Assembly (NCBI GenBank): GCA_016185545.1
Contig: JACPNJ010000002.1
Span: 1 to 51,298, forward strand
DNA from: Candidatus Yanofskyibacteriota bacterium
GTDB lineage: Bacteria > Patescibacteriota > Minisyncoccia > 2-02-FULL-40-12 > IGHO2-01-FULL-4-A
Reading direction: 5' to 3'
Length of the DNA: 51,298 nucleotides
Shown: in pieces, positions 1-51,298 of the stretch
How the letters are laid out: each line of letters starts with the position of its first letter
How positions within the stretch are numbered: the first letter of the stretch is position 1
Position numbers and translations under genes: made by a program
Notes under the pieces: generated by a model
What the model was told of the DNA's origin: nothing
The model's input: only the letters and a program-made list of their open reading frames with translations
The model's database searches: none

Positions 1-333
1 GTATTCGGGCCTGTGTGGACTACACTTTACGCGCTGATGGGTATCGCGGCGTTTTTGGTATGGCGTATGGGTTGGGAACGGAAAGAGGTGAAAATGGCGC
101 TTGGAGTATTCGGCATCCAGCTTTTCTTGAATGCCATTTGGTCAATCATATTCTTCGGCCTGCAAAATCCCGGCTGGGCATTGGTTGATATCATTCTTCT
201 CTGGCTCGCAATCATCTGGACAATCGCAGTATTTTACAAAATATCAAAGCCAGCGGCATATCTTCTTGTGCCTTATCTTCTTTGGGTGAGTTTTGCCGCC
301 TATCTCAACTACTCGATTTGGATGCTCAACTGA
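1..333 (+). CDS. TspO/MBR family (tryptophan-rich sensory) protein, 5'-truncated by window edge
   Basis: Frame 1 is open from base 1 (VFGPVWTTLYALMGIAAFLVWR...); 'GPVWTTLYALMG', 'QLFLNAIWSIIFFG' and 'LVPYLLWVSFAAYLNYSIWMLN' are TspO-typical. Confidence 0.93.
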   Translation, partial: VFGPVWTTLYALMGIAAFLVWRMGWERKEVKMALGVFGIQLFLNAIWSIIFFGLQNPGWALVDIILLWLAIIWTIAVFYKISKPAAYLLVPYLLWVSFAAYLNYSIWMLN

Positions 334-432
334 AAATCTACCAGTAGTTCACGATCTTGAATGGTGAAATATTGCCGGGAATCTGCCAAATTGCGGTTCG
401 GAATGCGTGAAGCGCGCGGAGCCAGGCAGTTC

Positions 433-471
433 AAACTAAAAAGCGCCGATAATATTGGCGCTTTTTAGTTT
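433..471. terminator. Bidirectional-looking terminator hairpin after the TspO gene
   Basis: aaactaaaaagcgcc / ggcgctttttagttt, perfect 15-bp stem flanked by A and T runs. Confidence 0.8.
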
Positions 472-518
472 ATTGATTCGTTACCGCACATCTTTTAGAT
501 AAGTGGACTATTAATGTT

Positions 519-788
519 GTGATGTTTTATCGGCTTGATATAATAAAAGAAACCGTGGCAAACAAACAAAAAATAATAATCGCGGCAACGGTGGTTCTCG
601 TTATAGCGGCGGGAGCCGGTTTTTGGTATTGGTCAAAGAGCAAACAGGTCCAGACAGGAGCCCCTACGCTGGGAAGCGAAATTTTTGAAAAAACACAAAA
701 TTTACTGAAAGGCCAAGTGCCGGATGCCAACCCCTTCAAAGACCAGAAAAATCCTTTAGATGCAATTTATCAAAACCCATTTGAATAA
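519..788 (+). CDS. Small single-TM protein of unknown function
   Basis: 89-aa ORF with a hydrophobic N-terminal helix (KIIIAATVVLVIAAGAGFWYW); stop lies 1 nt before the ATG at 790, suggesting an operon. Confidence 0.6.
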   Translation: MMFYRLDIIKETVANKQKIIIAATVVLVIAAGAGFWYWSKSKQVQTGAPTLGSEIFEKTQNLLKGQVPDANPFKDQKNPLDAIYQNPFE

Positions 789-789
789 A

Positions 790-3462
790 ATGATTATTTT
801 AAGTAGAAAAAAATGGACCGTTGTTTCCGTTGCTTCTTTTGCCGGCTTTATAACCGTTCTTGTATTAGCCGGCTCCTTAACTTCAGTAATCGCTCATGAC
901 TTAAAAGAGACCGGGCCAACCTGCCCTGCGGGTTTAGTAAGTTGGTGGACTGGAGATGAGATTTCGGGAAAAACTGTTTTGGACATTAAAGGCAAAAACA
1001 ACGGAACCATGGTTGGCGGAGTTAGCATAGTTCCCGGTAAGGTCGGGAATGCATTTAAGTTTGATGGAAAGAGCGGATATATTACAATGGGAAATCCCTC
1101 AAGTTTAAATTTCGGGACAAAACCATTCTCATTAGAGTTTTGGATTTACTGGGATGGCGGACCGAATGTAAACAGTGTTTTAAGAAAGGCGAGTCATCCT
1201 ATCGGTGGTCGCGGAGCGGGATATTGGATTAGAATAGGCGGTACTCATATGGAGCTCTTTATGGGAGAAACCATTGGCCCAGACGGAAACCCCAAGGGTC
1301 ATACTAGTACGCCTTTTACTCCAAAAACTTGGCATCACGTCGTTGCTGTCAGAAAAGAGCTTAGCAATCAATCACAATTTTCTGGCAATACGTCATTAAT
1401 TATTGACGGAGTAGAACGAGGCGGCGTCAGAATAATTCCAGATCCTCCTGTTACTGTTAGTGATGCCCCTTTTATTATCGGAGCGCGAAGTGACGAGACC
1501 GGTACCAGTGAGTTTTTCTCCGGCATGATTGATGAAATTTCCGTTTACGATAGAGCATTGGATTGGTTGAACGAAGCCAGACCAATAATCAAGGCAGACA
1601 GCGCCGGTAAGTGTCACAAGCTGACACCAACGCCTGAACCACCGAAGTCACCGACACCCTCAAAACCGCCAGTATCTGTCTCTCCGACACCTGCTCCGCT
1701 GAATGCGATTAAATACCCGATAACAGAGTTGGGAAATTGCGCCGGCCAACAAGAATGCAAGACCTACTGCAATGCGCCAAGCAATTATTCGCAATGCGTC
1801 GCATTCGCTCAAAAAAACAATTTGGCGGTACTGGTGCCTGACGATAAAAAAGGCGTTTTTGAGGCGATGCAAAAAGGGGAAAGTCCGGGCCAATGTAAAG
1901 ACGTGTCTTCCTGCCGCGGCTATTGCGAGAATATAGACAATCTGGAGGAGTGTGTCGGTTTTGTGGAAAAATTTAATTTGGCCAGTTCCGATGAGTTAAA
2001 AGAAATGCGCAAGATAGCCGATATTAAAAAGGCGGGCGTGCCATTTCCAGGTGACTGTAAAACCAAAGAAAGCTGTTTGAAGTATTGCGATAACTCGGCT
2101 AACGCGGTTGTGTGCATGGAGTTTGCCTTAAAGGCCGGATTTATACCAAAAGAAGACATTGATGCAGTCGGCAAAATAGTTCCCTACCTGAAAAGCGGCG
2201 GTAAGTTGCCCGGCGGATGCACGACAAAAAAATCATGCGATGCATACTGCAACAATGATACCAATGTAATTGAATGCGTTGATTTTGCGGAAAAAGTGGG
2301 ATTTGTGACAAAAGAGGACGCCGATATAGTGAGAAAGACCGGCGGTAAAAGTCCGGGAAATTGCAGGTCGCGTGAGGCGTGCGACAGTTATTGCAAAGAC
2401 GAAACGCACATTGATGAATGCGTTGATTTTGCGGTAAAAGCCGGTTTTATCTCGGCAGGAGACGCGGCAGATGCCAAAAAATACAGAATCACTTCCGGAC
2501 CCGGCAACTGTAAAAGTAAAACCGAATGCGAATCTTTCTGCGTACTTCCTGAAAACCAAGATGTTTGTTTCAATTTTGCCAAAGACCACGGCATGATAAG
2601 CGAAGAGGACCTTAAATTTATTGAACAATATCGCAACCAAGGGCCGCCTGATTTTAGCCAAATCAATCCCCAATGGCTTGTTTGCATGGAGGAAGAAATG
2701 GACTCTGCTATTTTTGGACGATTCAAGGCGGGAAAATCGGGGCGTTCAGATATCTCTGCGATACAAGCGGCGCAGAAAAAATGCGAGAGCGAGATGGGCT
2801 CGGATATCAGTAAAGAGATCGAAGTTTGCTTGGGTAAGGATACCTGCTCCGAGTTTAATGCTTGCATGGATACTCTTCAGCAAGGCGGTGAGGAACAACA
2901 AGAAGGCCAGAGTATGCCGGATCCAAAAGTTGACGCAAGAATGAAGGCCTGCAAAGATGAAATACAAAAAGAAAAAACTAGCGCGTGTCTTGCAAAATCG
3001 TGCGGTGAATTTGAAGCATGCCTGAAATCTTTAGAGCAAAGCGGGGACCAGAGCGGGCAGCAGCAAGTGGAGAGTACTCCGGATCCGGCAGTCAATGCGA
3101 AGGCCCAGGCCTGCCAACAAGAAAAAATCAATGCTTGTCTTGAAAAATCATGCGATGAATTTCAGGATTGTATTAATTCTTTAGGCGGAGGAGATGGCGG
3201 AGAACAACAAGGCGGAACGCCGGACCCGGCTGTTATAGCCAAAGTTCGGTCATGCCAGCCCCCACCCCCAAGCGGAGACGGTGAAGAACAGCAACAAAGT
3301 GGCAACCAGTCGGGAATTCCGCAAGGATATTCTTCTTGGGAAGCATTTTGCAGGGCCAATCCAGGCGACTCCCGTTGCTCCGCATACGCGCCACAGCAAT
3401 ACCCGTTATTACTACGATACCAACCCTTTGCCGCAATTTTGAATTTTCTCCTGGGACATTAA
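790..3462 (+). CDS. Secreted LamG (concanavalin A-like) domain protein with six 4-Cys tandem repeats and further Cys-rich repeats
   Basis: Signal/TM segment; LamG-like 'GLVSWWTGDE...GKVGNAFKFDGKSGYITMG...FSLEFWIYW...IDEISVYDRAL'; six 'G.C.s...C..yC......eCv.FA...G' repeats. Start chosen at M11 of the supplied ORF. Confidence 0.85.
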   Translation: MIILSRKKWTVVSVASFAGFITVLVLAGSLTSVIAHDLKETGPTCPAGLVSWWTGDEISGKTVLDIKGKNNGTMVGGVSIVPGKVGNAFKFDGKSGYITMGNPSSLNFGTKPFSLEFWIYWDGGPNVNSVLRKASHPIGGRGAGYWIRIGGTHMELFMGETIGPDGNPKGHTSTPFTPKTWHHVVAVRKELSNQSQFSGNTSLIIDGVERGGVRIIPDPPVTVSDAPFIIGARSDETGTSEFFSGMIDEISVYDRALDWLNEARPIIKADSAGKCHKLTPTPEPPKSPTPSKPPVSVSPTPAPLNAIKYPITELGNCAGQQECKTYCNAPSNYSQCVAFAQKNNLAVLVPDDKKGVFEAMQKGESPGQCKDVSSCRGYCENIDNLEECVGFVEKFNLASSDELKEMRKIADIKKAGVPFPGDCKTKESCLKYCDNSANAVVCMEFALKAGFIPKEDIDAVGKIVPYLKSGGKLPGGCTTKKSCDAYCNNDTNVIECVDFAEKVGFVTKEDADIVRKTGGKSPGNCRSREACDSYCKDETHIDECVDFAVKAGFISAGDAADAKKYRITSGPGNCKSKTECESFCVLPENQDVCFNFAKDHGMISEEDLKFIEQYRNQGPPDFSQINPQWLVCMEEEMDSAIFGRFKAGKSGRSDISAIQAAQKKCESEMGSDISKEIEVCLGKDTCSEFNACMDTLQQGGEEQQEGQSMPDPKVDARMKACKDEIQKEKTSACLAKSCGEFEACLKSLEQSGDQSGQQQVESTPDPAVNAKAQACQQEKINACLEKSCDEFQDCINSLGGGDGGEQQGGTPDPAVIAKVRSCQPPPPSGDGEEQQQSGNQSGIPQGYSSWEAFCRANPGDSRCSAYAPQQYPLLLRYQPFAAILNFLLGH

Positions 3463-3683
3463 GACACCTTATTTACCCCGGTATCAGCGACCTGTATGCA
3501 TCCGGTTTTAGACCTCCCAAAGACCTCTTAAATCCTTGCGAAAATCCAATCAAGACCACAGCGCGGAGCAATTTCAAAAAGCTAGAAAAACCGGCTTTTT
3601 GTTTGGACGGAATGTGAGCTTTAGAACTTTTTTGAGAAATGGCATTTGCCTGCCCCTGGCGTAAGTACGGGGTAGGGTAAAAT

Positions 3684-4065
3684 TTGATTGTTTCTGTTAT
3701 ACTAAAACTAATGCTTATGAATAAAAGGAAACTCTATGGTATCACGAAGGGCCAGTTGATTGTTTTGTGGGTTGCGGGTATTGTCATTTGGGTTTGGTCA
3801 TTTTTTAAGATATTCGTTACGTATTTTGCCATTGTTTCTTCTATCAGTTGGCCGAGATTGTCGCCTGGCGCACCCCTATTAAATGCCGCCTTATTCTTGT
3901 TAATCCCGCTTATTTTGATTCTCTATACAATCGGCTGGCAAAACCACAAAAAACACCTCGCCGTTTCCCGGCAGCAAAATAACAATGGCCAAGCTGAAAA
4001 TGCCTCTAAGCCCCCCCCCCGACTTCCACCCCATAGCCGATTTGGTTGGTTACAGCCAACCGTGA
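3684..4065 (+). CDS. Small membrane protein, probably frameshifted at a 10-C run (supplied ORF runs to 4259)
   Basis: Two hydrophobic helices. After C10 (4011-4020) a +1 frame gives PDFHPIADLVGYSQP* stopping at 4065, just before a terminator hairpin. Confidence 0.5.
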
Positions 4066-4071
4066 TGCGTC

Positions 4072-4104
4072 CTAAAAAGTGCAGATATTATCTGCACTTT
4101 TTAG
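4072..4104. terminator. Strong palindromic terminator hairpin
   Basis: ctaaaaagtgcagata t tatctgcactttttag, perfect 16-bp stem. Confidence 0.8.
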
Positions 4105-4248
4105 TTTCGAATCCTGGCGCCGTCAGCTTGCCGGTTCTAATCCTGCTCCCGTCAAAATCGTTTTTCTTGGTTTTAAGCCATTGTTTTGGTTCAAGTCCTA
4201 TCATCAAGTCACCTTTCAATTTTCCATGTTTTTTGATAGGGTCTCATC

Positions 4249-4812
4249 ATGATTCCTGAGTCAGAATATAAACCAAAGCTTCTCGAAATTCTAAATAACG
4301 GAAATGGTGGATGGACTGATGGTGACAGGGAAAAACAAACCGACAAAACAGCCGATATAGTTAATCATCTTCTTAAAATAGCGATTGAAATAAAAGATGA
4401 TACTCGGTATAAATTTATTCACCCAGAACCAGGAGTTATAAGGACAGCGACTCACGATTTATCTCAAAAAAGTAAGCAATTATTTGGAGATGATTCTAGG
4501 GATGCTAATCATAAATTTAGAAACTATCCCGGATATAGAACCATTCTCATTATAAGAACCGAGTTCGCCATGTTTAAAGACACGCTATCATATATGAATC
4601 AGGGATTTCAAACATTTGTAAAACAAGGCGACAAGCTAGTTTATGTTGGACAAAGAAAGAACTATCGAATGGATAGTACTTCAGAAATTGGATGTTATCT
4701 GTTCCCTGATGACCAAATGCTATATTTAAATAATCCGCATGCAAAACAAAATCGTATTTTATCTAAAGATGAGGTGCAGGATTTGTTGGGCATCGCGGTT
4801 GAGGCTATCTAA
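4249..4812 (+). CDS. Unknown protein, possible PD-(D/E)XK-like fold; first gene of a three-gene cassette
   Basis: 187-aa ORF; 'KTADIVNHLLKIAIEIKDD' resembles a D...ExK nuclease core; followed directly by the next ORF. Confidence 0.7.
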   Translation: MIPESEYKPKLLEILNNGNGGWTDGDREKQTDKTADIVNHLLKIAIEIKDDTRYKFIHPEPGVIRTATHDLSQKSKQLFGDDSRDANHKFRNYPGYRTILIIRTEFAMFKDTLSYMNQGFQTFVKQGDKLVYVGQRKNYRMDSTSEIGCYLFPDDQMLYLNNPHAKQNRILSKDEVQDLLGIAVEAI

Positions 4813-5412
4813 ATGAATCAAGTTATAGAAGATTTTTTTAATAAATATGTTTTTGGCTGGATGTTTACCGACGTCAGAATTTGCGTTGATGGAGGAGCGA
4901 ATTTCGGTGGCACTGCTCTTATTTGCTCATATATAGATTCGATGGGCAAATTTTACCTCGGTATAACAGAAGATAAGCAGAGCGAAATGAGGTTTACTGA
5001 ATTTATGAATGATTTTTTCGATTCTGAATATAAAGATTTTTCCAAATTTATATATACCGATTATCGGTGCGGCCTTCTCCATCAGTTTTTTCCTAAAAAA
5101 GGAGCGGGCGTGATAAGAGGAAAAGATAACAGGGAATATCACCTTAAGCTTCATAAAGACACCGAAATAATTCCAATAAATCTAACTGTGTTTTATGAGG
5201 ACTTTCAATTAGCAGTTAAAAAATATTATGAAAAATTGAAGATTGATGCAAAGTTGCAAGATAATTTTTTCAAAGTGTATGAATCGATGAATAGCGAAAC
5301 GAGTGCAAACTATCAAGAGTTACTAGGTAAGACAAGCTACACATACGTTTACGGGCCGCATTCATCCACTATATCAGCTGGGATAATTATCAATAAACAA
5401 GAAAAAAAATAA
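4813..5412 (+). CDS. Unknown protein; second gene of a three-gene cassette
   Basis: 199-aa ORF starting 0 nt after the preceding stop and overlapping the next start by 1 nt. Confidence 0.75.
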   Translation: MNQVIEDFFNKYVFGWMFTDVRICVDGGANFGGTALICSYIDSMGKFYLGITEDKQSEMRFTEFMNDFFDSEYKDFSKFIYTDYRCGLLHQFFPKKGAGVIRGKDNREYHLKLHKDTEIIPINLTVFYEDFQLAVKKYYEKLKIDAKLQDNFFKVYESMNSETSANYQELLGKTSYTYVYGPHSSTISAGIIINKQEKK

Positions 5413-5939
5413 TGCCCACTTTTCAACAGTTAAGAACCGGCTATCCGGCTCCTCACTATCCTTTTTCAAATACTTTGCTTGCTTTTATGGCCAACGATAA
5501 TAATTTTTATAGTTCTTTAAAGCTGGCCAATTCCACTCGATTTCAAATTATACCGGTAATATTAACTTCCCATACAGTACTTCCACATCCACTTTCTGCC
5601 GACCAAGTAATAGGAATATGGTATTTTGATAAAGTAAACTTTAATACTGGTAACACCCCCTTTTTTAAACAAGATTTTATTATTAACGTGGGCACAAGAC
5701 ACACAGATTATATTTCTTATTCAGCCGCTAATTCAAATGGTCAATCTGTAAAACCGATCAGGGAATTCTTCCGTCTTTATGGTTCGGGAACAAAGTTTTA
5801 CAATAGAAACGCTCGGCATCCTCAGCGTTGGCAACATCATTACGATAATGTCATTAATCTACCGAGATCTGCTGAATTACGTGCATGGGCTAAAAAACTA
5901 AGAGATGAATATAGAAAAACAGGAAATTGTACAATCTAA
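5412..5939 (+). CDS. Unknown protein; third gene of a three-gene cassette
   Basis: 175-aa ORF with TAATG overlap to the preceding gene. Confidence 0.75.
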   Translation: MPTFQQLRTGYPAPHYPFSNTLLAFMANDNNFYSSLKLANSTRFQIIPVILTSHTVLPHPLSADQVIGIWYFDKVNFNTGNTPFFKQDFIINVGTRHTDYISYSAANSNGQSVKPIREFFRLYGSGTKFYNRNARHPQRWQHHYDNVINLPRSAELRAWAKKLRDEYRKTGNCTI

Positions 5940-6015
5940 TAATTAGAAAAGTTCTATTTCCCCATCTTTTATAAAAATCTCATCCAAAACTGAATAAATT
6001 ACCAAGAAAAAATCA

Positions 6016-6142
6016 GTTCAAGACCTGTGGCCGGTAGGCCAAAATTGGACAAAAATCAGATTCTAACTCAGAACCCCGAAAATCAAAATCCCAGATAGTA
6101 TCTGGGATTTTGATCGAGTTGAGGACGGAGACAGGTCTGAAC
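6016..6142. repeat. Nested inverted-repeat spacer element
   Basis: Outer arms gttcaagacctgt ... acaggtctgaac; inner perfect hairpin caaaatcccagata g tatctgggattttg. Confidence 0.6.
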
Positions 6143-6158
6143 ACACCAGAATGCCTGC

Positions 6159-6230
6159 CTCCGCGGGTAGGATTCGAACCTACAACCTTCGCCTTAACAG
6201 GGCGCCGCACTACCATTGTGCTACCGCGGA
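6159..6230 (-). tRNA. tRNA-Asn(GTT)
   Basis: Reverse complement TCCGCGG...CTGTTAA...GTAGGTTCGAATCCTACCCGCGGA-G; 7-bp acceptor, anticodon GTT, canonical T arm. Confidence 0.95.
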
Positions 6231-6268
6231 GCTTTGGGGTGTTAAAATTCTACAAGGCCGCTCTTCCT

Positions 6269-6364
6269 GGGAAATTTGAACTGTTGTCCATCGCAAAGCG
6301 ATGGACAGTTACGCCAAGCAAGCTTGGCTAAATTTCCCGTTAAAGTGCCACTGGGCACTTTAAC
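6269..6364. repeat. Multi-branched inverted-repeat spacer element
   Basis: gggaaattt ... aaatttccc encloses hairpins gtccatcgcaaagcgatggac and gccaagcaagcttggc; followed by gttaaagtgccactgggcactttaac. Confidence 0.6.
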
Positions 6365-6390
6365 CCATTTTGCTATCCCGGAATAAATTT

Positions 6391-6762
6391 TTAATTAACT
6401 GTCGGTTTTAGTTTTAATAATACGCTCTCAAGTGATTTCCTATGCTTTTCCAAAGAATGCCCGCGCTTGCAACGAAAACTGGTTTCTCCCATATCTGCTA
6501 ATCTTTTTAATTCTGTCTCGGCAATTTGACTGTATATGATTTTCATTTCTTCAGATGGTTTAAATTTCATCTTTATCGCCATTCTTTTTGTTACATCTAA
6601 AAGAATATCTTCAAATAATTTAAGTTTCTCCGCACCAGCGACATCCTTTAATTGCTCAGTAGCAGATTGGTTTTGATTAAAACCCAAAGCCAAAGCGCAA
6701 GTATCCAGTTCGTTAAGTTCAACCAACCTTTCGATTGATTCAATAAATTTTTCTGATTTCAT
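6391..6762 (-). CDS. Hypothetical protein
   Basis: 123-aa alpha-helical ORF. Confidence 0.6.
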   Translation of the reverse strand: MKSEKFIESIERLVELNELDTCALALGFNQNQSATEQLKDVAGAEKLKLFEDILLDVTKRMAIKMKFKPSEEMKIIYSQIAETELKRLADMGETSFRCKRGHSLEKHRKSLESVLLKLKPTVN

Positions 6763-6826
6763 GTAATTAAAATATTGTAACGGAATTGGGAAACATATTC
6801 AATCACGCTCTTGAAAAGTATATATG

Positions 6827-8053
6827 TTAATACCCCTTCAACTTCCCTATCGCGTGGTGTTGGCGAATTTTTTCCAACGCTTTGGCTTCAATCTGCCTGA
6901 TGCGTTCGCGGGTTACGCCAAATACTTTACCAACTTCTTCAAGCGTATGGGTTACTCCATCTTTTAATCCAAAACGCATTTCAAGAATTTTTTGTTCGCG
7001 CGGCGAGAGCTCTCTTATAATTTCCTGCAGGTGATCGCGCAATATACGCCATCCGGCCATCGTTTCGGGAGTTACGGACTCCTCATCGGCGATAAAGTCA
7101 GCCAACAGCGAACCTTCATCATCATCATCTCCCACCGGCGCTTCAAGTGAAACGGTGTCCTGCGATATTTTCATGATGTGGTGGATTTTGTCCACATCCA
7201 CGCCCATCTCGGCGGCAGTTTCTTCCGGCAGAGGTTCTCGGCCAAGATCCTGCACTAGTCGTCTTACGACTTGCTGATATTTGTTGATGGTTTCAATCAT
7301 GTGCACCGGTATGCGGATAGTACGCGCCTGATCAGCCAGCGCCCGTGTAATCGCCTGCCTTATCCACCAAGTAGCATAAGTTGAAAACTTGTAGCCGCGC
7401 TTATAATCGAACTTCTCAACCGCGCGCGAAAGCCCGATGTTCCCCTCCTGTATCAAGTCAAGCAAAGTTAGATTGGGTGAACGGCCGACATATTTTTTGG
7501 CGATTGAAACCACAAGGCGCAAATTGGATACCATCAGCCGCTGCCTTGCCGCTTCATCGCCTTTTTCAATTTTTTTGGCCAGTTCCGCCTCTTCTTCGCC
7601 CCGCAAAAGCGGATATTGGCCGATCTCACGCAAATACATCTGTACCGAATCCGAGCCGGCCTCAATCTGTTCTTCCTCAAGCTTCTTTTTTTCCTCCTGT
7701 TCCTTTGTCCGCTCCTCGGCAAAAACCTTGCCGGTATCCATTACGTTGATATTGGCCGCCTCCAGCCGTTCATAAAGTCGCTCTAACCCCTCAATGTCTT
7801 TTTCAACATTGGGAAAAGTGTTTAATATTTCCGCCTCAGTGATAAAACCGCGGTGTCTGCCTTTCTCAATAAGCCGCAAAATCGCATCCTCGCTTATTAC
7901 CGCCTTGGCCACCCTCGGCGCTTTCTTTTCCAGTTTTTTCTTTGGCTTTGTCCTGTTTTGGCGTTTAATCTTTTTACGTAATTTAAACCCCGCTTTCTTT
8001 TTAGAGGTTTTCTTCTTTTGCGCTTTTTTAGGTTTTTTAGATTTTTTAGACAA
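6827..8053 (-). CDS. rpoD: RNA polymerase primary sigma factor (sigma-70, RpoD/SigA)
   Basis: '[15 protein letters not shown]...[41 protein letters not shown]' and '[15 protein letters not shown]...[28 protein letters not shown]'. Confidence 0.98.
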
Positions 8054-8061
8054 AGCTAAGA

Positions 8062-9873
8062 TTACAGTTGCTTGGATATTTTAGAAAATTCATTCACAAG
8101 CGCAATAAGTTTTTCTTTTTCACCGCCTTTCTCGGCCGCCTTGATATCATACTCCAAACTCGCCAACTGCATAGAAATCCTGCGCTTTTTTATTTGGGCT
8201 ATTGATTTTTGAAATTCTTCCTCAAGCTCGGTATCCTTAAAATCCCTCCATAACTCCTGTGATTTTAAATATGTAAATTCTAAACTCATTGCCAGCGCCG
8301 GCTCCACCGATGATGCAAGCTGGGCCACCGGCGCCTCTTTTTCTGTTGATTTTAATTTCTCCGCCAAATTCCAAAACTGTTCTGAAAAAAACCGCTTATC
8401 TTCGGAATTAATTTTTTGGGCAAGTTCGGGTTTTTTAACTATCAGCGACAATAAAGTTTCTTCCGTAAGATCCAAGTTGGTTTTTGGTTGTTGGCTATAG
8501 ACTGTCGGCTGATTATCGTGTTCAATCTGTATACCTTCCTTTAATTTTGCAGACGCTAACTCTTGATACAAAATTTCCTCTTTCATTTTTAGCACCAGCG
8601 CAATCTCGCCAACCCAATGCGACTGTTCTATTTTGTTTGCCATGGAAGCAAGGAAAGGCAGGAGTTTTTGCGCTAATAGCTTTTTACCCAGCGCCGTTGT
8701 AATATCAAAAGTTTTCCTGGCTGTTTCAAAATAAAAATCCATGAACGGCTTGGATTTTTGCGTATATTCGGACCATTTTACGCCGTACTTTTTAATGTAA
8801 TCGGCGGGGTCCTTGAGATCTAACTCATTTACGGTAATTATACCAACATTGAATCCTTTTGCAAGGGCTAAATCAACTCCCCTGTCAGTTGCCATCGCTC
8901 CGGCGCTGTCGGAATCAAAACAAAGGTCAAGATTTTCTGTATATCGTTTGATTATCTTGAGATGGCCGTCGGTAAGCGCCGTGCCGGATGAGGCGACAAC
9001 ATGTCTAGCCCCGGCCTGATGCGACATAATCACATCCATATTGCCCTCAACTACCAAGCATTTATTGGCGCGGCGGATATCCAGCTTGGCCTTGTCCAGC
9101 CCATAAAGAATATGGCTTTTGTCATAAATCGGGGTTTGGGGAGAGTTCACATATTTTCCAACGTCCTCCTGTTTGGCAAGCTCACCGAAAACTCTGCCCG
9201 TGAATCCAACCGTCTGGCCATTGATATCAAAGATCGGAAACATTATCCGTGAGCGGAATCTGTCAAAATACTGTGGCCTTCCGTAGCCCTCGGCAAAGGA
9301 GGCACCGCTACCGTCTTTTTTCACAATCAGCCCCGCATTGAGAATCTCCTGGTTTTCATAATTTCGCCCAAGGAAATTATGAAGCGCGTTCCATGATTCG
9401 GGCGCATAGCCAAGGTGGAACTCTTTAATTGATTCATCAGTTAATCCCCTCTCATACAAATAAGCCAGCGCTTTCTTCCCGATTGCCGACTCGCGCAACT
9501 GTTTTTCAAAAAACCTCATCGCCAGCTCGCAGATTTCATAAAGTTTCGTTTTAGCGCTTTGAAATTCCTGATATTCAGGGCTTTGCCTTTCTAATTTAAC
9601 TCCGGCGCGCGCGGCTAAAATACGCAATGCTTCCGGAAATTCAATTCCCTCAATCTGCTTTACGAAACCAAAGGCGTCCCCGCCGGCCGAGCATCCAAAA
9701 CAATGCCAGATTTGCCTTTCCGGGGAAACAAAAAACGAGGCGGACTTCTCGTTATGAAACGGGCAGCGGGCCTTATAGTTGATTCCCGATTTTTGCAACT
9801 TCAAATAACTTGAAATCAGGTCAACTATGTCAACCCGCTCTTTAATTTGATCCACTATGCCGGCCCCAGACAT
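8062..9873 (-). CDS. dnaG: DNA primase
   Basis: N-terminal zinc ribbon '[30 protein letters not shown]' and TOPRIM '[16 protein letters not shown]'. Confidence 0.98.
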
Positions 9874-9991
9874 GTTAATTATTCTACCAAATTTACCAAA
9901 AATTTAGAAGCGCTCTAAAATTACGCACCCACCACAACTTGTTTTTGCAAAATTAAAAGGGACCGGAAGGTCCCCTGAAATTCTACCAAAG

Positions 9992-12900
9992 CTATTTTAC
10001 AGGTTCGCCGATTACGTGCTTTGATAATGCCTGGCTGCTGATAAGAGTAATATCCTGGAAGCGATAGCCTTTTTGGACTAGAACTTCCGGACTGTTGATC
10101 CATCTAAACTGGTTGTTCTCGAATACATACACCTTCGGATCGTCCGTCAGTTTAACCAACGTACCATTAGGATACGGCAATTTCTCTGTTGTTTGAGTTA
10201 TGTCATTTCCGGCGGCGTAAGTCTCAAGAACTTCATTCGGTAAAACAATAACTTTGCTAAAATCAAAACCGTAAGATTTAAAGATATCAGCCGTGGTAAC
10301 CCAGCGTTTCTTTGTCTCGTGCAGAATGTAAACCTTGGGGCTGTCCAGCGGTTTAATTAGGGATCCGTCTGGTAAAAGTTGCTGGCTGGCAGGATACGGC
10401 AATTTCTCTGTTGTTTGAGTTATGTCATTTCCGGCGGCGTAAGTCTCAAGAACTTCATTCGGTAAAGTAATAACTTTGCTAAAATCAAAACCGTAGGATT
10501 TAAAGATATCAGCCGTGGTAACCCAGCGTTTCTTTGTCTCGTGGAGAATGTAAACTCTGGGACTGTCTAGCGGTTTAATTAGGGATCCGTCTGGTAAAAG
10601 TTGCTGGCTAAGCTGATCTCCCGTTTGATACTTATCCAACTGCTTATCGTCAACTACACCTACATGATTGAAACCAAAGCCCAAAGAATAAAAAGCCGCA
10701 ACAGAGGAAATCGGCCTCTTGATGTTATTCTTACTGTCAATCATGAAGACCGTCGGCGCGCTTTTGCCTTTTAAAAGAAAGGTCTGAATTATGCCGGGGG
10801 TTTCTTTATCCGAAAGCGGTTTGCCGAAAGGATAAGAATCTATGGCTAACGGATTCGGCACTATAACAACTTTAGGCTGGGTACCGGCCAGTCGTTGAAG
10901 CAACTTCCAACTGGGCACCCATCTTTTGGTTCCGCCTTCAATAAGGTAGACGCTTTTATTAAGTATTCCTCTTATCAGGACGCCTGAAGGATAAACAGCC
11001 AAGGAACTACCCACGCCCGGAAGCACCGTACTTTGGAGTTTCGGGGCTACATATCCGGTAGTTTGGGCGATATCAAGCGGTCTGGAAAACTCAGGGAAAG
11101 AAGTGACTCCTTCCTTAGGAACAGCCTTAATCTCTAACGGCTTGGAAAAGTTTTTAGCTAAATCCAGGGCATAAATGTTAAAATAGTAGGTTTTGCCATT
11201 CTGCAAGTTAACGACGATGGATTTTTTGACGTTATCTTCCAATATAGCTTGGCCATCATCGGGAGATAAAGGCTGGTGTTCTGTATTTTGCACGATTAAG
11301 ACACGGACAAAATCTGTATCAGATGGATTGTCCCATTCCAATAAAATCATGCCGTCGGCTTCAACAACTCTGGCAAGTTTAACCGGCTGGGGCGGGATTA
11401 AATCGATAGTGCTGCCTCCGCCACCACCTCCGCCACCACTGCCACCGCCGCCACCGCCGCCACTAATAACCGGGGCCGTGGGCGTAAAGCTTAAGACTGC
11501 GGGGTCAGAAACTATTCCCTGATCGTCATAACTGAAGATAGTATAATAGTAAGTCGTGCCGTTGGTTGTGCCGGTATCAGTGTAAGTCAGGGTTGGCGAG
11601 GCAACCTGGGCAAGGAGCTGAGCGGAATTGGGTGTAGTAAGAAAACCGGTGGTGTTGCGGTAGATACGGGCACCGGCATAAAGCTCGTAGGGTACCCCGT
11701 TATCATCAACGGGTGCTCCCCAGGAAAGGATAACTGAACCGTTTGAGGCGACAAGGTTCGCTATCTTCGGCGGTTTGGCAAGGCGGGCCAGAGTGGCGCT
11801 CACCTGATTGAGGCTCATGACGGTATTGCCCGCGGCATCGGTAGATACGATCTGTATATTGTAAGAAGTTTTACGCAACAGTCCTGCCAAAACCACCTGA
11901 TGGGTATTCGAAAGGGTGGCACTCAGCTGGGAGGCAGAACCATAGGCGGACGAGGTACCATAGTTAACCTTACTGATAGCCGGCTCATTGGTATTCCAGC
12001 TAATCGTGAGATCATAGGGGGAAGGAATGATTTGAATACCGGAAACAACCGGCGGGACAATATCCGCTGGAAGGACCACGCTACTGGTGGTAAAGCTCTG
12101 GTTTGATCCCGAGGCCGAATTTCCTGCGGCATCTCTGGATTTGACTCTGAAATTATAGGTTGTACCCGCGCTAAGACTTGTTAAGGAAACGCTATGGGCA
12201 GTCAGCATCGTTGTATTGAGGACGGTTTGTGAACCATAGGCGGTAGTCAAGCCGTACTCCACCTGGGTATCAGATACTTCATTGGTAGTCCAGTTAATGG
12301 TAACGGCATTGGCAGTGATATTCGAGGTTTGTATATTAGATATGACAGGCGCGGTAATATCCGGCGGAGATAAGGTGGTAAAGGTTAGATCTCCTGATAC
12401 AGCCAGATTACCGGCGGCATCCTTGGATTTCACCCGGTAGTGATAGAGGGTACCGGCAGAAAGGCCGGAAAGTAATTGCAAATGGGAAGTGACCAGACTT
12501 GTGTTCAGGGTTGTTGATGAACCGTAACTTGTAGTGGTACCGTATTCTACTTGCGTATCTGATGCTTCATTGGTAGTCCAGGTAACAGTGGCGCCTGATG
12601 TGGTCAGGGAATTGGCCAGGATATTGCTGATGACAGGGGCAGTGGTATCGGCCGGGGGAAGGGCTACCGTAGTACGGGAGGATACGTTGGAAAGAGGAGA
12701 AATATTGTTTGCTTCATCCAATGTCTTCATAGCAAAATAGTGGAGTACATTGGGCGATAAGCCGATGGCTATGTAGCTCTGGGTAGTATTAGCTATTTGG
12801 GGAGCAGGCAAACCGGATAAAATAAAGGCGGCATTCCAATTAGCATCAGTAATAGGTATTGTCGACCAACGCATTTGATAAGTTGAAGCAGTGCCGACGT

Positions 12901-15900
12901 TATTGTCATCGCCGGGAGCAGACCAGGATAAAGTTATAGATGTCTGGGTAGCGCTGACAGCGTTTAAATTGGTTATTTGGGAGGGAGGCGTGGTATCCGG
13001 AAGACCGGGAGTGGAAAAGGTACTATTGATGGAAACCGAACCGTTGGATTTGACCCGGTAATTGTAAGTAGTCGTCTGATTAAGGCCGGTAAGAGCAACT
13101 GAATGATTGGTCACCAGCGCGGAGTCAAGAATTGTGGCTGAACCGTAACTAACAGTTAAACCGTATTCTACCTGGGAATTGGCTGGAATATCAGTTAGCC
13201 AGGTTATAGTGGCGCCGGAAGAGGTAATGCCGGTAGCTTGGATGTTGGAGATTATGGGAGCCGGTGAAGCAGTAGTAAATGTGCCATCGGAAGAAACAGA
13301 AGTTAAATTACCCGAGTCAGTTGATTCAACTTGATAGTGATAGAGAGTAGAAGAAGTAAGACCGCCCAGAGCAACAGAGTGGTTAGTAACCAAAGTGTTG
13401 TCTACAACTGTAGAAATAGTATAGCTGGACGATAAACCATAATTAATTTTGGAGGTAGACGGTTTGTCCGTCGACCAGGTAATAACGGCAGAATTATTAG
13501 AAATGTTGGATGCTAAAACGGAAGAAATAACGGGTGGTTGTGAAACAGTAACCGTCACTGATGGGGAGGTAGTGCTGTTACCGGCCGCATCCCGCGCGAC
13601 CGCGCTTAGCATATGCGAACCGTTGGTTGTGGTTGTGGTATTCCAGGAGATTGAGAAAGGAGAAAGGGTGACCTCCGTTCCCAAGTTAACTCCGTCTAAT
13701 TTAAACTGGACGCCAACCACGCCCACATTGTCGGAAGCGGTGGCAGAGACAGAAATAGAAGAACCGGAGACAGTTGAGCCGGAGGTGGGAGCAGAGATAA
13801 AGACTGTGGGAACGGTGGTGTCGGGAGTGGGAGGGGGCGGAGGGGAGACAGCTCCAGCCGGCACAATGGCCCAAATGGGATTGTTGTTCAAAGGATTCGG
13901 GCTCACAAGGGTCTGGTTGAGGATATTATCTCTGCACCAGTTCCACGCAGTGCTCCCGCCGGTCTCACCGGCTATTTGAGAACATGCCGCCATCGCTATG
14001 TAAGGATAGCCACCGTCGGCATCTCCCAATAAACGAAAAGATTCGCATGGGGTATTTGTGAACGCCTGACCACCAATGGTATCCCAGCAGTTTGAGTTCT
14101 GTACAGTCGACACGAAACCGGTCTTTAAATCGGAGAAAGTAGTATAAAAGCTATTCGTTAAAGTTTTGATTACAGGAATTTCATAAGCGCCGATTAGATA
14201 AGGATTGTAAGCGGGATCGGTAATCGTGTTGACGATAAATGGACTTGACCATGTAAGCAAGTCGCCGGATTTGAAACCAAGCTGCTTAGAGAAGCCGAGC
14301 GCCCAGGTGACCATATTGTTCATCCAAAATGCCTCGCCGCGCGAAACTTGAGTACCATCCACGGGCCAGTCGGTAAATGGCTCTCCGCTGTTGCCGCGTT
14401 CCCATTGGCGCAATGGTGAGGGGGGCCACGCGGTCCTTACCGTGGTGTTCCCCCAGTTCCACATGGTATTGCCCTGATAACTGGTACCGATAATGTTCCT
14501 TGCGCCTTCCCATGCCGCCAACGTATCGTCCATTAATTGGGAAAAGTAGGTTTTCTCCGGAGTCCCATCGGGAATTATAAAAGCAGAAGCAGCTCTAGTT
14601 CTTAATCCCCATGCCTCTCCTCGAATCTCACAGGCGCCTTGCGCCCAGCCGCAAATTGCGCCAAAGGTTCCATTGGGGCCACGGCTTCCGGAATCACCAC
14701 CGGAGACGGAGCCATCGGGAGAAAATGCGACCCATCCCGACCAGAACATCAGTTCCTCCAGATACCAATGGTCCCCAGTGAGCAGGTACTGAACATAAAA
14801 CGGCTCCGGTAAATGGGACAATTGGGGATTCCAGCCACTGCTTGTATGACTGCCGACAAATCCGATGCTGTCCGCACCAGTCGCTACGCTCCAATTATCA
14901 CCCCTCTGCCCTGCTGATAATGTCGGGCGTTGGCTGATGGACATGACTCGTCCAATGCCGGAAACAGTGCCGGCACGATCCATAGATTTTGCGGAATTGC
15001 CCTCGCGAACATGTACTGGCCAGGCCGCGGCTAAGTCAGCCATGCCTAAAGCTCGATCCTTTAGACAGGGCGCGCTCGCATTACCGGAGCCCATGGCAAA
15101 AATCCATTGAACTGACCACTTTGGAAATGGAGCAATCTCTGGACGACTGCCCGGAGCTCCCATAGACTTTTGCCAGAAATCGCCGGAGTCATACAAATCC
15201 TTCGCAGCAGCATTCCAATTGTTACAAGCCGAAGTAATTGTGGAGTTTGAAACAATTTTAGTCTGGTCATAATTTGGCAAGGATTTGGTGGATAAAACAT
15301 AGGACAAATTATGGTCCATATTGACTGTTGCCGGAGTACCTCCAATCCAGTATGAAACTCCATTCGGCTTAATCCATCTGCTCATGGCTGTTTGAGTGAA
15401 TGTGGCACGACTATAAACTGTGGAGGGGTTGGCAAAACCCACGGTAATAGCCAATGAATAGGATTGATCCTGAAGTACGCCGGTTGTTGAAATTTCTCCA
15501 ATCGCCCGAACAGAAACTTTGTTTATTCCCGGCCAGAATGTCGCTTCAAAACGGGGACGGAAAGACCGGTTAGCGTCACAACCCATATCATACGTTCTTG
15601 CAACAGAATCATCTGCCAAAATAATTGTCTGCACGATCTGCCCCGATGTCCATACTGTGTAGTGGCCGTTTGCCAGCATGGTTCTTGCGGATTTTGTCTG
15701 CGCTCCCAAACCACAGTTAATGGAAATAGTCGCGTCAAAATCAAAGTTAGCGCCAAGCATCTGTGCCTGCGTCAATGGCGTGTTGTTGCCGGAAGTCTGG
15801 TTTTGGAATGTGACGGTGGCATTACTGCCTGCCGTGATGGTCGGCATAAGGAAAGAGATGACGGCATGCTTCACGGAACCGTCAGACCATCTGGTCTTCA

Positions 15901-16027
15901 CATCTGCCTGGGTGGTGACGGCAGTGCCATTCACAAGGGCTTGGGGGAAGTTGGCTATTTCTCCCTGAACAAAGGGGCGGGCAAAGGACACGGGATAGTT
16001 GGTAGAGGTAGAGCCGGAAATAATCAT
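9992..16027 (-). CDS. Giant extracellular protein: carbohydrate-active-like N-terminal region, Ig-like and multiple FN3 domains, Gly-rich linker, C-terminal 'KRWV' repeats
   Basis: 2011-aa ORF. The same frame stays open upstream of the ATG through another FN3 repeat to about 16305, so this is probably the 3' part of a larger gene. Confidence 0.85.
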   Translation of the reverse strand: MIISGSTSTNYPVSFARPFVQGEIANFPQALVNGTAVTTQADVKTRWSDGSVKHAVISFLMPTITAGSNATVTFQNQTSGNNTPLTQAQMLGANFDFDATISINCGLGAQTKSARTMLANGHYTVWTSGQIVQTIILADDSVARTYDMGCDANRSFRPRFEATFWPGINKVSVRAIGEISTTGVLQDQSYSLAITVGFANPSTVYSRATFTQTAMSRWIKPNGVSYWIGGTPATVNMDHNLSYVLSTKSLPNYDQTKIVSNSTITSACNNWNAAAKDLYDSGDFWQKSMGAPGSRPEIAPFPKWSVQWIFAMGSGNASAPCLKDRALGMADLAAAWPVHVREGNSAKSMDRAGTVSGIGRVMSISQRPTLSAGQRGDNWSVATGADSIGFVGSHTSSGWNPQLSHLPEPFYVQYLLTGDHWYLEELMFWSGWVAFSPDGSVSGGDSGSRGPNGTFGAICGWAQGACEIRGEAWGLRTRAASAFIIPDGTPEKTYFSQLMDDTLAAWEGARNIIGTSYQGNTMWNWGNTTVRTAWPPSPLRQWERGNSGEPFTDWPVDGTQVSRGEAFWMNNMVTWALGFSKQLGFKSGDLLTWSSPFIVNTITDPAYNPYLIGAYEIPVIKTLTNSFYTTFSDLKTGFVSTVQNSNCWDTIGGQAFTNTPCESFRLLGDADGGYPYIAMAACSQIAGETGGSTAWNWCRDNILNQTLVSPNPLNNNPIWAIVPAGAVSPPPPPTPDTTVPTVFISAPTSGSTVSGSSISVSATASDNVGVVGVQFKLDGVNLGTEVTLSPFSISWNTTTTTNGSHMLSAVARDAAGNSTTSPSVTVTVSQPPVISSVLASNISNNSAVITWSTDKPSTSKINYGLSSSYTISTVVDNTLVTNHSVALGGLTSSTLYHYQVESTDSGNLTSVSSDGTFTTASPAPIISNIQATGITSSGATITWLTDIPANSQVEYGLTVSYGSATILDSALVTNHSVALTGLNQTTTYNYRVKSNGSVSINSTFSTPGLPDTTPPSQITNLNAVSATQTSITLSWSAPGDDNNVGTASTYQMRWSTIPITDANWNAAFILSGLPAPQIANTTQSYIAIGLSPNVLHYFAMKTLDEANNISPLSNVSSRTTVALPPADTTAPVISNILANSLTTSGATVTWTTNEASDTQVEYGTTTSYGSSTTLNTSLVTSHLQLLSGLSAGTLYHYRVKSKDAAGNLAVSGDLTFTTLSPPDITAPVISNIQTSNITANAVTINWTTNEVSDTQVEYGLTTAYGSQTVLNTTMLTAHSVSLTSLSAGTTYNFRVKSRDAAGNSASGSNQSFTTSSVVLPADIVPPVVSGIQIIPSPYDLTISWNTNEPAISKVNYGTSSAYGSASQLSATLSNTHQVVLAGLLRKTSYNIQIVSTDAAGNTVMSLNQVSATLARLAKPPKIANLVASNGSVILSWGAPVDDNGVPYELYAGARIYRNTTGFLTTPNSAQLLAQVASPTLTYTDTGTTNGTTYYYTIFSYDDQGIVSDPAVLSFTPTAPVISGGGGGGGSGGGGGGGGSTIDLIPPQPVKLARVVEADGMILLEWDNPSDTDFVRVLIVQNTEHQPLSPDDGQAILEDNVKKSIVVNLQNGKTYYFNIYALDLAKNFSKPLEIKAVPKEGVTSFPEFSRPLDIAQTTGYVAPKLQSTVLPGVGSSLAVYPSGVLIRGILNKSVYLIEGGTKRWVPSWKLLQRLAGTQPKVVIVPNPLAIDSYPFGKPLSDKETPGIIQTFLLKGKSAPTVFMIDSKNNIKRPISSVAAFYSLGFGFNHVGVVDDKQLDKYQTGDQLSQQLLPDGSLIKPLDSPRVYILHETKKRWVTTADIFKSYGFDFSKVITLPNEVLETYAAGNDITQTTEKLPYPASQQLLPDGSLIKPLDSPKVYILHETKKRWVTTADIFKSYGFDFSKVIVLPNEVLETYAAGNDITQTTEKLPYPNGTLVKLTDDPKVYVFENNQFRWINSPEVLVQKGYRFQDITLISSQALSKHVIGEPVK
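10170..10609. repeat. Two near-identical 222-bp tandem repeats inside the giant ORF
   Basis: Copies start at 10170 and 10392 (ggatacggcaatttctctgttgtttgag...); they encode 'ASQQLLPDGSLIKPLDSP.VYILHETKKRWVTTADIFKSYGFDFSKVI.LPNEVLETYAAGNDITQTTEKLPYP'. Confidence 0.9.
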
Positions 16028-16262
16028 GCTATTGCCGGCCGCCGGCGGAGGCGACGGAGCCGAAGCCGTGGTGTTAAATGTATTGTCCCCCGACGTTGCC
16101 AGATTGCTTGAGGCGTCTTTTGATTTGACTCGGTAGTGATAGAGAGTGGAAGCAGTAAGGCCGGTAAGATTGGCTGAATGAGCAGCAACGAGCGAGGTAT
16201 TAAGTGCGGTCGAAAAGCCATAACTCGTCGTGGTGCCGTATTCTACTTGGGTATCCGCCGCT

Positions 16263-19200
16263 TCATTTGTCGTCCAGGTTATAGTGGCGCCGGAGGAAGT
16301 TATGGAAGGTTGAGGCGGAAAGTCCTGAAATAGTTTGGGAATGCGCGGTAACAGGGCTTGTATTAAGTATCGTGGAGTTTCCGTACGCAGTGGTCAGGCC
16401 GTACTCTACTTGAGTATCAGAGGATTCATCTGTGGTCCAGGTTATGGTAGCGCCGGAGGAAGTGACGGAAGAGGCGGCGACTGCGGAGATGACGGGGGCG
16501 GTGGTGTCGGGAGGCGGAGGCGTGCTAGCTGTCAACTTAAGAATGAATGAATTTTGATCCGACTCCAGGATAAGCACGAAACATTTACAATCAGCTACAT
16601 AGCGAAAACGGCCCGAGCCTCCATTCGTGTTCGGGCATCCAAAAGAACTTGTCTGACACGTAGCAACCGGGGCCGTACCGCTAACAGTAAGTACTGAACA
16701 AGAAGGCGTTCCTCCGCCATTTGGATTGAAGGTATACACAGTCCGATTAATCGTGTTGTAGCTTACGAAGAGACCTAAATCCGGTTCCCAATCCCACATC
16801 GGGTATGAAATAGTGCCAATCCCATTGCAACCAGCAGGAACCGATGCTGTAATATCTGTAACAGTATAAGAACTCGCTCCCACCGCCGCGTTAATCTTAT
16901 AGAATTTAGGGGTACCAAGATTCAGAACACCGTTGTTTGAGGGGCCAACTGCATAGAATAGATTGTCGACTGGGTCGAATGCCAGAGAGACCTCCAAAGG
17001 AAACGCTACTCCACCTGGACCATCGCCTTTATTCACGCACGAAAAAGAAGAAAGGCTGGTGGTGGTGCAAAGAAACATGGTCCCATTCGAGGGCGCGACC
17101 AACAAGAGTTTACTCTCGTTGGTATGCCAGCGGGCCATCGCGCTCGGAGATTGCCAAAAGCCAGTGCTGGGATTGGCACCAGTAACTGTTGCTTTCGTCC
17201 AGGTTAGGTTAGCAAGGTCGAAGTTCCAAATACTTTTTACCGTGTCGCCACCAGCAGAGCAAATAGAACCTCCGAAACTAGACACCGCCCTCAATGAAGG
17301 AATGTACTCGAATGCATCATAAGTGTGCCGTGCGCCCGGCCCAGTTGTATTAAGCATCGTATCTGTGCATTGCTGTCCTGAATTCCCATTCACGCTGGTC
17401 ACACCATCGTCCATCGTATGTGACGGTTCAGTGATCCTGGTCATAGCTCCAGTCAAAAGCGAGAGTGCGTATACCGAGTTGTCTTTGGAATCCTGGTGTC
17501 CGCCACCCCAAATGACGGCCCTGTTACCAATTACATCGAACGCACCACCTCCATAAGCATCAATCACTTGCGCCGAACTATTTGCGTACACATACCCATT
17601 AAAATCGGGTGGAAAGATTGTCGGAGTTTGTACCAGCTTTGATGTAGCACCAAGGTTCGTCCAACCTATGGGAAAATTGGTCCCCCCTCCGCCGGGAGCA
17701 GTAGTCGTAAACGTAAAGTCGCCTGAAGTCGCCAGGTTTCCGGATGAATCTTTGGATTTAACCCGGTAATGCCAGAGGGTTGAAGCGGTAAGTCCTGAGA
17801 TAGTTTGGGAATGCGCGGTAACAAGACTTGTGTTGAGTACTGAAGGATTTCCATATGCAGTAGTCAAACCGTATTCTACTTGGGTATCTGACGCTTCATT
17901 TGTCGTCCAGGTTATCGTGGCGCCGGAAGAAGTTATGGAAGAGGCGGCGACTGCTGAAATGACGGGGGCGGTGGTGTCGGGAGTAGATGATATTGCCTGC
18001 GTCGTTACACCCACGGAAGCCGACTGTCCGGATTCATTCCCTGACGCGTCACGCGCGGATACAGTATAAGTATACGTTGTGGAAGGGGTAAGGCCGGTGT
18101 TTGAAAAAAAATTAGTTGCGGATGTCGCAATCTCTGACCCATTGCGGAATATCCCGTAGCCCGTCACTCCAACATTGTCCGTGGAAGCGGTCCAGGAGAG
18201 ATTGATTTGGGAAGATGATACGGCAGTGGCGGAGAGGCTGGTGGGGACGGACGGGGCAACGGTGTCGGGAGCAGTAGTCGTAAACGTAAAGTCGCCTGAA
18301 GTCGCCAGGTTTCCGGATGAATCTTTGGATTTAACCCGGTAATGCCAGAGGGTAGAAGCGGAAAGTCCGGAGATAGTTTGGGAATGCGCGGTAACAAGAC
18401 TTGTGTTGAGTACTGAAGGATTTCCATATGCAGTAGTCAAACCGTATTCTACTTGGGTATCTGACGCTTCATTTGTCGTCCAGGTTATAGTGGCGCCGGA
18501 GGAAGTTATGGAAGAGGCGGCAACTGCGGAGATGATGGGGGCGGTGGTGTCAGAAGAGGGAGGCGGAGTGGGAGTCGGCGTTGTTGCGCCAGCAGCCCTG
18601 AAAGACGCCATCTGTACAATCCAGGTTTGGGCGGAATTGTTGAAAGTCACGGAATTGGAACCCGTGCTTAAAACGTTCTTGTCCTCGGAGGCGTTGTTTT
18701 GAATGAAGCTTCTCTGGGTGAAACCGACACCACTTCCTCCCGTACCTTCAAAAAGCGCCGCTCCAAAAATCAGTTCATCCGAAAAATTAGTGATAGCGGC
18801 GCCGCTTGAAGCATCGGCGCTGGTTCCAGTAGCGAAGGCTGTTATATCAAGAGGAGTAGAGAGATCAGCGCCGGAATATTCATGGGCGGTTATGGATTTA
18901 CGGCCGTTAAAGATTCCGGAGAAGGTGGCTGTGACATTGAAGGCTGTGCCACCTACGATATTTTTGGCATACCATATCTCTTGGCTCCAGGATGCCAGTA
19001 CTCCGGACCCGACAGTGGGACCGACGGCTTTCGCGTATGTGTTGCCGGCGGTATCAGTGATACTGCTTACGCTTTGCGTGCTTGAGTTATACCAAACCCA
19101 GACAACCATCAGATTGGAATTGCCGACGGGATTCGTGAAATTAGCGGTTGTTACCGAATTGTTGCTTAAGAGCTCCGATCTTTCTGCCAGCTGGACAAAT

Positions 19201-19334
19201 GTAACGGCCGCATTGGCTTCTCCAATCTGAAAATTATAGACACCGGCGGTAGCGGTTACAATTACCAGTAAACTAAGGAGTGTTTTTTTGATGGTATTTG
19301 AGATATTTGTTTTCTCCATGGTTAACCGATTCAA
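16263..19334 (-). CDS. Secreted FN3-repeat / Kelch-like protein; 3' end frameshifted at a repeat junction
   Basis: Signal peptide, FN3 repeats 'ISAVAASSITSSGATITWTTNEASDTQVEYGLTTAYGN', Kelch-like 'NRAVIWGGGHQDSKDNSVYAL'. Ends abnormally in 'SGLSASTFHNFLRRHYNLDDK*' where FN3 should continue. Confidence 0.8.
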   Translation of the reverse strand: MNRLTMEKTNISNTIKKTLLSLLVIVTATAGVYNFQIGEANAAVTFVQLAERSELLSNNSVTTANFTNPVGNSNLMVVWVWYNSSTQSVSSITDTAGNTYAKAVGPTVGSGVLASWSQEIWYAKNIVGGTAFNVTATFSGIFNGRKSITAHEYSGADLSTPLDITAFATGTSADASSGAAITNFSDELIFGAALFEGTGGSGVGFTQRSFIQNNASEDKNVLSTGSNSVTFNNSAQTWIVQMASFRAAGATTPTPTPPPSSDTTAPIISAVAASSITSSGATITWTTNEASDTQVEYGLTTAYGNPSVLNTSLVTAHSQTISGLSASTLWHYRVKSKDSSGNLATSGDFTFTTTAPDTVAPSVPTSLSATAVSSSQINLSWTASTDNVGVTGYGIFRNGSEIATSATNFFSNTGLTPSTTYTYTVSARDASGNESGQSASVGVTTQAISSTPDTTAPVISAVAASSITSSGATITWTTNEASDTQVEYGLTTAYGNPSVLNTSLVTAHSQTISGLTASTLWHYRVKSKDSSGNLATSGDFTFTTTAPGGGGTNFPIGWTNLGATSKLVQTPTIFPPDFNGYVYANSSAQVIDAYGGGAFDVIGNRAVIWGGGHQDSKDNSVYALSLLTGAMTRITEPSHTMDDGVTSVNGNSGQQCTDTMLNTTGPGARHTYDAFEYIPSLRAVSSFGGSICSAGGDTVKSIWNFDLANLTWTKATVTGANPSTGFWQSPSAMARWHTNESKLLLVAPSNGTMFLCTTTSLSSFSCVNKGDGPGGVAFPLEVSLAFDPVDNLFYAVGPSNNGVLNLGTPKFYKINAAVGASSYTVTDITASVPAGCNGIGTISYPMWDWEPDLGLFVSYNTINRTVYTFNPNGGGTPSCSVLTVSGTAPVATCQTSSFGCPNTNGGSGRFRYVADCKCFVLILESDQNSFILKLTASTPPPPDTTAPVISAVAASSVTSSGATITWTTDESSDTQVEYGLTTAYGNSTILNTSPVTAHSQTISGLSASTFHNFLRRHYNLDDK

Positions 19335-19432
19335 ATTCTAGTTCTAGTATAGCATGGAAACATAGAGAAAATAACAAAACTGTTGATAATAAATGAGATA
19401 ACCAAACATTTTATTTCAATTAATATCCGATC

Positions 19433-19465
19433 ATAATAAAAGCCCCGTTACGGGGCTTTTATTAT
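19433..19465. terminator. Terminator hairpin
   Basis: ataataaaagccccg tta cggggcttttattat, perfect 15-bp stem. Confidence 0.85.
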
Positions 19466-19698
19466 GGGAAGGGACCAAGTCATCAGTATTTATCCTGTCT
19501 GGTTCATTTAGGTTTGTTTGGTTGTCGTGGACGTTCTAACACTTGGGTATTGGCATTCAAAATCCCTTGTGAAACTATTAATAGGTTTATTAATGTTTTG
19601 ATAAATTTAATAAGTATTTTTTGTCTATGGATATAATTATTATATGGTATAGCCTGATTTTAAATAATTTTTTAATTTAAATGGTGTTGCATGCTTAT

Positions 19699-20994
19699 TT
19701 ATCTAAACTTTACCCCCCCCCTCACCTTTACTCCTCCTCTGACCTTAATATCGGGAGCGCTAGTCGGTTCAGTATAGTTAAAATAGCCGCTGAATTTAAA
19801 AAGCGGATCGCCTTGAGCGCTCCAGCTGGCTGGAAGGGTGCTAACACTGCAGATATAACTCGATTGGCTGGCCGCGACGGTGTCATATTCGTTCATCCAT
19901 TTGGTACCGTCAACTGAAAAAGCGGGACCATTAGAAGCAGTGGCAATCCAATATGTAGTCCCATTTATCAAAGAAAAGGTACCAGTCCCGGAAATGGCAT
20001 AACGGGTTTTGGTGGCGTTTAAAGATAATACACTGCTTATGCGATCAAGACGCGTAGTTGGACCGCTGCTGTAAAGGCCAAGCTCAACAGTATCACTAGC
20101 AGCACCTGTATCAAGCCTGCCATACCAACTGCCGCCGGAAATGGTGGAACCAGTGGCTCCCGGAAAAGCGCCGGCATTGTAAGCCAACGCGCAATCATCC
20201 GTACCATCCTCGCTCGCGCCGTCACCTGTGAATCCGTAAGTCGGGTCAACTGTTACCGGATAAGCGGCGTTGTCTAAAAAATCACGCGGCACAGTAACGC
20301 TCAAAACCCCGTCGGCGTAGGAAAGCTTAGCCCATATTTCCTTGCCCGTGGCGTCAATTATTTTGGGTCGGAATATGTGCATTACTTTTCCCGCGGCATA
20401 ATTAATATCCCCGATTCTGTGGTTGCGCTTGGTTTTGGAATAGACAGCATAAGAACCCACTACATTTTCCGGTCGATAAGACGTTCGTTTTCCGTCTTTG
20501 TCAAAACATTCCGTTTCAGTGCAGGACACGGACCTGGGATTTTTGTTACCGTCCACAAAGTCCTCATCCAGCGGTTTTTGATAAAAGAAATCCAAATCTT
20601 CCCAGCCGTCAAGCGTGAAATCAAATTTGTTGCTCGTGGGGTTTTCTTTTAAAATAAGTTCTACTTCAACTCCGCCGTCTTCCATATGACTCGCGGCCGC
20701 GAGCGGATACGCGTGAATTTCTTCTTTTTCGCCTTTCCACTCCATCCTGTTAGTCAAAAATGTTCTTTCGCCGGGAACTTGAAGTTGGGGGTAAGAAACG
20801 CCCAAACTTACTTCCCCGTTCCATTTATTCAAGGTTACTTTTGGCTGGGTTCTAAGCAGTTCTACATTTATTGTTCCGGCATTTGCCAAGGTTGATTTTA
20901 TCTCAATTTTATATTTATCCGTTTTTTCTGTAGATAAACCGAATTCAACAACAAAAATTAAGGCTATTATCGACAAACCTAAAAATAGTTTCAT
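19699..20994 (-). CDS. Secreted protein with C-terminal VKxRGG-type tail
   Basis: 431-aa ORF, N-terminal signal segment; ends 'APDIKVRGGVKVRGGVKFR*'. Confidence 0.85.
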   Translation of the reverse strand: MKLFLGLSIIALIFVVEFGLSTEKTDKYKIEIKSTLANAGTINVELLRTQPKVTLNKWNGEVSLGVSYPQLQVPGERTFLTNRMEWKGEKEEIHAYPLAAASHMEDGGVEVELILKENPTSNKFDFTLDGWEDLDFFYQKPLDEDFVDGNKNPRSVSCTETECFDKDGKRTSYRPENVVGSYAVYSKTKRNHRIGDINYAAGKVMHIFRPKIIDATGKEIWAKLSYADGVLSVTVPRDFLDNAAYPVTVDPTYGFTGDGASEDGTDDCALAYNAGAFPGATGSTISGGSWYGRLDTGAASDTVELGLYSSGPTTRLDRISSVLSLNATKTRYAISGTGTFSLINGTTYWIATASNGPAFSVDGTKWMNEYDTVAASQSSYICSVSTLPASWSAQGDPLFKFSGYFNYTEPTSAPDIKVRGGVKVRGGVKFR

Positions 20995-21000
20995 TTTAAA

Positions 21001-24000
21001 TTATTTTATTTGTTCTATGCCTACGGAATAGAAGGTGGAAGGACTTGATTGGTTATTATATTCGGTTTGTACCCAATCGGCGGATAAGACCGAGTTTACA
21101 ATTCTAACCTCATCGAACTTGCCATGCCAGCTTCGGTTGTTCGTTGGAATTCTATTTCCAATAACATAAGCATCCGCATTTACGCTGGCAATCCCGGATG
21201 CATTGAAGTTGATGATAAGCGGTTTGGCCGCGCCGTCCACGTAAAAAATCGGGTCATTCGATGCCAAGCTTGAGTCGTAAGTTACCACAATATGATGAAA
21301 CACACCCGCGGACGGCGGCGCCACGGCCCATTCCGCCTGTCCGTTTGAGAAAAAACGGGAATAATACAACGCATCACCGTTATAGACATTGTTGTAAAGA
21401 AGCTCGGCATTTGCCCCTCCCGTTTGTTTTTCAAAATAGCGTCCCAAACCGTTTTCTCCTTCGCTGGTTCGAAGCGCCCAAAATTCATAGCTCCTCGCGC
21501 TGTTATTTAACGTAACATCTGTTCTTATAGAATCGCCTGCACCGTCGAAGCTAGCCGCTCCATCAATCCTCCCGCTTGTTGCCACAGACCCAGAAATTGT
21601 TCCGCTTACACCATTTACGGAATTGACGGCGTTCAGTGTCGCGCCGTTTGATAGATGCCATACACCCGTGTACCCGGCGTTCCATGTTTCGGCCACATTG
21701 CCCTGGAAAGAAGAAATGGCCGGGTTACCGTAGCAGACCGCGAAGGTCGTATCCGAGAGATGCGAAACATTCGGTATCTTTACCCATGCATTCACGACTC
21801 CAGTCGCGGAGTTATAAGTTTCCATTTCCCAATTCAGAAGCGTAAGGCACGTTGAGTCGGTGGCAAAAACAATATCATGTCCGTTGCTGTTTTGCGCCTT
21901 TCCCCCGTTCGGAACAGTGGCAAGGTAATTGTACGTACCGCTTACGAGAACAGGAAAGTTGGCTTGATCGGTATTTGGAACCTTGAGGTGATCAATTGTA
22001 ATGACGCGAGAGAAAGAATAGCCGCTTGCTGGCAATGACAGAGTTGTCGCGCCCACCATAGTGGACTGCCCCGATACATTTCCCGCCGCGTCAAACGCGG
22101 ATACTGTGTAAGAATACGCGGTTGAAGGGGTAAGACCGGTGTCATTATAGGAGGTTGTGACACTTGTTCCCGCTTGGATTCCATTTCTGAATATCCTGTA
22201 ACCGGTTACTCCCACGTTATCCGTGGAAGCGGTCCAGGAGAGATTGATTTGGGAAGATGAGATGACAGTGGCGGTGAGGTTAGTGGGGACGGAAGGGGCG
22301 GTGGTGTCGGGAGTAGTCGTCGTAAACGTAAAGTCTCCGGAAGTCGCCAGGTTTCCGGATGAATCTTTGGATTTAACTCGGTAGTGCCAGAGGGTTGAGG
22401 CGGAAAGTCCTGAAATAGTTTGGGAGTGCGCGGTAACGGCGCTTGTATTAAGTATCGTGGAGTTTCCGTACGCAGTGGTAAGCCCGTATTCTACTTGGGT
22501 GTCAGAAGATTCATCTGTCGTCCAGGTTATCGTGGCGCCGGAGGAAGTGACGGAAGAGGAGGTGACTGCTGAAATGACGGGGGCGGTGGTGTCGGGAGGC
22601 GGAGGGGTAGCACCACTACCGGAAGTGAGTTTTAAAATATACGCATTGTTGTCTATGTCGTTAACGAGAACGTGGGCGTTTAGTGAGGGAATATATCGCA
22701 ACCGCCCAAACGTGCCGTTAAATTCACTGGAGTTTATCGGTCCGCCGGCAAAAGTCTGCGAGGTGCAGGTTTTAGTATCCGGATTAAATAAGTAAACCGT
22801 ATTGCCGCTATTCGGCCAGCCGACAATGCGGTCTAAAATCGGATCATAGCTCAAGCCGGGATATCTTGCGCTCATGAGCGCTCCGCAACCGCCAGTGGAG
22901 GCCTGCGCGCTCCAATCCTGAACCGCGTAATTGCTCCCCGGAGCAATACTTATAGCTTTGACAAAAGCTCCAGAGTTTCCGAATTCAGTTCCAAAAAAGA
23001 TAAAAAGTTTTTTTACAGGATCAATAACGCCGTTAGACTCGAAAGGTACGGATTCGAAGCCGTTTAATAAAGCATATGTGTTTGTGTCGTAATTATACGA
23101 CCAAAATTTGCTTGTGTCTGTGGCAAATACTAAGCGAGTATTTGGGTCATAATCCGAAAGGACCACATTATTGAAGACGCTTGCCTGGGTTGGCCCGTTT
23201 GTGGGGTCCATGCGAGTCCATTGGAGCGTGGATAAATTCAAAGTCCATGTCGCGGAAGTGGTATTTCCAGCCGCACAGGCCCTGGAACCGCCATGAGCAT
23301 ACATCCTATCGGCATGCTGAACATACGCCAAACCGCCATAAGTGTGCCGGGAATTGGGTTTGCCGTCGGCCATAGTCTCCGGACAGGAAGAATCAGCAAT
23401 TGGCACAGAGGGATCATTCAGGCGGGTCATGGTAATCGGATTGGCACCCAGGTTCAGAGAATATATTTCATTTCCATAATAGTCGTTGTGTCCCCCTCCC
23501 CAGATGATCAGCCGGTCACGCATAGTATCCGCCATGGCGCCACCCCACGCGCCAGTAACCCATTCGCAAAAAAAACCAAAATCATACGTTGTTCCGCCAA
23601 AATTATTCGGCGGACAAACCGCACGAATCTTCGTATTCAAAAGCTCGTTCCAACCGATGTTGTAGCTACTGACTGTTGCCACAGCTGTCGTAAACGTAAA
23701 GTCCCCCGACGTTGCCAGATTGCTTGAGGCGTCTTTTGATTTGACTCGGTAGTGATAGAGAGTGGAAGCAGTAAGGCCGGTAAGATTGGCTGAATGAGCA
23801 GCAACGAGCGAGGTATTAAGTGCGGTCGAAAAGCCATAGCTCGTCGTGGTGCCGTATTCTACTTGGGTATCTGACGCTTCATTTGTCGTCCAGGTTATCG
23901 TGGCGCCGGAGGAAGTTATGGAAGAGGAGGTAACTGCTGAAATAACGGGGGCTGTGGTGTCGGGAGCAGTCGTCGTAAACGTAAAGTCTCCGGAAGTCGC

Positions 24001-24867
24001 CAGGTTTCCGGATGAATCTTTGGATTTAACTCGGTAGTGCCAGAGAGTGGAAGCGGAAAGTCCGGAGATAGTTTGGGAATGCGCGGTAACAGGGCTTGTA
24101 TTAAGTATCGTGGAGTTTCCGTACGCGGTGGTAAGCCCGTATTCTACTTGGGTGTCAGAAGATTCATCTGTGGTCCAGGTTATCGTGGCGCCGGAGGAAG
24201 TGACGGAAGAGGAGGTGACTGCTGAAATGACGGGGACGGTGGTATCGGGAACAGTTTCAAGCGTCGCATATAAAGACCAGTGAGAGGACGTTGTTGAGGG
24301 AGCCGTTGAAAACGTAACCGGCATAGTTCCATATATAAAAGAGTAGTACCTGCCGCTTATGCCGGCGGTAACGTTTTTTCTGAAGGCAAGGGTATTGCTA
24401 CTTGGCAGATAAGCCAGCCAGTATGTACCCGCGGGCAGAGAGACGGGACTGATGACGTTGGTCGTGTTCCAACCGGTGACAGGAGTGAAACTCGCGGTTT
24501 CAGCTCGTTTGGCACCGGGTCCTCCTCCGGGGCCGGTGGCGTCATAGATGCCAAGGCGGAGAGAGCCGGCGGCGGTAGTAATATAGAAAGAGAGGCTTTG
24601 GATAGTGGCGGATTGAGAGAGTAAGGTGTTTTGGGCTACGAGGAGATTAGCGTTTCTACTGTCATCAAGACTTAAGATGTTAGTTTCTCCGATGGTGATG
24701 GCTGCAGCCAGTACATATCCTCTATTATTATTTCCCAAGGGCTTGTCAAAAGTTAGGACTTGCAAATGCTGAACGAAAATCAAGACTAAAACCGCCAAGA
24801 AAAGCGCTGCCAAGAAAAGCGCTGCTTTCCTTAGAGAAGAACTAAAATCATTAAATGTTATTTTCAT
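21001..24867 (-). CDS. Secreted FN3 / Kelch-like / DUF2341-like / LamG multidomain protein
   Basis: 1288 aa; signal/TM segment, several near-identical FN3 repeats, 'DRLIIWGGGHNDYYGNEIYSLN' Kelch-like region, C-terminal LamG-like 'GAASFDGAGDSIRTDVTLNN...FDEVRIVNSVLSADWV'. Confidence 0.85.
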   Translation of the reverse strand: MKITFNDFSSSLRKAALFLAALFLAVLVLIFVQHLQVLTFDKPLGNNNRGYVLAAAITIGETNILSLDDSRNANLLVAQNTLLSQSATIQSLSFYITTAAGSLRLGIYDATGPGGGPGAKRAETASFTPVTGWNTTNVISPVSLPAGTYWLAYLPSSNTLAFRKNVTAGISGRYYSFIYGTMPVTFSTAPSTTSSHWSLYATLETVPDTTVPVISAVTSSSVTSSGATITWTTDESSDTQVEYGLTTAYGNSTILNTSPVTAHSQTISGLSASTLWHYRVKSKDSSGNLATSGDFTFTTTAPDTTAPVISAVTSSSITSSGATITWTTNEASDTQVEYGTTTSYGFSTALNTSLVAAHSANLTGLTASTLYHYRVKSKDASSNLATSGDFTFTTAVATVSSYNIGWNELLNTKIRAVCPPNNFGGTTYDFGFFCEWVTGAWGGAMADTMRDRLIIWGGGHNDYYGNEIYSLNLGANPITMTRLNDPSVPIADSSCPETMADGKPNSRHTYGGLAYVQHADRMYAHGGSRACAAGNTTSATWTLNLSTLQWTRMDPTNGPTQASVFNNVVLSDYDPNTRLVFATDTSKFWSYNYDTNTYALLNGFESVPFESNGVIDPVKKLFIFFGTEFGNSGAFVKAISIAPGSNYAVQDWSAQASTGGCGALMSARYPGLSYDPILDRIVGWPNSGNTVYLFNPDTKTCTSQTFAGGPINSSEFNGTFGRLRYIPSLNAHVLVNDIDNNAYILKLTSGSGATPPPPDTTAPVISAVTSSSVTSSGATITWTTDESSDTQVEYGLTTAYGNSTILNTSAVTAHSQTISGLSASTLWHYRVKSKDSSGNLATSGDFTFTTTTPDTTAPSVPTNLTATVISSSQINLSWTASTDNVGVTGYRIFRNGIQAGTSVTTSYNDTGLTPSTAYSYTVSAFDAAGNVSGQSTMVGATTLSLPASGYSFSRVITIDHLKVPNTDQANFPVLVSGTYNYLATVPNGGKAQNSNGHDIVFATDSTCLTLLNWEMETYNSATGVVNAWVKIPNVSHLSDTTFAVCYGNPAISSFQGNVAETWNAGYTGVWHLSNGATLNAVNSVNGVSGTISGSVATSGRIDGAASFDGAGDSIRTDVTLNNSARSYEFWALRTSEGENGLGRYFEKQTGGANAELLYNNVYNGDALYYSRFFSNGQAEWAVAPPSAGVFHHIVVTYDSSLASNDPIFYVDGAAKPLIINFNASGIASVNADAYVIGNRIPTNNRSWHGKFDEVRIVNSVLSADWVQTEYNNQSSPSTFYSVGIEQIK

Positions 24868-24912
24868 AGGTTTATTTCACTAGGGAATATTAGTTGTTTT
24901 TTAATTTCACTT

Positions 24913-25719
24913 TTACCTGACTTTAATCCCGCCCCTGATTTTGACCCCGCCCCTGATTTTAACGGATGGCCCAGCAGAGCTGGCGGCCGCTCCAGGCGGT
25001 TTGAAGCTTGCCACCAATGCCGTCCAATTATCGTTGAGGTCTAATGAAAATGTTCCCGCAATCGTACCCGCGGTTGTTAGCTCCTGCCATTCTCCCGCCA
25101 ATTTTGAATTTGAACCCCCCGGAGGAACCGCTATCAAATTCAAATAATTGGTTCCCGCAGTATATGAAATTGAATTAGCGGAGTTGCTCCCGATGGCAAA
25201 AATCAATTCTCCATTTACGGTCGTAGTGATATTTCCACTATTAAGATTAACCGAGCCATCAGCTTGAGCGCTGTTCGTCTGGTCTAGAGCGTTTGTAGTG
25301 GCCACTCCGCTGAACTCGTAAAGCACAATACGTAGTGTTGCCGCAGCTCCGCTAATGCCAATAGTCAAGGTATCAGCTCCTGCCGCAATGTTCATTGCGT
25401 ACTGAATAAAAGTTTCGTGTCCGTCGGTTGTCTGGACTTGATTCTTCGCCTGAGCATAAGTATTGCCAGCTGTATCGGTGATGGTCAGGGTTCTTCCCGT
25501 GGCTCCCACGCGCACTCCGACCGCGATGAAGTTTCCAGCCGTGTTATTGCTGGTAAAGGCAAGGGTAGTTGAGGTAACACTGCCTGCGTCTAATGATGTG
25601 TTTTGAACAAAAGCAATGGCCGCCTTGGTTTTTTTAATTTGAAAATTATAAACCCCGGCAACGGTGAATATAACTACCAATAAGATAAGGGATGTTTTTT
25701 TGATGGTTTTAAGAGTCAT
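24913..25719 (-). CDS. Secreted beta-rich protein with C-terminal VKxRGG-type tail; paralogous to the N-terminus of the 19334 protein
   Basis: Signal 'TIKKTSLILLVVIFTVAGVYNFQI' resembles 'TIKKTLLSLLVIVTATAGVYNFQI' of the 19334 protein; ends 'GPSVKIRGGVKIRGGIKVR*'. Confidence 0.85.
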   Translation of the reverse strand: MTLKTIKKTSLILLVVIFTVAGVYNFQIKKTKAAIAFVQNTSLDAGSVTSTTLAFTSNNTAGNFIAVGVRVGATGRTLTITDTAGNTYAQAKNQVQTTDGHETFIQYAMNIAAGADTLTIGISGAAATLRIVLYEFSGVATTNALDQTNSAQADGSVNLNSGNITTTVNGELIFAIGSNSANSISYTAGTNYLNLIAVPPGGSNSKLAGEWQELTTAGTIAGTFSLDLNDNWTALVASFKPPGAAASSAGPSVKIRGGVKIRGGIKVR

Positions 25720-26211
25720 ATTTAACTAGACTAGCCTAAGTTTTAGCATAGCATGTAATTTTAGCATAGCATGTAAGTTAAGTATGTTGAAAACATAGAA
25801 ACTGTTTATAACTAAACTAATAACTAACCAATAATAACTAAATACTTTATTTTAATCAATAGTCTATTGTAAAATATTCAATTAATCGTACGTAAAAAAC
25901 TCGGGGATTGGATTTTTATCGGAATCTAGGTTTGTAGATTAGGTTTACTTCTATTTGCTTGCTTGATGGGTTTTATAATACTCAAGTATTTATAATCTGT
26001 TAAACTATTTATAGGTTTATTAATGTTTTTGGCAACAAATTATCATACTTAAAAAGAAAAAGCTAACCGTTTGTTTCCTACCTAGAACAGAGAGTAGTGG
26101 ACGATGTTAGAACCTATTGGATGACTACGGACGAAAGGTTCTTCATTCCAAAGTTATCACGCAATGTCGCTATTCTCAAATGAAAAAGCGGATTGATGTT
26201 ATCGCACCGCT

Positions 26212-26496
26212 TTAATATTCGTGCGGGTTGATTTCTATATTCTCCTCGTTTTCTGTGAACAGAGCGAGCGCAACATATTCTCTATCAAAAAAGAAAGCGC
26301 AAATAGTTACATTTCTTCCGCGTCCGTCACTGAAATCACAGCTCCCGATGCTTGAACCAACATATCGAGGCGTTATTCTGATATTGTGTCTTGGTTCTGA
26401 TTTTGTCTCGAAAACGGCTTCTTCGCTTGTTCGCGAAATCAATTCGCACTCATAATCATATGTTTGTCCGTATGCCTTTCCACGAACAATTATCAT
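26212..26496 (-). CDS. Hypothetical protein
   Basis: 94-aa ORF with purine-rich upstream sequence (ggagagagac). Confidence 0.55.
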   Translation of the reverse strand: MIIVRGKAYGQTYDYECELISRTSEEAVFETKSEPRHNIRITPRYVGSSIGSCDFSDGRGRNVTICAFFFDREYVALALFTENEENIEINPHEY

Positions 26497-26597
26497 TGTC
26501 TCTCTCCTTGTAAAAATGCTGTCTGTTCTTATTCCTTTTTATCAAACCTCAACATTATATGCAATGGGTCCTAACGTCTCACCTGTCGGGGTCAAGA

Positions 26598-26852
26598 TTA
26601 CTGGGTTAATGTGTCACTCAACATCATACGAAGGGTCGATTTCCCCTTATCTGTTTTGAAGTATTTTTCTCTGCGTTTTGCGTCCGTCATGCTTTTGTAT
26701 GCTTCGTAGAAAATCAGTCCAAAGGGTCTCCGCGGTTTTGTTGAAACAACTTTGCCTTCGTTGTGCTCATTAAATCTTTTTCGTAAATCGGTTGTATAGC
26801 CGATATATAGTTTTTTATCTTTCAGACTTTGTAAGATGTAGATGTAATACAT
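26598..26852 (-). CDS. GIY-YIG domain endonuclease (UPF0213/YhbQ-like)
   Basis: 'MYYIYILQSLKDKKLYIGYTTDLRKRFNEHNEGK' GIY-YIG motif; start moved to M38 because the supplied ORF extension overlaps tRNA-Ser. Confidence 0.92.
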   Translation of the reverse strand: MYYIYILQSLKDKKLYIGYTTDLRKRFNEHNEGKVVSTKPRRPFGLIFYEAYKSMTDAKRREKYFKTDKGKSTLRMMLSDTLTQ

Positions 26853-26920
26853 TGTTGTAGGGTATGGCGCCATGCACCACGTGGGATGCATGGCAGCCGT
26901 GAACCCTACGTGGTTCACGG

Positions 26921-27005
26921 CGGAAGGGGTGGGATTCGAACCCACGAGACCCCGAAGGGTCACGGCTTTCCAAGCCGTTGCACTAGACCGCTATGCGACC
27001 CTTCC
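26921..27005 (-). tRNA. tRNA-Ser(GGA)
   Basis: Reverse complement GGAAGGG...CGGCTTGGAAAGCCG...long variable arm GACCCTTCGGGGTCTC...GTGGGTTCGAATCCCACCCCTTCC-G; anticodon GGA. Confidence 0.95.
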
Positions 27006-27103
27006 ACGTTTTTTCAATCTTTTAACCAGCAAATTGAACTGTCGGCCACGGTCAAATTAGTTTTTGAACTTTTCAAAACTCTTGGCCGCCGAAGAAAACA
27101 ATA

Positions 27104-28006
27104 TCACGGAATTCGCATCCCGCGTAAAATTTTAATTCTGTCAGCTAATGGAGGATGAGTCATAAAGAGTCGGGCCAGCCAGCTCATGCCCTCTTTACCT
27201 TTGAAGGGTGAGGAAATAAATAGATGGGCGGTGGCATTGTGAGCGTGTTCAAGACGGCTAGAGTCATGGCCGATTTTTTCAAGAGCTGAAGCAAGCCCGT
27301 CAGGATATCGGGTCAAAAGCGCGCCGGAGGCATCGGCTAAAAACTCGCGTTTGCGCGAGACGGCAAGTTGAATAAGCATTGATGCCAATGGAGCCAATAT
27401 CGCCGCGGCTAAACCTATTAGGAAAATCAATCCCCCGCTCCCACGGTTATCATCATCGCGTCCCCCGCCCCAAAAACTTACACGCAAGAACCAGTCAGCC
27501 ACAATCGCTATTACTCCCGCTAATACCACCACGACAGTGGAAATTAAAATATCCCGATTACCGATATGCGATAACTCGTGCGCCAGCACGCCTTCAAGCT
27601 CTTCGTTTTCAAGTTTTTGCAAAGCCCCAGCAGTCACGGCAATCGCGGCATGTTTTGGATCGCGTCCGGTGGCAAAGGCATTGATTTGCGGCGAATTTAT
27701 AATATAGATACGCGGCACCGGCAAACCGACAGTTATGCAAAGATTTTCAACTATGCGGTAAAGATAAAGATTTTCCTCACGCTTAATTGGCTTAGCGCCG
27801 GACATTGAAAGCGCGATTTTGTCAGAATGCCAGTAGGCAACAAGGTTCATGACCAGCGCCAACCCTACGGCAAAATACAAAATTCCCGGCGATTGCATCG
27901 CATAGCTTATCAGCCACCCCAACCCGATCACCAAAATCAAAAACACGGTTATCAATAACCACGTCTTGCGTATATTTGAATCTTTATGCGCGTATAAGTT
28001 AGACAT
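27104..28006 (-). CDS. htpX: M48 family zinc metalloprotease HtpX
   Basis: 'LEGVLAHELSHIGNRDILIST' HExxH, TM helices, 'NAFATGRDPKHAAIAVTAGAL'. Confidence 0.96.
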   Translation of the reverse strand: MSNLYAHKDSNIRKTWLLITVFLILVIGLGWLISYAMQSPGILYFAVGLALVMNLVAYWHSDKIALSMSGAKPIKREENLYLYRIVENLCITVGLPVPRIYIINSPQINAFATGRDPKHAAIAVTAGALQKLENEELEGVLAHELSHIGNRDILISTVVVVLAGVIAIVADWFLRVSFWGGGRDDDNRGSGGLIFLIGLAAAILAPLASMLIQLAVSRKREFLADASGALLTRYPDGLASALEKIGHDSSRLEHAHNATAHLFISSPFKGKEGMSWLARLFMTHPPLADRIKILRGMRIP

Positions 28007-28014
28007 ATTACTTG

Positions 28015-29649
28015 TTACTTACTTATCGCTGCTTTTATGAAACTTCTGAATATGGGGTGCGGGTTTAGGGGGCGGGATTTGAGTTCGGGGTGGAATTGGG
28101 TGGCAACAAAAAACTTATGTTTGGGCAGTTCAATGATTTCCACCAGATTTTTATCGGGATTAATCCCGGACCTGACTAAACCTTTTTTCTCAAGCTCATC
28201 TATGTATTTATTGTTAACTTCATACCTGTGGCGGTGTCTCTCGCAAATCATGCCCGAGCCGTATATTTTATGCGCCAGTGTGCCATTCTTTATTTCGCAA
28301 ACATAACTGCCGAGCCGCATCGTACCGCCCAGATTTTTATTGGCAATATTAGCAAGTTGTTCACTCATCGTACAAATCACCGGATGCACTGTGTCGGGCG
28401 CAATCTCGGTCGTATGCGCCTTTTTTAGATTGCAAATATTTCTGGCAAATTCAATAACGGCAAGCTGTAAACCGTAACACAAACCCAGAAACGGAATATT
28501 ATTCGTACGCGCGTAATTTATCACCTTGATTTTGCCCTCAACACCGCGCGAACCGAAGCCGCCTGGCACAATAATTCCATCAAATTCTTTTAATTTTGTC
28601 AAGGCGCGCGGATTTTTCTCGTATCCCTCGGCATTAAGCCAAGTAATGACCGGCCTGCGGTTATTGGCCCAAGCGGCATGCTTCACCGCTTCAATGACTG
28701 AAATATAGGAATCGGCCAATGTAAAAGCGCCGCTTGCAAAATATTTCCCCGCTATACCTATTTTTACCGACAGCAATTTTTTATTTTTTACTCTACCGAC
28801 CAGATTTTTCCACTTGTTAAAATTTTTCTTTGCCCCGGTTAGACCGAAATGGTTTACAATTCTTAAACCAAGTTTATCTTTCTCAAAATTAATAGGTATC
28901 TCATAAATTGAATCAACATCCGGTGCCGATATGACATTATGATCCGCCACATTGCAAAAAACCGATATTTTTTTCTTGCGTTCGTTATCCAGCGGAACCG
29001 ATGACCGAGCGATAATCATATCCGGCTGGATACCGGCCATGTTAAGGGTACGGACGGCATATTGGGTCGGCTTAGTTTTCATCTCGCCTACCATTTGCGG
29101 TATCGGCAAGTAGCTTACCAATAAAAACAAAACGTTGGCCGGTTCGGTAAGTTTTAACATTCTTGCCGCTTCCAAAAACAGCATATTCTGGTACTCGCCT
29201 ACCGTTCCGCCTATTTCCACAAGCACAAAATCAGCCCGATTGATTCTTGCCGCGTTTTTAATCCGGCCAATTACTTCATTTGGAATGTCGGGAACCACCT
29301 CTACGCACTTGCCGCCATATTCAAGATTCCTTTCTTTCTGGATTACCGCCTGGTAAACCGAGCCGGTGGTCATATAATTGGTCTTAAGAATGTTCTGGTC
29401 TAAAAACCGTTCGTAATTACCTATGTCCTGGTCGCATTCCAAACCGTCTTCGGTTACAAAAACTTCTCCGTGCTCAACAGGATTCATGGTGCCGGCATCA
29501 ACATTTATGTAGGGGTCGATTTTTACGGCGGTTACGGAAAAGCCGTATTCCTTAAGAATACGGCCGATGGATGCGGTTGCCACACCCTTGCCCACACCGG
29601 ACATCACTCCCCCAGCCACAAAAATATATTTGGTTTTATTTGAAGTCAT
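28015..29649 (-). CDS. pyrG: CTP synthase
   Basis: 'KYIFVAGGVMSGVGKGVATASIGRIL', 'KIDPYINVDAGTMNPVEHGEVFVTEDG', GATase 'FLGLCYGLQLAVIEFARN'. Confidence 0.98.
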   Translation of the reverse strand: MTSNKTKYIFVAGGVMSGVGKGVATASIGRILKEYGFSVTAVKIDPYINVDAGTMNPVEHGEVFVTEDGLECDQDIGNYERFLDQNILKTNYMTTGSVYQAVIQKERNLEYGGKCVEVVPDIPNEVIGRIKNAARINRADFVLVEIGGTVGEYQNMLFLEAARMLKLTEPANVLFLLVSYLPIPQMVGEMKTKPTQYAVRTLNMAGIQPDMIIARSSVPLDNERKKKISVFCNVADHNVISAPDVDSIYEIPINFEKDKLGLRIVNHFGLTGAKKNFNKWKNLVGRVKNKKLLSVKIGIAGKYFASGAFTLADSYISVIEAVKHAAWANNRRPVITWLNAEGYEKNPRALTKLKEFDGIIVPGGFGSRGVEGKIKVINYARTNNIPFLGLCYGLQLAVIEFARNICNLKKAHTTEIAPDTVHPVICTMSEQLANIANKNLGGTMRLGSYVCEIKNGTLAHKIYGSGMICERHRHRYEVNNKYIDELEKKGLVRSGINPDKNLVEIIELPKHKFFVATQFHPELKSRPLNPHPIFRSFIKAAISK

Positions 29650-29665
29650 AATGAGTTAAATATAT

Positions 29666-30030
29666 CTCAAAATTACAAACCTCGCTCCGCCCCTATCATT
29701 TTTCTCTCGGTGTCCCTCACTCCTTAAGAGTCTGGCTCAATCTAGAACTGCCGACGCAGACAGTATCAGATTTTCTTACAACGTCATGCCTTCCTGCAAA
29801 TCTTCCTTAGCGGCCTATCGTTCCTAGCAATTTGCGGTTATCCATTCCCCCTCCGCCTACTGGCTCCGGGGCCCGCAAATTGCCAGCGGAACAATATACG
29901 TCCACTTCGTCAATTTGCTAGTCGGCAGACGAATGACGAAAATCTGATACTGTCTGCTTACAAAATCACATTTGGTACAATGTTCGAAAAATGACAAGGG
30001 CTTCGCTTAGACCGGTTTGTAATTTTTGAG
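29666..30030. repeat. Foldback (MITE-like?) spacer element with terminal inverted repeats ctcaaaattacaaacc / ggtttgtaatttttgag
   Basis: Terminal arms plus nested arms gcagacagtatcagattttc (29756-29775) / gaaaatctgatactgtctgc (29938-29957) and gcaatttgcgg / ccgcaaattgc. Confidence 0.6.
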
Positions 30031-30110
30031 AGTTCTTACAACAAAAATGGCTTAAAATAAAGTTTTTTAGGCCAGGCTTTTTTATTTTTCAAGGTTGTTT
30101 GCAGGGGGTT

Positions 30111-30455
30111 TGTTTTTAATCCCTCAAAAATTAGCCCAAGCGGAAGCAGTGCCTTGTCCGAGCGACCTCGCAGCCAAGTAAGTCAGCGAACCGAGAAATA
30201 GGATTTGTCTAAAATTCGGGGTCGAGCCAGCAAATTATTAAATTGTAATCAATTTAATAATTTGCACTCCAAAGAGGCGAGGGGGCTATACAAAGCTTAG
30301 CCCAGCCTTACTTAGGAGTTCAACTCCTAAGTAAGGCTGGGCGGGCACCAGAATTTTAGAAACAAATCCTATTTCAAATGAGCTGATGAGCGCAGGCGAG
30401 GACTAAGCGAGGGCAAGGTACTGCTGGAGCCTAATTTTTGGTGAGATTAAAAACT
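30111..30455. repeat. Foldback spacer element with about 100-nt imperfect terminal inverted repeats, abutting the LemA gene stop codon
   Basis: Left arm gtttttaatccctcaaaaattag...gaaataggatttgtctaaaattc matches the reverse complement of the right arm gaattttagaaacaaatcctatttc...ctaatttttggtgagattaaaaac; two perfect internal hairpins. Confidence 0.65.
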
Positions 30456-31001
30456 GACCTTCACCGGTTCTTTCTCAACGGAATTACCAATCTCAAAAAA
30501 CTGTTCTTTTTTAAATCCAAACATTGAGGCGACCAGATTGGTCGGAACTTGTTCAATCTTGGTGTTGAGTGTTAGCACATTAGTATTATAAAACCTGCGC
30601 GCGGCTTGGATTTTATTTTCGGTGTCGGATAATTCATCCTGCAATTTGGCAAAGTTCTCGGAAGCTCGCAGAGTCGGATACGCCTCAGCCAAAGCAAATA
30701 AACTCTTGAGCGCGCCGGATAGCATATTTTCCGCTTGTCCATGTTCGGCCACAGAATGCGCGCCCATCGCCGCAGACCGCGCCTTGATAACTCGTTCAAA
30801 AACCTCACTCTCATGAGTGGCATAACCTTTAACCGTATTAACAAGGTTTGGAATCAGGTCATATCGCCGCTTTAACTGAACATCAATATCCGACCAGGAT
30901 TCCTTGACCCGATTGCGCGACCTCACCAGCGCATTAAAAGCCCCCGCTAGCCACAAAACAACTACAACTACGATTATTAAAATTATGTATGTAATTGACA
31001 T
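30447..31001 (-). CDS. LemA family protein
   Basis: 'NALVRSRNRVKESWSDIDVQLKRRYDLIPNLVNTVKGYATHE' and 'ARRFYNTNVLTLNTKIEQVPTNLVASMFGF'. Confidence 0.96.
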   Translation of the reverse strand: MSITYIILIIVVVVVLWLAGAFNALVRSRNRVKESWSDIDVQLKRRYDLIPNLVNTVKGYATHESEVFERVIKARSAAMGAHSVAEHGQAENMLSGALKSLFALAEAYPTLRASENFAKLQDELSDTENKIQAARRFYNTNVLTLNTKIEQVPTNLVASMFGFKKEQFFEIGNSVEKEPVKVSF

Positions 31002-31003
31002 AA

Positions 31004-31288
31004 TTAAGATTTGACAAAAACCGCATCTTCTAATTTATCAACTCGCTTTTTAACCTGCTTAATTTCTCTGTTTAGCGACACATCCAAATTTTCTACCTTA
31101 TTTACCACTTCGCAAAGCTCTGATTCTACCCGATCAATCTTATTTTCAAGGACATCAAACCTGCCGTCCATATCCTCAAATCTCTTATCTACTTGCTCAA
31201 ATCTCTTATCTACAGCATTAAAACCATTGCCTACCATTAGGGCTAATTTATCTAAAGTCATTTTGCTCTTTTTGGCGGCTTGTTTCAT
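31004..31288 (-). CDS. Small coiled-coil protein
   Basis: 94 aa; heptad-like 'DKRFEQVDKRFEDMDGRFDVLENKIDRVESEL'. Confidence 0.7.
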   Translation of the reverse strand: MKQAAKKSKMTLDKLALMVGNGFNAVDKRFEQVDKRFEDMDGRFDVLENKIDRVESELCEVVNKVENLDVSLNREIKQVKKRVDKLEDAVFVKS

Positions 31289-31370
31289 TGAGTTGAGTAT
31301 AACATACTACACAAACAAAAACAAAAGCCGAGTTTACTCGGCATTAAGTAATTATCAATATACTCATCTA

Positions 31371-31778
31371 TCAATTAAAATCAATAGTAACCGAATCAAG
31401 GGAATATTTCTTCAATAATGGACGAATGATATTATCCATATAGGCCGTATCCTTCGGAGAATACTGCGCAACGGCATCAAGCACAGCTGACAATTGGACC
31501 GACTGCTGAGGCAATAACCCATGTTTCAGGCAAAAAGAGCAAGCATATTCAATAACGAATCCGACGCATTTTTCCTCTTCTATTTCTGGATAATTATCTT
31601 CAAGTATGGTCAAAATATCATTGACCCTTTTTTCTGTTACGCTACAATCCTTCACTAAAACCCAAATGCTGTCTAAATGCTTGCAATAAGCCGCAAAGGG
31701 TTGAAACGGTTCATGGGATTTATCTACAAAAAATTTTATGATTTCCTCTCTTATTCTTTGAATTTCATCATCACCCAT
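31371..31778 (-). CDS. Hypothetical protein
   Basis: 135-aa ORF with upstream aaggagaagc and an ATG start. Confidence 0.65.
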   Translation of the reverse strand: MGDDEIQRIREEIIKFFVDKSHEPFQPFAAYCKHLDSIWVLVKDCSVTEKRVNDILTILEDNYPEIEEEKCVGFVIEYACSFCLKHGLLPQQSVQLSAVLDAVAQYSPKDTAYMDNIIRPLLKKYSLDSVTIDFN

Positions 31779-31844
31779 TGCTTCTCCTCCTTATTAAAAA
31801 ACTTGGTAATAAACCAATTATACCATTTTAACTTTATAAAAACA

Positions 31845-33953
31845 TTACTTCTTTCCTTCAATAATTAAATTGGCTACATTTTGGGGTACTTCCTCATAGT
31901 GGTCAAACTCCATATTATACGTTCCGCGGCCTTCGGACAGAGAGCGGATTGTCGTGGCATAACCAAACATTTCCGAAAGTGGAACTTTGGCATCAATCAC
32001 TTTGAGATTAAGCGGCGAACGGTCGGACATCTGTTCAATCCGGCCACGGCGGGAATTGAGATCACCGGTCGTTTCGCCCAAAAATTTATCAGGTATAATT
32101 ACCTCCACTTTCATAATCGGTTCGAGCAAAACCGGCTTGGCGCGTTTCGCGGCTTCCTGCAATGCCATAGCCGCGGCAATCTTGAAAGCGATTTCCGATG
32201 AGTCAACTTCATGATAGGTGCCATCATAAAGCGTAACTTTCAAGTCAACCAGCGGATAACCGGCAATCACGCCTTTATCCAGCGCTTCTCGCACACCTTT
32301 CTCAGCCGCCGGAATAAATTCCTGTGGAATTACACCGCTTTTAATCGCGTCAACAAATTCAAATCCGCCGCCTCGCCCCTGCGGTTCCACGCGCAGCCAA
32401 ACATGGCCGTATTGACCGCGCCCCCCGGATTGTCTGATATATTTGCCCTCGGCTTGGGCGGTTTCCCTGACTGTTTCCTTATAAGCCACTTGCGGACGGC
32501 CGACATTGGCGCCAACGTTGAATTCCCGCTTCATTCTGTCCACTATGATTTCCAGGTGTAATTCACCCATACCTGAAATTATGGTCTCCGCTGTTTCTTC
32601 ATCGGTCTTTATCCTGAATGTCGGGTCCTCGTCGGAAAGTTTTTTCAAAGCCAAGCTCATTTTTTCCTGGTCAGCTTTGGTTTTGGGCTCAATGCGCAAT
32701 GAAATAACCGGCTCTGGGAAAATAATTTTTTCAAGAATAATCGGATTATTCGGATCGCAAAGCGTATCCCCCGTCTTGGTCGCTTTCAGTCCCACCGTAG
32801 CCGCAATCCCTCCGGCATACACTTCTTTAATATCTTCACGGTCGTTGGCGCGCATGCGAAGAATCCTGCCTATTCTTTCCTGATTGCCGGTAGAACTGTT
32901 TAAAACATAAGAACCGGCATTGAGTACTCCCGAATAAACCCTGAAAAATGTCAGTTGGCCAACGAAAGGATCAGTGGCAACCTTAAAAGCCAGCGCGGCA
33001 AACGGCGCATCATCACTCGGTTCACGACTAAGCTCGTTGCCGTTTTTGGGGTCAATTCCCCTTACCGCCGATTTATCTATTGGCGATGGCAGATAATCAA
33101 CAACACCATCAAGCACGAACTGTACGCCCTTATTGCGCAGAGCCGAACCAACAAATACGGGCACCAGTTTGTTATCAATCGTGGCCTTGCGTAATATTTG
33201 CTTGAGCCGCTCAATGCTAATTTCTTTGCCCTCCAGATACTCCGCCATCGCTTCGTCATTATGCTCAACTATTTTTTCCACCAGCTCCGCTCTGGCCGCT
33301 TCCGCATGCTTGCGAAACTCCTCTGACGGAATCTCGGCTTCAACGACGCGCTCCCCAAGCTCACCCTCAAACTTAAAATATTTCATTTCAAGCAGATTAA
33401 TTACGCCCTGAAACTGGTTCTCTTCACCATCGGGAATTTGCATGCGGATGGCATTGGGCGTCAGCCGTTCAAGAATGGATATAAATGATCGCTCGAAGGA
33501 CGCACCCAAACGGTCTAATTTATTGATAAAACAAATTCTCGGCACGCCATACTCATCGGCATAACGCCAGTTGGTCTCCGATTGCGGTTCAACACCGGCC
33601 ACACCGTCAAAAACCACTACCGCGCCGTCAAGTACGCGCAACGACCGTTTAACCTCTACCGTAAAATCAATATGTCCAGGGGTGTCTATTATATTTATGC
33701 GATGCTCAGTGTCTTTGCTTTTGGTCATACCGATTGGCACCCAATAGCTAGTAACAGCTGCAGCAGTAATCGTAATCCCCCGCTCGCGTTCTTGCTCCAT
33801 CCAGTCGGTTACGGTTTCGCCTTCATGCACCTCGCCGATTTTATGGGAAACACCGGTATAAAACAAAACCCGCTCGGTAACAGTAGTTTTACCGGCGTCA
33901 ATATGGGCAATGATGCCTATATTCCTAATTTTTTCGATTGGGAAATCTGACAT
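31845..33953 (-). CDS. fusA: Translation elongation factor G
   Basis: '[25 protein letters not shown]', '[13 protein letters not shown]', full-length 702 aa. Confidence 0.98.
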
Positions 33954-34073
33954 TATAAAAAAATAACGCTGGAACAGTTTGCTCTAGCGCCAGCTGATAT
34001 AAAATTTAGTATAGCAAAATTTTAAATCCAGTCAAATTAAATTATTTGCAAAAGGGAGCTGAATTTGGTATAT

Positions 34074-34253
34074 TATAACTTACGCGTTTGGCCAAGTTCT
34101 AGGCGAGCACGAGGAGCGAACCGAGGCGTAGTAAAACTACGCCGAGGAAGCACTGGAGTGCTCAACAAAGAAATTGGGCAACCCCTGCGGCTTTGAAGCC
34201 GCGCAAAGCCCAAAAGACATTCGGGCTTCGCGGCGAAAAGCGCGTAAGTTATA
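34074..34253. repeat. Multi-branched foldback spacer element directly upstream of rpsT
   Basis: Arms tataacttacgcg (34074-34086) / cgcgtaagttata (34241-34253) enclose hairpins ggcgtagtaaaactacgcc, gcactggagtgc and gcggctttgaagccgc. Confidence 0.6.
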
Positions 34254-34254
34254 A

Positions 34255-34527
34255 ATGCCTATTACTAAATCGGCCAAGAAAGCCCTAAAACAATCAAAAA
34301 GGCGGCAAAAGCAAAACATCAGGCGGAAAATAAAGTTCCGCTCTTTGGTTAAGGAATTCCGTAAGGCCGTCAAGGCCAAGAATTTTGATAAAGCCGAAAA
34401 AATGATCCCGAGTGTTTATAAGGCTTTGGATAAAGCGGCCAAAGGCAAGGCAATCAAGAAAAATACCGCCGACCGAACTAAATCACGGCTTACCCACGCA
34501 TTGAATAAAAACAACAAGACAAATTAA
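34255..34527 (+). CDS. rpsT: 30S ribosomal protein S20
   Basis: 'MPITKSAKKALKQSKRRQKQNIRRK...KAAKGKAIKKNTADRTKSRLTHALNK'. Confidence 0.95.
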   Translation: MPITKSAKKALKQSKRRQKQNIRRKIKFRSLVKEFRKAVKAKNFDKAEKMIPSVYKALDKAAKGKAIKKNTADRTKSRLTHALNKNNKTN

Positions 34528-34562
34528 AAAATACTCCCGCTGTTAGGCGGGTATATTTTTTA
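34526..34562. terminator. Bidirectional terminator between rpsT and ftsW
   Basis: aaaaaata ctcccgc tgtta ggcggg tatatttttt, between convergent genes. Confidence 0.7.
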
Positions 34563-34567
34563 GGATT

Positions 34568-35665
34568 TTAGGACGAATGTTTGGAAATATTTACCACAAT
34601 GCCAAGCCCGGCTAAAATTGACACCAGCGACGAACTGCCAAAACTTATAAACGGCAATGGCAGTCCGGTCAGCGGAATCAAACCGGAAATGGCAAAAATA
34701 TTGATAAGCGCCTGTCCGCAGATCCAAACAATAATACCCAAAACCAATATACCCCCGAATTGGTTGGCGGCAGATTTGGCGATATTTATCATTGCCAGAG
34801 ACAAAACTAAAAATAATACCAAAAGGAATATGCCGCCTACCAAACCAAGCTCCTCAACAACTATGGCGAAAATTGAATCGCCAACCGGCTCAGGAAGGAA
34901 GTTATTAATTTTCTGACGGCTCTGGCCAAATCCCAAACCGAAAATCCCGCCAGAGCCAATACCCATAAGCGCCTGATTGATATGATATGAAGTATCACGC
35001 TGGTCTGATGATGGATTAAGAAATGCTTTGAGTCGGTCAAATCTGTACGGCTCAACAACCGACAACGCGCCAAGCATGATGCCAACAATCAAAAACAAAA
35101 CGACAAAATGAGTGAATTTAGCACCGGCGAAAAAATACATTGAAATTGCTATCAAAGTAACTAAAATCAGGGTGCCCATATCCGGCTGGGATATCAATAA
35201 CAAGCCGATAAAACCTAGCACCAGTAAAAACGGCACCAGTGATTGCGGACTACCGCCGATCTGCCTGTCACGCCTTGAAAACCAAGCGGCAAGATAAATA
35301 ATCAGGGTAAGTTTCAAAAGTTCTGACGGCTGAAAAGTAAAAAACCCAAAATTCAACCAGCGGTTAGCCCCCCTTAGACCGTAGCCAACACCCGGCACAA
35401 AAACCAAAACCATAAGCCCGACCGCCACTATCAAAAGCGGAAGGGCAATTTTTTTCCAGAATTTGTAATTTATCTTAGAAAAAAGAAAAAAGAGAGCCAG
35501 GCCGGGCAAAACACCGTAAAGAAGCTGGTGCGTAAAATAGTAAGAAGCCGAACCAAAACGTTTTTGGCCTTCAACCACACCAGCCGATGACAGCATGACC
35601 AAACCGAAAACAATGAGGATAAAAATTAAGATGGTCAGGGTTTTGCCGGACTTAGAAATCTGCAT
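34568..35665 (-). CDS. ftsW: SEDS family peptidoglycan polymerase / cell division protein FtsW
   Basis: 'GANRWLNFGFFTFQPSELLKL', 'EPVGDSIFAIVVEELGLVGG', 'GLIPLTGLPLPFISFGSSSL'. Confidence 0.95.
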   Translation of the reverse strand: MQISKSGKTLTILIFILIVFGLVMLSSAGVVEGQKRFGSASYYFTHQLLYGVLPGLALFFLFSKINYKFWKKIALPLLIVAVGLMVLVFVPGVGYGLRGANRWLNFGFFTFQPSELLKLTLIIYLAAWFSRRDRQIGGSPQSLVPFLLVLGFIGLLLISQPDMGTLILVTLIAISMYFFAGAKFTHFVVLFLIVGIMLGALSVVEPYRFDRLKAFLNPSSDQRDTSYHINQALMGIGSGGIFGLGFGQSRQKINNFLPEPVGDSIFAIVVEELGLVGGIFLLVLFLVLSLAMINIAKSAANQFGGILVLGIIVWICGQALINIFAISGLIPLTGLPLPFISFGSSSLVSILAGLGIVVNISKHSS

Positions 35666-35680
35666 TGTGGTAATGGCCGA

Positions 35681-35906
35681 CCTCTTAAAATTACAAACTT
35701 AACCAGCAAAAAAAACTCATTGACCGGCTACACGCGCGTGTTTTGCTGGCCCTTCGGGACAGGCGCAAAACGCGCGCGCCTCCGCCGGTAAACCCGCCCC
35801 AGCTCTTTACTGGTAAAGAGCTGGGCTAGAACTCTATCTTAGCAATAATCTTTGTGATAAAAATCGCTGATTGCTATCAGCTCCCGTGTTTGTAATTTTA
35901 AGGTGG
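35681..35906. repeat. Foldback spacer element with TIR cctcttaaaattacaaac / gtttgtaattttaaggtgg
   Basis: Terminal arms plus inner hairpins cgcgcgtgttttgc/gcaaaacgcgcg, cccagctctttac tg gtaaagagctggg, tagcaat/attgcta. Confidence 0.6.
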
Positions 35907-36374
35907 CAAAGGGGTAACTTCCACAAAATAATTATAAATAGTAAAGCCCATGAAAAAACCGGTTCTGCCAACAATTTCTAGTATTATGTAGCGAGCTTCG
36001 TTAATGTGCAACAACAAAAATGTGGCATCAAAAAACAAGAAAAACAGACACCAAATCCTGAACCAAAAATTTTCTTTCTCTACCCTAATAACTTCCGATG
36101 AAAACAGATTCTCTTCTGCTTTGTTGCATAAGTAAATCTTTCTTAAAAAGATTACACCAAAAAAGAAAAGAAAGAAGATATCAAGCACAGGAAAAATTGT
36201 TTTGATTGTTAAAAATGGTATGAAATAATTTAAGGCCCTCATAAATAATTCTAACAGGGCCATGAAAATCCCGATTTTGGCAAAGAAATAGCATGTCAGC
36301 CCGGTCAGTTTTTGGAACCAATGGCTGAATTTAGTAATTTTTTCAATGATCTTTCTGTCAAGCGCTTCCAGCAT
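35898..36374 (-). CDS. Hypothetical membrane protein
   Basis: 158 aa with about 4 hydrophobic helices. Confidence 0.7.
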   Translation of the reverse strand: MLEALDRKIIEKITKFSHWFQKLTGLTCYFFAKIGIFMALLELFMRALNYFIPFLTIKTIFPVLDIFFLFFFGVIFLRKIYLCNKAEENLFSSEVIRVEKENFWFRIWCLFFLFFDATFLLLHINEARYIILEIVGRTGFFMGFTIYNYFVEVTPLPP

Positions 36375-36440
36375 TTTATACTCCTACTAGGTTCGTGTTA
36401 TAAAAATTATCTTAACATTTTATAAAGTTGATGTCAAATT

Positions 36441-37526
36441 TCAAAGTAGCGGCGGAATCTTGGAGTCAACCAAGAAAATTATTAACCCTATAATGGCACC
36501 GATCGCCGAAATCATCCAGAAGCGCATTGTAACTTGAGTTTCGGGCCAACCGCGGGCTTCAAAATGGTGGTGGATGGGAGTTGAAAGAAATATTTTTTTG
36601 CTACGAATTTTTTTAGAAACAATTTGGATAATCACCGAGCCGGATTCAATTATAAATATTACCCCGATTGGTATTAAAAGAAGTGGCGTATTTGTAAGCA
36701 TTGCTATTATACCCAACACCACGCCCAGAGACATAGACCCGGTATCACCCATAAAAAATTTGGCCGGGAAAATGTTGTGCCATAAAAACGCGACCAGCGA
36801 ACCCATAATCGCCGCGATAAAAACCACCAGATCCATCCTGCCCTGGTCAAAAGCAATCGCGCCATAAGCGGCAAATATCGTCAAAAATACGCCCGCCGCC
36901 AAACCATCCAAACCGTCGGTTTCATTAGCGGAAAATGAAGTAGCGACAATTATAAAAATAAAAAACGGAATATACCACCAGCCGATAGTAAAATCGCCTA
37001 AAAACGGAATATTTAGTGAATTAAAACCAAGCTTATAGAAAAACCACCAAGCGCCGCCGCCAGCCACAACCGCGTAAAGCAATAAGCGGTACTTCATTCT
37101 TAATCCGCCGCCCTTGGGACCGATACGCATGATCCCCAGTAAATCATCGGCTAATCCGACCAGCGCCGCGACAACTAAAGCGCCTAGCGGCAGCAATGTC
37201 TGCCCGCGGGAAAAAAAGTTAACTCGCGACCAAAATCCGTCAATGGATTTTGAAAGATACCAAAAAACCAAAGTTATGATAGTTACCGTCAGCCAAATCA
37301 AAATCCCACCCATAGTCGGAGTGCCTTCTTTTGCTTTATGCAATCTGTTAAAAATCGGGGCACCTTCAGTCCGCAACTGCTTGCCTAACTTATACTTATA
37401 CAAAACCTTCATCCAAATCGGCGTCAGCGCTAACGTGACGAAAAACGCCAATGTCGCCACGGTAAATATGCGGACTACATTGAAAATTGTGAAAACATTA
37501 TCAATCACAAGAAATTTAAAATGCAA
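36441..37526 (-). CDS. mraY: Phospho-N-acetylmuramoyl-pentapeptide transferase
   Basis: 'EGTPTMGGILIW', 'ANETDGLDGLAAG', 'FMGDTGSMSLG', 'STPIHHHFEARGWPETQVTMRFW'. Confidence 0.97.
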   Translation of the reverse strand: MHFKFLVIDNVFTIFNVVRIFTVATLAFFVTLALTPIWMKVLYKYKLGKQLRTEGAPIFNRLHKAKEGTPTMGGILIWLTVTIITLVFWYLSKSIDGFWSRVNFFSRGQTLLPLGALVVAALVGLADDLLGIMRIGPKGGGLRMKYRLLLYAVVAGGGAWWFFYKLGFNSLNIPFLGDFTIGWWYIPFFIFIIVATSFSANETDGLDGLAAGVFLTIFAAYGAIAFDQGRMDLVVFIAAIMGSLVAFLWHNIFPAKFFMGDTGSMSLGVVLGIIAMLTNTPLLLIPIGVIFIIESGSVIIQIVSKKIRSKKIFLSTPIHHHFEARGWPETQVTMRFWMISAIGAIIGLIIFLVDSKIPPLL

Positions 37527-37591
37527 ATCTCAAAATTAAAAATGACAATTTAAAATTTAAAAAAATGCATTTTGCATTGTTCACTTTCAAT

Positions 37592-38530
37592 TTACTCCCA
37601 TTGATACGCTTCTCTTACCCACTCTATCAGCTTTTTAGTTTCCCTGAAACGATCTGCCGAGCCGAGTATCACGCTTATCACATAATCATTGTCACCGCTT
37701 ATATTAACACCCAGCACCATGGTTCCCAATGCGCCGTCGGTATATCCGGTTTTTCCGATTTTTATACCAGGAATCTGATCAAGAAGCTGGTTGGTATTAA
37801 TCAAATGATGTTTTATTCTCCCGTCCAGCGAACTTACATCTGTTGTCGTCTTTTTTAGCGTTTGCAAAATCAATTCGTAATTTTCCGCGTAACGAACTAA
37901 CTTTACCAAATCAGCCGCGGTCGAAAAAGCATCATGATCGTCCAATCCGGCAGGATCGATAAATTTTGTATTGTACATTCCGAGTATTTTTGCTTTCTCA
38001 TTCATCTTTTCCACTAAATTCAGCCCCCTCTTCTGCGCTTCTGCGGCAAGGGTTAATGCCGCATCATTAGATGATTTTACCAGCAAAATTTCCAATAAAT
38101 CAACAACCTGCAGCTGTTCGCCCTTATAAAGGTCGGCGCCGTTATTGTCCACATTGATGGTTTCTGCCGGTACGGTAAAAACCCATTCTAAATCCAAATT
38201 TTCAAGCACAACCACGGCTGTCATAAGTTTGGTAATAGAGGCAATCGGTAAACGTTTATTTATATTTTTTGCAAAAAGAAAACGGCCTGACCCGACATCA
38301 AACAATGCGGCGGCTTTAGCGTCTATTTCCGGTTCGGGCACATTGAAATCACGGATAGGACTATAATTGGTGTCCGTTACCGGTAATAAAAATGCCCGCC
38401 CGCCACCACTTAGAGGCTGAGCCTCTAAGTTGGCATTTGGGACATCTATCGGATAACCGAAAATAAAAAAAACCGCGCCGCTTATCATTACGCCCAAAAC
38501 AATTGTGATTAAAATTACGTTTAGCCGCAT
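37592..38530 (-). CDS. Serine-type D-Ala-D-Ala carboxypeptidase (DacA/PBP5-like)
   Basis: 'PIASITKLMTAVV' (SxxK), 'SSNDAALTLA' (SxN), 'KTGYTDGA' (KTG). Confidence 0.95.
   Translation of the reverse strand: MRLNVILITIVLGVMISGAVFFIFGYPIDVPNANLEAQPLSGGGRAFLLPVTDTNYSPIRDFNVPEPEIDAKAAALFDVGSGRFLFAKNINKRLPIASITKLMTAVVVLENLDLEWVFTVPAETINVDNNGADLYKGEQLQVVDLLEILLVKSSNDAALTLAAEAQKRGLNLVEKMNEKAKILGMYNTKFIDPAGLDDHDAFSTAADLVKLVRYAENYELILQTLKKTTTDVSSLDGRIKHHLINTNQLLDQIPGIKIGKTGYTDGALGTMVLGVNISGDNDYVISVILGSADRFRETKKLIEWVREAYQWE
38408..38430. repeat. 23-nt palindromic repeat inside the carboxypeptidase ORF
   Basis: acttagaggct g agcctctaagt, perfect 11-bp stem; encodes NLEAQPLS with the flanking bases. Confidence 0.7.
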
Positions 38531-38537
38531 TTAGCTC

Positions 38538-38700
38538 GGGCTTGACGGGCAATACCTCCTATCACCATTTGAATTCCCAGCGAGAATTCTGCATTCCGTC
38601 AAAAGCGTGGATTTTACTCGCAGTGTTTTACTATTATACTGCTCGCAAACCGTGCAATCCACTCTTTTGACGGTGCTATGAGGCATTGCCTGTCAAGCCC
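38538..38700 (-). repeat. Covarying foldback element family C, copy 1
   Basis: Reverse complement gggcttgacaggcaatgcctcatagcaccgtcaaaagagtggattgcacggtttgcgagcagtataat...ggtgataggaggtattgcccgtcaagccc; aligns to copies 2 and 3. Confidence 0.85.
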
Positions 38701-39288
38701 TCATGATAACCCGCCAGTCATTTCCAAAACTGCGTTTAATGCGCTAGGCAACTCAGTTACGCCGTCGCTACCGCTAAAATGACCTTTGTCGTGCTCAATT
38801 ATGATTTTAGTGTTCAGCCTCTCTTCGAATAACTTTTTATTTTCTTCAAAGGGCACAACCGGATCATTATCACCAAAAATTGCTACGAAATTATTTGTTA
38901 AGCCCTTTATTAAATTAAAATTGATCGGGGTTTCAATCCAAGGTCTGCCAATTATTTTTTCTTCTTCTGTTTCTAAATCGCCCAGAACAAACCAGCCAGA
39001 TACAAAAACCGTACCGCCAACTTTTTTATCTACGGGTAAACTTTCCAAATATCGCAAAATGGTCTGACAACCGATACTGTGGCCAACAAAAAAAGTATTT
39101 TCATTAACATCACCGACAATTTTGGAAAGATGCGAAACCCACACCTCAATTTTTGGCACAGCAGGTTCTGGCATAGCCGGAACTTGCACCTCAAAACCGC
39201 GTGATTCTAATTCTTTTTTCAACCACGGAAACCAGCCCTCTTCGGGGTAACCGTCCCAACCGTGAATTATAAAAACCCCTTTTTTCAT
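38701..39288 (-). CDS. RBBP9/YdeN-type alpha/beta serine hydrolase
   Basis: 'FIIHGWDGYPEEGWFPWLKKELESRGFEV', nucleophile 'FVGHSIGCQTILRYL', 'FGDNDPVVPFEENK'. Confidence 0.92.
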   Translation of the reverse strand: MKKGVFIIHGWDGYPEEGWFPWLKKELESRGFEVQVPAMPEPAVPKIEVWVSHLSKIVGDVNENTFFVGHSIGCQTILRYLESLPVDKKVGGTVFVSGWFVLGDLETEEEKIIGRPWIETPINFNLIKGLTNNFVAIFGDNDPVVPFEENKKLFEERLNTKIIIEHDKGHFSGSDGVTELPSALNAVLEMTGGLS

Positions 39289-39310
39289 CTTAGACTTAAG
39301 AGAGAGAACC

Positions 39311-39505
39311 CCGTCAAAAATTATTTAAAGCGAGCCATTATGCCTTATAGCACCGTTGAAAGAGTGGATTGCACGGTCGCCGAGCAGTATAATGTTTGGG
39401 CGGTAGCCCACTGCGAGGCGAATCCACGCTTTCAACGGAGCGACGCAACCTCGCTGGGGTTGCTAGCGGTGATAGAAGGCATGATGGCGAGCTAATTTTT
39501 GACGG
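39311..39505 (+). repeat. Covarying foldback element family C, copy 2
   Basis: ccgtcaaaaatta...atgccttatagcaccgttgaaagagtggattgcacggtcgccgagcagtataat...ggtgatagaaggcatgatggcgagctaatttttgacgg. Confidence 0.85.
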
Positions 39506-39514
39506 TGGCGAGTG

Positions 39515-40933
39515 TTATTTTTTAATTTGTAAATGTAGCTCTTTCAACTGTTTTTCTTCCAATTCGGAGGGACTGTTCATCATAAGGTCTCGGGCATCAC
39601 CGGTTTTGGGAAAGGCAATCACCTCGCGGATATTTGGTTCGTTGGCAAGTATCGCCACTAGGCGGTCCAATCCCCAAGCGATACCGCCATGCGTCGGCGC
39701 ACCATAACTGAACGCCTCTAGCATATGCCCAAAATTTTTGGTAATTCTTTCCTCATCTAATCCTAAAATTTCAAAAACTTTTTTTAATGCTTCGGCCTTG
39801 TGGTTACGGATACTGCCACCGCCTATTTCAAAACCATTCAATATAATATCATACTGCGTAGTCAAAATCTCACCGATATTTTTCTTTTGCATCAGCCATT
39901 CCATGTGTTCCGGTTTTGGCGCGGAAAAAGGATTATGCGTGAAAGTCCACTTCTTCGCTAAAGCTTCGAAGTGCGCAGCACCCTCTTTTTCTTTTTCAAA
40001 AAACGGAAAATCAATCACCCAGCAGAATGCCAAAAGATCGGGGTCGTCAGGGTGTTCACGTAAATCTGGCCTGTCAGTCTTGTATTTTTCCATTGCCTCT
40101 TTGTAAGTTAACCGCGGGAACGGAATTTCCTGAATCTTTTTATTCGGCATTACATTTTTTATCAACTCAATCAATAATGCTTCATTCACCGCCATCACAT
40201 CTTCGCGCTCCACAAAAGACATTTCCATATCCATCTGTGTAAATTCCGGCTGTCTGTCGCCGCGCGTATCCTCATCGCGAAAACTTCTGGCGATTTGGAA
40301 ATATTTCTCAATACCAGCCACCATCAAAAGCTGTTTATATTGCTGGGGCGATTGCGGCAAGGCGTAAAATTTGCCGGAATACAAACGAGAAGGCACCACA
40401 TAATCCCTCGCTCCTTCGGGAGTAGATTTGGTCATAATCGGAGTTTCAATTTCCAAAAATCCCTCCCTATCAAAAAAATCTCGAATAAACTTGGTTACCC
40501 GATGCCGCAGAGCCATATTTTTGGATAATCTCTCGCGCCGCAGATCAAGATAACGGTATTTCATCCGATTTTCCTCACCTATTTCGCGTCCGTCCGTATC
40601 AAGAGCAAAGGGCGGCGTAGCCGCCTCTGATAAAACCTCAATTGATTCCGGCTGTACTTCTATGTCGCCAGTTTCAATTTCTTTATTTACCATCGCTGAC
40701 GGCCGTTTAGCAACCTTGCCTGACACTTTTAAAACCCACTCCGAGCGCAGAGTTTCGGCAGTTTTATACAGTTCTTTATCCTGTGGCGTAAAAACCAGTT
40801 GAACAATTCCCGATTTATCGCGCAAATCAATAAAAATTATCTTACCGTGATCCCGCCGGCCATGCACCCAACCAAAAAGTTCCACGTTTTCATCAGCTTT
40901 ATTTTTTGTATAAGCAATCAGTGTCCTACTCAT
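39515..40933 (-). CDS. aspS: Aspartyl-tRNA synthetase, compact (GAD insertion domain apparently absent)
   Basis: 'GREIGEENRMKYRYLDLRRERLSKN', 'IETPIMTKSTPEGARDYVVPSR', 'YFQIARSFRDEDTRGDRQPEFTQMDMEMSFV', 'GGIAWGLDRLVAIL'. Confidence 0.96.
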   Translation of the reverse strand: MSRTLIAYTKNKADENVELFGWVHGRRDHGKIIFIDLRDKSGIVQLVFTPQDKELYKTAETLRSEWVLKVSGKVAKRPSAMVNKEIETGDIEVQPESIEVLSEAATPPFALDTDGREIGEENRMKYRYLDLRRERLSKNMALRHRVTKFIRDFFDREGFLEIETPIMTKSTPEGARDYVVPSRLYSGKFYALPQSPQQYKQLLMVAGIEKYFQIARSFRDEDTRGDRQPEFTQMDMEMSFVEREDVMAVNEALLIELIKNVMPNKKIQEIPFPRLTYKEAMEKYKTDRPDLREHPDDPDLLAFCWVIDFPFFEKEKEGAAHFEALAKKWTFTHNPFSAPKPEHMEWLMQKKNIGEILTTQYDIILNGFEIGGGSIRNHKAEALKKVFEILGLDEERITKNFGHMLEAFSYGAPTHGGIAWGLDRLVAILANEPNIREVIAFPKTGDARDLMMNSPSELEEKQLKELHLQIKK

Positions 40934-41225
40934 AATTATATGGTAGTACACAAATTAAATTTAGGCAAAAACAAAAGCCAGCTTATGAGCTGGTTTTTGT
41001 TTTATGAACGCTCAGTCTTGTCCCACTATACTTTTGTTGAAAATAACGCCATCTACATAATCTCACCCCGCCCCATCTGAAATAAGGGTCGCTTTAAGCA
41101 ATTAACTAATACCACGACTCGCCTTCGGCTCTAGTTATTTTTACACAAAACCCTAGCCCAGAAAGGGCGGGGTAAATATCTGCGACCGTACTCGTTCGCT
41201 TCGCTTACTGCGTGCGGGCAGCTAT

Positions 41226-41693
41226 TTACCACGCAAAATGCGCGAAAGCTTTATTGGCTTCCGCCATACGATGAGTATCGGTTTTCTTTTTGATGGCCAC
41301 GCCGGTGTTGTTGTAGGCGTTGATAATTTCCTGCGCCAGTTTTTCCCGCATCGGTTTGCCCTTGCCCGATCGGGCCGCGTCAATTATCCAGCGAAACGCA
41401 AGCGCAAGTTTGCGCTCTCCCCTCACCTCGTAGGGCACCTGGTAATTGGCGCCGCCGATTCTGCGCGATTTCAGTTCCATTTGGGGACCGGCATTATTAA
41501 ACGCGGCATCCAGCACTTCAAGCGCCGGTTTTTTTAATTCTTTTTCCGCCAACTCCAAAGCTCCATAGACGATTTTCTCGGCTATGGATTTTTTGCCGCT
41601 TTCCATTACTTTATTGATAAACTTGGCCACCAAAAGCGACGAATATTTATAATCCGGTTCCTGTATTATTTTTTTCTTTATTGGCTTACGCAT
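41226..41693 (-). CDS. rpsG: 30S ribosomal protein S7
   Basis: '[32 protein letters not shown]...[22 protein letters not shown]'. Confidence 0.98.
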
Positions 41694-41717
41694 ATTTGTT
41701 ATTGCTCACCTTGGATT

Positions 41718-42596
41718 TTATTTTGGGTACCACCGAACCGGCCGAATCCACCCGTTATATTTTCCCGTCTCGTAAGGTATTATACCCATATCGGCAAGCG
41801 ACCGTTCAGCCTCAATGCCTTGAGGCAATGATCTTACACGAATAAATAGGTCGTCTGCCAAATCAGTGTTTGGGCTTGGATATGGCGTACCTATTATTTC
41901 CAAAATTTCTTTTTTATTGAATTCTATATTTTCAATTTCAATAATTAAACCGGGCACAATATCTTCCAGGGTCGGGGTCAACCAGGTTTTTTCCTTAACA
42001 AATCTAGGATTTTTGGACGGTCTTTCGCGATCCCATTCTTCATCCCAATGCTTAATGACATCCTCAATTGATTCCTCGCTCTCTTTTGTTTCTTGCTCTG
42101 CAAATTGATGCATCGGCATTTTAGTTTTTGGCTGTTTGCTTTCTGCCTCTCCTCGAATAATGGCATCAATCTCCGGCAGGTAGCTAAGAAACTTATTTTT
42201 AAGCACCGTGAGCGCAAACCCTCTTCGGCTCTGGTTTTTAAATATGGTCGGACTTAATTTTTTGACTAGCTCTCCCAATTCCTTGTTGATTGCGCTCTTG
42301 GCCCCCTCATAATTCCCGCTTGCGATAATATCAAAAATTTTGCCGTGAAGTTCTTCAAAAACGTTTTCCTTTAAACTCTCCGCCGCTATTTCCCAAAATA
42401 ATTTTTCCCTCATAACCTCATCGGGCTCTAAATTTTTCAATTGTTCGCGTGTTAGTTTAAGAAGCGGCTCAATGTCTTCTTCGCCGTGGCCTTCAATTAC
42501 GTCTCGCACAGACTCGCTAATCTCTTTTTTCAAATTCAAATATTCTTTTGATTCTTGTATGCTTTTTTTACCTAATTTTTCTAGAGTGGTTGTCAT
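41718..42596 (-). CDS. Unknown protein encoded between rpsL and rpsG
   Basis: 292-aa ORF on the same strand, with short gaps to both flanking ribosomal genes. Confidence 0.8.
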   Translation of the reverse strand: MTTTLEKLGKKSIQESKEYLNLKKEISESVRDVIEGHGEEDIEPLLKLTREQLKNLEPDEVMREKLFWEIAAESLKENVFEELHGKIFDIIASGNYEGAKSAINKELGELVKKLSPTIFKNQSRRGFALTVLKNKFLSYLPEIDAIIRGEAESKQPKTKMPMHQFAEQETKESEESIEDVIKHWDEEWDRERPSKNPRFVKEKTWLTPTLEDIVPGLIIEIENIEFNKKEILEIIGTPYPSPNTDLADDLFIRVRSLPQGIEAERSLADMGIIPYETGKYNGWIRPVRWYPK

Positions 42597-42625
42597 TATA
42601 ACTAACAGCTAGTTATCGGAAATAT

Positions 42626-43039
42626 CTAGCTCTTAGGCATCTTGGCTCCATATCTGCTTCTGCCACGCTTCCTGTTTTCAACTCCGGAAGCATCCAGCCG
42701 GCCGCGTATTATATGGTATTGCACGCCAGGCAAGTCCTTAACCCTGCCGCCGCGCAATGTTACTACGGAATGCTCCTGCAAATTATGGCCAACGCCGGGA
42801 ATGTACGCCGTTACTTCCATGCCATTGGTCAGCCGCACACGGGCGAATTTGCGCAAAGCGGAATTCGGTTTCTTGGGAGTCATCGTGCCGACTTTTATAG
42901 CCACGCCGCGTTTGAACGGCGCCGGATAATCAACCGGCGTATTTTTCTTGCTGTTAAATCCAAACGACAAAGCCGGCGATCTGGTTTTAGCTTTGGACTT
43001 CTTGCGCGGATGTTTTAATAACTGGTTTAAGGTAGGCAT
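42626..43039 (-). CDS. rpsL: 30S ribosomal protein S12
   Basis: '[63 protein letters not shown]'-type core (window reads [15 protein letters not shown]...). Confidence 0.98.
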
Positions 43040-43173
43040 ACACTATCAGCGAATAACGAATTTATACTAAATATACTAATTTACGAAAAGTTTAGGGTTC
43101 ATTTATTTGTATATTCGTAACGACGTTATTCGTTGGTAATTTTTCGGCTAATTAAAAGGGGGTTCAAACCTCC

Positions 43174-43785
43174 CTATCCTACTATAAGCCGAAAGATTAA
43201 ATTAATCAAGGGGTAAACAAAAGGAAATATAAAAATTAAAAAAATAAAGAAAAGAACTAAACCGTATCTCATAAGGAATAGCTTGAGAGCGGCAAATCTA
43301 TTTGGTAGAAATGCCAAAAGCAGCCAATGGCCGTCAAGAGGAGGAATTGGCGCCAAATTGAATATCGCCAAAAGAAGGTTTATTCTAACGATGAAACTTA
43401 TCAATAAAGGCAGCGCCGTTGATTCTAAACTTGAGGGTAAAAATCTTAAAAATAATCCGAAAAGAACTGCCAACACAAGGTTAGATGCCGGTCCTGCCAG
43501 CGCTACTTTTGCTGATCCGAATTTGAGATCGGTTAGATTGGCGGGATTATGCGGTACGGGTTTAGCATAACCAAACACAAATGAAGATCTGGCTAGAATC
43601 AAAAGAAGCGGCAGTATAACCGAACCGAACATGTCCAGATGTTTCAATGGATTTAGGGTGAGACGGCCGGCATTTTTTGCAGTATCATCACCCAAACTGT
43701 TGGCAACGATACCATGAGAAACCTCATGCACAACAACAGAATAAATGAAAACAACTGCTACGAAAACGCCTTCTAAAATTCCCAT
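43174..43785 (-). CDS. Site-2 protease family (M50) membrane metalloprotease
   Basis: 'VVHEVSHGIVANSLGD' HExxH and 'NLAPIPPLDGHWLL' motif, multiple TM helices. Confidence 0.93.
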   Translation of the reverse strand: MGILEGVFVAVVFIYSVVVHEVSHGIVANSLGDDTAKNAGRLTLNPLKHLDMFGSVILPLLLILARSSFVFGYAKPVPHNPANLTDLKFGSAKVALAGPASNLVLAVLFGLFLRFLPSSLESTALPLLISFIVRINLLLAIFNLAPIPPLDGHWLLLAFLPNRFAALKLFLMRYGLVLFFIFLIFIFPFVYPLINLIFRLIVG

Positions 43786-44008
43786 GTTTGCTAATTTAGC
43801 AGATTTTTGTTATATTGTAAATTGATCATGCCCCGCTCCAATTTTGCAAAGTAGTGAGTGGCAGTGCCTCTCCCGCGAAACCACTATTCGTGGCCGGGCA
43901 CTGCAAAAGCTGGGCAAGTTTAATTTTTATCTAAAATTAAGAGGAGCAACGGGTAAAATTTGAGCGGAGTGCTTATTTTGTTACCCAATCGCTTCACTTT
44001 TGGACAAA

Positions 44009-44191
44009 ATGGCAACTCGTTGCCCTCGTTGCGGAAAAAAACCGATGACGGCGAACAAACGAAAACTTTTGCGCGGTAATTATAATCCCGTAAACCGCTA
44101 CCGCAAATATCCCAATCTTCAATGGGCTCATGTTGACGGTAAGAGAATCAGGATTTGCACCTCGTGTATTAAAACGCTAAATAAAGCTTGA
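44009..44191 (+). CDS. rpmB: 50S ribosomal protein L28
   Basis: 'MATRCPRCGKKPMTANKRK...RKYPNLQWAHVDGKRIRICTSCIKTLNKA'. Confidence 0.9.
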   Translation: MATRCPRCGKKPMTANKRKLLRGNYNPVNRYRKYPNLQWAHVDGKRIRICTSCIKTLNKA

Positions 44192-44694
44192 TGGGTAATT
44201 TTCTTGAAAAATCCGCGACTCAAAAAGAAGTTATTTTAGAATCTGACAATTCTGGACCAAAACAGATTTTAGAAAAATATTCAGATATAATTGGTAACGA
44301 TGGCATTTTTAAAAAGATCGCCGGATCTATAGAGGACGGCTGGCAGGAACTTAGCCCAAAAGGTAAACAAGACATATCTAAAGAGGTTGAAACCCTAATT
44401 AATAAATTGATAGATTATCATGATTCTTATGTTAATCTAAAAGGACTTGCCGGTAGGCGGTTTTATTTTGAAGATACTAAAAAACTTCAGGAAAGCGCCA
44501 AGGCAACAGATATGCGCGAGAAAATATTGCACGATGCCTTTGTGGATTCGCTTAATATACTTTCAAGAAAAATGAAGAAACTGGGACTTGATAACTCTTG
44601 GCGCGCAGATGAAGAGATATATGGCCTAACACCGAAAGCGGCTCGGGAAAAGCCAAAACTTTGGATGTTTAAGATTTTTAGAGAAAAAATATAA
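44191..44694 (+). CDS. Hypothetical protein
   Basis: ORF overlapping the rpmB stop (TGATGG). Confidence 0.7.
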   Translation: MGNFLEKSATQKEVILESDNSGPKQILEKYSDIIGNDGIFKKIAGSIEDGWQELSPKGKQDISKEVETLINKLIDYHDSYVNLKGLAGRRFYFEDTKKLQESAKATDMREKILHDAFVDSLNILSRKMKKLGLDNSWRADEEIYGLTPKAAREKPKLWMFKIFREKI

Positions 44695-44703
44695 ATCGGG
44701 GTA

Positions 44704-44777
44704 CGGGCCGTCGTATAATGGTAGTACGCGAGGCTGGGGGTCTTGCAGCGGGAGTTCGATTCTCCCCGGCCCGACCA
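44704..44777 (+). tRNA. tRNA-Pro(GGG), CCA encoded
   Basis: CGGGCCG acceptor / CGGCCCG-ACCA, anticodon loop CTGGGGG, T arm GGGAGTTCGATTCTCCC. Confidence 0.95.
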
Positions 44778-44780
44778 CAA

Positions 44781-44814
44781 TCAAAAACCATACGATTAAT
44801 CGTATGGTTTTTGA
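44781..44814. terminator. Perfect palindromic terminator after tRNA-Pro
   Basis: tcaaaaaccatacgatt aatcgtatggtttttga. Confidence 0.85.
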
Positions 44815-44821
44815 TATAAGA

Positions 44822-45307
44822 TCATGACCTTTGCCACTCGGTTTTAACGCCCTTGAGCTGGTTTTCCGTCATTACCAATTCATCGTATATTCCGTCAATT
44901 AGCTGATATGATTTTGCTTCTTCAAGAGTTACCCACTTGAAATCATCGGTTTCATCATGTTGAAGCGCAACTTCACCCGATTGATAGTCAGCCAAACAAG
45001 AAATGACCAGGGATGGATTTCCGTCACCGTGCACCGTGGCCAAACTTGTCACATACGTGATGTTTGTGATTTCCAGTCCGACCTCTTCCTTAACCTCGCG
45101 ACGCAAAACTTTTTCTAATACATTATACCAATAATCAGTCGCGTCTTTGGGTAAGTTAATGTAATCATCCGTCTCCAGTTTGCCGCCGGGGACCGTCCAC
45201 ATACCAGGAAAGCGTTTTTTATTTGAAGAACGGCGGGTAATCAAATACTTGCCGTCTTTGACGATAATCGCAGTAATGGCCACTTCGTGTAAAAATTTAT
45301 TTTCCAT
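44822..45307 (-). CDS. Nudix hydrolase
   Basis: Nudix box-like 'GGKLETDDYINLPKDATDYWYNVLEKVLRREVKEEVGLE'. Confidence 0.93.
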   Translation of the reverse strand: MENKFLHEVAITAIIVKDGKYLITRRSSNKKRFPGMWTVPGGKLETDDYINLPKDATDYWYNVLEKVLRREVKEEVGLEITNITYVTSLATVHGDGNPSLVISCLADYQSGEVALQHDETDDFKWVTLEEAKSYQLIDGIYDELVMTENQLKGVKTEWQRS

Positions 45308-45322
45308 AAATTAAACAATAAC

Positions 45323-45826
45323 TCAATCCTCCTTTAAAGTAAATTTCGTATATGATGGCTTATGTTCTACTAATTCTTCCGGCTTAAACCAAACATTAAT
45401 TTCTGTCTGCGCTTCCTCGGGTGAAGCCGAGGCGTGAATAAGATTAAAAACTCCGATTTTCTTGTCATCAGCATAACCATATGAAACGTGGGTATAGTCA
45501 CCCCTGATAGTGCCAGACGCGGCAACCTTGGGTTCGGTAGCGCCCACCATTTTTCTTGCAACCTCAACCATTTCTATACCCTCAAGTGCTAATGCCAAAA
45601 TAGGTCCGGAGGTCAGCATATCAATCATCCTTTGCCTAATTACATCTCCCCTCCTTTTGGCCAAATCTTCGGTATAATGCTTCATGGCAGTATCTTTTTC
45701 AGAAACAAGAACTTTCATGCCGACAATTTTAGCGCCTACACGCTCAAAACGAGTGATTATTTCACCGATTATTCCTCGATCAAGAGCATCAGGTTTTAAT
45801 AAAATTAGGGTTCTCTGCAGTTTCAT
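45323..45826 (-). CDS. ndk: Nucleoside diphosphate kinase
   Basis: 'QRTLILLKPDALDRGIIGEIITRFERVGAKIVGMK', 'GTIRGDY', 'NLIHASASPEEAQTEI'. Confidence 0.96.
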   Translation of the reverse strand: MKLQRTLILLKPDALDRGIIGEIITRFERVGAKIVGMKVLVSEKDTAMKHYTEDLAKRRGDVIRQRMIDMLTSGPILALALEGIEMVEVARKMVGATEPKVAASGTIRGDYTHVSYGYADDKKIGVFNLIHASASPEEAQTEINVWFKPEELVEHKPSYTKFTLKED

Positions 45827-45838
45827 TGTTTTTAATTT

Positions 45839-46005
45839 TAGAGTTGGGTGAGTAATGCCTCATAGCACCGTCAAAAGAGTGGATTGCACGGTTTGCGAGC
45901 AGTATAATAGTAAATCACTGCAAGCAAAATCCACGCTTTTGACGGAACGCAGCAACCTCGCTGGGGTTGCTAGTGGTGATAGGAGGCGTTACTCACCCAA
46001 CTCTA
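45839..46005 (+). repeat. Covarying foldback element family C, copy 3
   Basis: tagagttgggtgagtaatgcctcatagcaccgtcaaaagagtggattgcacggtttgcgagcagtataat...ggtgataggaggcgttactcacccaactcta. Confidence 0.85.
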
Positions 46006-46879
46006 TTTTATAATTTTGACCGTCAAGTATTAATTCAACGGCACCATCAATATCCGTTCTATAATATTTTATACCATAATTTTCCAGCCGCTCCAAAACT
46101 TCTTGGTGTGGATGCCCGTATTTATTTTTCTTTCCGACTTCAATAAACGCCAGCACCGGGTTAACTGCTTTCAAAAAATTCTCAGTCGTTGAAGTTTTAC
46201 TGCCATGATGTCCAATTTTTAAAAATTTTGCTGACAAGTTTGTACCGCTGGTTAATAATTTATATTCCGTCTTGGCCTCGGCATCACCCGTAAACATTAT
46301 ACTATCATTGCCATAATCCAAACGAAAAATTACCATAGCGTCGTGAGGATTTTTTAATACTTCTTGGTCGTCAATTTTAGGATAAAATGGGTATAAAATA
46401 GTAAGTTTTGCGCTACCGCCCAAATCAATAACTTGGCCGGCTTGAGCTTGAGTTGTCGGAATTGAAGATTTCTCCTTGGTCCACTCTGCATATTCCGCGG
46501 TGTTATATGGAGTGTGATTTTCAATAATTTGCCCGACTTCATATCTTTTCAATACCTCTATGAGTCCCGTAACGTGGTCGGCGTGCGGATGAGTCAAAAT
46601 AACAAGATCAACTGAGTGGTCGTAAAACGGCATAACCCGGCCAAGTTCTTGCAAGATTTTACTATCAGGTCCGCCATCAATTAGAATTTGATTGCCGTTA
46701 AAATCAATCAGTTCCGCGTCACCCTGTTCGACGTCAAGAAAATAAACATGGAGCAGGCCGTCAAAACCGGCAACCGTCGGCAACGCCCAAAAACTTAAAA
46801 TTGCCGCGCTGGCAATCAGGGCAAAAACCAACCACTCAAGTTTAGATAATTTTCTGGAAAGCGACTCGCTAAGCATCAA
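45989..46879 (-). CDS. ComEC/Rec2-like metallo-beta-lactamase-fold hydrolase
   Basis: 'YFLDVEQGDAELIDFNGNQILIDGGPD', 'LTHPHADHVTGL', 'MFTGDAEAKTE', 'LKIGHHGSKTS'. Confidence 0.95.
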   Translation of the reverse strand: MMLSESLSRKLSKLEWLVFALIASAAILSFWALPTVAGFDGLLHVYFLDVEQGDAELIDFNGNQILIDGGPDSKILQELGRVMPFYDHSVDLVILTHPHADHVTGLIEVLKRYEVGQIIENHTPYNTAEYAEWTKEKSSIPTTQAQAGQVIDLGGSAKLTILYPFYPKIDDQEVLKNPHDAMVIFRLDYGNDSIMFTGDAEAKTEYKLLTSGTNLSAKFLKIGHHGSKTSTTENFLKAVNPVLAFIEVGKKNKYGHPHQEVLERLENYGIKYYRTDIDGAVELILDGQNYKIELGE

Positions 46880-46959
46880 CTCTCAATATCACAAAATTTA
46901 AAAATAACAAAGCCGACTTAAAAGCCGGCAGAGGTTGTATCAAGGCAACACTCTATTCT

Positions 46960-47184
46960 TCATTCTTCGCAATCAGGCCAAGGTGATTCATTGGACGGAC
47001 TAACTGCCAGATTAAAGCACACGTCCGAGCAAACCCATCTGCCATCGTGAAGTATACGAATTTTAGAAACAGCGGTTCGTACGGAGCCGTTATTTTTTTT
47101 CACTTTTCGCATTGCCGCAATATACAATTCTTTTCTGCAAACACAACATTTGACCCAATCGGGTGGTTCGTCATCCTTTGACAT
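46960..47184 (-). CDS. Small putative zinc-binding protein
   Basis: 'CCVCRKELYIAAMRKV...RWVCSDVCFNL' two Cys pairs; lies between comEC and the MBL gene. Confidence 0.7.
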   Translation of the reverse strand: MSKDDEPPDWVKCCVCRKELYIAAMRKVKKNNGSVRTAVSKIRILHDGRWVCSDVCFNLAVSPSNESPWPDCEE

Positions 47185-47187
47185 GGA

Positions 47188-48750
47188 TTACTCCTGTGAA
47201 GGAACCCGCCGTTGCTTCTTATAAAACCATCCCAAAAACCAAATCAAAAGACAATAGGCAATTATCAACATCGGCCAATCAAAGCTGATGGAAACCGCGG
47301 ACCAGCTTGGCATGGCAAGTAATTTGATCACACCCAATTGTACCGCCGTCAGAAGCCAAGCAAAATAACCGGCAAGCTGGCCCAAAAACGGCACGAACAT
47401 GCCGGCAAGTCCACTGATAAATCCCAGAAGCATCGCAAATGGAATAGTCGGCAGAACAATGATGTTGGCCGGTAAAGAAACCAGCGATAAATTTTTGAAA
47501 TAGAAAATCAAAAGCGGCAGAACAAAAATTTGCGCCGAAACGGTCATGGTCATAGTTTCACGCAGTTTAAAATATTCCGGCACTTTGGCAAAATATTTTT
47601 CAATGGCCGGAACAAGATATATCAGTCCTAATGTCGCCGCAAACGAAAGCTGAAATCCGATGTCGTGGCGTAAAATCAACGGGTTAATCAATATCATCAC
47701 GGTACCGGCTAGAATTATCGCATTTCCGGTATTGCTAAGCCGGCCCTCCCGGTAAGCGAACAGAACCAGCATACCCATAATCGCGGCGCGCACCACCGAT
47801 GCCTGCGCGCCGGTTAAAATCGTAAACAATGCAACACCCAATAGTGAAAACCAAAATGCCGTCGGCCGTCGGAAAAATAAAAGGGAAAACGCTGAAATGA
47901 GCCAAGCGATAATGGTAATATTGTAGCCCGAAATCGCTAGAATATGAGTCATGCTGGTGCGCGCAAAAGCATCTTTAATGTCCTGTGGAATTTGCGAACG
48001 ACTGCCAAGCAGTATGCCGCCGATAAAAGACGCATTGGGTTCGGCAATTGAACGGGCAATTGAACTTTCAAAAGCACCCTTAAAAGCAAAGATTTTTCTA
48101 AAAATTGCAATTTTTGCATATTCATACTTACTTAGGAGTTGAACTCCTAAGTTGTCTGTAATTATAATCTCCGGATAAAAAAGTGTAGTGTAGATACTGT
48201 CTTTGGCTAAGTACGCCCGATAATCAAAATCGTTAAAATTTTCCGGCAGTCTGACATTGCCGTAAATTTTTACTATATCGCCATAATGATAGCGAGGATA
48301 TAATTCAGTCGTAACCGACACTCTTTCGTCGGTTTTTATTACGTAAGGTGTTGCATCCAGTTGCTTGGCGTAAAAGACTAACCGCTGTTTGCTGCCGTTA
48401 ATTTCCGGTTCGCCGGCAATATAGCCAAGCAATGTTATCTTGATCGGATGCTTATTTTGCGGATCAACTACATTTTGCTGGGCTTCGGCAAATTTTTGGA
48501 GATGATGAGTCTTGGAATAGACAGTGCTGTAGCGCAAGACGCCGGCGAGAAAGAAGAGAGTCAAAAAAGCGACAAAAGCAATTTTGACGTTAAGCAAGCG
48601 TGAACCGCGACGGTAGAAAATGGCAATAAGCGCGGTGCAAATTATAGCCGCGAGGAGAACAGTGCTTTTTGAGATATCAGAAAACGAACCGACGAAGACA
48701 CCGCCGATGAAGGCAAGAAGGATATAAAAAAATATTTGCGAACGGTGCAT
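47188..48750 (-). CDS. comEC: ComEC/Rec2 competence-domain membrane protein (without C-terminal MBL domain)
   Basis: 'AFARTSMTHILAISGYNITIIAWLISA', 'GAQASVVRAAIMGMLVLFAYREGR', multiple TM helices. Confidence 0.94.
   Translation of the reverse strand: MHRSQIFFYILLAFIGGVFVGSFSDISKSTVLLAAIICTALIAIFYRRGSRLLNVKIAFVAFLTLFFLAGVLRYSTVYSKTHHLQKFAEAQQNVVDPQNKHPIKITLLGYIAGEPEINGSKQRLVFYAKQLDATPYVIKTDERVSVTTELYPRYHYGDIVKIYGNVRLPENFNDFDYRAYLAKDSIYTTLFYPEIIITDNLGVQLLSKYEYAKIAIFRKIFAFKGAFESSIARSIAEPNASFIGGILLGSRSQIPQDIKDAFARTSMTHILAISGYNITIIAWLISAFSLLFFRRPTAFWFSLLGVALFTILTGAQASVVRAAIMGMLVLFAYREGRLSNTGNAIILAGTVMILINPLILRHDIGFQLSFAATLGLIYLVPAIEKYFAKVPEYFKLRETMTMTVSAQIFVLPLLIFYFKNLSLVSLPANIIVLPTIPFAMLLGFISGLAGMFVPFLGQLAGYFAWLLTAVQLGVIKLLAMPSWSAVSISFDWPMLIIAYCLLIWFLGWFYKKQRRVPSQE
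48130..48152. repeat. 23-nt palindromic repeat inside comEC
   Basis: acttaggagtt g aactcctaagt, perfect 11-bp stem; encodes NLGVQLLS with the flanking bases. Confidence 0.7.
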
Positions 48751-48893
48751 GTTGTTTTATCAAAAATTACAAACCAAGCTCACCCCCTAATTTTTCTTCC
48801 TGTATCATGCCTTCCTATAAATTTTCCTCCTTGAGCTATTGTTACTAAAAATATGCGGTTATACATTCCCCCTACGCCTGCTGGCTCCGGGGG

Positions 48894-48972
48894 TGGAGTT
48901 TAAGGGGCCACCTCACGGTGAGGAACCCGTGGTTGTCACTCGGGTAGAGGGTTTCAATTCCCCTTGGCTCCA
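48894..48972 (+). ncRNA. tRNA-like structured RNA (non-canonical)
   Basis: GGGGCCA (48904) pairs with TGGCTCC (48965), followed by A; T-arm-like AGGGTTTCAATTCCCCT; ACCCG...TTGTCAC...CGGGT; a competing 13-bp helix tggagtttaagggg/ccccttggctcca is also possible. Confidence 0.35.
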
Positions 48973-48976
48973 CGCC

Positions 48977-49006
48977 ATAAAATTCGCTGAAAGGCGAATT
49001 TTATGT
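48977..49006. terminator. Terminator hairpin after the tRNA-like element
   Basis: cataaaattcgc tgaaag gcgaattttatg followed by T-rich sequence. Confidence 0.7.
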
Positions 49007-49007
49007 T

Positions 49008-49613
49008 TTATGTTAATGCGGTTAATTCTTTTAATACCGATTCAAAGGCGTTGATGGCGAAAAGGGCTTGCTGGTGGGTTAGGCGGAAGTTGGGGTCATG
49101 GACGAGAAGATTGCGAAGCTTATGAGCGTCCCAGAGGTACTGGAGATTAATTAATTGATCAGGCTTGATGAGTATCAAACGCTCCCCCATTGACTCGCCG
49201 GTAAAACCGGCGGTTTTTAATACATCATCAACGAATTTATCGGCCTCAATCACGGCAAGCTTCCACTCGGCTTCAATGAATGAGTTAACATGTTTTTTAA
49301 TCTCATTCCAGCGAGCATTATAGGCAGTCGACGCCTCAGGCGGTGGATTGAATTCGCCTCCTAATTTATTCAACTCTTGTTTCAGCGTGCCCAAACTCCA
49401 AATCTTGCGAACTACTAGCACGAATAAGGTACCGAAAATTACAGTCAAAATTATAGCAATGGTTTTAATATCCACGATTATCGCTTGGTAATCAATGTTT
49501 TGGAGATACTTAAAAACACCACTATAAATCTGCGCCAACTGCGGACTTACATCTGCACCGATAACTTGCGGCGAATTATTCAAATTTATAACTGCAAACA
49601 GAGATGACACCAT
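49008..49613 (-). CDS. Single-TM protein with possible HEPN-like C-terminal region
   Basis: TM 'IIVDIKTIAIILTVIFGTLFVLVVRKI'; 'DAHKLRNLLVHDPNFRLTHQQA' contains an R-x4-H motif. Confidence 0.75.
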   Translation of the reverse strand: MVSSLFAVINLNNSPQVIGADVSPQLAQIYSGVFKYLQNIDYQAIIVDIKTIAIILTVIFGTLFVLVVRKIWSLGTLKQELNKLGGEFNPPPEASTAYNARWNEIKKHVNSFIEAEWKLAVIEADKFVDDVLKTAGFTGESMGERLILIKPDQLINLQYLWDAHKLRNLLVHDPNFRLTHQQALFAINAFESVLKELTALT

Positions 49614-49712
49614 AAATTATTTTTGCTTGATTATCTGTACGACATCGTCGCATGTCGTACATCAAACTTATCCACTACTTATCCCCATGCACGACATGCG
49701 ATGTCGTGCAGA

Positions 49713-51221
49713 TTATTTACCGGATTGCTCAAGATTGTGTGCAACTTGAAGAATTTTTGCTTCATCAAAATGCTTTCCGATTATCTGAAATCCGACAGGC
49801 AATCTAGTTACTAGTTTCTGGTTACTGGTTTCTGGTTCAATAAATCCACAAGGAATAGAGATCGCCGGCAGACCGGCAAGATTAACTGGAGCGGTATAGA
49901 TATCGGCAAGATAAGCCGACAGCGGGTCGCTCAATCCACCTAATTTGGGCGCGATATACGGCATTGTCGGTCCGACTATTACATCATATTTTTCAAAAAC
50001 TTTTTCAAAATCTCGCTTAATCAACGACCTTACTTTTTGAGCTTTGAGGTAATAGGCATCATAATATCCCGCTGAAAGCGCATAAGTCCCGAGCATAACT
50101 CGCCTCTTAACTTCTGCCCCAAAACCTTCTGCGCGCGATTTCAAGTAAGTTTCCAGTAGATTTTCCGCTTTTGAGGTTGAGTAGCCGTATCTAATTCCAT
50201 CGTATCTTGCCAAATTTGCCGATATTTCCGATGACACTATTATATAGTAAGTCGCGATAGCATATTCAACCATCGGCAAACTAACCTGGTCAATATGCGC
50301 GCCAAGCGATTCCAGCTTGGCAATCGCCGCTTGTGCCAGATTATTGACCTGCGAATCAAGCCCTCTCCCCTCCTTTGCTAAAGCTGCTTCCTTAGCCGAA
50401 GTGGCTACGGAGGCCGAGCCGGAGGGTACAGAAAAAAAATCCTTTGGTACTGCCACCTTAAGACCGGCAATTGGTTTGTTTAAATTAGCAGTATAATCCG
50501 GTAAATCCCACTCCGGATTCACCGATGTTGAGTCCATTGGATCGTGCCCGGCAATGGCATTGAGCACAATCGCTGCATCTTCAACGGTTTTGGTAATAGG
50601 ACCGATTTGGTCCAAACTTGAAGCCATCGCAATCAAGCCGTGACGCGAAACAAGGCCATACGTCGGCTTAAGTCCCACCGCGCCACACCATGAAGCCGGA
50701 GCACGGATTGAACCGCCGGTATCAGAACCAAGCGCGTAAACGGCAAGGTTTGACGCCACCGCCGCAGCCGAACCGGCCGATGATCCGCCGGCTACACGCG
50801 TATGGTCATGCGGATTCAGTGTCGGTCCAAAGGCTGAGTTTTCTCCAGTCGCTCCCATGGCAAATTCATCCAGATTTGTCTTTCCTAAAAATACCGCGCC
50901 TGCTTGTTTGAGATTGCTTATAACTGTCGCGTCATACGGCGCAATATAATTTTTCAGAATTTTTGAAGCCGCTGTGCATTTTTCTCCACTTATCAAGATA
51001 TTATCTTTAACGGCGCAGGGAACACCAGACAAAAAATTAGTTTCTAGTTCCTGGTTTCTAGTTTCTAGTTTTGGTTTATTAAAAACCGATAAATATGCAT
51101 TCAATTTCGGGTTTTCTTTGGCAATCTGCTTGTGATACTCCGCCACAATCTCCTCAACCGAAAACTCGCCCTTTTTTAGGCCATCATTGACAGATTTAAT
51201 TGTGTTTCGTATACTTGTAAT
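49713..51221 (-). CDS. gatA: Asp/Glu-tRNA(Asn/Gln) amidotransferase subunit A, probably from a non-ATG (ATT) start
   Basis: 'GVPCAVKDNI', 'AGGSSAGSAAAVA', 'GSDTGGSIRAPASWCGAVGLKPTYGLVSRHG'; the frame stays open upstream of the supplied Met with GatA-like 'TSIRNTIKSVNDGLKKGEFSVEEIVAEYHKQI'. Confidence 0.93.
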   Translation of the reverse strand: MTSIRNTIKSVNDGLKKGEFSVEEIVAEYHKQIAKENPKLNAYLSVFNKPKLETRNQELETNFLSGVPCAVKDNILISGEKCTAASKILKNYIAPYDATVISNLKQAGAVFLGKTNLDEFAMGATGENSAFGPTLNPHDHTRVAGGSSAGSAAAVASNLAVYALGSDTGGSIRAPASWCGAVGLKPTYGLVSRHGLIAMASSLDQIGPITKTVEDAAIVLNAIAGHDPMDSTSVNPEWDLPDYTANLNKPIAGLKVAVPKDFFSVPSGSASVATSAKEAALAKEGRGLDSQVNNLAQAAIAKLESLGAHIDQVSLPMVEYAIATYYIIVSSEISANLARYDGIRYGYSTSKAENLLETYLKSRAEGFGAEVKRRVMLGTYALSAGYYDAYYLKAQKVRSLIKRDFEKVFEKYDVIVGPTMPYIAPKLGGLSDPLSAYLADIYTAPVNLAGLPAISIPCGFIEPETSNQKLVTRLPVGFQIIGKHFDEAKILQVAHNLEQSGK

Positions 51222-51248
51222 GGTTGTTTAAAATTGTTGGAGGAGATT

Positions 51249-51298
51249 ATGTCAAGGGAATCAAATGTGTGTGAAACTTGTAGCCAAGTCTATTATGC
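51249..51298 (+). CDS. Start of an unknown CDS, truncated by window edge (MSRESNVCETCSQVYYA...)
   Basis: ggaggag Shine-Dalgarno 4-10 nt upstream of the ATG at 51249; CxxC in the first residues. Confidence 0.5.
   Translation, partial: MSRESNVCETCSQVYY

What the first reader, a model, noticed from the sequence alone, without database searches (positions are those of the whole stretch)
45839..46005. Outer stem of element C differs in every copy, and in copy 3 one arm is the end of the neighbouring gene
The outermost arms are unrelated between copies but self-complementary within each: gggcttgac...gtcaagccc (copy 1); ccgtcaaaaatta...taatttttgacgg (copy 2); tagagttgggtgagtaa...ttactcacccaactcta (copy 3). 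In copy 3 the right arm encodes the last residues and stop of the MBL hydrolase (IELGE*), so the left arm is an inverted copy of gene sequence. This hints that insertion or maintenance generates inverted duplications of flanking DNA (snap-back or template-switch synthesis), or that paired flanks are selected.
Basis: partly seen in the sequence, partly recalled or inferred. Interest (0 to 1): 0.85.

Follow-up and report, generated by a model that had tools for sequence, protein, structure and literature searches.

The report
Mobile hairpin element with locus-specific stem
A short hairpin-forming mobile DNA element, scattered in tiny bacteria of the Yanofskybacteria group, carries its own outer stem, lands at gene ends (where it can supply a gene's last codons and stop signal), and changes both sides of that stem together while its inner part is shared almost unchanged between species.

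Summary
The paired arms are real: copy 3 (45839-46005) has a 16-bp perfect outer stem, and all three window copies have self-complementary outer arms. The arms are not unrelated. Copies 1 and 3 fit one consensus built from other genomes (about GAGCTTGGCGAATA, p<=0.0004). Copy 2 has a second recurrent arm type. Empty-site orthologues settle the striking claim. In G002 and G006 the hydrolase ends KIVN* or KIK* with no element; in G000 and G003 it ends IELGE* or IELDE* with it. So the element gave the gene its tail; the arm is not an inverted copy of old gene sequence. Two other genes show the same. The element is a roughly 135-nt core plus arms: about 15 copies here, 10-14 in three congeners, sporadic elsewhere in the order (Yanofskybacteria). 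Cores from different species reach 98.5% identity where genes are about 75-80%, and core relationship does not predict arm type, so cores and arms have been reshuffled. In the outer stem 113 cells changed on both sides and only 19 on one side, without G.U excess, which favours DNA-level arm-templated correction over RNA selection (inferred). No transposase, Rfam family or RAYT link was found.

The parts
45839..45854 (+). Copy 3, left outer arm (TAGAGTTGGGTGAGTA), type A
   Evidence: pairs perfectly with 45990-46005; absent from empty-site orthologues
45855..45989 (+). Copy 3, core (ATGCC...GGCGT): imperfect terminal repeats, long helix with GCAYGG bulge and GTAWAAT loop, second hairpin with CGCTGG loop
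   Evidence: 98.4% identical to a core in another species at another locus
45990..46005 (+). Copy 3, right outer arm; read on the minus strand it encodes ..IELGE and, with base 45989, the TAA stop of the MBL hydrolase
45835..45839 (.). Left ATTTT of a candidate 5-bp target duplication (partner 46005-46009)
   Evidence: only weak support, not seen at most other copies
46005..46009 (.). Right ATTTT of the candidate target duplication
45989..46879 (-). Metallo-beta-lactamase-fold hydrolase whose last codons and stop come from the element
   Evidence: (PF00753)
45323..45826 (-). Nucleoside diphosphate kinase, next gene of the conserved MBL-ndk pair
   Evidence: (PF00334)
38536..38702 (-). Copy 1 (type A arms GGGCTTGACAGGCA / TGCCCGTCAAGCCC at 38687-38700 and 38538-38551), between a serine hydrolase and a D-Ala-D-Ala carboxypeptidase
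39309..39508 (+). Copy 2 (type B long arms 39309-39339 and 39483-39508; core 39340-39482), between the serine hydrolase and a class II (D/K/N) aminoacyl-tRNA synthetase, likely AspRS

Best explanation
The feature is one copy of a non-coding, palindrome-forming mobile element. A core of about 135 nt (two hairpins closed by imperfect terminal repeats) is enclosed by an outer stem that is part of the element. Copies insert in both orientations in the few spare bases at gene ends. Each end closes all reading frames within about 26 nt, so a gene that runs into it gains a short harmless tail such as ELGE and a stop codon. After insertion the outer stem stays with its locus and diverges. When one arm mutates, the other is rewritten from it by DNA synthesis on the hairpin (template switching, palindrome correction), so the stem differs between copies but stays paired within each. 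Cores recombine between copies, including copies that came from other species, so cores look alike and outer stems do not. Shown: the element family, empty and filled sites, gene tails supplied by the element, arm consensus, paired changes, and independence of core and arm type. Inferred: arm correction by template switching, recombination as the cause of core exchange, and mobility by an unknown enzyme.
For: Empty/filled alleles at the MBL-ndk locus, the YqeY-like locus, the zinc-ribbon locus and a tRNA-proximal locus. Type-A arms share a consensus across species. Outer stem: 85.7% of cells paired against 28-43% when slid; 113 cells changed on both sides, 19 on one side. G.U and A.C mispairs are about equal in the outer 14 pairs, 10 and 14. 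L073 has its terminal-repeat mismatches perfected on one side. Unique perfect palindromes have arisen inside single copies L049 and L055. Cores 98.4-98.5% identical across species at different loci, while the MBL-ndk genes are 73-78% identical in DNA within the genus. The nearest core neighbour has the same arm class in 27 of 47 copies, 23.2 +/- 4.0 expected by chance. Orthologous loci carry cores of different subfamilies (70-91% identical). Both orientations relative to genes, and stop codons in or at the arms.
Against: No transposase, autonomous partner or consistent target duplication was found. Template switching is inferred from pair statistics; no single recent event with a known ancestor was caught. 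The core has conserved unpaired motifs, which suggest selection for a structure. L005 may have a host-derived arm. Same-site pairs with different cores could be independent insertions at hot spots instead of core exchange.
Confidence: 0.6

Rival explanations
1. The element is a structured RNA or single-stranded DNA whose stems, the outer one included, are kept by selection. Ordinary compensatory mutations then make the outer stem differ by copy.
For: All helices covary (31 of 46 pairs with double changes). Conserved loops GCAYGG, GTAWAAT and CGCTGG. A weak G.U excess on one strand in the inner part of the outer stem (25 against 10, p = 0.017).
Against: No Rfam match of note. The G.U excess is not significant in the core helices (23 against 14, p = 0.19) and absent in the outer 14 pairs (10 against 14). 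G.U is under 2% of core cells. Both orientations relative to genes. G-C to C-G swaps have no easy intermediate.
Confidence: 0.25
2. Insertion generates an inverted copy of the host flank, so each arm is derived from the target.
For: In copy 3 one arm is coding. The L005 arm resembles the empty allele of another genus at 12 of 15 positions.
Against: At MBL-ndk neither arm exists in the empty alleles, and the ancestral gene end differs. Arms share a consensus across loci and species.
Confidence: 0.05
3. The element inserts into the loop of pre-existing hairpins such as terminators, so the arms were there first.
For: Arms flank the core symmetrically, and cores sit in two or more arm classes.
Against: The empty sites at four loci are not hairpins. 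The exact core of the arm consensus is found no more often than a control outside known copies. A core-less arm pair (L156) still carries core end sequence, so it is a deletion.
Confidence: 0.04
4. Arm variety arose in a few master copies before insertion. Each new insertion brings its own arms, and same-site pairs are independent insertions at hot spots.
For: Cores at orthologous sites belong to different subfamilies. MBL-ndk is filled in G000 and G003 but empty in G002, the sister of G000 by these genes.
Against: Arms at the same locus can be alike while cores differ (L072/L034 12 of 14, the top 2.6% of pairs; L035/L065 and L004/L025 share arms by eye).
Confidence: 0.15

Closest known systems
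Miniature inverted-repeat elements (MITEs)
   Same: Short, non-coding, multi-copy, inverted ends, filled and empty sites, tolerated at gene ends
   Different: Outer inverted repeats vary between copies instead of being the conserved part; no consistent target duplication; no parent transposon found
REP sequences / REPINs mobilised by RAYT (Y1 tyrosine transposase)
   Same: Palindromic intergenic repeats in bacteria; RAYT genes occur in most genomes with clear copies of the element
   Different: REPs are 20-40 bp; none of the 12 RAYT loci held has an element on it, and several have their own different hairpins
Template-switch maintenance of hairpins and quasipalindrome correction (PMC8794818, PMC7202029)
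   Same: Predicts stems that stay perfect, multi-base paired changes and new perfect hairpins from one event
   Different: Described in RNA genes and reporter loci; here it would act on a mobile element, copy by copy
Interspersed palindromic elements that donate coding sequence, such as Rickettsia palindromic elements (from memory, not tested)
   Same: A mobile palindrome ends up as part of a protein
   Different: Here only the last few residues and the stop are supplied, not an in-frame insert

Membership tests
MITE | Terminal inverted repeats | tested here: met
   but the outer 14 bp are not conserved between copies
MITE | Constant-length target-site duplication | tested here: inconclusive
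   ATTTT in copy 3 and ATTT in its G003 counterpart; none clear at L005, L072, L073, L074, L078
MITE | Presence/absence polymorphism at orthologous loci | tested here: met
MITE | Related autonomous transposon supplying the transposase | tested here: not met
   element ends elsewhere in five genomes are known copies, deletion relics or chance matches; only genomes held were searched, so the claim of full MITE membership is not made
REP/RAYT | Repeat flanks, or is shared with, the RAYT gene | tested here: not met
   no element within the stretches held around 12 RAYT genes, up to 1.5 kb each side; own hairpins there
Structured non-coding RNA | Covarying helices | tested here: met
Structured non-coding RNA | G.U tolerance on one strand | tested here: inconclusive
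   weak, absent in the outer arms
Structured non-coding RNA | Match to a described RNA family | tested here: not met
   the only matches over the element are two miRNA models far below their cut-offs
Structured non-coding RNA | Transcription | not testable with these tools
   no RNA-seq on hand
Template-switch palindrome correction | Arms homogenised within copy, divergent between copies | tested here: met
Template-switch palindrome correction | Multi-base templated change in a lineage with a known ancestor | tested here: inconclusive
   L073 terminal repeat is suggestive; no strain series

The most novel reading that the evidence does not exclude
A mobile element whose termini are not a fixed sequence but any self-complementary stem. 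Arms are rewritten in pairs at each locus by hairpin-templated DNA synthesis, while a structure-recognised core is exchanged freely between loci and species, so the element is recognised by shape and leaves new stop codons and tails on genes.
Probability: 0.3. Interest if true: 0.78.

Novelty: new variant of a known kind. Interest (0 to 1): 0.58.

Why it matters
It gives a natural, many-copy test of how palindromic DNA keeps its arms matched: selection on the pairing, or copying of one arm from the other. It shows, with empty-site alleles, that a mobile palindrome can hand a gene its last codons and stop in a streamlined genome. It also documents an apparently undescribed element that seems to pass between species of an uncultured candidate-phylum group.

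Tried and rejected
Rfam search: nothing of note on the element. RAYT/Y1 transposase as mobiliser: co-occurs in many genomes but sits away from the element, with its own hairpins. Reverse transcriptase as mobiliser: present in nearly all genomes with or without the element. Free arm palindromes as targets: not found. Similar DNA in phage and plasmid records: none. Viral-contig scan: machine gave no answer. Literature on palindromic elements in this phylum: nothing specific found. A first reading by eye that G.U outnumbered A.C about two to one was weakened by the formal count. The second pair count used a mis-registered helix for the long stem and is not relied on.

Full report
OBSERVATION. Copy 3 lies at 45839-46005 between the ndk gene (45323-45826, minus strand) and an MBL-fold hydrolase (45989-46879, minus strand). 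Its outer 16 bases pair perfectly with the last 16, and the minus strand of the right arm reads ..IELGE*. Copies 1 (38536-38702, minus) and 2 (core 39340-39482, arms 39309-39339 and 39483-39508) also have self-complementary arms. The fold is 12-13 standard deviations below dinucleotide-preserving shuffles. The pairing is therefore real.

THE FAMILY. The window lies in an 853-kb genome with about 15 copies of the element. Three genomes of the same genus have 10-14 matches each, and some other genomes of the order have fewer. A covariance model found no further carrier among 287 sampled genomes of the phylum, though that search uses strict filters. A pattern search names nearly all carriers as Candidatus Yanofskybacteria. 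No similar DNA was found in phage or plasmid records. The core has two hairpins inside imperfect terminal repeats, with near-invariant unpaired motifs GCAYGG, GTAWAAT and CGCTGG, and every helix covaries.

ARMS ARE PART OF THE ELEMENT. Type-A arms from 27 loci agree at 6.6 of 14 positions on average, against 3.8 +/- 0.09 for shuffled arms. A matrix built only from other genomes recognises the arms of copies 1 and 3 (p = 0.0004 and 0.0002). Copy 2 has a second recurrent arm type (..GCGAGCCATT|ATGCC, with further paired sequence CCGTCAAAAATTA outside) seen at about 20 other loci. So the three arms in the window are two arm classes, one of them strongly diverged, not three unrelated sequences.

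EMPTY SITES. The MBL-ndk pair is conserved across the family. In the congener G002 the hydrolase ends ..QNYKIVN* with ndk a few bases on. In another genus, G006, it ends ..ENYKIK*, and G004 and G007 also lack the element there. In G000 it ends ..QNYKIELGE* and in G003 ..QNYEIELDE*, both with the element. The coding arm is therefore the gene's new tail, supplied by the element; the other arm is not an inverted copy of older gene sequence. The same is seen for a YqeY-like protein (family named from its sequence by eye; empty G003 ..KELLG*, filled G000 ..KELLGSD*, filled G002 ..KELLGSG*) and a protein with a zinc-ribbon-like CxxC pattern (empty G003 ..CPKI*, filled G000 ..CPESRLGE*). None of the empty sites is a hairpin. 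The element ends close all reading frames quickly, and in six cases a flanking ORF stops at the same base of the arm.

CORES AND ARMS HAVE SEPARATE HISTORIES. Cores at different loci in different species are up to 98.5% identical, while the MBL and ndk genes are 73-78% identical in DNA within the genus. Cores at orthologous occupied sites belong to different subfamilies (70-91%), although arms at such sites can be nearly the same, for example GGGTCTGACTAGTA and GGGTCTGGCTAGCA. Core relationship does not predict arm class (27 of 47 nearest neighbours agree, 23.2 +/- 4.0 by chance). Recombination confined to the homologous core explains why cores look alike and outer stems do not. Separate insertions at hot spots are an alternative. 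For MBL-ndk the pattern (filled G000 and G003, empty G002, with G002 nearest to G000 at 85/89 support) needs either a loss or two insertions.

HOW THE STEM STAYS PAIRED. In the outer 18 pairs of 25 type-A copies, 85.7% of cells are standard pairs (28-43% when slid). 113 cells have changed on both sides and 19 on one side only. Intermediates are about as often A.C as G.U in the outer 14 pairs (14 and 10), and G-C/C-G and A-T/T-A swaps occur at the same pair. In the core helices G.U and A.C are 23 and 14 of about 1250 cells (p = 0.19). This pattern is expected if one arm is copied from the other in DNA, as proposed for hairpins in RNA genes by PMC8794818. It is less expected from stepwise selection on an RNA. 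Two further signs: in L073 the two non-Watson-Crick pairs of the terminal repeat have both become perfect through changes on one side, and perfect palindromes found nowhere else in the genomes searched have appeared inside two copies. These are inferences from pattern; no dated event was caught.

MOBILITY. Presence and absence at orthologous loci and near-identical cores in different species imply movement, but no enzyme was identified. RAYT genes co-occur in many of the carriers but have their own hairpins and no element beside them. Reverse transcriptases occur with or without the element. Unmatched element ends were deletion relics or chance matches. A candidate 5-bp duplication (ATTTT) flanks copy 3, and ATTT flanks its G003 counterpart, but other copies show none.

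VERDICT. Observation partly confirmed; interpretation partly supported (maintenance yes, creation from host flank no). The element is best described as a new variant of a known kind, a mobile palindromic repeat, with an unusual separation of stem and core.

Noticed in passing
L005 (G000:C8:1073-1209) and L107: The arm AGAATCTGGCGGCA does not fit the arm consensus, and an element-free orthologue in another genus has AATCTGACGAGCCATG right after the stop codon (12 of 15 alike): a possible host-derived arm or a relic.
   Followed up: partly
L156 4696-4754; L155 about 3213-3280: Internal-deletion relics: paired arms and terminal repeats remain, most or all of the core interior is gone.
   Followed up: yes
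L055 about 1531-1590; L049 about 1540-1575: Perfect palindromes inserted inside single copies of the element, found nowhere else in six genomes searched.
   Followed up: yes
L102, L103, L111: Another palindromic repeat family (GCGCGTTTTGC..GCAAAACGCGC with AAAATTACAAAC flanks) occupies some of the same gene-end sites in G002 and G003.
   Followed up: no
L048, L049, L050, and L102 about 610-810: A third arm class (GGCGGAGGCCATAGAGG..CCTCTATGGCGGAGCC); the G002 copy sits after the aminoacyl-tRNA synthetase where G000 has type B, inside an extra 15-bp stem AACGGTTTTCCTTGC.
   Followed up: partly
L091, L097, L089 (RAYT genes): Y1 transposase genes flanked by their own hairpins, for example ACGACTTGCGATGTCGT: ordinary REP-like repeats of this group.
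   Followed up: no
window 10169-10609 and 12194-24261: Two 219-nt tandem copies, and seven to nine copies of a roughly 100-300 nt repeat that may encode repeated protein domains.
   Followed up: no
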